Source of the DNA: Mugil cephalus
Taxonomy: Eukaryota > Chordata > Actinopteri > Mugiliformes > Mugilidae
Direction of reading: 5' to 3'
Length of the DNA: 64,000 bases
NCBI RefSeq assembly: GCF_022458985.1
Contig: NC_061782.1
Location: forward strand, 15,793,172 to 15,857,171
The stretch's first letter is position 1; the number at the start of each line of letters is the position of its first letter. Positions 1 to 64,000 of this stretch are shown here, piece by piece. The translations under genes were made by a program, and so were the position numbers. The notes beneath the pieces are model-generated. The model worked only from the letters and a program-made list of their open reading frames with translations. It did not search any database and was not told the DNA's origin.

Positions 1-1883
1 GGGGAGACGCAAGTGTCTGCGCTGATACTCTTTGCTCAGCCCCGGCGTCGCTCCACTCTGTGTCTCCCCCAGCTGAGAGTCATTATCTGAAATGGCTGAT
101 GTGAGAAAGGGCTGATGGACAAGGCCGATATTAGTGTTTGTGCGGCAGAATGAAAGTTGAAAATGGTGCCGGAGACTTTCTGGAGAGTTCCAGAGAAGAG
201 AAACTGCTTGTGAGTGAGATGCATTGAAGAGCAGCTAATACTGAGAGCTTGCGGAGAATGTAGGATGCCTGACGGTTCTGTTTATTTCCTTTTGAAATAG
301 TTCAGTTTTATTTCCCACCAACTAATTAACTCTCAACTGATCACCTTCAGCCTGTGATACATCTAAAAACCATTCCACAGATTTAAAGGTATGGACTAGT
401 ACATCTATAGAGATACTGACATGTAGTTCAGGTGTCAAATAAACAAAGCTGCTGTAGTGGCTATTGTTGAAAATAATAATAATAAAAATGTGATCTTTAT
501 TTACGAACAATACATGAATATGGAATAACTGTCTGTGATGTCAAGCACAGGTTTCCTGAAAAGAATTTGAAGCTCAGTGTGGTGACCATGCACGTCGCCA
601 TCTTGGATTTGCCTGACCCCTGCTGATCTCCAGACTAAGAGGTGCAGCATTGTGGAGCTGAGGTGAGCTGACAGCTAGCAACCAGAGGAGGTAATTGCCT
701 TTGCGCTTAGTTATACATAATTTTTAAACGGATGTTTAGGAAATTCACTCCCTTAAAAAGATATCATGAAGAGACCAAAGTGACCAAAATTGCGTTTTGC
801 TTTTAAGTTGTTCATTGTAACTTGGTCGTCTGCAGAGACTGACTTGAATTTTATCATCATCAGATCTGTGTGGACAAATGTGAAGCCTGTAACCTTCATC
901 GAACTAAACAAAAATGTAACTAATGTTTAATTTTTCCACGTGTCAAATTTACTGCCTTGTTTGAGATTTAACTTATCCTATTTTAACTTAAATTCCTCTG
1001 TCTTCTTCTGTAATAGGCAAATGTCCAGTGTCTAAGAAGGAGCAAATGACTAAGCAAGACACTGAGCAGTGTCTTGTTGTTACGCAAGAGTGTTGTGAGT
1101 GTGCGCTGGTAGACCATAATCTGGCCATCTTGCAGTTTGACTGCACTTTAAGTAAGACTTAGACTTAGACTTAGCTCGTATAGTATGTCTGCTTATTGTT
1201 GCACTTGTTTGATGCTAGGCTGTGTCTGCAAACGTTTTGCTAGTTTTTAACGTGAAGTCAACTTGGCTCATTTTGACACGTGTTTGTTCACTAACTAGAC
1301 ATCTCCTGTAGACTAGGATAACACACATGGACATGAGCACTGCTAAGAAATACTCTTGCGTCACTTGTTCTCCGGTGGATGATTTAATACAGGTCATATA
1401 CAGAACAGAAGAGTGATGCATGCTCACTCCTGAACTTTCAACCACATATGACAACTGAACATCACCAGTTTGCTGTTTCATGCAGTTGAAAAGGAGTAAG
1501 CATAAAATTAGCGAAATGATTCAGTAATGCCAGTTACAGCTCCATGTCTGTCTAGAGTTTCCTATTAATCACCACAGTCAGTGGTCATTCAAAGACTGTA
1601 GCTGCAAAACCATCTGAGCAGTGAAATGAGCAATCAGGGTTTCATTGTCAGCAAGTTAAAAAAGAAAAGAAAAAAAAAGAGTGTGACGGTAGAGTACAGC
1701 CTTTAGTTTACCATGATATGATCTTAAAAAGGGGAACTAATGGACTAATCTTTTTTTTTTTTCCTAATAATACACATGACATGCTTTGGGGGGTTCAGTT
1801 CTGCATTTTACGTGCTTTCTTAAAGTTTATTTCAGGTAGTCAGATGACAAAATTTATAGCTCTCTCATGTCTATATATAACAG

Positions 1884-2333
1884 TCAGGCATAGCACTATG
1901 ACCACCAAACCAACTAACATTGTGTAGGTCTCCCTTGGGCCTCCTAAACAGTTGCGACTCATCAGGTAATGGACGCAGGTCTTCTGAGGGTGTCCTGTGG
2001 TGTCTGGCAACAGGATGTTGTTGGTGGGGGTCTTTGGGTCCTATGGGTTGAGGGGAGGGGCCTCTGTAGATCTTGTTCCACTGCATCCCACTGATACTTG
2101 ATGGGTTTGGGATATAGTGAATTTGGGGGTGCTGTACCTAAAGTGTGTGTGCTTGTGTCAGGGTGCATCCTGCTGGGGATTGATGTCTGGTTTGGTCTAT
2201 GTGTGGAGGGTACCTATCTAAGTAACCTAAGTAACATGTATACAATTGCCAGAACCCACAGAACTTTGAATTGCCACAAAATGTTATTTATGTCTCCTGT
2301 CAGTGGTTTTAATGTTCTGGCTGATTGGTGTAT
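1884..2333. repeat. Tc1-like non-autonomous repeat, copy 1
   Basis: Internally deleted DNA-transposon remnant. The right end reads CTGTCAGTGGTTTTAATGTT followed by CTGGCTGATTGGTGT. A degenerate inverted form (GTCAGGCATAGCACTATGACC) lies at the left end. The interior (tcctgtggtgtctggcaaca, ggtcctatgggttgagg, gggatatagtgaatttgg) is shared with a second copy at about 26,150-26,614. From memory it matches pieces of a widespread fish Tc1-like element whose transposase region is missing here. No transposase frame survives. Confidence 0.65.
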
Positions 2334-4789
2334 GACACTACAAGTAGAAGCCTTAGCCTAACATAGCATCCATCACCACCAAGCTAACATGTTGTATCTT
2401 GGTTACAAAAATACCCAAAATGTACAAATGGCTAGATGCAACGGTTTCCTGTATTTTGAGGTAGTTGCCTGACCACCTGTGTCCCTCTGCAGCCAGCGTC
2501 CATGGTATTACCAAGCGTATTTTATAATTATTACTCACTAGTCCCTTAAAAATGCGGATGGACAGAAAGAAATAGGTCGCCACGCTAGGCGGCCTGAGCC
2601 TCCGTACGTGAGATTCCTTTCAGATGAGATGGATCAATGGCTGTTTATCAGAACATCTTTTGCGGCGACAAACATCTCGTGTAAACCAAAAGGCTCCTTT
2701 CTCTAATCAGTATTTACGGTACGGTATGCATTTATTTAAACCTCCTGACAAACCTGTAAACTTCTCGTCTGCAAGTGTTTATGAGCGAAGCCGAGGGACG
2801 ATACTTGTGTAAAGACGGTAGGCAGTGGAAACTTGTGGCGTGTGCGTACAGTACATACAGTACTCGCGCAAACAAGTGACATACTTTCTCGTAGATGTCA
2901 GTCACAGGAGTGGGTAAGCGTGGTCCGTGCTCTCATTTAGAGCCTGCCAGTCAGCCAGCTACTCAACCAGCCCTGAAACCAGCCAGCCAGAGCTTTTTAA
3001 AGGGCCTGTGATTTGACAGAATCCCGTAGGGGGGAGACGGTGGTGGGGGGGTGGTGAGGGGGGATTAGGATTAGCAGCTGTTTCCCCTCAAACAGTGGAG
3101 AAGATACGCTATAGCTACACCACGCTGATGGCAAATTAATAGATGAATAGAACATGCGTGCGACGTCTCAGATAATGTGCTCAAGCTCCCCGTTTCATAA
3201 ATAGCGAGGAAGGTGTCCTTTTCTTGAACCCGACCGCGTGGATCGGCTGTCACACGCGTACTGTGAGTAGCGGGGCGGGAGGCGAAGGCATATTGTGGCA
3301 GTGAGAAAGGTTTAAAACATCATCACTTTAATCTGGGAGCACAAAGCCAGCCACAGATTATGCTTCTGCCTCTCAAGCGATTCTGCTGCAGATCCGGTTC
3401 AGATGACCCCCGCTAACACCCTCCGAGACAGGGGCTTTTAACCCCAAACAAACACCGATAGCAAGCAGCCAGCAAATGAGAACACACAGCAAGCACACAC
3501 GCACACATTATCCACATCCATGGCATCGGCTGCACCACCCACGGCATCCAAAAACACACACACAAACACACGCAGAGGGCACCCTTAGCACATGCTCACA
3601 GCCGCAAACAATAACAGATAAACACACGGGCTTATGTCAGCTCCACTTGCATCCATTTCAGGCTATTAAGCAAGACACAAAAAGCCCAAACTGTTGCGTG
3701 GCTAACAGGTTCTTGAGGTAAAAGTGACACAATCGCTGGTGTGAAGAGGCAGCACACGCCGTGTCCGGCCCTTTAACTCTCACGCACGCGGCAGGAAGTG
3801 AGGATGATGCCGCCGTGATGTGAAAGAGTTACAGAATAATTGGTGGCGTATTATCGAAAGCTTTCCAAATGTTAAACTGCTGACCTTGTGGACCTGTGTT
3901 ACCAGAATCAAAAGAGCTGAGGTAACCGGGTTTCTGCTTTTTTTTTTTTCAAGTAAAGCAGCAACCACACAATTAGCTCCCTGTGAGTTAATGACTAGTC
4001 TTCTTTATAGCTTATAAAAACCTTGGAAGGCCACATCCTGCGCTCAAAGAAAGGCCTTCCCTGCATATCTGTCCAAATATTGAACTATTTCAGCTCGCCG
4101 AGACTGACACACTCTGTATAATTGACAATATTTTTCTAGCTCGTTCATGTTTAATGGGAACTATGCATTATTCAAGTGGTATCTACATTGAACTGGAACT
4201 TAACCTCCGCTAAAGAGAGACAGATGCAGCGCAAACGGAAAATGGAGAGAGGGAGCGAGCGCGATGCGGGAGAGGAAAGGGATATAAAAGTGGAGTAAAT
4301 TCGACGGCGGTTCACCACAATACACTCGAGACCTGGGGGATGAGTCAGTCAGAGAGGAGATGGCCGTGTCAAAGAAAATTATGAAAGCAAAAGGCGCAGA
4401 AGAAAGAAAGAGGAAGGGTTTTAACGCACGAGTGGCATTCTGTTTGAACCGGGGCCCCTGATTTTCAACTCGGAGGGTGACGTTTTTTTTTTTCAAGAAC
4501 GTAATGATATCTCAGTCTGCCTCTTAAACCTCGGAGAACTCGTGAAAAGTTCTTTGCTGGCGTGAAAAGGCTGTGGGGGTTTTGTAATTTTTTTGCCCAG
4601 CGCTTCAATAAGCCTCAAACTAATTGCCCCCCACCACCCCCACCCCTACCCTTTCTCTTCATTTAGGCCATTTGTGTCTTTATGTAGAGCAGATCTGGCA
4701 GATTTTTTTTTTCTTCTTCATGCTGTACAATTGCAAAGCTTAACCACTCAAACCACATGGAAAATGCCCCACACCCTTAAATAACGGTT

Positions 4790-4791
<2 letters not shown>

Positions 4792-4826
<35 letters not shown>
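4792..4826. repeat. (GT)n microsatellite
   Basis: Perfect GT dinucleotide run of about 35 bases in gene-free DNA, followed by a GA-rich tract. Likely length-polymorphic; no function visible. Confidence 0.95.
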
Positions 4827-4828
<2 letters not shown>

Positions 4829-5323
4829 ACAGAGTGAGAAAAAGAGGTAAAGAGAGAAAGCAAGTGAGAGCACACCCAGTTTCCTGTCTCCAAATAAAGA
4901 CTTGCGTGTGCACATACAGTGCATGTGTGCAGGGATATGAAATCATGTACGTGCAAAACCCGACCTAATGCAGGTTAAAGGTGATTTTTGAGAGGCTCGG
5001 CCCCGGTCACATACTCGTAGGGCCAAGAGATGACACCGCCGGTCCCAGCAGGGCGTGTCGGGTAAATCGGGACATTAAAGCCGCCGTCCATATTATTCTG
5101 CAACGCACAAGGCCAGATTTGTCCAGATTTACAAGCGGCGCTTTGCGTGTCCTGGTGAAATTTTGGAAACGTAAACACTCCATTCCTGTGTCACAATGAG
5201 CCCAATATCATCTTCTTCCTGGATGATTTCAACCATGACTCCCATCAGATAGAAAATGACAAATTGCTGAGGTTTCACGTCTGTTCACTTCCTCTGTGAT
5301 TTCTCAAGAGAGCGACAGAGAGA

Positions 5324-5346
5324 GGGGGGGGGGGGGGGGGGGGGGG
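5324..5346. repeat. Poly-G homopolymer of about 23 bases
   Basis: Uninterrupted run of G within a purine-rich GA tract (roughly 5,309-5,400). Such runs are prone to assembly and sequencing length error and can form G-quadruplexes. No gene is nearby. Confidence 0.95.
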
Positions 5347-5761
5347 TCAGGGAGAGAGAAAGTGTGTGAGAGCAAGACGGAGAGCGAAAGAGAGAACGAG
5401 CGGCCCTATCTGTACTTGAACACTCAACATTACCACAAATAGTGAGCGTGATTCATCACTTCCTTCCTATTAAGCATGAATAGTACAAGAGAAGAGGGTG
5501 TAAACCAAACCCATACCAGGCTCTCACATCTGTGCATGCGTGCACACAAGTGAGCATGGTGCAACATGAGTTCCTTGATGTGGAAGATACCCAGCACATC
5601 CGAGACTCAGTATTACATGCTGCGTACTTATTATTTCTTTTTTTTTTTTTTACCCGCGCTCATGCACATTAAGCCCGTTCTACGACCCTCAGCTTGAGCT
5701 TTCGCGATCATTTAAGTATTTATTTGACAGGCGTGTGACATGAAGGGTGACTCCATGTGTT

Positions 5762-5766
<5 letters not shown>

Positions 5767-5794
<28 letters not shown>
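5767..5794. repeat. (GT)n microsatellite
   Basis: GT dinucleotide run of about 28 bases in gene-free DNA. Confidence 0.95.
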
Positions 5795-5797
<3 letters not shown>

Positions 5798-5971
5798 GGC
5801 AGTTGTGTTTCAGAAGGGCCTCATGAGCAACTCTGCTCTCGACCTCTGGTGCCATCTGCCAGTGACAGGGCAGAAATGCAAATCAGATACAGTCAGATAA
5901 TACACCGGTCTCGCTCCTTCCATTAGAGCAGCCTACAGAAATAAACTAGGTCAGACAGACCAGCAGCCAGC

Positions 5972-6001
<30 letters not shown>
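5972..6001. repeat. (GT)n microsatellite
   Basis: GT dinucleotide run of about 30 bases in gene-free DNA, only 180 bases from the preceding GT run. Confidence 0.95.
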
Positions 6002-6004
<3 letters not shown>

Positions 6005-7182
6005 AGGCACATGCGCCTCTCTTTGTGTGGGGAGACAGCTATATGTACGTGTGGGGGATGGGTTTCGAGTTAGCGGTGAGGGTTCATAATATTCTTACTT
6101 GTGATACGGCACACTTAAACAGTCGCAAGAAACACACGGAGACGTCAGGCAGCCACAGCACTCCTTTAAAGATATCAGAGAGGACGCTCTTCTAGGCCGT
6201 GTGACAGGGCAAAGGAGCTGGGTGACAAATAAAGGCTCTTATCTGAGGCTGAAATTAGACCACAGCCAGAGCGCAACTGATAGGGAGCGTATTAAACTCT
6301 CGAAAACGAACCTCCCGGGAGGGTGATGCAACGCAGAGGCAACGCTGGCGTAATGCAGACAGATGCGTCCTCCTCTCTCATATCGCTGCGACGCCTCTGA
6401 ATTATGAATGAGGCCTCATGCACCTCTTCAGTGCAAAAGGGCTCCTTCTCTTCACGCTCACAATGTACTGTTTGTTTTCGTTAATTCCTCCCGCTTGAAC
6501 GCAGACGACCGCATTGTTGGTTGTGATAAAAAATAAATAAATAAATAAAAATTCCTTCAAAAAAGGGGAGCATTTGAGAGGCAATTTTGAATCTCCTTTG
6601 TCTGAGTGTAGGTGCACGAAGCAGGTGGTGGTCTGAGACAATGAGGCTGGTATTGCGTTTAAGGAGCGGCGCCGATTTCATTTTTTACAGAGATAATTCG
6701 ATCTACCGGTTTAAAGCCTACAGCTCCACGCCCTTTCATTTGCGGCATCAGAAATTAATGCTGCGCGCAGACCCATCGCGTACGGATCAGTTTATTCGCC
6801 CAAAATACGGCGCGTGTTTCGTGCTTTCATAAATACGCAGTGGCAAAGATAAATCTGGATTCAAGGCATGCCTGTCAAATTTCTTTTCCTCTTTCTACAG
6901 TATGTGATAAACATGGAGCTGAATAATAAATGACTGCATGCCTTTCAGAATCATTTCAAACATGGGCTTTCTATTTATAGATGCTCAAACATTTCCTTCT
7001 CCAGCTAACTTTCTCTGTTTTCTTTCTTCCTCCAACTGATTTCAGGCACAGATTGTAAATTCGGTCACTGGGGAGGGTCAATGATTCTCATTTCCTGCAG
7101 TTTGGTCCTCTTTAACAAAATGACCCTCCACTCCCTGAATTCTCTGAAGTTCCTCTGAGATATCTGCAGCTGCATTCGTGTG

Positions 7183-7190
<8 letters not shown>

Positions 7191-7217
<27 letters not shown>
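7191..7217. repeat. (TC)n microsatellite
   Basis: TC dinucleotide run of about 27 bases. The charged Arg/Glu frame on the opposite strand here is produced by this repeat and is not a gene. Confidence 0.95.
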
Positions 7218-7222
<5 letters not shown>

Positions 7223-7734
7223 AGCATTCATTTGCGCACATACACCAGTTCATAATGTGTTCAGCCTAGCATGTGAGCGTGGTGCGCGAATGTAGACGAA
7301 TAGGTGACACGAGATGAAAAGGTTAATTTTTTCCAGGCTGGTGGGTGGGAGGTGATAGCTTTGTGTGTTCATGCAGTGTGGGTAGTGTGTTTCATTACAC
7401 ATTTGTGTGTACGTTCTGTGTGGGTGAATTAGAAAAGTTGTATGTAAAGCATGTTCATAGAACGGAAAGTGGATTCATTTTGCTGATGTCAAATGGTGCT
7501 GCATGAGATTTATTGATTGGTTATGCTGGAACATTAGGTGATAGGCCTTTTTTTTCCAGTTTTTATTGCAGCTTGCAGTGATTCATATAAATGTTGTGCG
7601 CATGAAATTATGTTTCCTGTGATTCTGTCTTTTAATTCTACTCCCTATACTGATCCAGATGAAGTCAAATACGCTTCATTGCTACCACCACTATATTTTA
7701 GATGTGGACATTTGACTTGAATTTAAACCTCTGG

Positions 7735-8370
7735 GGCTGAAAAGTCAACAAGGAAGTGGTGAAAGTTGCAGTTGCTCAAGCAGCCACTTGAGGGCGGCTC
7801 CAAAAACTAGCCAGGTCCCCCTAGGGGCAACTGTTGGCCCCTGGATTTATTTTTGAAAATTATAAAAACATTTCCTCAGTTCACCACTAGATGCCAGGCA
7901 GGGTTTCATAGCGCATCCACCGGGTCTTCTCCATCAGCAGAATTCATAAAAAATGAACAAATGAGCTAGAAAAAAACACATCGCCCGTATAGCTGTCATG
8001 AATAGTGAAAATAAACTACTGAGACCAAATTCGTTTTTGTACCAAGCTGTAAACATGTTTAATAATGCTGTACCGATTGGGCTTTTTAACACGGGGGTCT
8101 ATGGGATTTGCTCGCTTTTGGAACCAGCCTCAAGCGGCCACTCGATGAACTGCATTTTTTTTTTTTTTTTTTTTTATGCAGACCCGGAAGTTGCCGCTTG
8201 GTGGCGATAAAGCTGACATTAAACATGACAGAGAAGATCGCCGAAGAAGAGAGGTCAAGCCATGGCGAAAAAAAACACCGCGAAAAGATTCATTAACAAG
8301 TAACAACTGAAAATGCGTGTTTGCACTTAAAGTTGGTTTGCTGTGCATCAGTTTAGTTCCACCTTTGAAT

Positions 8371-8407
<37 letters not shown>

Positions 8408-8960
8408 TTATTTATTTATTTTTTTTATTTGAACCCCCTGGCACTTGAAAAAAATATCAAAGTATGTAGTAGTTATTTTTGTTTGCTTGTTCAAACCCTT
8501 TGTTGTTGAAGACTGGGATCTTTATGCATGCATTTCAGCATGAAATGTTGAGATAGTGTGGTGAATATTGGTTCAACAACAAAAAATCTGACATCTGCAC
8601 ATAGCATTTTTGTCATATATCTTGTTAGAAATTTGTAGGCCCTTTGTGGCCCCCCTGATAGAGCTGACGAAAAATTGTGGCCCCCTCCATCATTTAAGTT
8701 GCCCATCCCTGTCCAAGACTGTCACTTTCAAATGTTTACCTTAACATGTTTACAGTTTGGTACAATTAACAACAACTTCTTTTTCATTGTCTTGAAGTTT
8801 AATTAGGTCTAATTAACAGCGGGTCCACTTGGACGGTGAAGTGGTTGCATCAACTGTTGCCTAGTTGCCCAACCAGAGCCACCGGAACCCTGAACTTCAA
8901 AACCACTCTACAGGAAGCCTGTGGGTGACGACGTCACGCCAGGTTTGTCCTTCTTCAAAT
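7735..8960. repeat. Block of dispersed fish repeats with AT microsatellite
   Basis: Several segments resemble, from memory, a common teleost interspersed repeat: 'ctgtaaacatgtttaataatgctgta' type sequence near 8,047, 'gacccggaagttgccgcttggtggcg' type near 8,180-8,207, and 'aggaagcctgtgggtgacg' near 8,911. The block also contains a poly-T run (8,155-8,175) and an AT microsatellite (8,373-8,403) followed by TTTA repeats. No open frame of note. Family assignment would need a repeat-library search; the boundaries are approximate. Confidence 0.45.
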
Positions 8961-11629
8961 ACAGACCGTGGCTTGAACTTGATGTACAGTATTACTGCGA
9001 CTGTGCCTTCTTCGTGCAGCTGAACAATGTCCATGTAAACAGTGCTTTTATTGAACTGTTTCAACTTCAGTGCTTTTCATGTGTTCTTTTTTGGTAATGC
9101 GTCGTGTTTACAAGTTCATGTGCTACAGTTCATTTAAAATATGGAGTCTATACACTCTATGCAATTAGCGGCAGTGGTTTGTAATATAGGTCACACGCTT
9201 CCTTCAGATTGGATGCTTTTACCATGTTTCCAACCCCCTTGTGGCCTTTAAAACCTCGTGGAAATGGAAATGTTTGATAACTTCCATTCACTGGTTAAGT
9301 TAAGCTGTTATGTAATCATGTAGAGTTTTTTTAATACTTTTATAATATGCTTGAGGAAAGTGTTGACACAGACATGGAAGTCATGAGCACGACTTCCACC
9401 TGATGGAACTACACTCACCACAAACTTTAGGTATTCGCAGACAGAAAACTGTTCACGTACAGGGTGAGGGCGGACTGAGAGAGGGGTTGTCCTTGAAGGT
9501 TGGAAAAAGAATATAATGGCGTTTCAGCAAAGGATGAGTAAGTGGAGTGGACAGAGGACAGAGAGGACAGGTAAAGGACGGGACGAGCAGGCCTGGCGTC
9601 AGTTTGGCCTGCGCCACAGGCTCAGCTCGGTCTCTCGCTGCTGCTGCTGTTTTGATTAAATCCCTAACTGGATTTTTCCAATACCAACAGTCCCAATAAA
9701 TCCATCTCAATGGGATATTCAACCGGCATTATTCTTGTCTTTCCTCTGGAAACAAGACATCCAATCTGCTCTCCTCACCATTGTCTTCCCACCAGACGGC
9801 TCAGTGAATGAATGCTCGCGGCCAAATCCCCCTTCCATGTGTAGACTCCATTGCCCACAGATTCACTCGGCTCTAATTAGGCAGACCGCTGGACGTGTTG
9901 CTGGGGGAAATCTCTCTGCACAGACTTATCATCTAGTGGCAGCTTTACAGATTTACGTCTTTTCATCCAGTTTGTGTGCATGAGTGTAAGCTGGTGCTGA
10001 GGGAGAGAAAGACACGGAGATACTGAAGTTGACGATTTGGTGACAAACACATTCCATACTTTTCATATGGCACAAAACAGCGCAAAATGTGCGAATTAAA
10101 GTGTGAACGTGTGAACGCTCCACAACGTGTTGCACCGCCATGCACAGCCCTGCTGTTCATGCTTACAGAGGGTACAGTATGCTTCAGATCTACAGAACTT
10201 GCTGAGCTTTCCCCTGAGACATGCGTCATCAGCACCGAGGTTATTTCCTGTAGTTGAAGAGCAGCATGAGCCTCTTCCTGTTCTCTGTGTGAAGGAGCAT
10301 CAGGTTAATCCCCCATGAGTCCCAGTTTATTCTATATTGGACACAACTTCCAAGGTAAGGACACATTAATTGTTTCCTCCAGCATTCTTCATGCATTCAT
10401 CACACCCCAAACAACCATATCCACGTCTGGTTTCGGCTGAAGTTGAACATTATAAGTTGAAAAATCCCTTTAGGACAGAAAAAGTGAAAACTTTCATGGT
10501 TGTTGTGTTTCAATGTCAAAGTCACAGCAGGTATAGCTCTCTCTGAATCGAAAGAGCAAAGGCACTACATATGTAGTTCAAATTCATGCTTTCATGGATT
10601 TTGATTACTGTGCTGTAGGCCTAATGGCATTGGCTCCATAAGCTGCAGCCAAACTTAAAGAAGTTCCACCTCAAGGATGTAAAAATGAAATAGGAAGCAC
10701 TCTTCCACAACATGCATGAAATTTTAAATTAGCAAATGCACAGTGCACTTAAAGGGAGACATTTGCAGCTACTGACGTGCATGTAGTGCAATTTCTGAAT
10801 AAAGGCCAAAACTTGTTGCTTTTCTTGTTATTTTGAGTTAACACTGTCGTGACCCAATTTCCAAAGAAAGACACAGGGCATTGTGTTAACTAAGTCTATC
10901 ATGCGCGCAGCATCCGTGAACTTCAGCTCACATATAAACCACGGAGGGCTGTTTCTGTCTTTCAAAGAGATGAGCTGATACCTGCTACCTACCCTGAATC
11001 ATCTCCTCCCTCTTCTTCTTCTTCTTCTTCTTCTTCTGGGTCCCTGGGGAGGCTTTTCAACGCGGCCCCTTCCAGCAGCTTCCTCCCAACAACAAAAACA
11101 TTGTCTTCTTCTATTTTATTTCCCCCCTCTTCTCCATCTCAGTGGAGCTATTACTCTGCCTTATTCTGCATATGACCCGGAGGCGATGGGAGGCGGAACA
11201 CATTGGCCGTGGATGATAATGCTGCTGCACGGAGCATAAATCTACGACCTGCAGTTTGGTTTGGTTTTGATGTAGTAGAGCAGAATGGAGGGGAGTAACG
11301 CCGTCATTGTGGTCTACTGGTACAGATTTTAGAATTAAGCATGTATCTACCGCATTTATTACATTAAGTGTTAGCCCAGACAAAACAGGAAGAATTACTT
11401 AACTCATCTACTGACTTGACCTTAAAACTTGTGTGTAAGAAGACTATCAAGTTGTATTTGGTTGTTAGGTTGTTAGGTTGCTAAGAGGGAAAAACTGCAG
11501 ACATGAAAAACGTAAGAAGAAAGAAAAAAAGAAAAGAAAGGAAAAAAAGGATATTCATTTTTGTCGGGTTTGACTAGGGATCACACAACATTTTCAACTC
11601 TGAGACCATGCAGACATATTTCTAATAAG

Positions 11630-11880
11630 AGCCTGCAGTCACAACTGCAACTCTATGAGAATGCTAATGCTAGTATGTTAATGTGCTCTCATGGCAATAT
11701 TTACCACGGCGATGTGTAGCAGCTCCAGTCTTTACCCTCTTTTAACCAAATGTTAAGAATTAGCTTCCATCGTTTAGGGACCAAAAATATCTGTACAAAA
11801 TTTCATGGCCATCCATCCAATGCTGCAAAGAAATAGGCCGACCGAAAGGCCAGAGCCAGGCCGCCGGTGTGGTTAAAAAT
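11630..11880. repeat. Dispersed repeat fragment (atgctaatgct / atggccatccatcc type)
   Basis: Contains 'gctaatgctagtatgttaatg' and 'gtacaaaatttcatggccatccatccaatg', followed by 'ccgaccgaaaggccagagcc'. I remember these strings from a very common teleost interspersed repeat. A related piece (gatggcgctagataaaaag and following bases) lies at about 25,560-25,645. No coding capacity. A repeat-library search would settle the family. Confidence 0.5.
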
Positions 11881-13087
11881 ATCAATTCATAATTGTCCAC
11901 ACACCTGTGTGTGTGTGTGTGTGTTCATTTTGCTCTGTAAGTGGGCCACATGAGCAGGCGGCAGACTGGTACAAGTCTGACACTGGGACTTAGTGGGACT
12001 ACAAAGGGCTGGAGTTTCATATTCATGCAAAAACAACCAAATCCCACAGGAGTTCTCCTTCAAGTTTAGTTTTTATTTCCCATCCAAGCACTTTTGTTCA
12101 AAGATTCACTGCTGTTAGATACACTTGGGAGAGATCAAGCAAACATGGCACTTTTTTTGAGAATATGGTTCAGGGACATTTACACCAAACGGACATCAAA
12201 GAAATAACGGCAACAAAGGCCGACTCTGAAGGCACCTCGTGTCTCCTGTGCCTGTGCTAAAAAATTGCACTTGAACACTAGAACTCACCACAAAGACTCT
12301 AGCCAGCTAGCGTGTAGCGTGTAGGGAAATAACTCTACTGGGAAACCAGAAGAGCTAGCTGGACTACCAGGGAGGCTAGGAAGCTAGGAAGCACTACGAA
12401 CCATTATACAGAGCTGAATCTTGAATTACACTGATCCGTCAGTGTACGTTTTACTCACTCTAGATATTCATGTTGTTATGAAAATATTTGTGTATTTCAA
12501 AATAATGTTCAGATTAGAAAAGTAAGTAAAACGCCAAAAGCTAGTGAGTGGGGTACAACCTTCAGTAATGCAGCACATACAATAAAAAATAAATAACACT
12601 CACTGACACAATTTTGCATTAATCAACGGAGCTTACGAGAGAATAAATTGTATGGTGGAAAAGGGAGAGTTACTGATCTTGTCACTGTGTTTGGCAGCAA
12701 AGACAAATGTAACAAGACTTGGGACTGAAGTCTAAAAAGAAAGTGATCAACAGTGAAGCTCAAAATAACTGTTAAGCTTTTCCTCACTGGAGAGAGCTAA
12801 GATGATGCCTGTCTGCTTTTTAACATGTAAAATATTCTAAGAAGGCTATATAGCGAGTACTTTTAAACACAACATCCAAACAATGGACAGTTGTCTTGCA
12901 GCTGTGGCAGTTTCTCAGAATTGCTGTGACCATTGCTGAGCACAGGCCTGGGAACAAGTATGTTTCATCACATGCATGCATTGACATTGCATTGATGTTA
13001 GTGTAATTGTCCTCACTGCCATGAGGGGGAGATAAAGTGCCATAGTTCCATATTGGAGTTTTAATTAGTTTTAGTAAGAGTGTTGAG

Positions 13088-13380
13088 CAAGGGCAGCACA
13101 GTAGTTATGTGGTTAGCACTGATGCCTCTCAGCAAGAAGGTCCAGGTTACGGGTCCTTTCTGAGAGGAGTTTGCATGTCCTCCCTGGTCTTCTCCGGGCA
13201 CTCTTGTTTCCTCCCACCCTCCAAAGACATGCTCATTAGGTTAATTGGTGATTCTAAATTGGTTGTTTGTGTCTGTGTTAGCCCTATGGTATACTGGAGA
13301 CCTGTCCAGAGTGTACCCCAGCTCTTGCCTGGTGACACCTGGGATAGGTTCCAGCACCCCGTGCAGTAGTAGAAGATGAG
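13088..13380 (+). repeat. Dispersed fish repeat (ggcagcacagtag... type)
   Basis: About 290 bases matching, from memory, a highly repeated teleost sequence. It begins GGCAGCACAGTAGTTATGTG, passes through 'gtttgcatgtcctccc' and 'ttctccgggcactc', then 'aggttaattggtgattctaaa' and 'ggtgacacctgggatagg', and ends in a short TAG/ATGAG-rich tail. The 86-codon open frame across it is a property of the repeat and not a gene. Confidence 0.7.
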
Positions 13381-14360
13381 ATGAGCGTTAAGCACGCCTC
13401 GTTTCTACCCGCTTCACTTTCAACAAAGTGCAATAAGCATCGACGCGTAGTTACACTTCTGGGTAGGTGCATGTCAGGCTACAGCGGTGGGGTCTATGTA
13501 CGGTCCGCACGGCGCCACATTGACGCAGAGGTATATATCGCACATTCGTTGCAGTTCATAGACATGACTTTCAGTATGCTTTATTTAGTCTCTCTCAAAC
13601 TTACTGTAACTTACTATTAAATCTCACTGTGTAACTTTCTCTGTGTTCATCATCTTATTTTTAAACTTTACTTTTTCACAACTTGCCTCATGATTCTCAG
13701 AGGACTGTTCATCCAGTTAAAATTATAGTCACGATTTAAAAGGAATCCAATCACTTTTATTGCATCTTATCTGACTGCTCTTCATCAATCTCAGCGTTCT
13801 GACTGATCAAGGCGTATGCTGTTAAAAGATTAAAAAAAAGTGCTTTTGCGTTGAATTATTTAAACACTAGTTTGAGTGCATGTGGCAGACTGCAGTAGAA
13901 GAGATCATATATTATTATATTGATGGGCCCCAATCAACAGCATCATGACCATCCACATTTCGAAAGTACAATAACGCCTCCTAGTGGCTAACCTCCAGTA
14001 TTCTGCTGTCCATGATCTTTACAATTACTATTTTTTATGTTATGAAAAAAAAAAAATTTGTATTGTGCTCTCTCTCTCCCTCTCTGTTTTTACATATATG
14101 TACAGATATTTTGACTCATTTTTTACTTTCATTGTGGCCCGTGTGCTCTTAAACACCGTCAGAGCTGGGTTTTCTGGTGCTTTCCAAAACACAGTGACAC
14201 GGAGTAAAAACTTGCGCCCTATATCTAAATATTTATTATTATATTTTTCTGTTGAGTATGATGTAAGTTATACGTGTTATAAATTACACAGTTAATAGTA
14301 AAAGACATATAAAAAAAATAAATTAATAAGGATTTAAAAAATCAACCGCGGAAACGTCAC

Positions 14361-14370
14361 CGCATGCGCA
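14361..14370. promoter_or_regulatory. NRF1-like palindrome in the fas promoter
   Basis: CGCATGCGCA, close to the NRF1 consensus YGCGCAYGCGCR, lies 80 bases upstream of the fas start codon. It is just downstream of a CRE-like AACGTCAC (14,353-14,360). No TATA box is evident. The placement suits a GC-type, dispersed-start promoter. This is a motif match by eye only. Confidence 0.45.
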
Positions 14371-14449
14371 TTAGAATCGGGCTCGGTCGCTTTAGTCCAG
14401 GCTTGTCTTTTGAGTTAAGGCGTTGGAAAGGACAGACGCTGCGTTTAGG

Positions 14450-17400
14450 ATGGCGTCCGCCTCGAAGATTTCTACGTTGCTTATCTTTTTAATTTTCTTC
14501 GTTGACCTTCTGTCACTGTAAGTAAACTGAATTAAAGCCCTAGGCAATGTGTGTGTTCTCCAGGAAGTGAGGATGTTTACGATGGTGGGTAAAGTTTAGA
14601 GACAGGAGTTTAGGCAAAGAACTGGCTGAAGGTTTAGGGTTGAATAAAAGAATATTTTAAGAGTTACTAATGTACTAAGGGTTGAAAGAAAACGATAGGT
14701 AACGAACAGTATCACACGTTTTTAAACCTTTTTTTTTTGAAAGCTACCGGGCTTTGTAGTTTCACTTTCGCTTTCATTTCAGAGCTATTTCTTCGACCCA
14801 AGCAAATGTCCACCAGGATTCCCCTTACGGGAAATCACGCATCAGGAGACAGACGTGTGTCGACGGAATGTACGATCATGAGGGCAAGCAGTGCTGTAAA
14901 TGTGCCGCAGGTAAGTGTCAGAGCTTACATGTAAATGTGAAGAGTTGCACTGAGGCTAGTTTAATAACATCCGTTTAGATTCTTAAAGCATAATTGTTTT
15001 ATTTCAAGTTGGTGTATTTCCACTACATGTGACTTTTGGGTCATTATGGGTCAAATTGACTTTACTCTCTCCACTAAACAGCAAATGCTACATAAAAAAG
15101 AGATCTGAATCCCAGATATATGCTTTAATGTGATCCATCCATCCACATGCAGCTTTTGTTTTGACAACAATATTGTGACAACATAACAACACTCACTAGC
15201 GACATTCAGTTGATCTACTCCCACAAACATAATTCTCTGTCTTCGCTGTGGTCATTTTCGTCTGACATACTGTATCATCCTACATGAAGATAGACAGCCA
15301 GAAGAAGATACTTTCATCCATTTTCTTGGTTTTACGTATGATTGGTTTCCTGAAAAGAATCAGTGAAAGGTGCAAGGTTTGTGCGACCCACACAGTCACA
15401 CTTGAGAGAGAAATACACTAGTGTTTGTGGTTACGACATAGGGTGTTGTGTACAGAAAATACTCTGTATTAAAGTGGTTTGCTCGTAGCCACAGTTAGCA
15501 AGCTAGCTTGTGAGTAATGCAGGAAATACAAGGGTCATAATGAAAGGATGAGGGTGGCAAACAAAGGCATGCTCCTCAGACACACTAGAAAGACCCATAC
15601 CACTAAACAACAATATATGAATCAACTATCCACTGAAACATTTCTGTAAAGGTCAGCAAACACGAGCTTTCTGAAAATGTCTAATTTTGAGGTAGTAAAA
15701 GCCTCTTTTTTAGGCACCCAAAAATAAGGAAGAAGTTTTCTTTTTGCTCACTGATAAATTCATGACCCGTCCCATTTGTCTGGTGAAGCTGTGGAGAGGC
15801 CACACCTTCAGGTTGGGAACCAGTAAAAACTTGAAATAATTAAATGTAGTTACCTCGAGTACCTTCGACTAATAATGTGTTGTGATGTTTGATATTTGCA
15901 CATTGCTTCATTCACTTTTACTGTGTCTGCTTTTTACAGTAATCAAACGTATTATTATAATATAAAAGTGTTTTATTGTGTCCTCTGTCTGATGTGTCTC
16001 TGTATCGGTATAGGTCAGCGAGTCGAGAAGCACTGCACTACAGATTTAACTTATGGACAATGTGAGTTCTGTGAGGAGGACACGTACATCAGTCACCCAA
16101 ATGGTCAAACCAGCTGTGATCCCTGCACCTCCTGCAACCAACCAAATGGTACGGACACCAACGACAATCTGTAATGTCTGTACTAAATCAGGACCATGAA
16201 AGCAAAACAGCTTAATGGAATTCATCTATAAATTAATTATTTGTATATAACAACAAAAGCTTTAAATGATTCGTTGTAGTTTTCCTAATGTCATGATTTA
16301 ACAGTTTTCTTTGTTTTCTATTAATACATTACAAATAACCTCCCAAATTAACCATAAACAATACCCAAACCAACCAGTAATGAAAATGCGAACCAAGAGC
16401 AATTTGTTTTGAGAATTTTTGCTTTTTTTTACATAAAAAATTAGTAAATTCTGGTAAAAAAAAATAAAAAAATTAAAAAAATGCATCACAATCAGTGGGG
16501 TTGTTTGTAATAAAAATACAGTCTGGAGAAGTGTAAAGGTCTGAAAGTAATGACAGTGTGAACCTGCTACCCTTTTAGCGAACTTGGAGGTGGATCTGCC
16601 CTGTACCAGAGCCAGAAACACCAGATGCCGATGTAAGACAGACCACTACTGTGATACAGGAACCTGCAAAGTCTGCCTCCCCTGTACAACGTAAGTTATG
16701 CTTCTTTACACACACATAGTCAACAAATCTAATGTGAATCAGCTTTTCTACCGTAAGTTTGTTCTGGTATAATCATCTTGCCGTATGATAAGGAGCAGGA
16801 CAAAATAATCATAACCTCCGTAGTGGACGTAAATCAGAATCGGCTAGTGACCGACCGATTATCGGTCACCGATATATCGGGGCCCGATAGGACGGCTCCA
16901 GTTCTATCGGGGGTTCTATCATATCGGTGAAATGTTGCGTCGATAGAAAAAACAAAGTGTGACAAGTCACGGTAAGTTAGTTCATGAAATAAGAAATAAA
17001 AATCTCCGGTGTAAAATAACTGCGAGGCAACTTTGCTATATCATCGCAGATTTTGTCTCAGTAGTAGCATTACATGAGTGACGTTAGTAGTTTGCAAATA
17101 AGCACCAAAGGGTTACAGTTTAATACATGCTAAAACGATTTAACCAAGAAAGCAAGAGTCTCCCCGACATGACGCGGGATCACTTATATTTTTATCGTCG
17201 TCGTTTTGGCTTGGTTGATTGTGTGTGGTTTATGGAGGGGACGAATGAACGACGTGTTTTGGGGCATGCATTGCTGACCTGGGCATTGTTTCTCAGTAAA
17301 TTAGAAAAATTTTCCTATCAATCCCCGAGATCAGCTCGCATCCACGCTCCACTCCCCCCTGCGCCGAAAAGTCCCCTTGAGTCACATAAACCAGCACGGG

Positions 17401-20400
17401 TGTGTACAACCACCGCATCAACTCGCCATCCGCATCTATTTAAACTCCGTCACTTTGCTTCGTCTCCATTGGCCCGGCGCTTCCTTACTCCTCCTCCCAC
17501 ACATGTCCCCAGTGAGAGGGCTTTCAGCACAGTAGGCAACATTGATGAGGACAAGAGATACAACATATTGGGTGTCAATGCAGAGAAGCTATGCTTCCTG
17601 TATTACAACCTGCCCCTCACTGACTTCAAGTATTAGACACTGACTGACTGACTGACAGCATGTTCTTTATTTAGATTTATGTATTTATTGAAAGTTCTGC
17701 TACATTATTTAATTTTTTTTGTTTGTAAATCTGTACTTTTTCTAAGTCTCAGAGTTCAAATGTTAATTGTCATTTTAAAAAAAGTCTGTTTAATGTTAAA
17801 TGTCTAAAGACATTGGTTTAAGAAAGCACCTGACTGTACTGGTGTCACTGTGACTGTACTATTTCATAATCATATTGGTGCAAAATCTATGCACAATCGG
17901 CCTGTTTTCATTCCAGCTCAAATATATCATAATGTATAATATATATTATAATATATAATAATCACTATAATTATGGTTACTATAATCTCCTCTAATATCG
18001 CCTATCGTTATCCGGTCAAAATATCCCTGTTGGCGGACACTAATCGGCACCTTTGTGCCAAAAACTGAACATGTGGTATAATCTTTGTAAACATAAAAAT
18101 CGTATCTGTTGTATGTAGGTTTGCATGCAATACCACAGTTTCCCAAATTAAATGCTAAATGGGTCCATGCAAAATGTTAAAAACATGTATTCTCAGGGAT
18201 CTGATCACGCGTGGACAACTTTAAGTAAAGATGTGAACCTCATTCGGAACAGGTCTGAGTCGCCTGGGACAACAATATGTTAGTAGTGTAAACACAGATA
18301 TGCCCAGACCAAATTGAGGAAGCCCCTACTTCGTGTATGTCTTGCGTAAACAGGGTTTTGCCTCATTCGTTCTTTCATTCATTCAGAGAAACAACACACA
18401 ACTGCTATTTAAGTTAATTAGTTCATGTTGCATATTGGCCTTATGGAGTTAAATAACGTATTTTTTCTGGCGACGCCAGGTTTGAACACGCTTACTTAAG
18501 ACCTGGTTTGAACTGGGCCTTTGGGATGGTTGTATCACTTCTATAAACGTGTAATTAATGTCACTAATGCAATGACTTTGCCCCCAAAACTGTTAGATCA
18601 ACCCTTTTAAATGTGTCAACTTTTCTTTTTGTTGTTTTTTTAGTTGTGAATTTGGCGTTGACAAAGCCTGTACACCCACCAGTGACGCTGTCTGCAAAGA
18701 AGGTATGATGTAGTTCAAACACAATGGATTAAATCATGTTGGATTCAGGTAGTACACTGACACTGTCATAATGTTTTATAATAAAAATCTTCACCTTCTG
18801 TTTCAGCAAACAACAACAACGTCGGTGCCATTGTCGCTCCCATTGTCATTGTTGCTCTTTTAGTAATCGGTGGTATATTGGTATATTGGTTTGTCTGGAG
18901 AAAGAGACAACGCGGTGAGTATTTCTGCTACTATATTGTATGATTTTAAACTATTTATGTGACCACAAAAGGGGAACAGATTTTCATGTGCTATTAAATG
19001 AAGCTACAGAAATTAAAGTTCAGTTCAGCATCCATATTTACATGAACTTTTTGTCAGATTCAGCAGATATCTGTATGCTCTGAAAAATAATCTAGTGTTC
19101 GTATAAAGCCGTGGCTCTGGAAGTGCAAAAAGCAGAAGAAGGATGCTAAATCTGGTTAGTACTAACATCCTGACAGTCCACGTGTTTTTAATTTTTGGAC
19201 AAAAAAATGTTTAGGGCCAGATCTGCTAAAGGTTTGTGTGTATAAAAGTGAATGCAAACTCATTGCGGGGAAAAAACAACAACATACAAACTGATTTACT
19301 AACAGCACGCGCTAAGAGTTGCATCTTTGAAAGGCGCAAAATAGCACGTCGGCATCCACTTAGCACGTTTACCTCAGTGAATATGTAATATTGGGCGTTT
19401 ACATGCAATTTTTGCATGTGCTTGGAGGAGAAAATGCAAATATATTAATTTAGCACACACAAAGCGATTTATCAAACCTGAAAACAGTTTTGCACATACA
19501 AAATGCGTCTGTATTTAACACGTCTCATCAGGACGTGCAAACGGTTTGTCCTATGTGTATTTGCGCACACATGGCTGCTGTTATTGTAGCGAGGAGGAAT
19601 TCACGCTTCATTTAGCAACTAAACGTTACCCCATGAAGCACATTGTTTTTTTATTCGGTAAATATCCAAATGGATCAGATGTGTCCAATAAATAATTTGC
19701 GTGTTTAATATGCGTTTACCATGGTCTACAATGACTATTCCATTGTGTGGGCCTCTTTCATTTGTCAGTCCATCAGTGCGCCGTGTCTTATAATTATAGT
19801 CAGATGTTTTTTGCTCTAACTCTGTGCTGTGTTTATTTGCTTCTTCAGCTGACACCTTCGATGTAACTGCACCAAATGTCATTTTGCACTTAAAGTCTCA
19901 GTGGTGAACACCAATAGCACATGCAAACCCCTCATTTACATATGAATGTTTTCTCCCGCTGGCATTTACACAATCAGTCTTAGTAAATCACCGCAGTTCC
20001 AGCCCAACATTGTTACACACAATTTGGGATCTTAGTATATCTGGCCCATGTTTTTTTTCACCTTTTCATACATTTCGAGTTTCAAATCTAAGGTGAAACA
20101 AACATGAATTTTGAGAAGGATCATTAATGGAGATCTGGGGGGAGAGAATTCTTGATAGTTAGATGGATGTTCTGCTTGATGGGTGGGTGATATTAGCTGA
20201 AACAACGTAAGTGGCACAAAGGAAGAGTCCAGCAGTCGTATGGCAACAAGAGATCATGAAATGTGAATAAAACTGAGCTGGAGCGGTGATTGGCAAACGA
20301 AATGTTGGCCAAGCAAACATACCGAGCTTATCGAATCTCAACTTTAAGGCGGTTAAGGTGACCACCAATAGGAACTAGTGATATGGCTGAGTGACGCTCT

Positions 20401-21497
20401 CTAAACATTTACCGCATGGAAACACCATCTATAACTTTGGTCCCAACTAGCTGATTCATTCAAAAAAAAAAAAAAAAAAAAAAAGCGCAGCTGAAACTTT
20501 TTGGTGTGCACCAGAGACATTTTTTTCCCATGTCCCTTTAGGGGCTCCGTATTTAGAAGTATTTGTGGTTGAAAATATAGATTAGTAGAGATTCGACCGT
20601 CCACTAATAAACAGCTTTCAGCGACAAAGCAGTGTGCAGCAAGGCTTTATGTGTAAACATGGCTTCATGTTGTTGAGTTCAACTGTGGAATACCTCACTG
20701 ATTTTGTTTCTTTTCTGATTTATCTCACAAGGGATTGAAGACCATGGACCAGTAAGTGACTCCGACCACCTCTGACCTGCTTTAACATGTAGAACGTCTG
20801 TGCTTGTGTGTCCCATCTAACTCTGTCTGTCTAACTGCTTTTGAAAACAAACACACATAGACATGAACCATGAGCATTGTTCTGTTTCTCCTCTAACCTT
20901 GCCAAAGCTGCCCCTTTATGTAGGAGTCTCAGGTTGGTTGTCTAAAACCTTGTGCGTGTGTGTGTGTGCTTGCTAGTGTGCTTCGTCTGTGTCAGTGTTG
21001 TTGTTAATGCTCAGGGCAGACTGTTTATATTTCCACTGTTAAATCGAAAGTTAACACTTCTATTATTTCTGCTTCACAGGACGATCAGCCACTTAGAGGT
21101 AAAAGAAAGTTTTTAATTGGTATTCAATTCCATAGGTCATTTGATTTTATCCATTACACAAAGTAATATGGTGTCTGTTGTGCTTTGTTGCACAGATATC
21201 CCAGAAATATCCCTTGATGACATCCAGCCTCTTCTGCTTCCGATATCAGATGAGCTTGGATGGAGTGTTGTGAAAGAAGTAGCAATTTACAGTAAGATCA
21301 AAGATCCTGCTATTGAGTCTTGTGAGCGCAACCACCCGAATGACAACCAGGAGCAGACGCGTGAGCTACTGAAGATTTGGACGGATAGTCAGGGCAGGAA
21401 TGCGCCAAAAGAGTTGGTCAGGATCCTTGAGGCACGTAACAAAAGAGCCCAAGCAGAGAAAGTCAGAGAGATATTGTTGGCATCCGTTCCTGTCTGA
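14450..21497 (+). CDS. fas: Fas death receptor (TNF receptor superfamily member 6)
   Basis: Type I membrane receptor that triggers apoptosis through FADD when FasL binds. Exons: 14450-14517, 14783-14910, 16014-16148, 16579-16690, 18644-18702, 18807-18914, 20732-20751, 21080-21098, 21196-21497. They total 951 nt (316 aa; human FAS is 335), and every junction is in phase. Residues 1-23 are a signal peptide (MASASKISTLLIFLIFFVDL). Cysteine-rich TNFR domains follow (CVDGMYDHEGKQCCKC; CEFCEEDTYI; CTRARNTRCRCKTDHYC; CEFGVDKACTPTSDAVC). A transmembrane helix lies at about 174-196, followed by the basic stop WRKRQR. Exon 9 encodes the death domain (LGWSVVKEVAIYSKIKDPAIE to the end). The order matches FAS, not TNFRSF10 or TNFRSF1A, and the neighbour ch25h agrees with human FAS-CH25H. 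Introns 4 and 6 carry transposons. The gene assignment is firm; the exact ends of the two tiny exons are inferred from phase. Confidence 0.92.
16840..18050 (+). mobile_element. hAT-type DNA transposon remnant in fas intron 4
   Basis: About 1.2 kb of foreign-looking sequence inside the largest expanded fas intron. It starts with repeated ATCGGT/ATATCGG words (accgattatcggtcaccg, gatatatcgg, ggcccgatag) and ends with related words (gcctatcgttatccgg, ctaatcggcacctttg). In between is an open frame whose C-terminus is an hAT dimerisation domain. The BED zinc finger and the RNase H-like catalytic core of a full transposase are absent, so this is an internally deleted copy. Clean terminal inverted repeats and target duplication could not be assigned by eye, so the edges are approximate. 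Confidence 0.7.
17127..17636 (+). pseudogene. Truncated hAT transposase (C-terminal dimerisation domain)
   Basis: A 169-codon frame without interruption. Only the last 45 or so residues are recognisable: PSERAFSTVGNI, then LGVNAEKLCFLYYNLPL, the classic hATC signature with the Ser-Glu-Arg-x-Phe-Ser core. The first 120 residues (MLKRFNQESKSL onward) look like translated junk joined to the domain by internal deletion. A full hAT transposase is about 600 aa or more with DDE residues; none of that is here, so it cannot transpose by itself. It lies in the same orientation as fas. Exonisation is not excluded, but no evidence supports it. Confidence 0.7.
19213..20048. mobile_element. MITE-like element in fas intron 6
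   Basis: About 835 bases bounded by inverted ends. The left end reads GGGCCAGATCTGCTAAAGG. The right end, read on the other strand, is GGGCCAGATATACTAAGATC. Flanking bases are atgttta on the left and atgtttt on the right, an imperfect duplication compatible with an 8-bp hAT-style target site. The interior is rich in 'tagcac', 'gcaaa' and 'ttttgcac' words and has no transposase frame. This looks like a non-autonomous DNA element. Confidence 0.65.
20460..20484. repeat. Poly-A run in fas intron 6
   Basis: About 24 consecutive A in the plus strand. It could be the tail of a retroposed fragment or a simple homopolymer; no flanking duplication was recognised. Confidence 0.8.
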
Positions 21498-21610
21498 TCG
21501 ATCTGTCCTACATGAATACCTGAATCTGTCATTAACCTTAACGAGACTACTGAATTTTGAGTTTTGGTTTTGATTGACAGTTTTTATGCTGTTTTTACTT
21601 GAACTTGTCC

Positions 21611-21616
21611 AATAAA
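21611..21616 (+). terminator. fas polyadenylation signal
   Basis: AATAAA about 115 bases after the fas stop codon, followed by a GT-rich stretch (tgttggagg, then gttagagtggtg). This predicts a short 3' UTR. It is the first canonical signal downstream of the gene. Confidence 0.7.
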
Positions 21617-21639
21617 AATGTTGGAGGACCATTGCAACT

Positions 21640-23895
21640 GTTAGAGTGGTGTTACACAGGGCTCTGCAACTAAGTAACTACTTGGGGTTCATGTCTCTCT
21701 GAGTATTGGACACAGCCACATTTGTCCCACCAAAAAAAAAAAAAAAATTCAACTCCGCTTTTGTTTTGAAAGTGCAACCCCTTCCTACGCCCTTGGGTTG
21801 GTGTCATCAATGAGCCACAGCTTGCACATTGGACAATATGCCTCAATTAATGTAAAATTGGTGTCACATGGAGTGTAATATGCTTATATGCATAATAATA
21901 ATATCCTTTTATGCTGTTGTTTAATTCAGATCATAAAACAACATTGCATTTTTACTGTTCTTAAAAGCAGAACACCTCTTTTAGCAGTAGTTTTTTTTAA
22001 ATTAACTTCTGTTACCATGTTACCATGTGCACAGATGCGTGTGACATGAGATGTGATGCTGATGTTTGAAATGAAAATTGAACCAACTGATGCCTAGAAC
22101 TGAGTCTGCAAATTACAAAAAACGATCGAACGTAAAAAGTAAAAACATGTGAAGGTAAAATGGAATGAGGGTGAATTTTTTTGGTTTGTGCTGCGATGTC
22201 GGACCGAAGGATGAGAAATGAAAGCAGACGAGCTAATGAGCAGAAAGGGCTTCCTTCCTCATGCGCAGGAGGGCGAAGCTGTTGGTTGGTTTTAGGGCAG
22301 ATGTGTGAAGTACATTTTAACTTGATAAGTTTGTTTGTTGTTTAACCAACCTTCAAATGTGATGGTGTTTGAATGTATTAATGAATGTCATATCATTGGG
22401 GAAAAAACTACATATAAATACATAGATGGTATATACCTGTGTTTGTGTTTTACTCAGATGGCCTTAAATTAAATTCACCTTCACTGTATCACGGCAGCAG
22501 CAAAATATGTACAGTCATATATTCCATAGTTTTTTTTTCATTACTTTTAAATAATATGTGGATGGATAACACAAATAAACTGTTATAACACAATTCCATG
22601 ATTAGACTGAATAGACCCTGAAATTTAATACTAACGTTTTCATTTTAGTTGGATTTTTAAATCATATACACCTGCTACTTGGGACTCCCTGCAGAAAACT
22701 TTCACACACTTTTCACACTTGTTCTTGTTGTTATGTAAACTCTGAGTATTAGTACAGTTTTTTTTATTTTTTTATCTTTCATGTATTTTATTTGTGTTGT
22801 GTGAGTTTCTGTCTGTTCCTAATTGTCGAAACTTTGCTTGACTGCTGTCTTGGCCAGGCTTCCCTTGGAAAAGAGGTCTTTGTATCTCAATGGGATTGAC
22901 CTGGTTAAATAAAGGCTAAAAAATATTTGTCTGCAAAACACATAATATAATTCTCTCTTCCAGAATTACGTCATTCATTACCCACGCGTATTCATATAAT
23001 CCATAATTGCTGTGTTATTGACCACTTTCATATACTACTATTCTGCATATACTGTATATCATTATTAGCAACATTCTTTCTTTCTTTTTCTCTCTTTCAC
23101 CCATTTATGTGCTTTTATCTTCTATCTCTCATTTCTTAATTCATGTACGTGGAGGTTAAACAAAAAGGAAGGATTTCATTTGAAAGAAAAATAAATCTTT
23201 ATGTTATAAAGTAGCAAATCCAGAACAAAAAAAAAGAAGATAATTACAACAACACATCAATATTTCATGCGCCACTTATTCTTAATAAGCCATGAAAATG
23301 AAATAATATTACCGTGACTGGGGTCGTTCACACCACATGACCCCGGCTGAGGTATCAGCCACATCAACAAAAATGTAAAGAATAATGCCAAAATCCAGGA
23401 AATGCATCTTTAACTTTTAATTATGTCTTTTTCTCTATTTTGGGAGATGAATTACACTCAAAATAACAGTAGAATGCAAGAAAATGGGCAGATGTAAAAA
23501 AACAAACAAAAAAAAAAAAACACTTTTCAAAAAGCACTGGATAATTTACACGATATTATCATATGCACATTTTTAACACAATATTGAAATTCAATTTTTT
23601 AATACCACGATTGTCATCAATACCGGTATACCGCGACAGCCCTAGTATATGTATCATTCATGCTGAGCAGGTTTTAACATTTGGAGCCACTCCTTACCCA
23701 TAATTCTCCACTTTGGTCCTGGTGGAAGGAGCAACATTACATCACGTGTCCAATGAAACAGTGTTTTGTGACTGTAGTCAGGAAAACAAATTTAAAACAG
23801 AGACTGTGACCTATTTTAGCTATTGTTTTGATCACGTTAAATGCCAATCACAGTTGTTATCACTGGTTGCTCTTCAAATACCCTTCACATATTCC
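21640..23895. other. fas-ch25h intergenic region
   Basis: AT-rich DNA between two convergent genes, with no coding signal. It includes a LINE-type 3' tail (entered separately) and a poly-A tract near 23,507-23,520. It should contain the ch25h 3' UTR, since ch25h is on the minus strand and ends at 23,900. Confidence 0.6.
22735..22925 (+). repeat. 3' tail of a LINE-type or SINE-type fish retroelement
   Basis: Contains 'actgctgtcttggccaggct' followed by 'ttggaaaagaggtctttg', 'atctcaatgggattgacc' and the terminal 'tggttaaataaaggctaaaa'. From memory this is the shared 3' end of many dispersed teleost retroelements. Only the tail is present, as expected from 5'-truncated retrotransposition. Confidence 0.6.
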
Positions 23896-23899
23896 GGTA

Positions 23900-24703
23900 T
23901 TAATCTCTTAATACGTCCTCTCGCGTCTTCCTGCTTCCTTCTTCCAGTGTGCCAAACAGTCTGTCCCAGTGCGTGAAGTACGGCGCGTAGTTGACTTTGA
24001 ATATCAGGTGGTGGAGGTCATGCTGCTGAGCTCCTCCGTAGAGGCCGAAGGGCACCAGTCTGTGTGGAGACCAGGGGAAATCATAGCCAGAGTGAGCCTC
24101 CACAGACAGATAAATGTTTGCGATGAAGAAGAGCATCTCTGTGAGCGGGTGGCAGTCCAGGATCACCGGGGCCATTGCTGAGAAGAAGCTGAGGCTCAGC
24201 ATCTCCCAGATGCCCGTGTCCTCCGTCATCAAGGAGAACGTAGCTGTGTGGAGGTGGTGCTCCTTGTGGAAGTGGTGGTAAAGCCAGTTCACCCTGTGGT
24301 GCAGAAGATGCCACAGGAAGCACTGCATGTCGAACAAGAGGAGGCAGGCCAGGACGTCCTTAAGAACAGACGGCACGTCCGGCGCCAGAGGAGGAGAAAC
24401 CACGTTCTTCCAGTACCAGTGCACGACAGACAGAGGGAAAATGAAATAGACGTGGTTCTGGAAAATTTTACACAGGCACCTCCAGTACATAGCCCACGTC
24501 ACCTTGCTTTGAGGCTGGATCCTGAAGCGGCGCACCAGCGTCAGTCTGGAGCAGAGCAAATCAAGGAAGGCGTATGGCAAGCAGCAGCTCAGGTAAACTG
24601 TCAGAGAGAATAAAACCGGAAAAAATGGAGACGTAAGGAGACTCTGCTGATCTCGTATCCAGTCCCAAGCGGTCTGCAGAAGGAGCCTGTCTGGGTTTGT
24701 CAT
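23900..24703 (-). CDS. ch25h: Cholesterol 25-hydroxylase
   Basis: ER-membrane di-iron enzyme of the fatty-acid hydroxylase/sterol desaturase family that makes 25-hydroxycholesterol, which represses SREBP processing and has antiviral and immune roles. One coding exon, 267 aa (human 272). The family histidine boxes are all present: WHLLHH, FHKEHH and QHDLHH. Hydrophobic segments flank them. Family blocks FFPVLFSLTVYL, LLLFDMQCF, SGYDFPWSPHRLVPFGLYGG and NYAPYFTHWDRLFGTL match human CH25H. The frame stays open 75 bases upstream to an ATG at 24,778, giving 292 aa. I prefer 24,703 because the family length fits and a pyrimidine-rich TTTTCTGCAG acceptor-like site sits immediately before it, suggesting a 5' UTR intron. 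It is convergent with fas, as expected if human FAS-CH25H synteny is kept. Confidence 0.9.
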   Translation of the reverse strand: MTNPDRLLLQTAWDWIRDQQSLLTSPFFPVLFSLTVYLSCCLPYAFLDLLCSRLTLVRRFRIQPQSKVTWAMYWRCLCKIFQNHVYFIFPLSVVHWYWKNVVSPPLAPDVPSVLKDVLACLLLFDMQCFLWHLLHHRVNWLYHHFHKEHHLHTATFSLMTEDTGIWEMLSLSFFSAMAPVILDCHPLTEMLFFIANIYLSVEAHSGYDFPWSPHRLVPFGLYGGAQQHDLHHLIFKVNYAPYFTHWDRLFGTLEEGSRKTREDVLRD

Positions 24704-25559
24704 GTCTGCAGAAAATGGAAGTGTACAAATAGATTTCTGAAAACATGATGCGATACTGTCTCGCAACATTGGAATCATTTCCTGATGAGACGTTTTCAGT
24801 CATTTGAATGAATCACCTAATGGAACTCTTGGTACACTTACAGCATTCAGGCTCTGTTGTTATAGGATGAAGTGCCACCTTGTGGATGCAAAAGGTTTTG
24901 TTCACATACACTAAAGTTGCTTAAGCGGAAGTGACCATCATGTGCACCATGTGCTGTAATTTTCCATGAGATACAAAGCATCCACTATTTGGCACTACTT
25001 GGCATTTTGTTTGTTTGTTTGTGGAATTTAAAAATATCATCTTTCTAACTGATCATCTTTCAAATCTACACGAACATACAATTCTGAACATATAATTCTG
25101 AATAAAGACAATATATGTTCTCTTCACCAGTGAACCCAATCCTCAAACCCTCAAAGGTCATGGTTAATAGGCTCACCGTTTACTGAGGTAGTGGAATCTC
25201 TTTTTTTTTGTGATCAGTTTAACAATTGTTACTAAACAGGAACACAGTAAAACCAAGAAGAATCTGATGTTATCAAAAAAATAAAATTAATGAAAAACGG
25301 GCTCTCTTACTGTTGTGTTTCATCATATCAATAATTTTTATTTATTTATTTATTAGCTTTTAGTTTTACCGAAATAAATTGTAAATGCATCTGTTTTAAA
25401 TAGACAGACGTGTTCCTGACTAGTTCCCTCTCCATGGAAAGCATGGACAGTACATTCAGACTTTCCTGACATGTCATGATTACTTTAATGTAACAGAAAA
25501 AACAAAACAAAAAAAACAAACAAAAACATGAACGTCTGAACCAGTTTAAACGACGACAG

Positions 25560-25645
25560 TCATTGAGATGTTTCAGGCTGATGTAGACCTGCTGATGGCG
25601 CTAGATAAAAAGTCAAAATCAGCAGAGTCAGTAAATGAACTTGAT
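25560..25645. repeat. Dispersed repeat fragment
   Basis: Contains 'cattgagatgtttcag' and 'gatggcgctagataaaaagtc', which from memory belong to the same very common teleost repeat as the fragment near 11,630-11,880. Short and degenerate. Confidence 0.4.
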
Positions 25646-26148
25646 AGAAACATGTTTCCCTTTAAAACTAAATTCTTCTTTTGTCGTCCGCCCAAATACC
25701 TAACAATATGAAAATCATAGAAAGAGAATATAAAAAGATTAAATTAAAAGACTAGTGGTAATATCCACATGCACATGAGTGTGAACAATTAACTGAAATG
25801 TAAACAGAAACAGAAATATTGTATGACATGAAGATGTCCATGATTATAGACTCCTGGTGTGTGGGGTCCTCGGTGATGGATGCAGGTCTCCTGTGGACTC
25901 TCAGGAAAGCCTTTGGTATGATAGGTATGACCACTCTCAACCATTCCCTCACGTCTCTCTCCTAAACGCTAAAACGCTGCCAAAGCCTCTTTCAGCTAAA
26001 ACTGACAGTGGATAAAATTTATTAATAATGTTAAACTCTGTATATAGTTGTATACAGAATATGAACAATTATTGTAAAGTTAGATTTTGTAGTCATATCA
26101 ATAAGTGTGCATTCACTATACATGTAACATTTATACACCAACACAGTC

Positions 26149-26614
26149 GGTACAGTTCTGAATTATGACCACCTTCCTAATACTGTCTAGGCCTTGTGAC
26201 TTTTGTGACTCATCAGAGAATAGACATGTGTCTTCCTGTGGTGTCTGGTGACAGAATGCTGTTAGTTAGTTGGGGGTCTTTTGGGTCCTGTGGGATGAGA
26301 GGATGAGCCTCTGTGTATCAGGCTTGTCCCGGTCATAGGTTTGGGATCCAGTGAATTTGGAGGCCAGGTCGACACCTTGTGCTGTTTTTCATGTTTTTGT
26401 TTTTAATTGTTCCTAAACCGTTTGTGTGTGTCTGTGTCAGGCTGCATGGTGCTGGGGATGTCTGCTGCCATCAAGGATCGTCATTGCTATGGTACATGTC
26501 TAACGTCCACATAAATGCCAGGTCCAAACGTTTCCCAGCAGCACATTGTATTGACACAAAGTGGTCATTGTTCTTCTCCTGTCAGCGGTTTTAATGTTGT
26601 GGCTCATCGGTATG
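26149..26614. repeat. Tc1-like non-autonomous repeat, copy 2
   Basis: Shares order and words with the copy at 1,884-2,333: 'tcctgtggtgtctggtgacag', 'ggtcctgtgggatgag', 'gggatccagtgaatttggagg', and the right end CTGTCAGCGGTTTTAATGTT followed by GTGGCTCATCGGTAT. It carries more of the parental interior ('gtccacataaatgccagg', 'cgtttcccagcagcacattg'), so it was deleted independently of copy 1. No transposase frame. Confidence 0.65.
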
Positions 26615-26809
26615 ATGCAGTTGCATCATGTAGATTGCTTAATTTAACTGAATTCGTGAATTCAATCTGACACTTTACCTTTGATTCGTTTTAATTATAC
26701 TATGATTGGTCATGGAACAAAACCTCGTGTCCTCCCAGCCTGGTGTGAGCTGGGCTGTCAGGGAGTAGCTGCTCCGCGCTCATGGGTGGAGCTTCAGTCA
26801 GGAAATAGA

Positions 26810-26925
26810 AACAAGAAGAAGAAGAGCTGTGAAGCAAACTGTCCCCGCGTTACTCGCTGCTCTTACTCCGGATGCTCCTCCACGTGAACTTTATCACCAT
26901 GAACTTGCACAGAAAAGACACAGAG
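26810..26925 (+). other. itprip: Probable 5' non-coding exon of itprip
   Basis: A GC-richer stretch ending in the donor CACAGAG|GTAGGT at 26,925. Together with the acceptor TTTTTTTGCTTCAG|GATTTG at 29,302 it would give a two-exon itprip transcript. The 5' edge is unknown. The exon holds an ATG at 26,899 (entered as an upstream ORF). It is inferred from splice-site quality and position only; I saw no independent support. Confidence 0.45.
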
Positions 26926-29346
26926 GTAGGTTTAACGACTTTTTTTTTGTTTAAATAATAATAATAATAGTAATAACGCAAATCCTCCAAGCGTGTTTCT
27001 CTAAACTTGTGTATCGACTTCTTGCGCGTCCCCGCGGCTAGACATGTAATTATGTTGCTCTCAACATATGCAAGGAGCGTGGTCCAGAACAATTTCCTCT
27101 TCTCCTCTGTGTTTCTATGAATTTCCACTTAAATGCAGAGCAGCCCTTTTGTTAGCCGTGAAGGTGACTCATGTGCCCGGAATAATGTTTGCGCGCCGCC
27201 ACATTTGCGTGATGAGATGAGGTGAGGTTCTCTATTTTGTTGCTAAGACAACAGAGGAGGTGACATGAGGCTGGTCCCAGCAGCAGGGTGGTGGAAACAC
27301 ATTTACATTTACTCACGTGCATGGGCAGCCTGAAAGTACTTTTACGTCCTTCTCATGCCACAGCAATCCTATTTGTTTTCATTATTTTTTTAGAGGGAAT
27401 ACATTTGAGAAGGCGCGCGCAAATTCTTATTTCTTCTTACTTAGGACTTAATAAAGGCAACATTTTGACAAGTTTGATAAAACAGGTATTTAGTTGAGCA
27501 ATACAAATGTATACAGACTTCAGAAATGCTGCAGACAATACGGCTGCTAAGCAAATATTTTAGTGAAAAGTGATGGTCATTGTCATTGTCATGGTTGCTG
27601 GTTTCCAGCTTGTTTCTGCACTGGAAATTATTTTATACTTTATTCACTTTCACGTTTATTTTCTTTTTCTACTGAGCCTGTGTCCAACTGTAACTTTTCT
27701 CTTATCTCATGTTCTTTTTTCTTATCTTTGTTGTTCGTCTGGAGACAATGTGATTGTGATATGTATCTACTGGGTAGCTCACAAGACACGTTTTGTTGCA
27801 TGCAAAACACAGGCTATTATTAACTTGAGCACTTAGTCACCAAACTTTTGGTACACTAGTGAAAATGAAGGCAGTCCCCGACATAAATTCCACGTTCATG
27901 ACTCCTGTAAGGTGGAGGACGTGGTTTGTGGTTTCGGCCCTTAAACTGGATTTTATTAAATGCTGAAGTGTTTGTGTTGTGTAGTCTAGGCCACTGACCA
28001 AAAGGGGGTGGTCAAAATAACAGAAACAATGTGTCAATACAGAACAATTCAATCTAATGAAAAGGCAAGGGGAGTGTAACATCTGAATTAACTCACCACC
28101 TTAGAACTATTAAAATAAACGTGAATCCATGCTTTCTCTGCACTTTATTGATTATACTCTGGAATGTATTGTGTCGAGGTGGTTTGACTCCTTGAGTCCG
28201 GCTGCCAAAGTCTGTCTTTCCATATGTGAACTATGCATAAGTGTTTGTTTATAGCCGATAAATGATTTTAAAATGTTACAGTACATCTCGGGCGTCTTGT
28301 CAGGCTCCGTGTTTGTTTGTGTGCACGGATCCATGTGAGCGTTGGATGACGTCCCGGTGAGTAAGTCATGGGAAGTTTCCCCTGGCTCTGCGGCCTCACA
28401 TACTCCATTACTGTGGCATTTTAACTCTGGGAGAGAACGGTCCGTCAGCCAATGATGTCGCAGTGAGATCATGATGCGTGTGTACTTCCCTTTTCTTGTT
28501 CCACTTTAGTGCCAGAAGAAGTCTCATTTTGAGCACTTTGTACGACTTTGTTTTCAGCGTTACGGCGGTGATATGTTAGTATATAGTTCGGTCCGTCCTC
28601 GTGAGAATGTTCTTGTGGTTGGCTTGGCTGCTGTTTTTGTCTTCCTTCCGACGCTTGTGATCTCTTAATATTTGCATAAGTACTGTAAGATACGAGCAAG
28701 TATTATTCATCATGAACTGTTCGAACAGCAAAGACACGCTAGACTGATGTGACTTCATAAATGGTGTCTCAAAACACCACAGAGGGTTAAATTTAACTTC
28801 AAGCTCGAAACATAAGCAACGCAATTATGTAATTTCCTCTTCTGGGCAGTATGTTGCATTACTTGTCAGTTAATTGCTGACGTTCAGGAAAGAAGGTAAT
28901 AAGTCGTTGTGAGTACTTTCCACGATGTTTCATTAGAAGTATTTCATAATGTATGTGGGTTTTCTGCACATTTTCTGAACAGGGCGGTGTTGCTCATTTT
29001 ATATTGGATTAAACGTTAACAGGATGTGACCGTTAGCAGGCACAATGTGTGGTAACTGCACAGGGTTATCAGAGAAGGGCTCAATCTTCCTTCCTCCCAT
29101 GCTTCAGAGCCTGATACTGGATTAGTGCGTCACTCAGCTCACTGCCTCTAAATTTAGAGGTACAATCTGTGTTTCCTGCGATGGGTGGAGCGCTTCATAA
29201 AAATAACTGGGCTTTATATACCAGCATATTTTGATATGCTCTCCTCAAATGCTCGTTTTTTTAACTTTTTTTTCTCTACTCTCTATGTTTTTTTGCTTCA
29301 GGATTTGAGCCTGGACGTCTGCGAGTGGCTGGAGTGCGTGCGTTAG
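26899..29346 (+). CDS. Spliced upstream ORF in the itprip leader (23 codons)
   Basis: If the leader exons join at 26,925/29,302, the ATG at 26,899 reads MNLHRKDTE across the junction, then DLSLDVCEWLECVR, and stops at TAG 29,344-29,346. That is 13 bases before the itprip ATG. Context CACC ATG A (A at -3) is favourable. Such an arrangement usually lowers translation of the main frame and can allow reinitiation only poorly because the gap is short. It depends entirely on the inferred splice; without it the ATG runs into the intron. Confidence 0.35.
27000..29300. other. Probable itprip leader intron
   Basis: About 2.3 kb without coding signal between the inferred leader exon and the coding exon. 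It contains a repeat-like segment at about 27,840-28,060 that ends in 'gtcaaaataacagaaacaatg', a word shared with elements in gsto1 intron 1. The rest looks unique. Confidence 0.45.
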
Positions 29347-29359
29347 AGACCAGCTGAAG

Positions 29360-30973
29360 ATGCAGGGGGCCATAGCGCGAGTGTGCATGGTGGTGGCCGC
29401 CGCCATTCTAAACCACCCCTCGCTCTTTCCTCGAGAGAACACCACACTCCCGGACCAGGACAAGGAGCTGATGGCTCGCATGCGGGAGCACGAGGAGCGG
29501 CTGGAGATGGAGCAGGCCAAGCTGGAGAAAGAGCTCTCACAGCTAGAGTCCAAGCAGGAGGAAACCGGCTCGGAGGGCGGTTTCAGTTGGTACTTTTGGA
29601 GCGTTTTGTCTTTTGTGATATTCTTCACCATCGAGATGTGCAGGGTGGATCTCGCCGACGCAGAAATCCGACCGGTGGAGGAGGAAGAAGTGTTTCCTGA
29701 GAGTGGATCCATCACCCCCAGGATGATGGTGCTGGACAAGGATATCCTGAGCAACTTCTGTGACAAATGCAACTACACTTCAGCCCACGAAAACTGGAGG
29801 GTGAGGGAGTTTGTGGAGGGATTTGCTGATGACTTGCTGGAGTCGCTCAGGAGCGTGTGCGACAGGGAGGCAGACATGGAGGTCGGAGACTTCATCGGAG
29901 TCGGAAGCATGTTTGAGTCCTGGAAAGTCTGCAAGCCTCTGACCTGTGACCTCATAGTGCCTTTCTCGCCTCCGGACCCGCACTCCTTCCAGTACCATCT
30001 GTGGTGCAGCCCCTCCAGTGACGTGCCCCCAGACATGCTGGGCTGCGGCAAGATAAAGGTGGCCAAGTTTTGGGAGAGCGAGGAGGGCTGCCTCTGCGGC
30101 TCCGCTAACCTGGGAGAGGACATGCTGTGTCTGTTGCATGGCAGGAATGAGGTACACAAAGCAGGCCACAGTCCAGATGAACTGCTGTGCTCCAGAAACA
30201 CACATTTCTTAGCCAAGGATCAGGTCATGAGGTGGTTTCAGATCTCTGTGACCAAAGCGTGGGGCCGCCTCTCCCACAAATACGACTTCGAAGTGACTTT
30301 TCGCAGCCTGGATGCCGCCGGCGCTCTGAAGATCCGGTTCCGCTCGGGGAAAGTCATCGTACTGAACATCATTCCGGTGGTTCAACTCCACGACACAGAT
30401 GCTTATTTTGTCTCCCACTTTCCATCAGATTGTGACAGCTGCCCAGACCCGTACTGGCCCCTCTCTTTGGCCGTCTACGAGAGGGATTTGCTGAAACATT
30501 TTGCTAAACGCCTCCCACAGAATTCCTGTCATTTACACTGCCTGCAGATTGTTACATTCCTTCACAGAAAGCAGTCAGGGCTCACGGGAAAGACTGGCCT
30601 GACTAACTACCACTTTAAGACAGCCGTGTTGCACTTGTTGCTGAGTAAAAAGGCCTCCGCGTGGGGCATCGAGAGCTTGCAGCTCAGGCTTCAGGATGTG
30701 CTCAGCCTCATGCAGAGGAGCCTGCAGGAGAAGAGGCTCAACCACGTCCTGATCGGGAACAGCAAAGTCCCGGTGGACATCCACGTTCCCGCGATGTTTC
30801 GCAAGGCGGAGCCCGTCAATCTGTTCAGGTCTCTGGTGCTGCAGAGGGAGCTGTACGCGGCGACACTCAGGCACTTTCAGGAGATGCTAAGGAACGCATC
30901 TGTGCTCATACAAGAGTACACGCCTTACTTATCGAATGGAGGTTTACATCACAGCCTAGATCAAAGTTTATGA
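29360..30973 (+). CDS. itprip: Inositol 1,4,5-trisphosphate receptor-interacting protein (DANGER family)
   Basis: Single-exon coding region, 537 aa (human about 547). Human ITPRIP binds IP3 receptors and raises their calcium inhibition; it belongs to the Mab-21-like nucleotidyltransferase-fold proteins. Visible in order: a hydrophobic N-terminus with the family block ILNHPSLFPREN (about 16-27); a charged coiled coil (about 33-70, KELMARMREHEERLEMEQAK onward); a transmembrane helix (about 79-94, WYFWSVLSFVIFFTIEM); then the Mab-21-like region with FVEGFADDLLESLRS, DMEVGDFIGVGSMFESW, LGEDMLCLLHGRN, IKFRSGK-like KIRFRSGKVIVLNIIPVVQ and the C-terminal YHFKTAVLHLLL. These blocks agree with ITPRIP rather than ITPRIPL1 or ITPRIPL2, and the neighbouring genes match the human locus. 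The ATG at 29,360 is the first in frame after an in-frame stop. Long antisense frames across the gene are shadows of its codon pattern. Confidence 0.93.
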   Translation: MQGAIARVCMVVAAAILNHPSLFPRENTTLPDQDKELMARMREHEERLEMEQAKLEKELSQLESKQEETGSEGGFSWYFWSVLSFVIFFTIEMCRVDLADAEIRPVEEEEVFPESGSITPRMMVLDKDILSNFCDKCNYTSAHENWRVREFVEGFADDLLESLRSVCDREADMEVGDFIGVGSMFESWKVCKPLTCDLIVPFSPPDPHSFQYHLWCSPSSDVPPDMLGCGKIKVAKFWESEEGCLCGSANLGEDMLCLLHGRNEVHKAGHSPDELLCSRNTHFLAKDQVMRWFQISVTKAWGRLSHKYDFEVTFRSLDAAGALKIRFRSGKVIVLNIIPVVQLHDTDAYFVSHFPSDCDSCPDPYWPLSLAVYERDLLKHFAKRLPQNSCHLHCLQIVTFLHRKQSGLTGKTGLTNYHFKTAVLHLLLSKKASAWGIESLQLRLQDVLSLMQRSLQEKRLNHVLIGNSKVPVDIHVPAMFRKAEPVNLFRSLVLQRELYAATLRHFQEMLRNASVLIQEYTPYLSNGGLHHSLDQSL

Positions 30974-31749
30974 AGTAGTATGTGAAGTTTAAGCAGTGGC
31001 CTTATTTCATCACGTACCATCCAGTTACTAAAAGTCATGTCAGAATATGGCTGATATGTAGACATGCAGCTGCTGTCTTTGCTCCTGACAAACTAACCAG
31101 CGTGTTGAGAGTGTGGCCACCAGCATTTCAGCGGTTTGTTCTTTCATTTTCGTCATCTAGTACTAAAATAGTGTTGGCGTTTGTTAGTATGTAAACCAGG
31201 AAGAGATGTCACTCTTCTCTAAAAAGAAGCAGCATCAATATCATATCATTTTAGTAAGGATTTTTAACAGAAATACCTCTCACACTGTGCCGTTCTAAAC
31301 AGGAATCATTTACCTAGTGGTATTGCAGGGTTATAATTATTATTATTATTTTTATATACACTTATACTTTTCTAAATCTGATGGCAGCTATCAAGAGTTG
31401 TAATGTTCAACACAACCTCATTTTTATTGGTTACTGGAGCTTTTCTTTTGCAGATTTCTTTTCTGATATTTCCTACTTTGTTGATGTAGTTAACAGTTTG
31501 TTAAATGGGACCGCCCTGCGAGGCCTGGAGGGAAAACACAATGTCAGTGTTTTTATTACTTCGTGTTGTGTGTGACACAATCAGAAAGTTCAGAGTCATC
31601 AGTATCTTTTTATTTAAAAAAAGGCGGCGTATTGAAGCACACCAAATCAGTAAAAATCAAACAAGCTTAAACTGGACAGCCTTAAGATTTTATCTTGTGC
31701 AGTACAATCACAAATGAGAGTTTACGAAGTGATAGTTTTAGAAGAGAGA

Positions 31750-31882
31750 AATAAACTTTCTGAAACGGGAGAGAAGCCATGATTGGTCCCTTAAAATTTG
31801 ACACAATTCACTTCCTGTCACTTTCGGATTACAAGTTAAAACATGAAGTTTTATTGGCAGTGTGATTAGAAACTGAAATAAA
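31750..31882. terminator. Opposed polyadenylation signals of itprip and gsto1
   Basis: Plus-strand AATAAA at 31,750-31,755 and again at 31,877-31,882 could end itprip, giving a 3' UTR of about 0.8-0.9 kb. Minus-strand AATAAA (TTTATT) at 31,850-31,855 lies about 170 bases beyond the gsto1 stop. If the distal itprip signal is used, the two 3' ends overlap. Confidence 0.5.
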
Positions 31883-32026
31883 AATCACTTTTCATCATCT
31901 TACAGATGAGATCAGTAGGTTCTCTGCTTAAGTTATGATCCTTACTAAAGTTGGGTGACCGACTGATTGATTGATGAGGCCCCTGACCTGAATCATGGCT
32001 ATAAATGTGGCGCTGATGGCTACTTT

Positions 32027-35000
32027 CTAGAGGCCGTAGTCAAAGTCGGGATTCCCTTCCGCATAAGACTTGAGGAAAGCCTTGTAGGTGTCCAAACTGT
32101 ACGCTGTGGCCTTGACGGCTGGGTCCTCTGACATGTGTTCTGTCCACTTCTTCAGTTCAGGTGTGTTGTCCAGGAGGCTGGGAAGACGAAGGAATCAAAA
32201 TCATTCATGTATGAATAAATGACAGCATACAGGTGTATGTAAAAACGTTTGGCAAATTATATATTTAGTTGACTTTGGAAGTGAGAAGAAGTAAAAACGA
32301 CCCCTTCTGCAGGCAGGTAATACGGAGAAACTTTCCAATGTCAATACCTGGTTACCATACTAATTTAGATTTTTTTACAATACAGATTTTTGTTTTGCTA
32401 ATAATTGTAGTATTAGATGAATGTGTTTTTATAACCTGTCAGGAGGAGTGGTTGAAAAGCTCTAAATAAAGAACAGAAAGACTCTGATGCAAAAAGCATT
32501 TAAACCTGTCGTATCTGTCAAGGAGGGTTTAATAAGGTATTTAATTTTCTTTTTTTAAATTGATGAAGAAAGGCCATTTTTACTGCCTACGACAGGGGCT
32601 AGATTTTCCTATTTCCACTTAAAACTTTCAACAAAATAATCAAATTGACCAGAGATTAGAGCCCAACTTTTTAAGGCACGGGAAATCACCTAAAACTGTC
32701 TGCTGATGATCATGATGGAACAATTACAGATGAGGTCGGACAGACCTTTATCATACATGTGTGATTTTGTACTGTATCCACTTACTATTGCTACGACTAC
32801 TTCTGTACAATTTGCTCCTCTCAGCCGACCCTGAGAGTTTCTAACTGCTTGCATGAATAAAGGATATTTATTTTTGAAGATGGCTACTCACTCTTTCATA
32901 TCATAAGCCTCGATCCTCTCAAACCACGGCCACATCATGTAGTCAATCATTGTGATGGAATCACCTCCAAAGAACTTCGTGTTCTTCTTAACAAGGTCCT
33001 GAAAAATGAACATACATTACATTCATTAGAAGTGTTACCATGAACTAACCAGGGACACCAATTAATGTACCTGGCTTCACTATCTATCACGTTACACTTA
33101 TAGTGAATGTATAAAGAAAACAAAGCATTTAACTTGAAAACCTACCTCGTTTAGTTTAGCCAACTTCTCTTTCATTTCAGTTTCCAGTTGGGAGACATCT
33201 TCGCCTTTAAACTTTCCTCCTGGGATCCTGTAGAAGTATGGTACAACCTGTGGAAATCAGTGGTATTAACATGGTTACACGAGCAGACAAAATGAAACCA
33301 TGACCTAAGTCTTCATGTCTTCATACCTTGGAAAAGTGCTCCAACATCATCTTCTGTTGAGCTTTACCAAAAGGAGAAGAAGGAAGCAGCTTCTTCTCGG
33401 GGTAAACCTCGTCCAGGTATTCACAGGTGATAAAAGACTCGTATATCACCTCACCAGCAGGCGTCTCCAGTGTCGGGACAAGACCCAAAGGGTTCTTCTC
33501 AAAGTACCACTCTGGTTTTTCCTTCAGGTGGATGTTGATGGTGTCATACCTGAAACACAAAGGTGGGTTATGCAACTTTGCACGCAAATATTACGGGGGA
33601 ATTGTTGTATATTATTATTAGTGATCTTTACTTGATCCCTTTGGCATTAAGCACTAATCTGGTCCTCTGGGCAAAAGGGCAGAATCTCATGCTGTAAAGT
33701 CGGATGGAGCCTTTGGGGATGGGACCAGGTGCAGCACTTCCTGGAGAGAAAACAAAGGAATTTGCATCTGTGGGAAAGTGCAACAAAACTATACTGACTC
33801 AGCAGTTTGTTAAGTACATTAGTGAAAAGTAGTTCTAAACTCATTTCTTTTTGGATGCTGTGCTTTGTGGTACTATTGAACAAACACACGTTTCTATTAT
33901 TTTGACAACTCCATTTTTCATGCATAAAAGATGCAACGCAAAGTGCCTTATATTAAAAATAAACTAAACATACTCATGAATGAATCCATTGAAATGTGTC
34001 ACTCCAAACCTAATCTTCGGTTGGTACTCGTATGTTTACTTAAGGAACTGGAACAATGAGCTGATGGCTCACGATGACTTTGCAAGAAAAAAAAAGTCAT
34101 ACCATGATTTCTCAAGTCAAGGCCTGCGACATAAACCGAGTGGACAATTATTTCGCAGATTTCAATGCACAACAAAAAACCTAGCACAATTTACACCCAT
34201 TGTTAGTACAGTTGTAGTTACAAATTTGCTGATTCACTTCAGCTCCAACTCTATGCACGACACAGTTGCTATCACGGTTTTATTTAAAGTCTAATCTAAA
34301 ATAAGTTTTAGACATTACTCTGGCATAGTAACAGCCACAGTGTTACTAGGAATACATTCTATGATAGGTGAGACCATGATCACAAATATAGAGCTGATTG
34401 TTTCTTTGTTTATTTAATTTGTCTTTTTAAAGGCCACATGTCCTTGCATCCAACATTGCACAAGTCATAAGATGACTCGACAGTTTGACACAAGTGAAAA
34501 CCGTAAAGTGCTGAGTCATGCGCTTAGTCATGTCTAAGGAGCAATAAAGTGGCTTTATGGGACACTTTACAAGTAGTTCTTGACATGTTTTGAGGTATTT
34601 CAATATACCATGACCTGGATTACTAAGAACCTTCACAGAGACGTTTTGAGGTAATTCAGAAGTTTGAGTTTAGGGTGGCGTTTGTCATGCAGTTAAACTG
34701 AACTGATTTAAACACAAAAGTGTAAATGGAGTTGTCAAAATAATAGAAACATGTGTCAGTACAACACAATACTATTCAAGTCTCCCACAAACAGCCTTCT
34801 TTATGACACTATGTATTAGTGTTTGTACTAAACGTAAAATAGCTCATTAGCAAAACTGACAATTAATCCGAACAGTCAACTGCATTTAATCAGAGTATCC
34901 ACAGTGAGTCGCTGTTAATTCAGTCCGGCCTTACTGAAAGGGGCAGAAATATTACATCTGTTGTTACATCTTCTTGAAGAACTTGAGTAATCTGATAAAG

Positions 35001-35285
35001 TGCTGACTCATAATGACTTTGCAAAAAGTTAACGTAAAGGTGGGGGCCACTATTTCAAACGTCAAGCGAAGCAGTCTTGGAAAATGTCGAGTTTTTCGCA
35101 GACTTCACTGCAAGATTTCAATGCAAAACAGAACGTTTAATGCAGAGACCGATTTAAGGCGTGACAGGGCTTTGCTTTAAGATAAGGCTGTTTAGATTGC
35201 AAGTAAAATGAAACGACAGCATTTTGCGGGAGGCACCTTCGATGACGCGAGTCTTACCTTTGGCGAAGCTCTTTTCAGTAGACAT
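32027..35285 (-). CDS. gsto1: Glutathione S-transferase omega
   Basis: Cytosolic omega-class GST with glutathione-dependent thiol transferase and dehydroascorbate reductase activity. Exons, in transcript order: 35285-35258, 33740-33632, 33549-33327, 33247-33146, 32998-32892, 32177-32027. They total 720 nt, 239 aa (human GSTO1 241), all in phase. The catalytic cysteine is Cys30 in [12 protein letters not shown]; omega enzymes use Cys where other GSTs use Tyr or Ser. The glutathione-binding loop [15 protein letters not shown] carries the cis-Pro and the Glu-Ser pair. The C-terminal helical domain includes [16 protein letters not shown]. Only one omega gene is seen where human has GSTO1 and GSTO2, so it may be co-orthologous to both. 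It is divergent from cfap43 with a 287-bp spacer and convergent with itprip. Intron 1 (33,741-35,257) is enlarged by repeats. Confidence 0.93.
33885..34760. mobile_element. Inverted-repeat element in gsto1 intron 1
   Basis: The plus strand reads 'acacacgtttctattatttt' followed by 'gacaactccatttt' at about 33,889-33,921. The reverse complement of that sequence (atggagttgtcaaaataatagaaacatgtgt) lies at about 34,727-34,757. These near-identical inverted ends bracket about 0.87 kb without a coding frame. Related 'gtcaaaataacagaaac' occurs near 28,013. This fits a non-autonomous DNA element, or two copies of one repeat inserted in opposite orientation; a library search would decide. Confidence 0.5.
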
Positions 35286-35572
35286 TTTCACACTTCAGGT
35301 GGCGATCACTGATCAAAACGACTACGAAAGCTACTAGAAACAAACAAGAGATGGCTACACAGCGATATAAATGTAGAGCTATGGAGGTAAACTATTTGAA
35401 CTGTAGTTCCTGTGTGGGCGTGTCAAATAAAACCGTCAGCCAATAGCCTGAGAGGGCGGTCTCCTGGGCGGTTTGACGTTACCATGGATACGCAGTGACT
35501 CACCCGTCAGGTTCCCGTCGCGAGAAAAACTATTGATTCAATTTGTTTATCAGTTTTACTCTTTTGTTAAAA
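35286..35572. promoter_or_regulatory. Bidirectional gsto1/cfap43 promoter with RFX X-box-like site
   Basis: 287 bases separate the two start codons. At 35,478-35,491 the sequence GTTACCATGGATAC matches the RFX X-box GTNRCC-AT-RGNAAC with one mismatch in the right half. It lies about 80 bases upstream of the cfap43 ATG. RFX sites are typical of ciliary genes, which suits cfap43. A CCAAT box is at 35,440-35,444 and GC-rich GGGCGG-like boxes are at about 35,453-35,471. No TATA box is obvious. Motif matches are by eye; activity is inferred. Confidence 0.6.
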
Positions 35573-38500
35573 ATGGACGATATCGGACGTTTAGAAGTGA
35601 GGTACGTTGCCGCTACGTCATACTTTAAGTACACGGACGCTTGTCCATAGATGTAATGTTAATATATAGACGATTTTCTCCCTCCAGGTGGGTACAAGGC
35701 TTTAGCAACAACAATATCGAGTTTGTGGACAAAAAAACGGTGTGTTACACGTGTGGGAGTCACGTCTGTTTCCTGGACCTGGAGACAAAAACGCAAAGTA
35801 TATTTCAGAGCCCTGGAAGAGGCGTTGGTGCGTTAACAGCCAATGGCAAGAGTGGGATTTTTGCCTTTTCTGAGCAAAAACTATCCCCATCTATATTTGT
35901 GCACATGTTCCCCCAGCTTTATTTGAAGAATGAACTCAAAGGTAAAGTTTTGTTTGTATCCAATCCACCTATAGTTTTTTTTCTCTCATATAAATCCTAA
36001 GTATTGATTCTTTTTGTAGGAACAGCACAACTGGACTACACATCTCTGACATTGAGCGATGGTGGTCCTTATTTGGGATGCTGCTCCTCTCTCCCCGACC
36101 ACACCATCACAGTGTGGTAAGCGTCTGTACACCACCTCATGTTGTGAGCCACATATTTCCAGTTGTGTTTATTTAGGTTGAGCGACCGTGTTACTGTAAT
36201 CATGATGCAGGAACTGGGAAACTGCTGAGCCAATTTGTGAACAACCACACGCTGGACAGGATGTTGTTTCGTTGGCGTTCAACCCTCTGAATTGGCTCCA
36301 GCTTTGCGCTTTGGGCACCGCATCCCTCACTGTCTGGAACATCGAGAAGAGCGCCAGCTTTCATGTCCTGAAACCAAGGTGAAGAGCTGCTGGCTGCACG
36401 AGCATGTAGTTAAAATTTCATATGGATGTAAACATTTCTGTGCATTGCATGGTCGATTTGACAATATTACCGCAACAACAAGAGCAGTTTGGACTGAAAG
36501 CACATGCCAAATCCAGATAAGACAGCGCCTTATGATATTTTTCATTTTGCAGTGTGATTGAGCTTCCAGCAACTGATGCCCCCCTTGAGAAACTGGCGCC
36601 CACCTGTCAGAAATATTTTGCCCAATCAACCACCTCAGAGCTCAAAGCAGAGAGCATTGTGGTAATGTCAATTGTTGCTTATACGTTAACAAAATACATG
36701 CACCAACTTTGTTCTGCTGACGCAGTTTTAAGATTTATTCAACTGTGTATTGCCGTGCAACTGTGAGTGCATTTATGTTCTCAGCGACAAAAAGCAATAC
36801 AATCTGTAAACTGTTATTCCTCATGTGTTTACACAGACTAAACATTGCACCAGAGCCAGACTAACCCCTTGTGCCATCTGCTGGACGGCCACATCAGAGC
36901 TTTATGTGGGCTGTGAGGAGGGTTTTCTGCTTCTTGTCGACCCAGAGGAACTCTCTGTCTCAGTCCTCTTCAATCCCACAAGTGAGCAAACGTGCGCACT
37001 AGTGTATGGAAAATATTTCATGTTGCCTAAGTATTTTTTTTTAATCTAATCGTATTCATGTTTTACTTTTGTTTAGTTGCTGAAGCCAACCCCAAACTCA
37101 AAAATAACAGCTTTCAAGCTTTAAGTCTTAACAAGAATGGTCTGATTGTTACAGGAAAGGTACAACCTCGTGCACTTATTCACATTTGTATGAGCACACC
37201 AGGCATACTCCTAATTAATTATGTGTTACAGGAAAGTGTAATGCACAGTCTCCAAATCAAAGGGAGTCAGATTGACATCACACAAACGTGGCACTTAGAC
37301 AGACCTGTCACAACTATGAAGAACTCCCCTGACAATAACACATTACTTCTGTCTTCCAAAACGGTATGTACTTACACACACCATAGTGTGTCCTATTAAT
37401 AAAAGACATTGATTTGGGAGCGTAACTTGTCTCTTGTTCTTCAGGGGCAGATCTACACGTTGAACCTGACCCAGTCAGACAAGATCGTAAAGGTCCTGGA
37501 CATTCTCAGCGGCAACTTTGTGGCAGCAGCTTTCTTGCACACTGACAAGAACATTTTTGTGGTAAAATATTTGTGTCTCATGTCGTCACATCTAATATAG
37601 GGTCAGTGTCCTCTTAAGGTGTTTTATGTTTTTTTTTTTTTTTGACTGGTTGCAGTCATTGAGGGATTCTGGAGAGCTGCAGCTTTGGTCCTCGGAGGGC
37701 ATCTGCCTCAGTTCCTTGTCTCTTCAAGCTGAGGTCAGGCAACATACAATATGAATATAACACAAGGACTTTCTAATAATTAAACAGTTTCATTTCTAAG
37801 AATAAAAGCGAATTATACAAAACAACACTGTGTCCGTTTAGGCGACGAGTCTGGCCTGCTGTCCTATTGCATGTTACGCAGCTGTTGGAACATCTTCAGG
37901 AAAAGTCCTCTTCTTTGACCTGAACAAGGAGCATCAGCCTCGTCTTGTGCACCAGGTTCACCTATACCACACATCTGTGGACCACCTTGTGCAAGTATCT
38001 CCACGGAGTTTCATTTTAACACTGGATTTGTGACGCAAATAAATCTCATGATACATTTATGAAATAAAATCGTGCATTATCTGCACCCATAAATCCCAGA
38101 GATGGTAACCAACATCTGCCGCGTGGTCAGAAAAGTCAAAGACAATATTTGTGGTTTTGCAGTTTTGATCAAGACGGGCAATACCTCCTCACCAGCTCCT
38201 CACATTCACACATCTATGTGCTGAATGCGAAGCCGTCAAATATGTTTTCAGTCATAGGATACACAGGTGAATACGTGGTTTAAAACTTTTAAATGATTAA
38301 ACATCCTACTATCTACTACATCCTCCAGAAATTAATTCAAAGGTCATTGGAGAATTGCTTCACAGATGTGGGTTTTTCTTTATTAGATGTTCCTGGACGC
38401 ATTTTGTCACTTTCTACTCAGAGCATCAGGGACTCTGATGAGGTGAAAGTTCTCGCATTGTGTGCTGAGCAAGAGGACCAAGATCTAGATGGCAGCCTGC

Positions 38501-41500
38501 TCTTGGTGCTCAACCTGTCTGCCACGAACCTGACAGGTACATTGCTGGAGAAGATTAAATCCCCCTTTTTAAGGGTATTTTAATAACTGAGTGGAAGTTA
38601 GCGATAGTTAAACTCAAATTCTCCTGAAATTATTTATCTAGAAGAGAGAGTGAATGATGTAATGAGGATCTTGTGTCTGACAAATTGGACGTAAAATCAC
38701 AAAGTACTGACCTTAAGCAGTGGAACAAATTCTAACACGTACAGAGGTCCCCGTAAACGTGGGAGGAGTGACTCACAAACACTTAACAAAAGGCTGTGAT
38801 TTATTCTGCCATGAGGACAGATTTGCAAGGTGAGTGATAGAACTGCAGCAGTTTCCGTGATGCTGACTGGCCCAAAGTTGCCTTTATTTCTTAAGTCTAA
38901 GAAAAAAAAATAAACAAGGGGAAATGTGTTTCATGGACTGTAAGCAGTAAAAGACAGAGTTACCATTTACTGGGCTTCCATTTGGCTCGTTCCAATTTCA
39001 AAGAACTTTCCATCAATGATTAATATCATTTGACTTATTGTGTCACTCGTGCCATTAAAAACAAATGACTCAGCACTTTACGAAAACACACTGTGTTTAT
39101 AGAGCATCGTGGAGAACTGCGTTGAGAAACACAGAAGCCTCTAGAAGAATTTAAACTCATTATGACACAGCTATACACAAAACTCTTCATCTACGTGCTA
39201 TCTGTGTGATTAAGACTGCAACATAGGTGAGAACTGGTTAAAATGTGGTAATGTATATATGTATATAATGTATAAAGAGGTTTACTGTATAAAGCAGTCT
39301 CATAGTAATTTGCGAAGTGCAAAGACCACCCAGCAAATAAGCATTTGTAGATGTGTGGATTAAGGATTAACTCTGTTTATTGTGAAGCAGACACACATGA
39401 CGACAGTTTCTAATTACATGTTTATATTCTTCCCATTCTGCTACCCTGCAGCTCCAAATTGTGTAGACAGATATGGTCGTCTGGCAGCTCATGTCCTGAA
39501 AGAGTTCAGATGCAAAGTGCCTCATCCACTTCAGTCCTGTGTTCTGGGAGTCAGTGACATCTTCGCTTACTGCCACCGGAATAAGACCATCCAGCGATTT
39601 CAGCTTCCCGAGGTTCGCTTCTGTCTAATGAGCTCTCATGTTACTCTAACTGAACGAAAATGGTGATTTTAACGTACTAATAAATATCCTGCTCCCTGAC
39701 TTGTCCTCTCAGGACACCGGTAGTCTCTCCGGTCAGCAGGTAGTCGAGCTGGAGCCAGAACAGGAAGTGAGGGGTCATCCGCTAGGCCCTGCCTCTCTTG
39801 TGCTGTCTCCTCACTACTTGTGGTTGGCTTCCGTGGGCCGAGATGGTTTACTACGAATTAGAGAAACTGCGTCCATGGTATGAGATGATTTTATGCTCTT
39901 GTACATGTTTGAATCACGTTTTCCTTTTCTGTGGCGCGTGTTACGATGATTGCTTTTTTCACCTTCAGGAGCGGTACATCGAGCTGCAGTGTCACTCGTG
40001 GCGTCTCGGCGGAGTCCGCGGTGTCTCCTTCTCCACTGACTGCCTCACTATCCACACTGTTGGCTTCGGTGATGGCTCTCTTGTGTGCACCGACCTGAGG
40101 TAACAAGCAGACATGTCATGCTTACATAAAGCACAGCTGGAACAACAGAGGGAGCTGTTGCTCGCAGCAGTGTGTCAAAAGCGGTGTTGAAATTTAACAG
40201 TACTTCTCCTCTATTACCAGAACAATAGTAAATTAATAAAAGTGAAGGTCCAGCGATTCATCGAGGATCCAGAGGATTGTTGATTATAGTCCACAGGAAA
40301 CCCAAAGTTTAATAAAATTCACAGCACAATCTCTCCCCTGAATAACATCCCACTCACATTCCACATATTCCTCCCCTGCGTGCTCCTACACGGGATGGCT
40401 GAAACAGTGTTTTTATATCTTAAATCACTCCTGTTTTTGTGATCCAGGAATACAAAAACTTTATGCACCATTTCCTGGTTCATTGTATGTCTAACTCACT
40501 GGCTTGGACGTGTTTGTTTCAACAAATCCCATGGAAAAAGAAACAAAACGTGTTGACGTTTCTTCATTATTTCTTTGTTACGAGTTTTACAGCAGTCTTA
40601 CATACACATCGATAGATAAAATACTCCCCAACAAATGCATTCATCTAGTGTTTTTTTGAATGGCTTGATCAGAAAAATCAAACTGTGAATTTATGGCACA
40701 TTTGTAAAGAAACAAATGAGGGACTGTGTGGCACTGACAGGGGAAGAGAAGACAGAAATGACAGAGATGGAATAAGCCACTGTTGGTTTAGCTGTTGTGA
40801 TGGAACGACAGCCAATAAATAGCATCACATATTTATTGTGTTTATTTGTATGTTGGCTCCATACAGAAATAAACATGCGGACGGCAGCATGGTGAATGAT
40901 GCCACAGAGCTCAGCGAGTCTATGGCTCCTTTCTTGAACAACTTATTCAACGCAGAAAACCCCATTCTCACTGACCTTCCTGTGTGGGGACATGGGCCTC
41001 CTGTTGGCACAGAAAAAACAGAAAAGAGCAAGGTAATAAAAAAAAAGAAGAAAGAAAGAAAAGAAAAAAGATTTTATTGTGTTCTGTGTAACAGTAAATT
41101 AGAACTTTGAACAGCTCTCTGTTTATTAGTTACATCTAGCTAATATGTGTTTAGTTATACCGTCATAAAGACAGTGACCTTTGATTTCTGTTTATCTGGT
41201 ACAAATAAATAATAAGAAAACCTCTCCGTGCAAAAAATTAAAACAATGATTACAAACTTAAAATAGTAATACTTTTATGACTATTTTTGTGTAGCACGTG
41301 ATTCAGAGGAAGAAAATAAATATGAATTGTCTTTTTTGTATCAGTAGATTAACAGATCTTCCGCCTTATTCATTCCATATCTAGGATAACAATAAAGTAA
41401 TGTGCCAAATGAAACACTTTTATCTACATTTCTGTTTTGTTTACTCCCTGTAGGTCAGTGTTGGGGCGTCTGTGGATGTGACAGAGCAGGACGAGAGTTA

Positions 41501-44500
41501 TAACAGCCTGTTGTCTGCTCCACCTCCCCAGCCCACATGGCTGGAAAGCAGGCAAGAAGAAGTCAGTGACAAATAATCTGTAATATATAGCTAGATCATG
41601 TGAACACTGTTCAGATACTGCTCTCGTTTCTCTTGCGGTGGGAGGATTGCGAAAGAGCTCTTTACACCTGTACGCAATATGTAGTTGAGAAAACAGCTGT
41701 GTTGCCTTTGGCACGCAGTGGCTCGCAGTTCTGGATTTACTGTGATGTATAGAGTGAGAAACCCAAACAATGAGCAAGTGCTATAGTGCTTTAAAGAGCA
41801 GATAAGGCATTGCAAAACCTGTTCAGTAATTTGTCGGCTGAAATTTATTCTTGACAGCAGTAGGTTGATACTGCAGGTGTGGCAGAATTGGTTTTACAAA
41901 TCGACGCACAGGAAAGGAGCACTTTGTGTTTTGAATGCTACAGCGAATTCTTGTCATGTTGACAAATGTATAACAATTGCTGTTGGTTTGTTTTGTTTTT
42001 ACAGGTTGTGAAAGAAGATAATGAACAATATTCTGAGACGAAGAAAAAACTGAGGGAAACCATCAAAGAGTTACGTGACTCTGTGAGTTTTATTTATATA
42101 TTTTTTTTACAAGCAGTCCAGAGGATACTCCTAAGTTCTTGCGCAGACAAAAAATATCACCTTGTACCAGACAACATCCCACAGTGCCAAAAGCACACTA
42201 TTTCTTTTCACGTAGACACACTAACAATAAATCACTATCTAAAGACTAAAAACTGACTGTAGATTTAAATAAATATAAAATACATATGCAATGCTATAAA
42301 GCAATATCAGCCCATTTCAACAGGGAGTCAAAAGTCTGTCTCAAGAACATTTTATGAATTTAAAACTTGACGTTCCAGTTTTATTTACAGCTAGCACTAA
42401 AATACGCTGTGCTTGAAGTTAAAGTCCAGCATGACAACTAGATATCAGTTCAGCTGCGCTCATAACAATGTGTAACATTTTAAAACCCTGTATGAACAGT
42501 ATGATTAATCCTATTCCGTGTTTCCTGTACTGATCAGATGCAGGAGATGATGCGTGAAAATGACAAACTCCCTGAGCAACATTTCAACCTGGATGTGGAG
42601 GAGCAGAGGAGACTTGAGGCCATGGTGGAGCAGGAGGTCGCGAGGGTACAGCAAACAATCACGTGTTAATGTGATGAATGTTTAACTTTTCATTAGGTCA
42701 TCCTTAACACCTCTGTGTTGTAGGTGAGGGCTGAAATCGAATGGGACATCATAGAAAAATGTTACCTCCGTGATGTCCTGAAGAGAGAGTGTTGGGATTC
42801 TGTGAAGGTCAAAGGCAGGACCATAAAGGTATGAAACAAGCACTGTGGTGTCAAATTGACGAGTCTCTTGATAATCTGCTCTAAATTACCTCCGCCTTTT
42901 CCCCACAGGGATTTCACTCTGAACTCGAGGTGCAGAACTTCCCCCTGAAAGAGCGGACGGAGAAGGAGTTGGAGAACCTGTCCCGGGCCGAGAATGCGAG
43001 GAGGTTTGAAAAGGCTGCATTCACCGTAAGCACAATCACTCCACAGGCCTCTGAATGCGCTGCGGTTCGGATTCTGATCAACACCGCAAAGAAAAGCATG
43101 TGTGATGAATTAGAATCAATTAAAGCACATATTTACTGAAACAGAAATGCGGCAGTGCTGCATTTTCTGAGAGCTACGACGATACGATTTCTTCAGTGCG
43201 TCGTTTTTTACACTCCAGAAATACATTTTATTGCAAAACCATGCAAGTCAAAACAAGTTTACTGCTACAAAATAATATGATGTTTTCAGTGTCAGTCCTT
43301 CATGGACCTTTCACTCTTTTTGAAATGCTTGAACATGTGCCAGTCCACCAGTGTTGAAACAGCTCTAGATTTATAGTTGTGTGGCCAAGAGTAAGTTGCT
43401 ACGATAGTTCTCTTAAGTGCAATGTTCTTTGGGTAAAGTTTATAATCTTATGGCCACAGATTGAATACTCACTGTTTATCGCAGTCTTCTTGTTTCCCCA
43501 CCTTTCAACTGCAGCTAAGCAACCCAAAAAAAAGTCCCAACACAGAAGAGGAAGAGCAGAGGGTGGAAGGCCACGAGGCAGAGTGCACCGCTCTGACAGG
43601 AAGTTTCTCCACTCACTTAGGGTACTCGAACCCATACGTCTATGACCAGTTCAGTCTGCAAACTACAGAACAGAGAATTAACCAGATAATCCTGCTGCAG
43701 GTGAGGGCCTGTTCCACAAATTGTCTGATCTCAGCAGAAGTATGATAATTGTGTCTTTGTATTCTCCACACAGCACACACCCAAAAGACACGTGTAAGAA
43801 AAAAACAATAGCGCAAACAAATTAAGATCTGTCCGTCCAGTTCATGAAAATGAAAGAACACCGAGGAAATGAAAATGTATCCAGCCATTCATGTTTGTCT
43901 TGATCACAAATAAGTAACTTTCAAATTTAACTCTGAATACAGGATGTGATTTATCGCATCAAGACGGCTTTCAACGCCGACTTCGATGCGTTGCACAGAC
44001 AGAAGACGCAGGAGATCGAGCACGTGAGGGACAGGAACAGACACATCAGAAACCTCATGCTGGAGCTGGACATGGACGAGGAGCTGTGGGAGCCCAGCCT
44101 GACCACCAGCGAGTGGCCAGAGAAGCTGCTCACTGTGGACGACTCTGAGGTTACTGTCCTCATCTAAACATCTCATCAGCTCTCGAAGTTCACTCGAAGT
44201 TCAATAAGCAAGGCCCGCGTACGCACCGAGCTGCTGCTTTGTTTGTTTGTTTGTTTGTTTGTTCTGACACTGAAATGAGTGCGGTTCGTTGTCATGTGTA
44301 AGAGAAGATTGCTTTTGTCCTGTTCTAGATAAAAGCAGAAAAGTACCTCAGCCCCAAACAGAGAGAGAAGGAGGAGGAGAGGAAGAGGCTTGAAGAGCAG
44401 AGTCAATTGGCTGCTCAAGTATGTTGCCATCATAAATGATTGTCACAAATCCAAATTCTTCAAATGCTTCCACGTACACTCATGCTCCTATGAATATTGT

Positions 44501-47500
44501 TGACAACAATAAAGATCATTCAACAGTCTTAGTGATATATAAATGCATATATGACGATGAAGCTGTGAAGAAATGTGCTTCAGTTCGATATTGACGGTTA
44601 TTTGTGTGTTGCAGAGCAACCAGAGCAGAGAAAGGGGCGTTGATGACATGATGGAAGGAGTGCTGGAAGTAAAAAAAGAGGACATCTTGAAAATGGTGAA
44701 AATTATAATTTTCAGACATCAGTGAAAATGCTAATAGACTCACTCCAGATATATTATTGTATATATTATTGTCTGAAAAACATACAGAATATCATTCTAG
44801 TGGTTTGAACTATATTTATGCTTGAATCCTTTCACCCAGACATATTTGATAATAGAGTGGATTCATTTTCTCAGATTTGGGTGTTTTGAAATTTGAATAC
44901 CTGTAATTGAGCTGTAGTAAATTTTCAAAGCCACTTTATTGAGTAGAAATAGTAGTAGGATTGATAGTATTAATTTGACAGTAATTATTAGCTGAAACCA
45001 TAATGTTTGATTATTATGTTAGAGATTTCTGCACCACAAAGGAACCACTCGTGAAGTGTTAATCTTTTCTCTTTAGTCTAATGAGCACTTTTCTTTTTAA
45101 CCTGCAGTCTTTTCTAGGCGGTGTCAGTTGAATTAGACAAGTCAGCATGAAAGGCACATAGTTTCTATTCAATTTACTCCACAGGAAATACCTCTGCCTG
45201 AGTTTGTTTTGACCAAACCTGACATTCAGTGGAGTGAGGAGGAGAAAAAAGTCTACAAAGAGTATGAAAATAAAACCAACGACCTCACTGAGGAGAAGGA
45301 AAAATACAGAAAGGTATTCAGAGAAGTCATTCACAACTCTGTTTCGCATTGATCAGAAATATTATTGACTTCTGATGAGTATTAATCACTTGTGACCTCT
45401 GCCGCTGCAGTCACTGGAAATCGAAATACAAAAGCTGCAGGAATCCACAAAGGAAGTGGCTGAAAAGTTTGATGAAAGTTTGTCAAAGCTGTTTGAGAAG
45501 AAGATAAAATGCACCGTGGCTATATACCAGGTGAGCCAGCACGCGGGTACGCACGTACACAGTATGAGACATGCGTATTTAAAAGAAGTCCTGTTTAATG
45601 TGTATGTGTGTGTGTGTGGTGTATTTTAAAGGAAGAGCTGAAGATCACCTATCTTGCTGATGCAGTCACTGAGGAAGAGGAGATGAGAAACCGAGAGCTG
45701 GAGCTCAAGCTCAAACTTGAAAAAATGTTGGCATACAAGGTCAGAGAACTGGTGCACAGTAATGCTGCAGGAATTTATGACTGCCAGCCTCAGAATCTGT
45801 TTGTTGCGAGACATGGCTGCAGCGCTCACGTTTTAGTACATAGTCCTCCCCGTGCGCGTTTTGCAAGAGCGAACCTGTGTGGCACGCACGTTTGTTAGGC
45901 CTCCAGACCGTCTGACAATATTTCCATTACATATTGCTCCTGTGCTTTAAATGTGTACTTCTCTGACAGGATGAAATTACAGAGGAGGTAAAGAAACACG
46001 CAGAAGAAGTGGAACTGTTTCACGAGGCCTACGACACCCTCGTGGCTGAGGATAAAGTAAGCCAAGCTGATGAAACACAGAACTGTAAGTGATGGCGGAC
46101 ATAATATAACATCCTCAATGTCTCCCAAGGTTCTGGACAAAGACTTCAGGAAGGACTTCTTTGACGTTCCAAAAATGATGGTGGATCACCTCTACAAGCT
46201 GTTCAAACGTAGACCCAGGTTTGACTCATGGCTTCATACGTAGAAAATTGCATGATTTGTTCCATATGAGATTTTGATTTTTTTTTAACCTCAGGGTTCA
46301 GAAGATGAGGACCCAGTCTGACAGCAGCTCCAGAGAGCTCCGTCTGAGTGGTTCTTTGGCTCCTGTCGCGCTCGCCAGAATACTCGCCGCCATGGAGGAC
46401 CTGGATGCTCCGGAGAATATGCCAGAGGGTTTGAACCAGACTATCTGGGAAAGATTCTGTTTTTTCCGCAGAACAAAAGTTGAGAGTGAGCAAAAGGTAA
46501 TGCGAGATCACAGGAGAGGATAAAGTGTGGAGAGAAATTGGTATTTTGCTAAAATACAGAGCAAACGTGTAATTATCGTAACATTTTTAAATCTCTGTTA
46601 TGAATTTAAATCCTCCTAATTGCTCCAATCATCAACACCCATTGAATCCGGTCCAATCTAGCATATAAAACATGTACAAAAGAAACTGTCACGGAGCATT
46701 TCAGTGCTAAGTAAAGCAAAAGGCTTAAATTAAAAACACTTTGTATTTCTATATGCGGAGTGAAATTATGACACAGACTGACGGAGGAACTAAAGCAATG
46801 TCTAAGCATGAGCAAGTCTAATCAGCGGTACAAACACGTGGTGTTCACCAGGTACAGGGAAGAAGGAGGGTCTGGATATGTCTAAATATACATGTTTATG
46901 AGCATTTGAGAAAAAAAAAACAAAAAAAACACAGTAAGTAAATGTTAAATGGAAAAGGGTTAGGATCAAATAAGCGTAAAGCTTCTACCCACTCATTTTC
47001 GAACATGTTAAAATTGTTCTAATGTTGTTTTCTTTGTTTTGTCTTTTGTATTACATGTTGGAAATAAAGCTTTCATTCATTCTTTCACTCATTCATTCAT
47101 CTTCTGCAGATAAAACTCAAAGCTCTGAGTCTTGCTGAGATGCAGGCCTTCTTGCAAAGGAGGAAAGATGAGGAAAATGCAGCTAAACAGGAAATAAAAA
47201 ACATCTCTGAGGAGCTTGAAAGGTATGACGGGCTACCGGCGGCTGTGTCCAACACAGAACCCCGCAAAAGTGTCAGGTCTTGAATGTGTGATTTGTCCCT
47301 GTAACCTGCCTCTCTTCTGCTGTAGTCTGCATAAGGAGAGGAACCATCTTCTGATGGACACCATGGTCCAGCTCATACTCAAACAAGGCCAGGTGGAGGT
47401 TTCCACAGCAGACCTGTGCGCTGACGACACCAACTTCAACCTTTACCACAGGAGCGTGGTGGACGACCTCAGGAGCGTCATCAGGGTCGGCTCCTCTTAC

Positions 47501-49285
47501 AAAACGCAGATTCTTAAAACTAGGGCCATACTGTATATTCTTCTGATAGAGCTGCGTACAGAAATACACAAAATCGAATTTGATAAACATGCCAGAAAGA
47601 GATAAATTAAAGTGGTGATGATGATGTTTGTCTCTATAACCAGATGCTTGCTGAGCAGAAGATAGCCTCCATGGTGGAGCGTAAAGAGGTGCGCAAGGGC
47701 ATGATCCAGCTAGAGTGGGAGCACAAGGTAATGAAGAAGCAGATAGAGGACCTCAACGACAAAGCGAGGGACATCAAGATGTTACGACTCTCAGAGGAGC
47801 AACAAGATATGACGGTAAGCTGGATTCTAAAACACTGCTTTTTTAAATATATATATTTATTTTATTCCTGGCCAAATACAAACGTGGCCTCTAAAATGAC
47901 ACAGCGACAGGATAGTTAATAGAAATATATGTCAGAATTTTGAACAGTTCAACATCTGTTTGAAATGACAGTGAAATGTTTGCGTCGATCCCGTCAGCGA
48001 TTCTGGCCAAACCTCACTCGCTGATACTGACGCAGGTATTTCGGTCTTGGCCGCATCAAATGTTTTGCGAGCTGAAAATTGTTACCATCCTCCAGTGCAG
48101 ATGGATGATCTTTTATTGAGGACACACGCTCTATTCACGCGAGCACCCCACCCTGTTCCTCTCCTTTCAACTTGTGAAATCCTTACTCAGTAGGTGGAGA
48201 CTATTTCAAAGATCATTCTTCCTTCACCGCCTTCATTTGTTTTTTTTTTACAATGATCTATTTGGTTGTATTTACGCATTCATTAAAAAATCTAAGAGAA
48301 CTATTTCCTCTGCGATTTGTTTTGGTTACAAATGTCTAAGGCGTGAGCAGGCAGTTTAATGAAAAGCAGACCTCAAACATTGACAGAATATTTTTCTCAC
48401 AGTTGCGCAGACATTAACCCCTTACTTCACAAATAAAACCTACATTCTTTGAATTAGTCATTAAAATAAATATATATCACGTGAGTTACCAGGTCTGAAT
48501 GCCAGCTTCCTCTAGCAGATACATGTGCAGCGGGGCAGCTCAGAGCTTCCTGCCATTGTTTAAGCCCCTGAAACCGTGAGGAAAGCAAACCAACCCTGAA
48601 CATTTTATGGTCGAGGTTTGGCCCTGTGACACTTTTCAAAAAATATAAGCAAAAACCCTGTCGCTTTCTGTTTTTCTAACCTAATACAGAACAGTTGTCG
48701 CCTTCTCTTCACAGCATCTCAGCAAGACGGATTATGACAGTCACATGTCCAATAAAGTTTCCAGTTTGGAGAAAAGCATAGCTCTGATGACTAAGGTAAC
48801 AGGAAAAATAACAAGGAGGTCTTATTAACGAGCCGGTTGATCAGATGATATTTTTTATTGTTCTCTGTTTCAGACTCATCTACACACCGTGCAACAACGC
48901 ATCAAAAAGACTGAACAGATAAACAGGCAGGCGGCAACTAAAGCGGCGAACAATGCTCTTTTAGAGCAGCAGCTTCCCGGCATTCAGGTGACCGTGGCGG
49001 AGCTGAAACACATCTTTGAAGCAACAGGTAATCAAAACTTTAATCTTCTCCCCAATGCCACAAAGAACGCCTTCTTCTGGCTAATGACGGCGGCTTGTTT
49101 TGCATTTAGCTTCGGAGGAAAACGAAGCGGCTAAAACGGAAGAGCGTTACCAGGAAATCGTTCAGAAGAGCGACCTGGAGGATCTCGCCAGAGCGCAGGG
49201 CGAGGACCTGGACGCCCTCTGGAGAGAAGTAGAGCGTCTGACGAGGAGGAATTTTCCTTCGCTTGATCAGCTGAAACACACCTGA
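35573..49285 (+). CDS. cfap43: Cilia- and flagella-associated protein 43 (WDR96)
   Basis: Axonemal protein; in mammals its loss gives sperm-flagellum defects and infertility, and homologues in ciliates and flagellates tether inner-arm dynein f. Exons: 35573-35601, 35688-35941, 36020-36116, 36211-36378, 36553-36661, 36837-36981, 37077-37159, 37232-37363, 37445-37561, 37656-37733, 37842-37990, 38163-38266, 38387-38536, 39452-39612, 39713-39877, 39969-40099, 40867-41032, 41454-41561, 42005-42082, 42538-42645, 42724-42828, 42909-43025, 43515-43700, 43943-44149, 44329-44418, 44615-44695, 45185-45313, 45411-45530, 45632-45739, 45970-46056, 46130-46218, 46295-46496, 47110-47222, 47326-47485, 47644-47814, 48715-48795, 48874-49027, 49110-49285. 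They total 4,908 nt, 1,635 aa (human 1,665), with all phases closing. Residues 1 to about 690 are WD-type beta-propeller repeats (VDHLVFDQDGQYLLTSSS; HYLWLASVGRDGLLRIRE). The rest is charged coiled coil. Intron 11 begins with GC. The gene is shared-promoter with gsto1 and convergent with sfr1. Confidence 0.93.
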
Positions 49286-49315
49286 GCGGAGCCTCCTCTT
49301 CAACGGATAACGCGT

Positions 49316-49370
49316 TTTATTTGCACTTCTCTCAGCAGTGAAACTGAACATGAAATGTATAACAAATAAA
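49316..49370. terminator. Overlapping polyadenylation signals of cfap43 and sfr1
   Basis: cfap43 (plus strand) has AATAAA at 49,365-49,370, 80 bases past its stop. sfr1 (minus strand) has AATAAA (TTTATT) at 49,316-49,321, about 155 bases past its stop. The signals have passed each other, so the two mature 3' UTRs should overlap by at least some 50-90 bases. Confidence 0.65.
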
Positions 49371-49475
49371 GCAACAAATACAACTTGTACTTCATTTGAG
49401 ACGCTGGTAATGAGACTCTCACTCTGAAGTGTTTTTGTAAACTCATGACACGTATTGTGTGTGTTTCAAAGCGTA

Positions 49476-50358
49476 TTATTTGGTCGTGAAGTCCTCTTCT
49501 GTGCGGTCGTAGTGGAGAATGCCGTCCTCCAGACCAAAGAGATCTATGAGCTCAGACAGGTTGGCCTTCTGTCCTTCTACCGGGACATTTGACTGGAGCT
49601 CGTACAGCGCGGACTGGGCACAACTTCGCCACTTGTCAATCAGGGTTTGGAGCTGAGTTAAGTCATTCTAGGGAGAAAAAATAGGACACGTGTCACGTGA
49701 AACGACCGTTTTCAGTACATAAATACCACGTTGTACAATTTAAAAAGCAGCCAATACCTTGCTCCTGTACATTTTAACCATCTTGAGTCTCCGCACAGTC
49801 TCTGTTTTGTCTTTAACCTCCTTCCTGAGCTGTTGTACAAACTCTTCTGAAGGGAACTGTGCTGGTTCGGGAACAGGTCCAGGAAACTTCTCCCTCCCTG
49901 ATCTTGCCGCTTCACTTGTGTTTATGTCAACATCGTGCACGACGAGGGCAAGATTATTAACGACCTCCAGGGAATCTGTTGAAACTCGTCGGCCATCCTC
50001 CTCCAGCTCATCAACACAAAGGCGCTTGGCCACAGAGAGGGGTGAGGTGAAGGAGCGCCTCGATCTCTTCAGCCTCTCCTTCAGGGAGGAACTCAGTTTT
50101 GGATGATGCTGGGAAATGACAGGAAAGAAATAATCACGGGGGAAGTGTACAGACAGGTGATGATAATTAACTGCGGAGTGTGTTTTAAGACTCCACCCCA
50201 TCAAGTGAGATTACCTAAAAGTTAATCTCCAGAAAACTGACTTCATTCAAGCAGTATTGACTTACCTGGTCCTCTTTGTATTCATAGGGGCTCGTCTCAT
50301 GCGAGTTATAAGGTGAACAGCCAGGTTTTAATTTGGCAGATTTAGGAGTGATATCCAT
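49476..50358 (-). CDS. sfr1: SWI5-dependent homologous recombination repair protein 1
   Basis: Subunit of the SWI5-SFR1 complex that stabilises RAD51 filaments in recombination repair. Exons in transcript order: 50358-50266, 50108-49758, 49667-49476. They total 636 nt, 211 aa (human 245). The N-terminus is disordered and Ser/Pro/basic-rich (MDITPKSAKLKPG; LKERLKRSRRSFTSPLSVAKRL). The C-terminal conserved region starts with a coiled coil (EEFVQQLRKEVKDKTETVRR, then LKMVKMYRSK) that binds SWI5, followed by LIDKWRSCAQSALYELQS and the terminal block LSELIDLFGLEDGILHYDRTEEDF. These blocks match vertebrate SFR1. In both human and here the gene sits between COL17A1 and CFAP43 in the same relative orientation. 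The shorter N-terminus is normal variation for this fast-evolving protein. Start chosen as the first ATG joining exon 2 in phase. Confidence 0.9.
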
Positions 50359-50659
50359 TGGCGAAAACGACTTTGACTCGTGTAAACTAATGTTGTTCTT
50401 GCAACGGGAACACAGATTAAAATTTATGCTATTTTATGCCAATTTAGGGAAAATTAGTTAGTCCCGCAACAAGTACGAAAACACGCCTTTGGAAAAGAGA
50501 AACTAGCACGGATACTTATTCTTGAGTATTGATAAAAGTGTTCAAAATAACTCCCGAGCTGCCAACAGCCATCAATAAACCGGGAGTAAAATATAAAGAG
50601 GAGACGACGTGACAGTTTTGTTTTTCCGTATTTTTGCGGCGCAAAGCCGTCGAAGCTCC

Positions 50660-50715
50660 TGATTGGACAGAAGTTGACGACGCGTTACCGAAAGGGCTCT
50701 TGGGAGCTGTAGTTA
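50660..50715 (-). promoter_or_regulatory. Candidate sfr1 promoter motifs
   Basis: On the minus strand an inverted CCAAT box (ATTGG at 50,662-50,666) and ACTACAGCTCCC (50,702-50,713), which resembles the ACTACAATTCCC core bound by ZNF143/THAP11 in housekeeping promoters. They lie 300-355 bases upstream of the sfr1 ATG. The match is by eye and the transcription start is unknown. Confidence 0.35.
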
Positions 50716-50796
50716 TCGGCACAAACATAACGTTAGGTTATTTCTCGCTTTACATGGCATAGATTGTGTAAACTCTTACTTCTGTTCATGATAATG

Positions 50797-50888
<92 letters not shown>

Positions 50889-50922
50889 TTGTCTATCTGT
50901 CTGTCTATCTGTCTGTCTGTCT
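50797..50922. repeat. (ATCT)n tetranucleotide microsatellite
   Basis: About 90 bases of perfect CTAT/ATCT units followed by an imperfect GTCT-interrupted tail. It lies between the sfr1 promoter and the gene-free spacer and is probably highly polymorphic. Confidence 0.97.
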
Positions 50923-50924
50923 TA

Positions 50925-53900
50925 GAGAACCATTTTTGGGCAGCAGTGGGAGTAAATGGAGAAGCTTTTGTACTCAATGGAAATACAAGATAAAAGTTTT
51001 GTTTCCCCCCTTTGGCTAGTTTACAGGTCCAGTGTTACCCTGGTTACACGTGTTACCAAGGTCGAGTCACACTGTGAGTCACCTCTTCTCATTAGTTGAT
51101 TCACCTCTTTCGGGAGCTTTATTTAACTCCCTACAGACATTCACCATTTGTGGTCATTTCCAGACTTAAGTGTACTGATCATACTTTTTTTTTTTTTTAG
51201 TGCAGACATGAGGAGAAAGGGGAGAATTAAAACGTGATGCTGCCTGGACTTGAACGGCAGCACTTGGCAGTGTGATATTACACACCTCAGGGAACTGGGG
51301 ATTTTTTAGATTTCAAATGGATGAATCGTGCAGGGCTGAGAAAAGGAGATAATTACTATGTGAGAGTCAGAAAGCTGTTTCTTTGAATTCCAAAAAAAAA
51401 AAAAAAAAGCGTTTGAATTGCTGACATAAAATCCTTGGCTTGCTCATCTGCAGTGAACAGAAATTATGAGCAGTGGTATGAGTTTATAGAATCCAGAGGC
51501 TATGTGAGGCAGACAGAAAGTGGGGGTGTTTATCACTCGTGCCGTGTTGGTGTGGGCTATCAACTCCTGTCAAGATGTACATATGTGTCAGTAGTAAGAC
51601 ACTATTATCCACTTTAAATCTAATATTTTACTCTTCTAGACATATGTTGTCAAGAAGATTCAGCTTTTTGCCTCCTGTTTTTAGTAGAAGTGATGTTTGA
51701 TCTGCTCAGAAAATGTGCTTTACTTTGAATTCTCAGGTTAATTTTCATTTCTTTTGATACTCTTTGTTATGTTCCATCACAATTTAGATAATTTTTCTTT
51801 ACTGGGGTGCTGGGCTCATCTGTAACTGCTTTGTCATCTTGTCGGTTTAAATAAGCAGCAGCAGAAATGCCCATTAACTCAACACGTGGCTTAAACCAAC
51901 TGACATGCAGTGAATCTGAGGCATGGCATCATGTGTAAACTATATTTTTCCCAGCAGATATTTTAACTTGTAGAAGACAGGAAAAGATCTGATGTTATTA
52001 TTATAATTGGTCTAAAGACGACAGCACCCTGAAACTTAAGCCACTAAATGGATTTCAGCCATTTAAATTTTCGGCACTGCTCTCCTCCATTGGGACTGCA
52101 AAACGTCTGTCGTAATAATCTTAAAAATAAAGTGCTTTTTAAAATGTCAGTTCGACCTTTAGCCTAAACATTATCGTGCCAGTTAAAGATGATTGTGGTG
52201 ATTGCACATCTCTACTGAACATCCACCCAGAAAGAGAGATCACGGTCAAACCGGGTGAATCATGTCGACCACAAACCTAAAAACTTCCTAGAAGAAATTA
52301 TAGTCTTTTCATTTTGGGAAAAACAAATTTATTACGTGTCTCCACAGACTGCTAATCCTCCTGAAATGCTTTCTGACAGTGTTCTTGAACGTTTTCATTT
52401 ATTGTTCAGTTAATCTACTGATTATGTCAACTTCCTAAATACCAAAAAGACAAAAGAAAGCAGCCGCAGGTGTCTTCATAGTTTCAGGGGTTTTTTTTTT
52501 TTTTTTTTCAATGAATCAGTGCTCCAGTGTTCACTGGTTATTTTTCTCTCAGCAGTTTAAGCTCACCAGGTATAAAATCAGTTGAAAATTGGTTTAAAAA
52601 TAAACTGTTACGTGCGCTCACTAATGTCTCCCTGCACTTTCTCTGAGCCAAGTATCTGCAAGAAGAGCGCTCCTGGAATTTATTTATTGTACCGGAGAAG
52701 TTTAACTTGGACCGAAGCATGATGTCTATAAAAAGGCATCATAACGTACAACAAATCCCGTCGAATTCTTGACAGTCTGTTGGGTTTCTTGGAAAATGAT
52801 CTGTTATAGGTTACAATAAACAAACTGGAGAGAAACGACGCCTGGAGGAGATTTAACCTTACGGCTATGTTTCAAATACGGCCATTATCCACTCCATCAG
52901 CTGTCGCAGTGTAACAATTAGCAGTTGTTTGGTTCAGTGAATCATTTATGTCACATTATCCTGGTAAACCCTGTTTGATGAGCAACCGTTGCGCAACGTA
53001 ATGCCATTATCTGCCACTCGATGTGAACTTTAGAAAGCTGCAGCTCTCTTGCTTTAGAGAAATAACGAGGCCTTATCTGGGGAAGCTGTTATCCTCAACA
53101 CAAACAGGAGGGTGTCTCATCCAGAAGCCAGTCAGCTCCCTTTTTTCTTTTTTTTTCCTTTTTCACCACCCTGTTGCTTTCCGTTAAGTTTTGGCATCAT
53201 TCAGCCTCGCACATACATGTGAGCAGGGCAGCTCCTCCTCCGTTAAACTCTCCTTGGGGGCATTTGTTTTCCATCATTTGAGCAGATTAGAGTCACACTG
53301 GCTGTGAGTCATGCAGGCGAGGGTGGGTGGATGTCTATGCAGGGTGTGGTAGGTGAGGGAACCTACTGGCGCTTTGTGGCTGCTGCTGCTGGATTAAAGC
53401 ATCTAATTTAGCTCAAAACTGCATAAATGCAAATGAATGGATAGGGGAGTTTTATTATTATCATGCAGTCAAAACCGACGCTTGTGTCCTCTCATTTAGG
53501 GGTTGAGCTCGTGGTGGGAGTCTTCTCAAGCAGTGTCACATGAAAACTATCAAAAGCTGTAGAGAGCAGTAGGTGGAACAGCTGCACAAACATTAGCCAT
53601 TCTGGTGCAAAGATGAGTCAGTTAAAGGTACTTTGACAAAGACATAGAGACATTAAACTGGGTATTTTTTTTTTCTTTTTTAAATGGTTATGTAATAACA
53701 AAGTGGCTGTAACCAGAGCATTCAAGGTTCAGTTTCTCATTCCAATATGTGCACCAGATGTGTTCCAGCTGATGGGTTTGCTGTAGACCAGCAAAGACCC
53801 TGAATTGTTTGCAGTGGTGCCCAAAACGAAAGAAACGCAGCAAAAAAAAAAAAAATCCCACCTCCCAAATCAATCCTTTACCACCTCCTCCACAAAACTT

Positions 53901-54000
53901 TCACAAAAAGTGGAAAGCAAAGCAGTTAAGCAGCAGCAGCAGCAACAGGAGGAGTTCATCTCTCTCTCCCCTTTTCTCCCTCTCTCTCTCTTTTTTCTTT
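50925..54000. other. sfr1-col17a1 spacer
   Basis: Non-coding, AT-rich DNA upstream of col17a1. Homopolymer runs occur near 51,185 (T), 51,391 (A) and 52,491 (T). No coding exon, RNA gene or clear mobile element seen. The 52,860-53,440 part is repeat-poor and may be regulatory, which only a cross-species alignment could show. Confidence 0.55.
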
Positions 54001-54199
54001 TTTCTCAGTCGACGACTATCTTTGTCTGCAGGGCTGAGACTGAAAACTTAATTGGATCCCTGCAGGCGCTCCTTTTCCCTTTTAAAACTCGGATTTTCTC
54101 GCCGTCTCCTTCTACACCTGCCTTGCCAAGCTGCAGCGCTCCTGATTGGGCGCGGCTGGGCTCCGTGCCCAAATCTCTGTTTTGACTTGCCTGGGAAAC

Positions 54200-54336
54200 T
54201 TGAGCAAAAAGGCACAAAAGGACGGAGGACCGTATAGTAACATCCCTGCGCGTCCGTCAGCTTCGCGCAGATTGTTCCTGCAGTCGGTGCGTCCAGAGAG
54301 GAGTTTGACTGATAACTTGTTCGAGGTTGGCTGAAG
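54200..54336 (+). other. col17a1: Probable 5' non-coding exon of col17a1
   Basis: GC-richer sequence ending in the donor GGCTGAAG|GTACGG at 54,336. It pairs with an acceptor (ctcagCAG) just before 55,370 that leads into the start-codon exon. Upstream there is an inverted CCAAT plus GC box (GATTGGGCGCGGC, about 54,144-54,156). The 5' end is unknown. This is inference from splice sites and position. Confidence 0.4.
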
Positions 54337-55379
54337 GTACGGACTTTAACAACACAGAATAGGCACCGGAATAACCTGGAGACTACTTTAAAAAGTTGTT
54401 GTTGTTGGATGTTAGGGATGTTTTCTTCCCACCTGGCCGCTGCATCTCTGCACTAACAACTGCATCCTGGGAGTTTGGTGATGGGCTGTCAAGTTATTTA
54501 TTTTATTTTTATTTAACAGGCCTGACTTGCTTTAAGTCCTCTGCAAACCTTTTATGAGTTTCTTCTCGCCTTGTTTGTAAAATCCGGTGGGGGATTTTTG
54601 GGATCGTTTTCCACTTAGGATAGTTTTACATCTGCTTTTTGCTTGTGCTATTTACATCCGTCTAAATATACTGGCCACAGGATCTGGCCTGGCTGTTGCA
54701 AGAAGCTTTATTTGACATCAACCTTTTATGTTTGCCGTTGAGATCAGGTTCAGGCATTAACAGTTAACTTCATGGGCATTAAATTAGATTAGACTGAGAA
54801 ATATTTACCTTTGTCACAGATTATTAAAAGTGTTAAGTCAAAGTGTGCCGCAGATGAAGCACATGCGGTTAAATGTCCTTGGCTGGAAGGGTGCGGTGAG
54901 AGGAAGGTCTTTCAGAGCTGTGCAGTGATCCGCTGCTCCTTTTGTCCTTTTGTCAGGCTGCTCTTGAAAGACACAAAAGTAAACACAAAGTCTGCTGAAA
55001 TCTATAGGTGATGTGTTTCAGCATTTTTTTTTTTTTTTTTTTTCTTTTTTGTGGCATCTGTATTCCCTCAAACCCGCCCCTGTGGTCACTCCTTCACTGG
55101 GGTCACATTGCTCAAGAGACAAACTGGAGATTTGAAAGTATTTGATTGTGGTTTTTTCAAAAGTAATCAGATCATGAGACTGACAAGATGACGTTTGCGA
55201 AACAGTAAACAAGCAGCCCGACCTTTAACCCCAGTCTTTCTTGGCATAACTGTTTGTCCTTGCCTCCTTCAAATGTTTATTAAAATGCCATTTAACCACA
55301 ATTAAGGGCCAAACAGCTGACAGTGAAATCCACGTGACTGTGGCCAATATTTTATCATCGTCTCAGCAGATAAGATGGG

Positions 55380-58300
55380 ATGGACGAGTTAACAAGGCAG
55401 ATGGACATCTCGGGAGAAAAGGGTGAGATTTCTGGACTTGCTCATTGAGTTTTGACTTTGCGGACAGACAAACAAACACAGTTATATGCTAATGTATAAA
55501 GACAGTTTGGGTTTTATTTATGTGCCACTGGTTGATGTGCTTGAATTTACGTTGCACAAAGCCTCAAACTAAATGGTTTTCAAAAACCAGTGTCCCACGT
55601 TCCACAGAGCCTTACATAATCCTTTACCTTGGTGATGGTTTTGTCTCTCTTTTTTTCGGGGGGGCTTACGGTCACTAACATCGCGGCATGCCTTCACTCG
55701 TCTCAGTTTTCATTTCTCAGGGTGTAAATCATCCCCTGGGTTTCCCTCCACGGCTAAATTTTACAGCGTGGCTCATCTTGCCCTTTCGACACAAGAGAAA
55801 AATAGCAGCGTCAAGCCCGGCCCCGATTATACGTTTGACGTTAAGTGAGACAAACGCACGGTCCACTGTCCCCTCGTCTCAAATGTCGCTTCTAAAACAA
55901 AGCGTTTAAACTTTACCCGTGCTGCTCTTTTCAAACTACGAGTTACAATATTCTTTACAGAACAGAAAGAAGGGTTTGAGAAGATCATAAGGAAAAAAAC
56001 AAACAAAGTTGTAAGTGCTTTTTTATGCACCGAATAGCCTTGACCCTGAAAGACACAGAAATCCCTAAAAGGAAGAGGGACAGTAGAGATGAGAAGAGAG
56101 GGGAGGCGGAGGAGGTCAGGAGCAAAAAGGCAGTGTGAAATTGAAATGGAATTCACATTATCTCCAACTGAAGCCAGTAAAAGTGGCCAGGCTGCAGCAG
56201 GGGAACAACAGCCTCCTGGTGGAAGAAGAAAGTTATTGGTATCAATTATCCACACCTATAATTTAGACAAACTTCTGCCTGTTTTTTTTTTTTTTTTTCT
56301 TTTTACTTGCTGTGCCTGTTTATTTTGAGGAGCTTTGATTTGACAGATCCAAGTGAGAATTTGTAAAAATCCAAATTGAGACTGAAGGTTTGTTAATGAA
56401 CTTACGGTTTGTAACACCACACGGTGCCATAACGACTGAATCATCTCAGGAACGACTGGCTACACGTGGAGGCCTCAGGATGAACCAGAAATGAAAACCA
56501 AAACTGTGATGCCCCCTCAAAAAAGACCGACATATACCCACATAATACTCCTACGTGACGCTTTAGTTGTTAATTTTCACGATTGGATCTTGATTCGTCT
56601 CAACAAGTCCGCTTTGTTTAGTGTTCAGAAATGTTGGCAGCAGTTAGTCACGTTTGATTTAAGTTTGATCCTTTGCTACTGATGGTTTTATTATACGAGT
56701 AGTAAATCATTTAACCCTCGTCACTGATAAGAACAACATTAAGGTGAAAAGTGTCTCAGGGTTTTGTCGTCGTTAGTTAAAACATTTGTGAAGTGCTCAG
56801 TAAACAGATATAAATGTCTTATTTTAAGTGTGCAGGTTTGAATGTTTGTAATTAACAAATACAGAATGATTCATTAAGGCTGTAAATCACAAGATTTTAC
56901 ACAAAAGGTCAGAGGAGGATAAACCAATTTCCTGAGCTGACCCTAGTAATGTTATTAAAAGACTCGTTTATGCTGCGTATACACTGTTGTGAAAAAGTCT
57001 TGGACCCCTCCCTGATTTCTTCCTGGTTTGTCACACTTAAATGTTTCACATCATCAAACTAATTTAAATATCAGTCAAATATAACACAAGTAAACACAAA
57101 ATGCACTTTTTAAATTAAGGTTTTCATTATTAAGGGAACATAAAATCCAAACCTACATGGCCCTGTGTGAAAAAGTGATTGTCCTCTAAACCTCATAACT
57201 GGTCGGACGAGCCTCAGCAGCAACAGCTGTAATTAAGTGTTAACTGATAACTTGCAATGAGTCTTTTCCAGCATTGTGGAGGAATTTTGTTCCACTCATC
57301 TTTACAGATCGTTGTAATTCAGCCACATTGGAGGGTTTTTGAGCATGAACCACCTTGTTAAGGCGTCAGTAGGACTCAGTTCAGAACTTTGACTAGGCCA
57401 CTACAAAGTCTTCATTTTGTTTCTCTTCATCACTTGCTGGTGTGTTTGGGATCATTATCCTGCTGCAGAACCCAAGTTCTCTTCAGCTTGAGGTTATGAA
57501 CAGATAGTCAGACTTTCTCCTTCAGGATTTTTTGGTAGACAGCAGAATTCATGGTTTCTCAGCAAGTCTTCCAGGTCCTGATGCAACAGAACAGCCCCAG
57601 ACCGTCACACCACCACCATCAGATTATATTGTCGCCATAATGTTCTATTTCTGAAATGATGTGTCACTTTTACACCAGATGTAATGGGACACACACCCTC
57701 CAACGAGTTCAACTTCAGTCTGTTAGTCCACAGAGTGTTTTCCCCAAGTCATCAAGGGATGATCATTGGGATCATCAAGATGTTTTCTGGCCAAACTGAG
57801 ACGAGCATTTATGTTCCTTTTGCTCAGCAATGGTTTTGGTCTTGAACTCTGACCTACAATACAGACCATTTTAGCCCAGTCTCTTTCTTATGGTGGAGTC
57901 ATGAACACTGACCTCAACAGAGCCAACTGAGGCCTGCAGTTCTTTGGATGTTGTTGTGGGGCCTTTTGTGACCCCTTGGGGTGATTTTGGTCAACCGACC
58001 ACTCCAGGGAAGGTTCAGCACTGTTCCATGTTTTCACCATTTGTGGATAACTGTGGTTCACTGGAGTCCCAAAGCTTTAGAAATGGCTTTCAAACTGATA
58101 GATCTCACTTACATTCTTTCTCATTTGCTCCTGAATTTCTTTAAATCTCTGCATGATGTCCAGCTTTTGAGGGTCTTTTGGTCTACTTCTCTTTGTCAGG
58201 CAGCTCCCATTTAAGTGATGTCTTGATTGAGAACAGGTGTGGCAGTAATCACCCCTGGGCGTGACTAGAGAAACTGAACTCAGATGTGGTAAACCACAGT

Positions 58301-61300
58301 TAAGTTTGTTTTAAAAGGGCCTCCTAGGTTTGGATTTTTTCCCCCCTCATAATATAATCCTTTGTTTGAAAACTACATCGTGTGTTTACTTGTGCTCCCT
58401 TTGACTAATATCTAAAATTGTCTAATGAACTGAATCATTTTAAGTGTGTGACACACATGCAAAAAATATTAGAAATCAGGAAGGGAGCCAACACTTTTTT
58501 GCACCGCTGTAAATCCTTTTCTTAGTACGTGTTAGTGAAATCGAAGCCGCGGTAACGAGGTGGAGCCACCTCTGTGACATTAATTCAAACTTCCGTTTTA
58601 AAGCTCAGCTGTCAGCTGCTATCAACATATAGGAGTCACCGTAGCAGCTCCCATGATGATAGACATATGGACATAAACACAGTGTGCACAGTGATGATCA
58701 TCTTTCTTTCCATCAGTTGTGACAGAAACCATAACCTCCACAACCAGGCTGACTTCCCTCCCACCCAGTGAGTCTCTCTTCATCCTTCCATGCCAGTAAT
58801 TGTGAACCGAAAGCATAATTCAGTAATCACAGCCGACCGGCTCTGAGGGAAGTACCCCATGAGTAACGGCGTCCTCCTTGTTTTGCTCTGTGTCTTCTCG
58901 TTGCTAGAGGGAACCAGCGGATCAAATCACAGGAATATGTCCAGCGGTGTCGGAGGGCTGGGCTTGGAGAAAAATGTCTTTACCCAGAGCAGCAACGGAA
59001 CCTACTTCTCTTCAAGTGAGAGCAAATTTCCACTCGTGGCCCAAAACTGGGGAAGCTGTGGCTTTGTCTTCGGGGCAGAGTTTTGAGAAGTGTGGTATTT
59101 ATAACCCCTGGTAGAAGGAAAGAGTTGAGGGTTTGAGAGGGTTTTGTTTGAAGAAATTTGTTTTATTTCCTTTTCTTATGTGAAATTAGAAATACCCCTT
59201 CACAAGAAAAAGTCCTGCATTACACATGAACCTAAAGTGTTATCATCATGTAGCCTGAGAGCGACTGAGTACACACTTCAGGTACTTTATGACGGTGAAA
59301 TAATCTCACTCTATACTTCTGCTCCGCAGCACCTTATCAGGGAACATTGTCCTCTTTCTTTTATTGCTCTTTAATTACTTGGCGGGTATAACTTTGTACT
59401 TTCTACAAATAAAAACTAATGTGCAGGAGATTTATATTTTAACATAATACAACATAAGATACCTTCAATGATCACCACACAAGGAATTCATGATGACAGA
59501 GCAGCAGTGCAACAAGAGACAGCAGGAAAGAAATATCTCTGCTTTCTTATTGAAAGTTAGTTGAGTAATCCATTTGTCCACTGACAGCAAATTAAATGGG
59601 AAACTATTTTGGTTATATTTCTGATGACATGAGCTAAACATGCAACCACTGTTATTGTCAGAAACAGCCCGTAGCTTCCTTTTATTTCATATGATATGCA
59701 TCTGTAAAGAAACTGTGTTGTTTTAATAATAATAATAATAATTAATTATATTAAAAAAACATAAAAAGTAAAAGTCAGTGTTGGATAACTTCTAATTGTT
59801 TCCTTTAGACTGCTCCCGTTGCTTTATGCACTGGAGGTCAGCTCAATATGTACAATGGAAAACTTCAGTCTAAATTGATTTTTTTTTTTGCATTTTCTTT
59901 GCAAATCAGTGCAGGAAATCAAAAATAACTTGTCCGCTTCGCCCCTCCAGCCTCCGTAGGCGTGAACACCGGTAGCTACAGCTCCTCCTCGGGTATCTAC
60001 ATCGGAGGAGACTCCTCAGGTGGAGGCGAAGGAGGGAGCTACATCGATGGAGAAGAGTACGGGAGTGGAGGAGGAGGAGCGGGGAGCTGCGAGAGCACCA
60101 GCTACCTTTTGGGCTCAGGAGGAGGAGGAGGAGGAGGTGGAGGAGGTGGTGGGAGCAGCAGTTATCTTGTGAGCTCTGTAGGAGGAGGAGGAGGAGGAGG
60201 CGGGGGGAGCAGCAGCAGCAGTTATCACGTGAGCTCTGTGTCAAAGGTCAGGTCCAGCTCGTCCGGGGGTACCAGGAGAACCCAGACTGCTGGCTCATCA
60301 GGAGGACTGTCGCCAGGTTTCCGAGAGAGGAAGATCATATCCAGCCGCTCAGGAGGTTATGACGGTGAGGTCCTATTAATAAAACAGGGGCTGCACACTT
60401 GGTATCAGAGCTGCCTGAACCAGGAGCTTGAAGGAAGCTGCTGGGCTCAGCTCAGAGGTGGGGTTTACACGTCTATTGTGTTTCTTCTTCTTAGGAAGTT
60501 CCAGCGCTAACTCCTCTCCAGAACTAACACGCAAAGACTATGGAAACTATTGTAAGAGGGAATGATTGCACTTACTTATTCCACAATAAAGACACGTCTG
60601 TGTGTATTTGTGTTTATGTGTCTGTTTTTCTTTCAGGCTCCAGTGCCACACGAGGGAGGAGCGAAAGCAGAGGTATTCAATAGCCCACCCCCCACTCCTT
60701 CCCCACCCTTCATTATTTCTAAGCCATCTGAATTCCAAATTGTCCCCAGTCACTTTTTATTAAATCAGGATTCCTTTGTCCATTGTGTGTTATGATTTTT
60801 TTTTTTTTTTTCCAGAGAGCGAGATCCGAGCCAGGCTCCAAAGTGCCTCCCCCTCTGCCTCCAGATGTAAGACCACTCGACCCATTGGCCGTCGTTATGC
60901 AATCGCCCATAAAGCGACAAAGCATCTTTCATCTCTGTGTGCATTGAATTACGCTGCTGTCAAATCCTTTGGCTCGTTATTCAGTATATCGTGAATTCAC
61001 TTCCCACATGCAAGTTTCCGCGAAAAGCCCAATTAGTAACACATGTGCCGTTTAGTCCCTCCAACATGCTGCAACAGCAACGCGAGGAGGGCCCGTGTTT
61101 GAGCTGGGAGGAATGTACATTTGTTTGCATTGCGTTCATGTGTGGAACAAGCCATGGAGCAGATCTGTGGTGGCAGAAACGGCACACATGAGTCACCGTG
61201 CGCACCGCCTCCTGTTTTGAACCAAAACTGTTGAGGTTTTTATTTTTACCCGTTGCTCCCCCTGCTGATCGGAGTCTGTAACTGCTGTTTTTTAATCCAC

Positions 61301-63907
61301 ATTTCGTAACGTTAAGTGATTCTGTGCCAACTTCAGCCTCCTCAGGCGGGTCTGAGGCACTTACTTAAAAATAGCGTAAAAGGTGCTTTTGCATGAATGC
61401 TTTCCAAGTTTTGGAGAAGCACTGCACTTTTTCTCAGTTACCTCAGTGTGTTGGATATTAGACTTAAATAGAATTTATCGATCCACGCGGGACATTACTT
61501 GGTCACAGTCTCAGTTGTACATAAAAAAAACCTCTTTAATACCACTAGTAAAATGAAAAATAGGTGAATATAATAAATACATAAGTATAAAATAAAATAA
61601 AACTGACATCATTTGAGTCTTTAATAACAACCCATTCATTAATTAATTGCAGGCCTTGCAGCACTGACTTTACGTGCGTGCAAAACACACAAACAAGCGA
61701 GGCGTTATAAGGTGTCTTTAAGCTTTGAACCCGCTTCAATCACATCTCAATTTCTCTGCGACATATTTCACCACTGCATGTGTTTGCTGAGCGCTGCGTG
61801 TGTGGTTGTGCAGGGGCAGAGCTGGAGGACGTGAAGAAGCTGCTGAAGGGACGCTCCAGCAGCGTCAGCCCGACCCGCTCCTCCAGCGCCTCCATCACCC
61901 TGCCCGTTCCCAAAAAGTCAGGCGTGGAGGCCAAAACCGTCTCAGTGGCCACTCAGTCAGGTATATACTGTTACCAGGGTCACACACATGCACATAGTTA
62001 AGCACATACTTAACATGCACAGACTTTTTGTCTCCTTTACACATGCTTGTAGACGTGCTCGGATGACTTTCACGCCCCCTCTCCCCATTCTCGGTAGCTG
62101 AGATCGGGTGTCTTGGATCACTTTTGTGTTTTTTAACATCTCAATACAATAATAATAACGTAGAGTAATATTTCCTTGAAGGTGGCGATGTTGTATACTG
62201 TATTGTGTAGCAAGACATATTTAGATTTAGAACTTTTTGAATGATCTTCTTCACTGTTTTTTTTTTGTGGATGAAAAGAGTTTTACAATATCAGAGACAC
62301 AAACACTTTCTTAATATCTGTCTTCGTTGTGTGTCTCCTGCAGTTGCAACTTCATTTGGCCCTGGTGTGAGATCAAACGGGTTCAACACCATCGACCTGT
62401 CGGGCCTGTATGAAACCACCCTGACTTCTGCGCACATTGATACCGGCTCCAAAACGAGCCAGTATGATATCAGCCTGCAATCAGGCCAGTATAATACTGG
62501 CACGAGGTCGGGACAATATGATATGAGTCTCAAATCAGGGCAGTATGATACTGGCATCAAATCAAGCCAGTACGATATGAGTCTGAAGTCAGGTCACTAT
62601 GATACTGGTGTGAAGTCAGTCCAGTATGACACCGGCCTGAGATCAGGTCAGTATGACACGCTGGACTCCACACTCCCCACCTTCTCATGGTCCACCTCCA
62701 CGCTGCCGTCTGCCTCCGCCACGGTCATCGCTGGCAACACCAGCAGCTACGCCTACCAGTCCGGACAGTCCGGACAGGTCGGCCAGATCAGCACCAACAA
62801 CATGTCGGGGGGCGCCTCGCCGCTCGGCACCACCCTGCCGTCATCCCTGTCAGGTGAGACCAAACCCCCCTAAATGTTAAAAGTAAATAAACAAACAAGA
62901 AGATAAGATTTTGTGGTATTAGAAACATATTACGACTACCAGTAAAAGTCTTAAACACTAAAACTCTAAAACAAATCTCACCTTCTTTTCATGATTCAAC
63001 TGTACCATCACTAACATCTGTAACTTCATAAACCATTTTGACTGATATTCATTGTCAAAATACAGCAACCTAAATACAATACACACTTTAAATCAAGTAA
63101 ATTATTTAGCACTTTTTTTTTATCGTGTATTAAAATAAACCCTAAAAGGTTCAGTTACTGAAATGTACAGATTTAATACAGGTTCAGTGCTGGTTTACAT
63201 AATCGTAAATTCATTAACTTATATTTATATTTAATAATTGTTGCTCTATTTATATATTTAATTAAACCTGTGATATTATTCACATTGTATAATCAGCTCT
63301 GTTTGATTATTTATGTCACTTTTGTCTCATATGCCTTCCACTTTCTTTTACTAGTTGTTTCTCTATGTTCAAAGATTTGTGTTTTATTGTTTTACGTTAT
63401 TTTATCAAATCTCTGTTTCTGTGCCTATAGTTTACGGCTTTCAGAATAACCTGGCCCCCACCTCTGGCAGCGTGCTCACCACCAGCGGAGCCAATGTGAA
63501 CGCCAACGTTGGAGGTGCCACATACATTTGAACTCTACTGTGATAAATCAAATCAGCCCCTTTCTCTTTGAGTGTTTATCTGATTCTGTGTTTATAGGAT
63601 ACGGCGTTCAGAAGAACGTGTCAAACGGCGTCGGCGTCATCAGCACCGGAGTCTCAACAAGTGAGTCTCCAACAAAGAGTCACCTAAGTGTGTCAAATGC
63701 TAAACGATTCCTGACTGGTGTTTTTTTTTTTTTTTTTTTTCCTGTTGTTAGCCAGCAGATCCCAAACTGATGATTCCTATAAGAAAGACTACAAGTTCAT
63801 GGCGTCCGATAAAGAGAACTTTTCAGGCAAGAGGGACGCAGAAATGCTCATCCTGACCAAAGACAGCGGCAAGCACTTCACCAGCGGCAGCGCTCACGTG
63901 GGAGGAG
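55380..63907 (+). CDS. col17a1: Collagen alpha-1(XVII), N-terminal cytoplasmic part (partial at right edge)
   Basis: Type II transmembrane collagen (BP180) of the hemidesmosome that links keratin, via plectin and integrin beta-4, to the basement membrane. Exons: 55380-55422, 58717-58767, 58908-59015, 59951-60364, 60495-60551, 60637-60672, 60816-60866, 61814-61960, 62344-62853, 63431-63514, 63598-63660, 63752-63907. They give 1,720 nt, 573 aa, still in the intracellular domain; the transmembrane and collagen parts lie beyond the window. Blocks aligned to human: EKVVTETITSTTRLTSLPPK, SSSANSSPELTRKDYG, ESEIRARLQSASPSASRWAE, LEDVKKLLKGRSSSVSPTRS, LPVPKKSGVEAKTVS, YGVQKNVSNG, AEMLILTKDSGKHFTSGSA. 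Two unusual insertions are entered separately (Gly/Ser block, QYD repeats). Teleosts can carry two copies of this gene; I cannot say which one this is. The start at 55,380 fits the human N-terminus in phase. Confidence 0.9.
56980..58511 (-). mobile_element. Degenerate Tc1/mariner transposon in col17a1 intron 1
   Basis: About 1.53 kb with long inverted ends of roughly 200 bases. The left begins TACACTGTTGTGAAAAAGTC; the right, read on the other strand, begins TACAGCGGTGCAAAAAAGTG. Both continue into 'cctgatttct' and, about 170 bases in, 'aaacctacatggccc' (left) or 'aaacctaggaggccc' (right). The interior matches, from memory, a common fish Tc1-like transposase gene read on the minus strand, for example 'ggagtcatgaacactgacct' and 'ttctttggatgttgttgtgg'. 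It is shortened and broken by frameshifts; around 57,720-57,760 the block that should hold the first catalytic Asp (WTDE) reads WTNR. Not active. Confidence 0.8.
60067..60240 (+). repeat. Triplicated poly-Gly/Ser block inside col17a1 exon 4
   Basis: Three adjacent imperfect units, each a GGA-rich poly-Gly run followed by Ser residues and a Tyr: 60,067-60,117 (ends SYLLGS), 60,118-60,180 (ends SSSYLVSSV), 60,181-60,240 (ends SSSYHVSSV). The DNA is a GGA/GGT codon microsatellite, so length variation is likely. The resulting Gly-loop composition resembles the glycine loops of epidermal keratins and loricrin. Human COL17A1 has no such run at this place that I remember. Confidence 0.85.
62424..62666 (+). 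repeat. 27-bp (9-residue) tandem repeat in col17a1 exon 9
   Basis: One degenerate unit (62,424-62,450, TSAHIDTGS) and eight clear units (62,451-62,666) with consensus (K/R)SGQYD(T/M)(G/S)(L/I/V). Units 1, 3 and 5 end in D(I/M)SL and units 2, 4, 6 and 7 in TG plus T/I/V/L, so there is a 54-bp, 18-residue higher-order period. Human COL17A1 has a single related SGTYD here. All units stay in frame and no codon is broken. Confidence 0.92.
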
Positions 63908-64000
63908 GTGAGTCACAGTTTCACTGCCCCCATCTGGAGAACCAGTGAATTTTGTCTTGCCTTCATTTTTTTGATTTAGAAACTTCCTCTGGAAATGATT

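Follow-up and report, generated by a model that had tools for sequence, protein, structure and literature searches.

A tandem array of a nine-residue motif in the cytoplasmic tail of one of two collagen XVII copies of Mugil cephalus

Within one cytoplasmic-tail exon of a col17a1 gene of Mugil cephalus, eight clear 27-bp units follow one another in frame (62451-62666, plus strand), with the consensus KSGQYDTGL; if degenerate ones are counted, the array has about eight to ten units. Comparison of the units within the array supports purifying selection on a six-residue core, [K/R]SGQYD. Positions are those of the window, i.e., the whole stretch of 64,000 nucleotides that was analysed. Disordered protein tails are known to undergo tandem expansion of motifs, and the array is a clear case of this, with a selection signal within the array, in a protein that in human anchors the skin and is an autoantigen in blistering disease. 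An instance of such an expansion in collagen XVII was not found in the open-licence literature searched, and the titles and abstract openings of open-licence papers yielded no report of repeats in fish collagen XVII.

The repeat units and their host exon

The host exon measures 510 bp and has phase 1-1 (62344-62853, plus strand). Its borders, an AG/TT acceptor and an AG/GTGAGA donor, are predicted from the sequence. A search of the species' own genome places a query of 62346-62855 at C13:15855517-15856026. The eight core units read, in order, KTSQYDISL, QSGQYNTGT, RSGQYDMSL, KSGQYDTGI, KSSQYDMSL, KSGHYDTGV, KSVQYDTGL and RSGQYDTLD. The first-pass annotation had assigned eight units to 62424-62666; the eight 27-bp units are real, but this interval holds nine unit frames. 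Its claim that Tyr is conserved in every unit holds for all eight core units, and the residue recurs regularly, every nine positions. An acidic residue beside the Tyr and a basic residue at the unit start, which had been attributed to each unit, are both present in seven of the eight, the exceptions carrying Asn and Gln, respectively. The 72 core residues include 12 S, 9 G, 8 Q, 8 Y, 8 D, 7 T, 5 K and 2 R, and with 7 basic and 8 acidic residues the core is near neutral.

Both a 27-bp and a 54-bp period were detected by TRF. Within the 216-bp core, identity is 0.63 at lag 27 (119/189 matches) and 0.71 at lag 54, compared to 0.20-0.25 at the off-register lags tried. As a null, the codons of the exon were shuffled 2000 times and every position was scanned at lags of 12-60 in steps of 3. 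The best match count in the shuffles averaged 68.6 and never exceeded 85, against 119 in the observed array, which is therefore real and above chance. The 54-bp higher-order duplication proposed earlier is weakly supported: the alternation of units gives a permutation fraction of 0.016-0.042, but without codons 7-8 the fraction rises to 0.20-0.25, so the alternation rests on these two codons. An assembly artefact is an unlikely origin of the array, because the units differ from each other by 9.3 of 27 bases on average and the genome is assembled in 24 contigs.

Two degenerate units that agree with the core profile lie in register upstream of the core, i.e., TSAHIDTGS, with Ile at the Tyr position (62424-62450, plus strand; per-site P 0.003 versus the shuffled exon), and LSGLYETTL (62397-62423, plus strand; per-site P 0.0008). 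A third candidate at the outer edge, RSNGFNTID (62370-62396, plus strand), is doubtful. It shares 16/27 bases with the last unit, but its per-site P is 0.05 and it is outscored by three 9-mers of the exon that are not units.

Judged by its exons, the gene is col17a1, as the first-pass annotation had proposed, because its cytoplasmic exons are collinear with those of the human protein, a membrane-proximal SWWKW motif follows and Gly-X-Y exons lie downstream. The intracellular domain (ICD) of human BP180 served as tblastn query against the window exons. The conserved exon before the array (61814-61960, plus strand; AELEDVKKLLKG...SVSPTR...TLPVPKK) matches it with E 8.6e-11 and also has a match in the paralogue described below. 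The three linked exons after the array, with their introns (63430-63906, plus strand; VYGFQNNLAP, YGVQKNVS and DDSYKKDYKF...TKDSGKHF), match with E 8.5e-13, and shorter exons match in order with E 0.008-0.07. The match of the array exon itself is weak (E 0.053), and its place in the gene therefore rests on exon order. In the window extended with downstream DNA of the host genome, a Cys cluster with SWWKW, FCCCSDACCSWWKW, is present at 64811-64873, followed by 19 open stretches, each of which holds four or more GxP/GPx triplets. The human Gly tract additionally matched 60046-60153, out of order, which is a compositional match.

At the position of the array, the human protein has a single SGTYD, with its first residue at aa 204. 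This motif is aligned by tblastn to the last core unit (62640 onward), where the unit and the next segment, RSGQYDTLDSTLPTFSWSTST (62640-62702, plus strand; E 0.053), resemble the human segment. Global alignment pairs SGTYD with LSGLYETTL (62397-62423) instead, a unit that resembles human SGTYDATI. Both methods align the LDxxLPxxxWS part after the last unit to human in the same way. The exons on both sides of the site are collinear between the human ICD and the fish gene, with one copy of the motif in the former and roughly eight to ten units in the latter. The earlier placement of the array at the single human SGTYD is thus upheld by the human sequence, and the paralogous exon likewise has a single QY.

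According to PMC8623354, the ICD of collagen XVII, which is a trimer, is about 70% disordered and contains four repeats at aa 227-324 in human BP180. These are tandem repeats in the cytoplasmic domain, as is the fish array, but differ from it in position and sequence. Identity of the array with these four repeats was rejected: the first two exons after the array (63430, 63600) match human aa 280-331, a region within or beside the known repeats. The same source gives a total of 11 Tyr for the whole human ICD, a number that the array exon reaches by itself, and describes human aa 178-467 as lacking Arg, whereas the eight core units contain two.

A second copy without the array, and selection within the array

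The 635-Mb host assembly, made up of 24 contigs, contains a second col17a1 copy, with exon matches at C2:12287342-12289009 on the minus strand. With either of two cytoplasmic exons of the window as query, the genome search gives the window gene and this copy (two matches among the two best-scored candidates each), and the region C2:12280001-12300000 holds several matching ICD exons and an SCCSWWKW motif. Exon order and phase around the array site are the same in both copies. The positional counterpart of the array exon measures 99 bp, has phase 1-1 and reads EQYGSIWSGGVPSGYSYNTHHSNLSPTSTLYQS, with inferred borders and a weak-looking donor. It has one QY. The array is absent from this exon, and TRF reports repeats elsewhere in the region or none. 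The peptides of the two exons align poorly (global score -5.9; best tblastn E 0.27), so that exon order and phase are the basis for treating them as equivalent. Against the human segment, the array and C2 exon peptides score 42.1 and 35.5, respectively, in global alignment. In a protein search of the genome, the array exon matches only itself at E 0.001 (one of the best 14 scored candidates).

Since the counterpart exon lacks the array, the expansion is not general to collagen XVII in this species, and the earlier description of the array as lineage-specific is narrowed to one of two col17a1 copies in this genome. The simplest history would be an expansion in the copy of the window, because the human sequence has one motif and the paralogue one QY. 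A loss of the array from the C2 copy, rather than a gain in the window copy, is possible.

Comparison within the array supports the selection on the peptide that the first-pass annotation had suggested. For the core units, pS is 0.71 and pN is 0.246, i.e., a pN/pS of 0.35 (codon bootstrap 0.17-0.64), and the ratio is 0.18 for codons 1-6, corresponding to [K/R]SGQYD, and 0.79 for codons 7-9. Of 2000 neutral simulations run on the unit tree, a fraction of 0.002 reached 0.35 or lower; on random trees, the fraction was 0.003 at matching divergence (300 runs) and 0/300 at each of four higher divergences. The Tyr codon has no replacement difference among the eight units, and Tyr is retained in all eight in 2.9% of the unit-tree simulations. 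If the two degenerate units are added, pN/pS rises to 0.47. The units of a tandem array share their history and may undergo gene conversion, and the comparison covers only 72 codons; because the units are not independent, the effective sample is small. The coding frame is the only stop-free one of six and has the lowest pN/pS in the core. Antisense or other-frame coding was rejected, as the other five frames contain three to seven stops each and have a pN/pS of 0.58-1.35. Within-array comparison alone thus places the array among selected tandem arrays of short linear motifs, with purifying selection supported for the six-residue core.

At fourfold sites, a difference is seen in 28 of the 53 pairs that can be compared, which suggests that the array is old. 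As synonymous divergence is high, the array is either old or located in a fast-mutating region.

Possible roles of the array

In human BP180, aa 13-89 and 145-230 of the ICD are essential for the interactions with K18 and BP230, according to PMC8623354; taken in the order listed, aa 13-89 would be the K18 part and aa 145-230 the BP230 part. The latter contains the SGTYD motif. With a pI of 10.0 this stretch is highly basic, and its binding is presumed to be electrostatic (PMC8623354). We tentatively favour, at a little under even chances, the view that the array works as a multivalent strip for docking or clustering within the disordered tail in the hemidesmosome. A nine-residue linear motif with the core [K/R]-S-G-Q-Y-D would then have expanded in tandem long ago in one col17a1 copy, multiplying a weak docking contact that adjoins the region listed for BP230 in human. 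A collagen XVII trimer would present about 24 motif copies (8 x 3), which could hold the hemidesmosomal plaque, i.e., plakin and integrin beta4, through avidity, and phosphorylation of Ser, Thr or Tyr might loosen this contact. The array does not simply copy the human basic patch, since it is near neutral whereas human aa 145-230 has a pI of 10.0. That the array shares its motif with the human protein and the paralogue is uncertain, because of its weak matches to the former (E 0.053) and the latter (score -5.9, E 0.27).

Other readings deserve attention. Tyr and K/R among G/S/Q spacers might act as stickers through which the tails cluster by self-association, without a specific partner. This would fit the regular spacing of Tyr every nine residues, the G/S/Q-rich composition of the core and the disorder of the human ICD (PMC8623354). 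In addition, a second repeat region of the tail (59929-60363) also places Tyr amid Gly and Ser, and in PMC9692912, repeats of cornified-envelope proteins of keratinocytes are tied to condensates. However, Tyr-Arg contacts, for which only two Arg are available, are weakened by the Asp next to Tyr and by the lack of net charge, and the constraint on S, Q and D besides Tyr exceeds what stickers need. We consider self-association rather unlikely. A similarly small chance is given to the idea that a flexible linker has grown in length almost neutrally, with its composition alone under constraint. Degenerate edge units, an expansion limited to one exon and a paralogue without array form the pattern expected of slippage or unequal exchange, and codons 7-9 are weakly constrained (0.79). 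The ratio of 0.18 at codons 1-6, the retention of Tyr in 8/8 units and the neutral simulation fraction of 0.002 nevertheless speak against such drift in length.

The array might also serve as a strip of multiple phosphorylation sites, where phosphorylation of Tyr (Src/EGFR-type) or Ser/Thr (PKC, CK2) switches hemidesmosome disassembly or recruits SH2 proteins. Tyr is indeed present in all eight core units, and PKC-type [ST]x[RK] and CK2-type [ST]xx[DE] motifs each occur at two sites. Moreover, calcium-induced differentiation is reported to be accompanied by PKC-mediated serine phosphorylation of the BP180 ICD and by hemidesmosome disassembly (PMC8623354). Yet no kinase or docking motif among those tested is repeated along the array, and we regard this reading as improbable. 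The core contains no NPxY and no [RK]xx[ST], and 0/8 units have an acidic residue one or two positions before the Tyr. YxxP is found in 0/8 units and YxxPhi in one, the last. The phosphotyrosine site suggested by the first-pass annotation is thus unsupported as a docking site, because no common pTyr motif recurs.

The substrate domain of p130Cas, an adhesion scaffold, consists of YDxP repeats; like the array it presents tandem Tyr-Asp motifs, but a Crk-type substrate domain was rejected, as Pro is at Tyr+3 in 0/8 units. An ITAM or YxxPhi sorting motif was discarded as well, a bulky hydrophobic residue being at Tyr+3 in the last unit only. Pfam searches for a repeat or domain gave three matches, all under the curated cut-off. 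The sole PDB match (E = 1.3) is a nonapeptide repeat that we take to be the C-terminal repeats of fission-yeast Spt5. These are also nine-residue, G/S/T-rich and aromatic but belong to a different protein, and homology is not detectable at this E value. Searches with the array pattern retrieved 32 stretches in prokaryote contigs, none of them confirmed, as expected for a fish gene, and 10 in viral contigs, again with none confirmed.

A further step from the docking strip is that the copy number of [K/R]SGQYD is a valency dial setting hemidesmosome strength or turnover in this lineage, which we regard as a long shot. If true, adhesion would be tuned by repeat number in a way that is absent from the single-motif human protein. 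Knockdowns in zebrafish are reported to give split phenotypes, junctional epidermolysis bullosa-like for col17a1a and neuronal for col17a1b (PMC6744580). This split, together with the array-free second copy in the mullet genome, makes a direct test of the role of the array possible.

Second repeat region and genomic neighbourhood

A second coding repeat region of the same cytoplasmic tail lies at 59929-60363, where runs of 9-12 Gly alternate with SSSYLVSSV or SSSSSYHVSSV (TRF period 60-63). The related stretch of the C2 paralogue lacks these long Gly runs. The Gly tract of the human ICD is located elsewhere, at aa 428-447 (PMC8623354).

Upstream of col17a1, CFAP43-like exons are found at 45599-49131, with a Pfam CC_Cfap43 match above the cut-off at 48841-49131 and below it at 45599-45895. 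A single-frame ORF of 554 codons with a Mab-21_C domain spans 29309-30970 and is presumably ITPRIP-like. CFAP43 and a Mab-21_C gene upstream of col17a1 agree with vertebrate synteny. Further away, a Death-domain match (21117-21494) and a fatty-acid hydroxylase frame (23903-24799, minus strand) are present, reminiscent of the FAS-CH25H neighbourhood of other vertebrates. An open frame at 17124-17633 has a weak match, below the Pfam cut-off, to the hAT transposase dimerisation domain, and a CTAT microsatellite of 31.5 copies was detected by TRF at 50797-50922.
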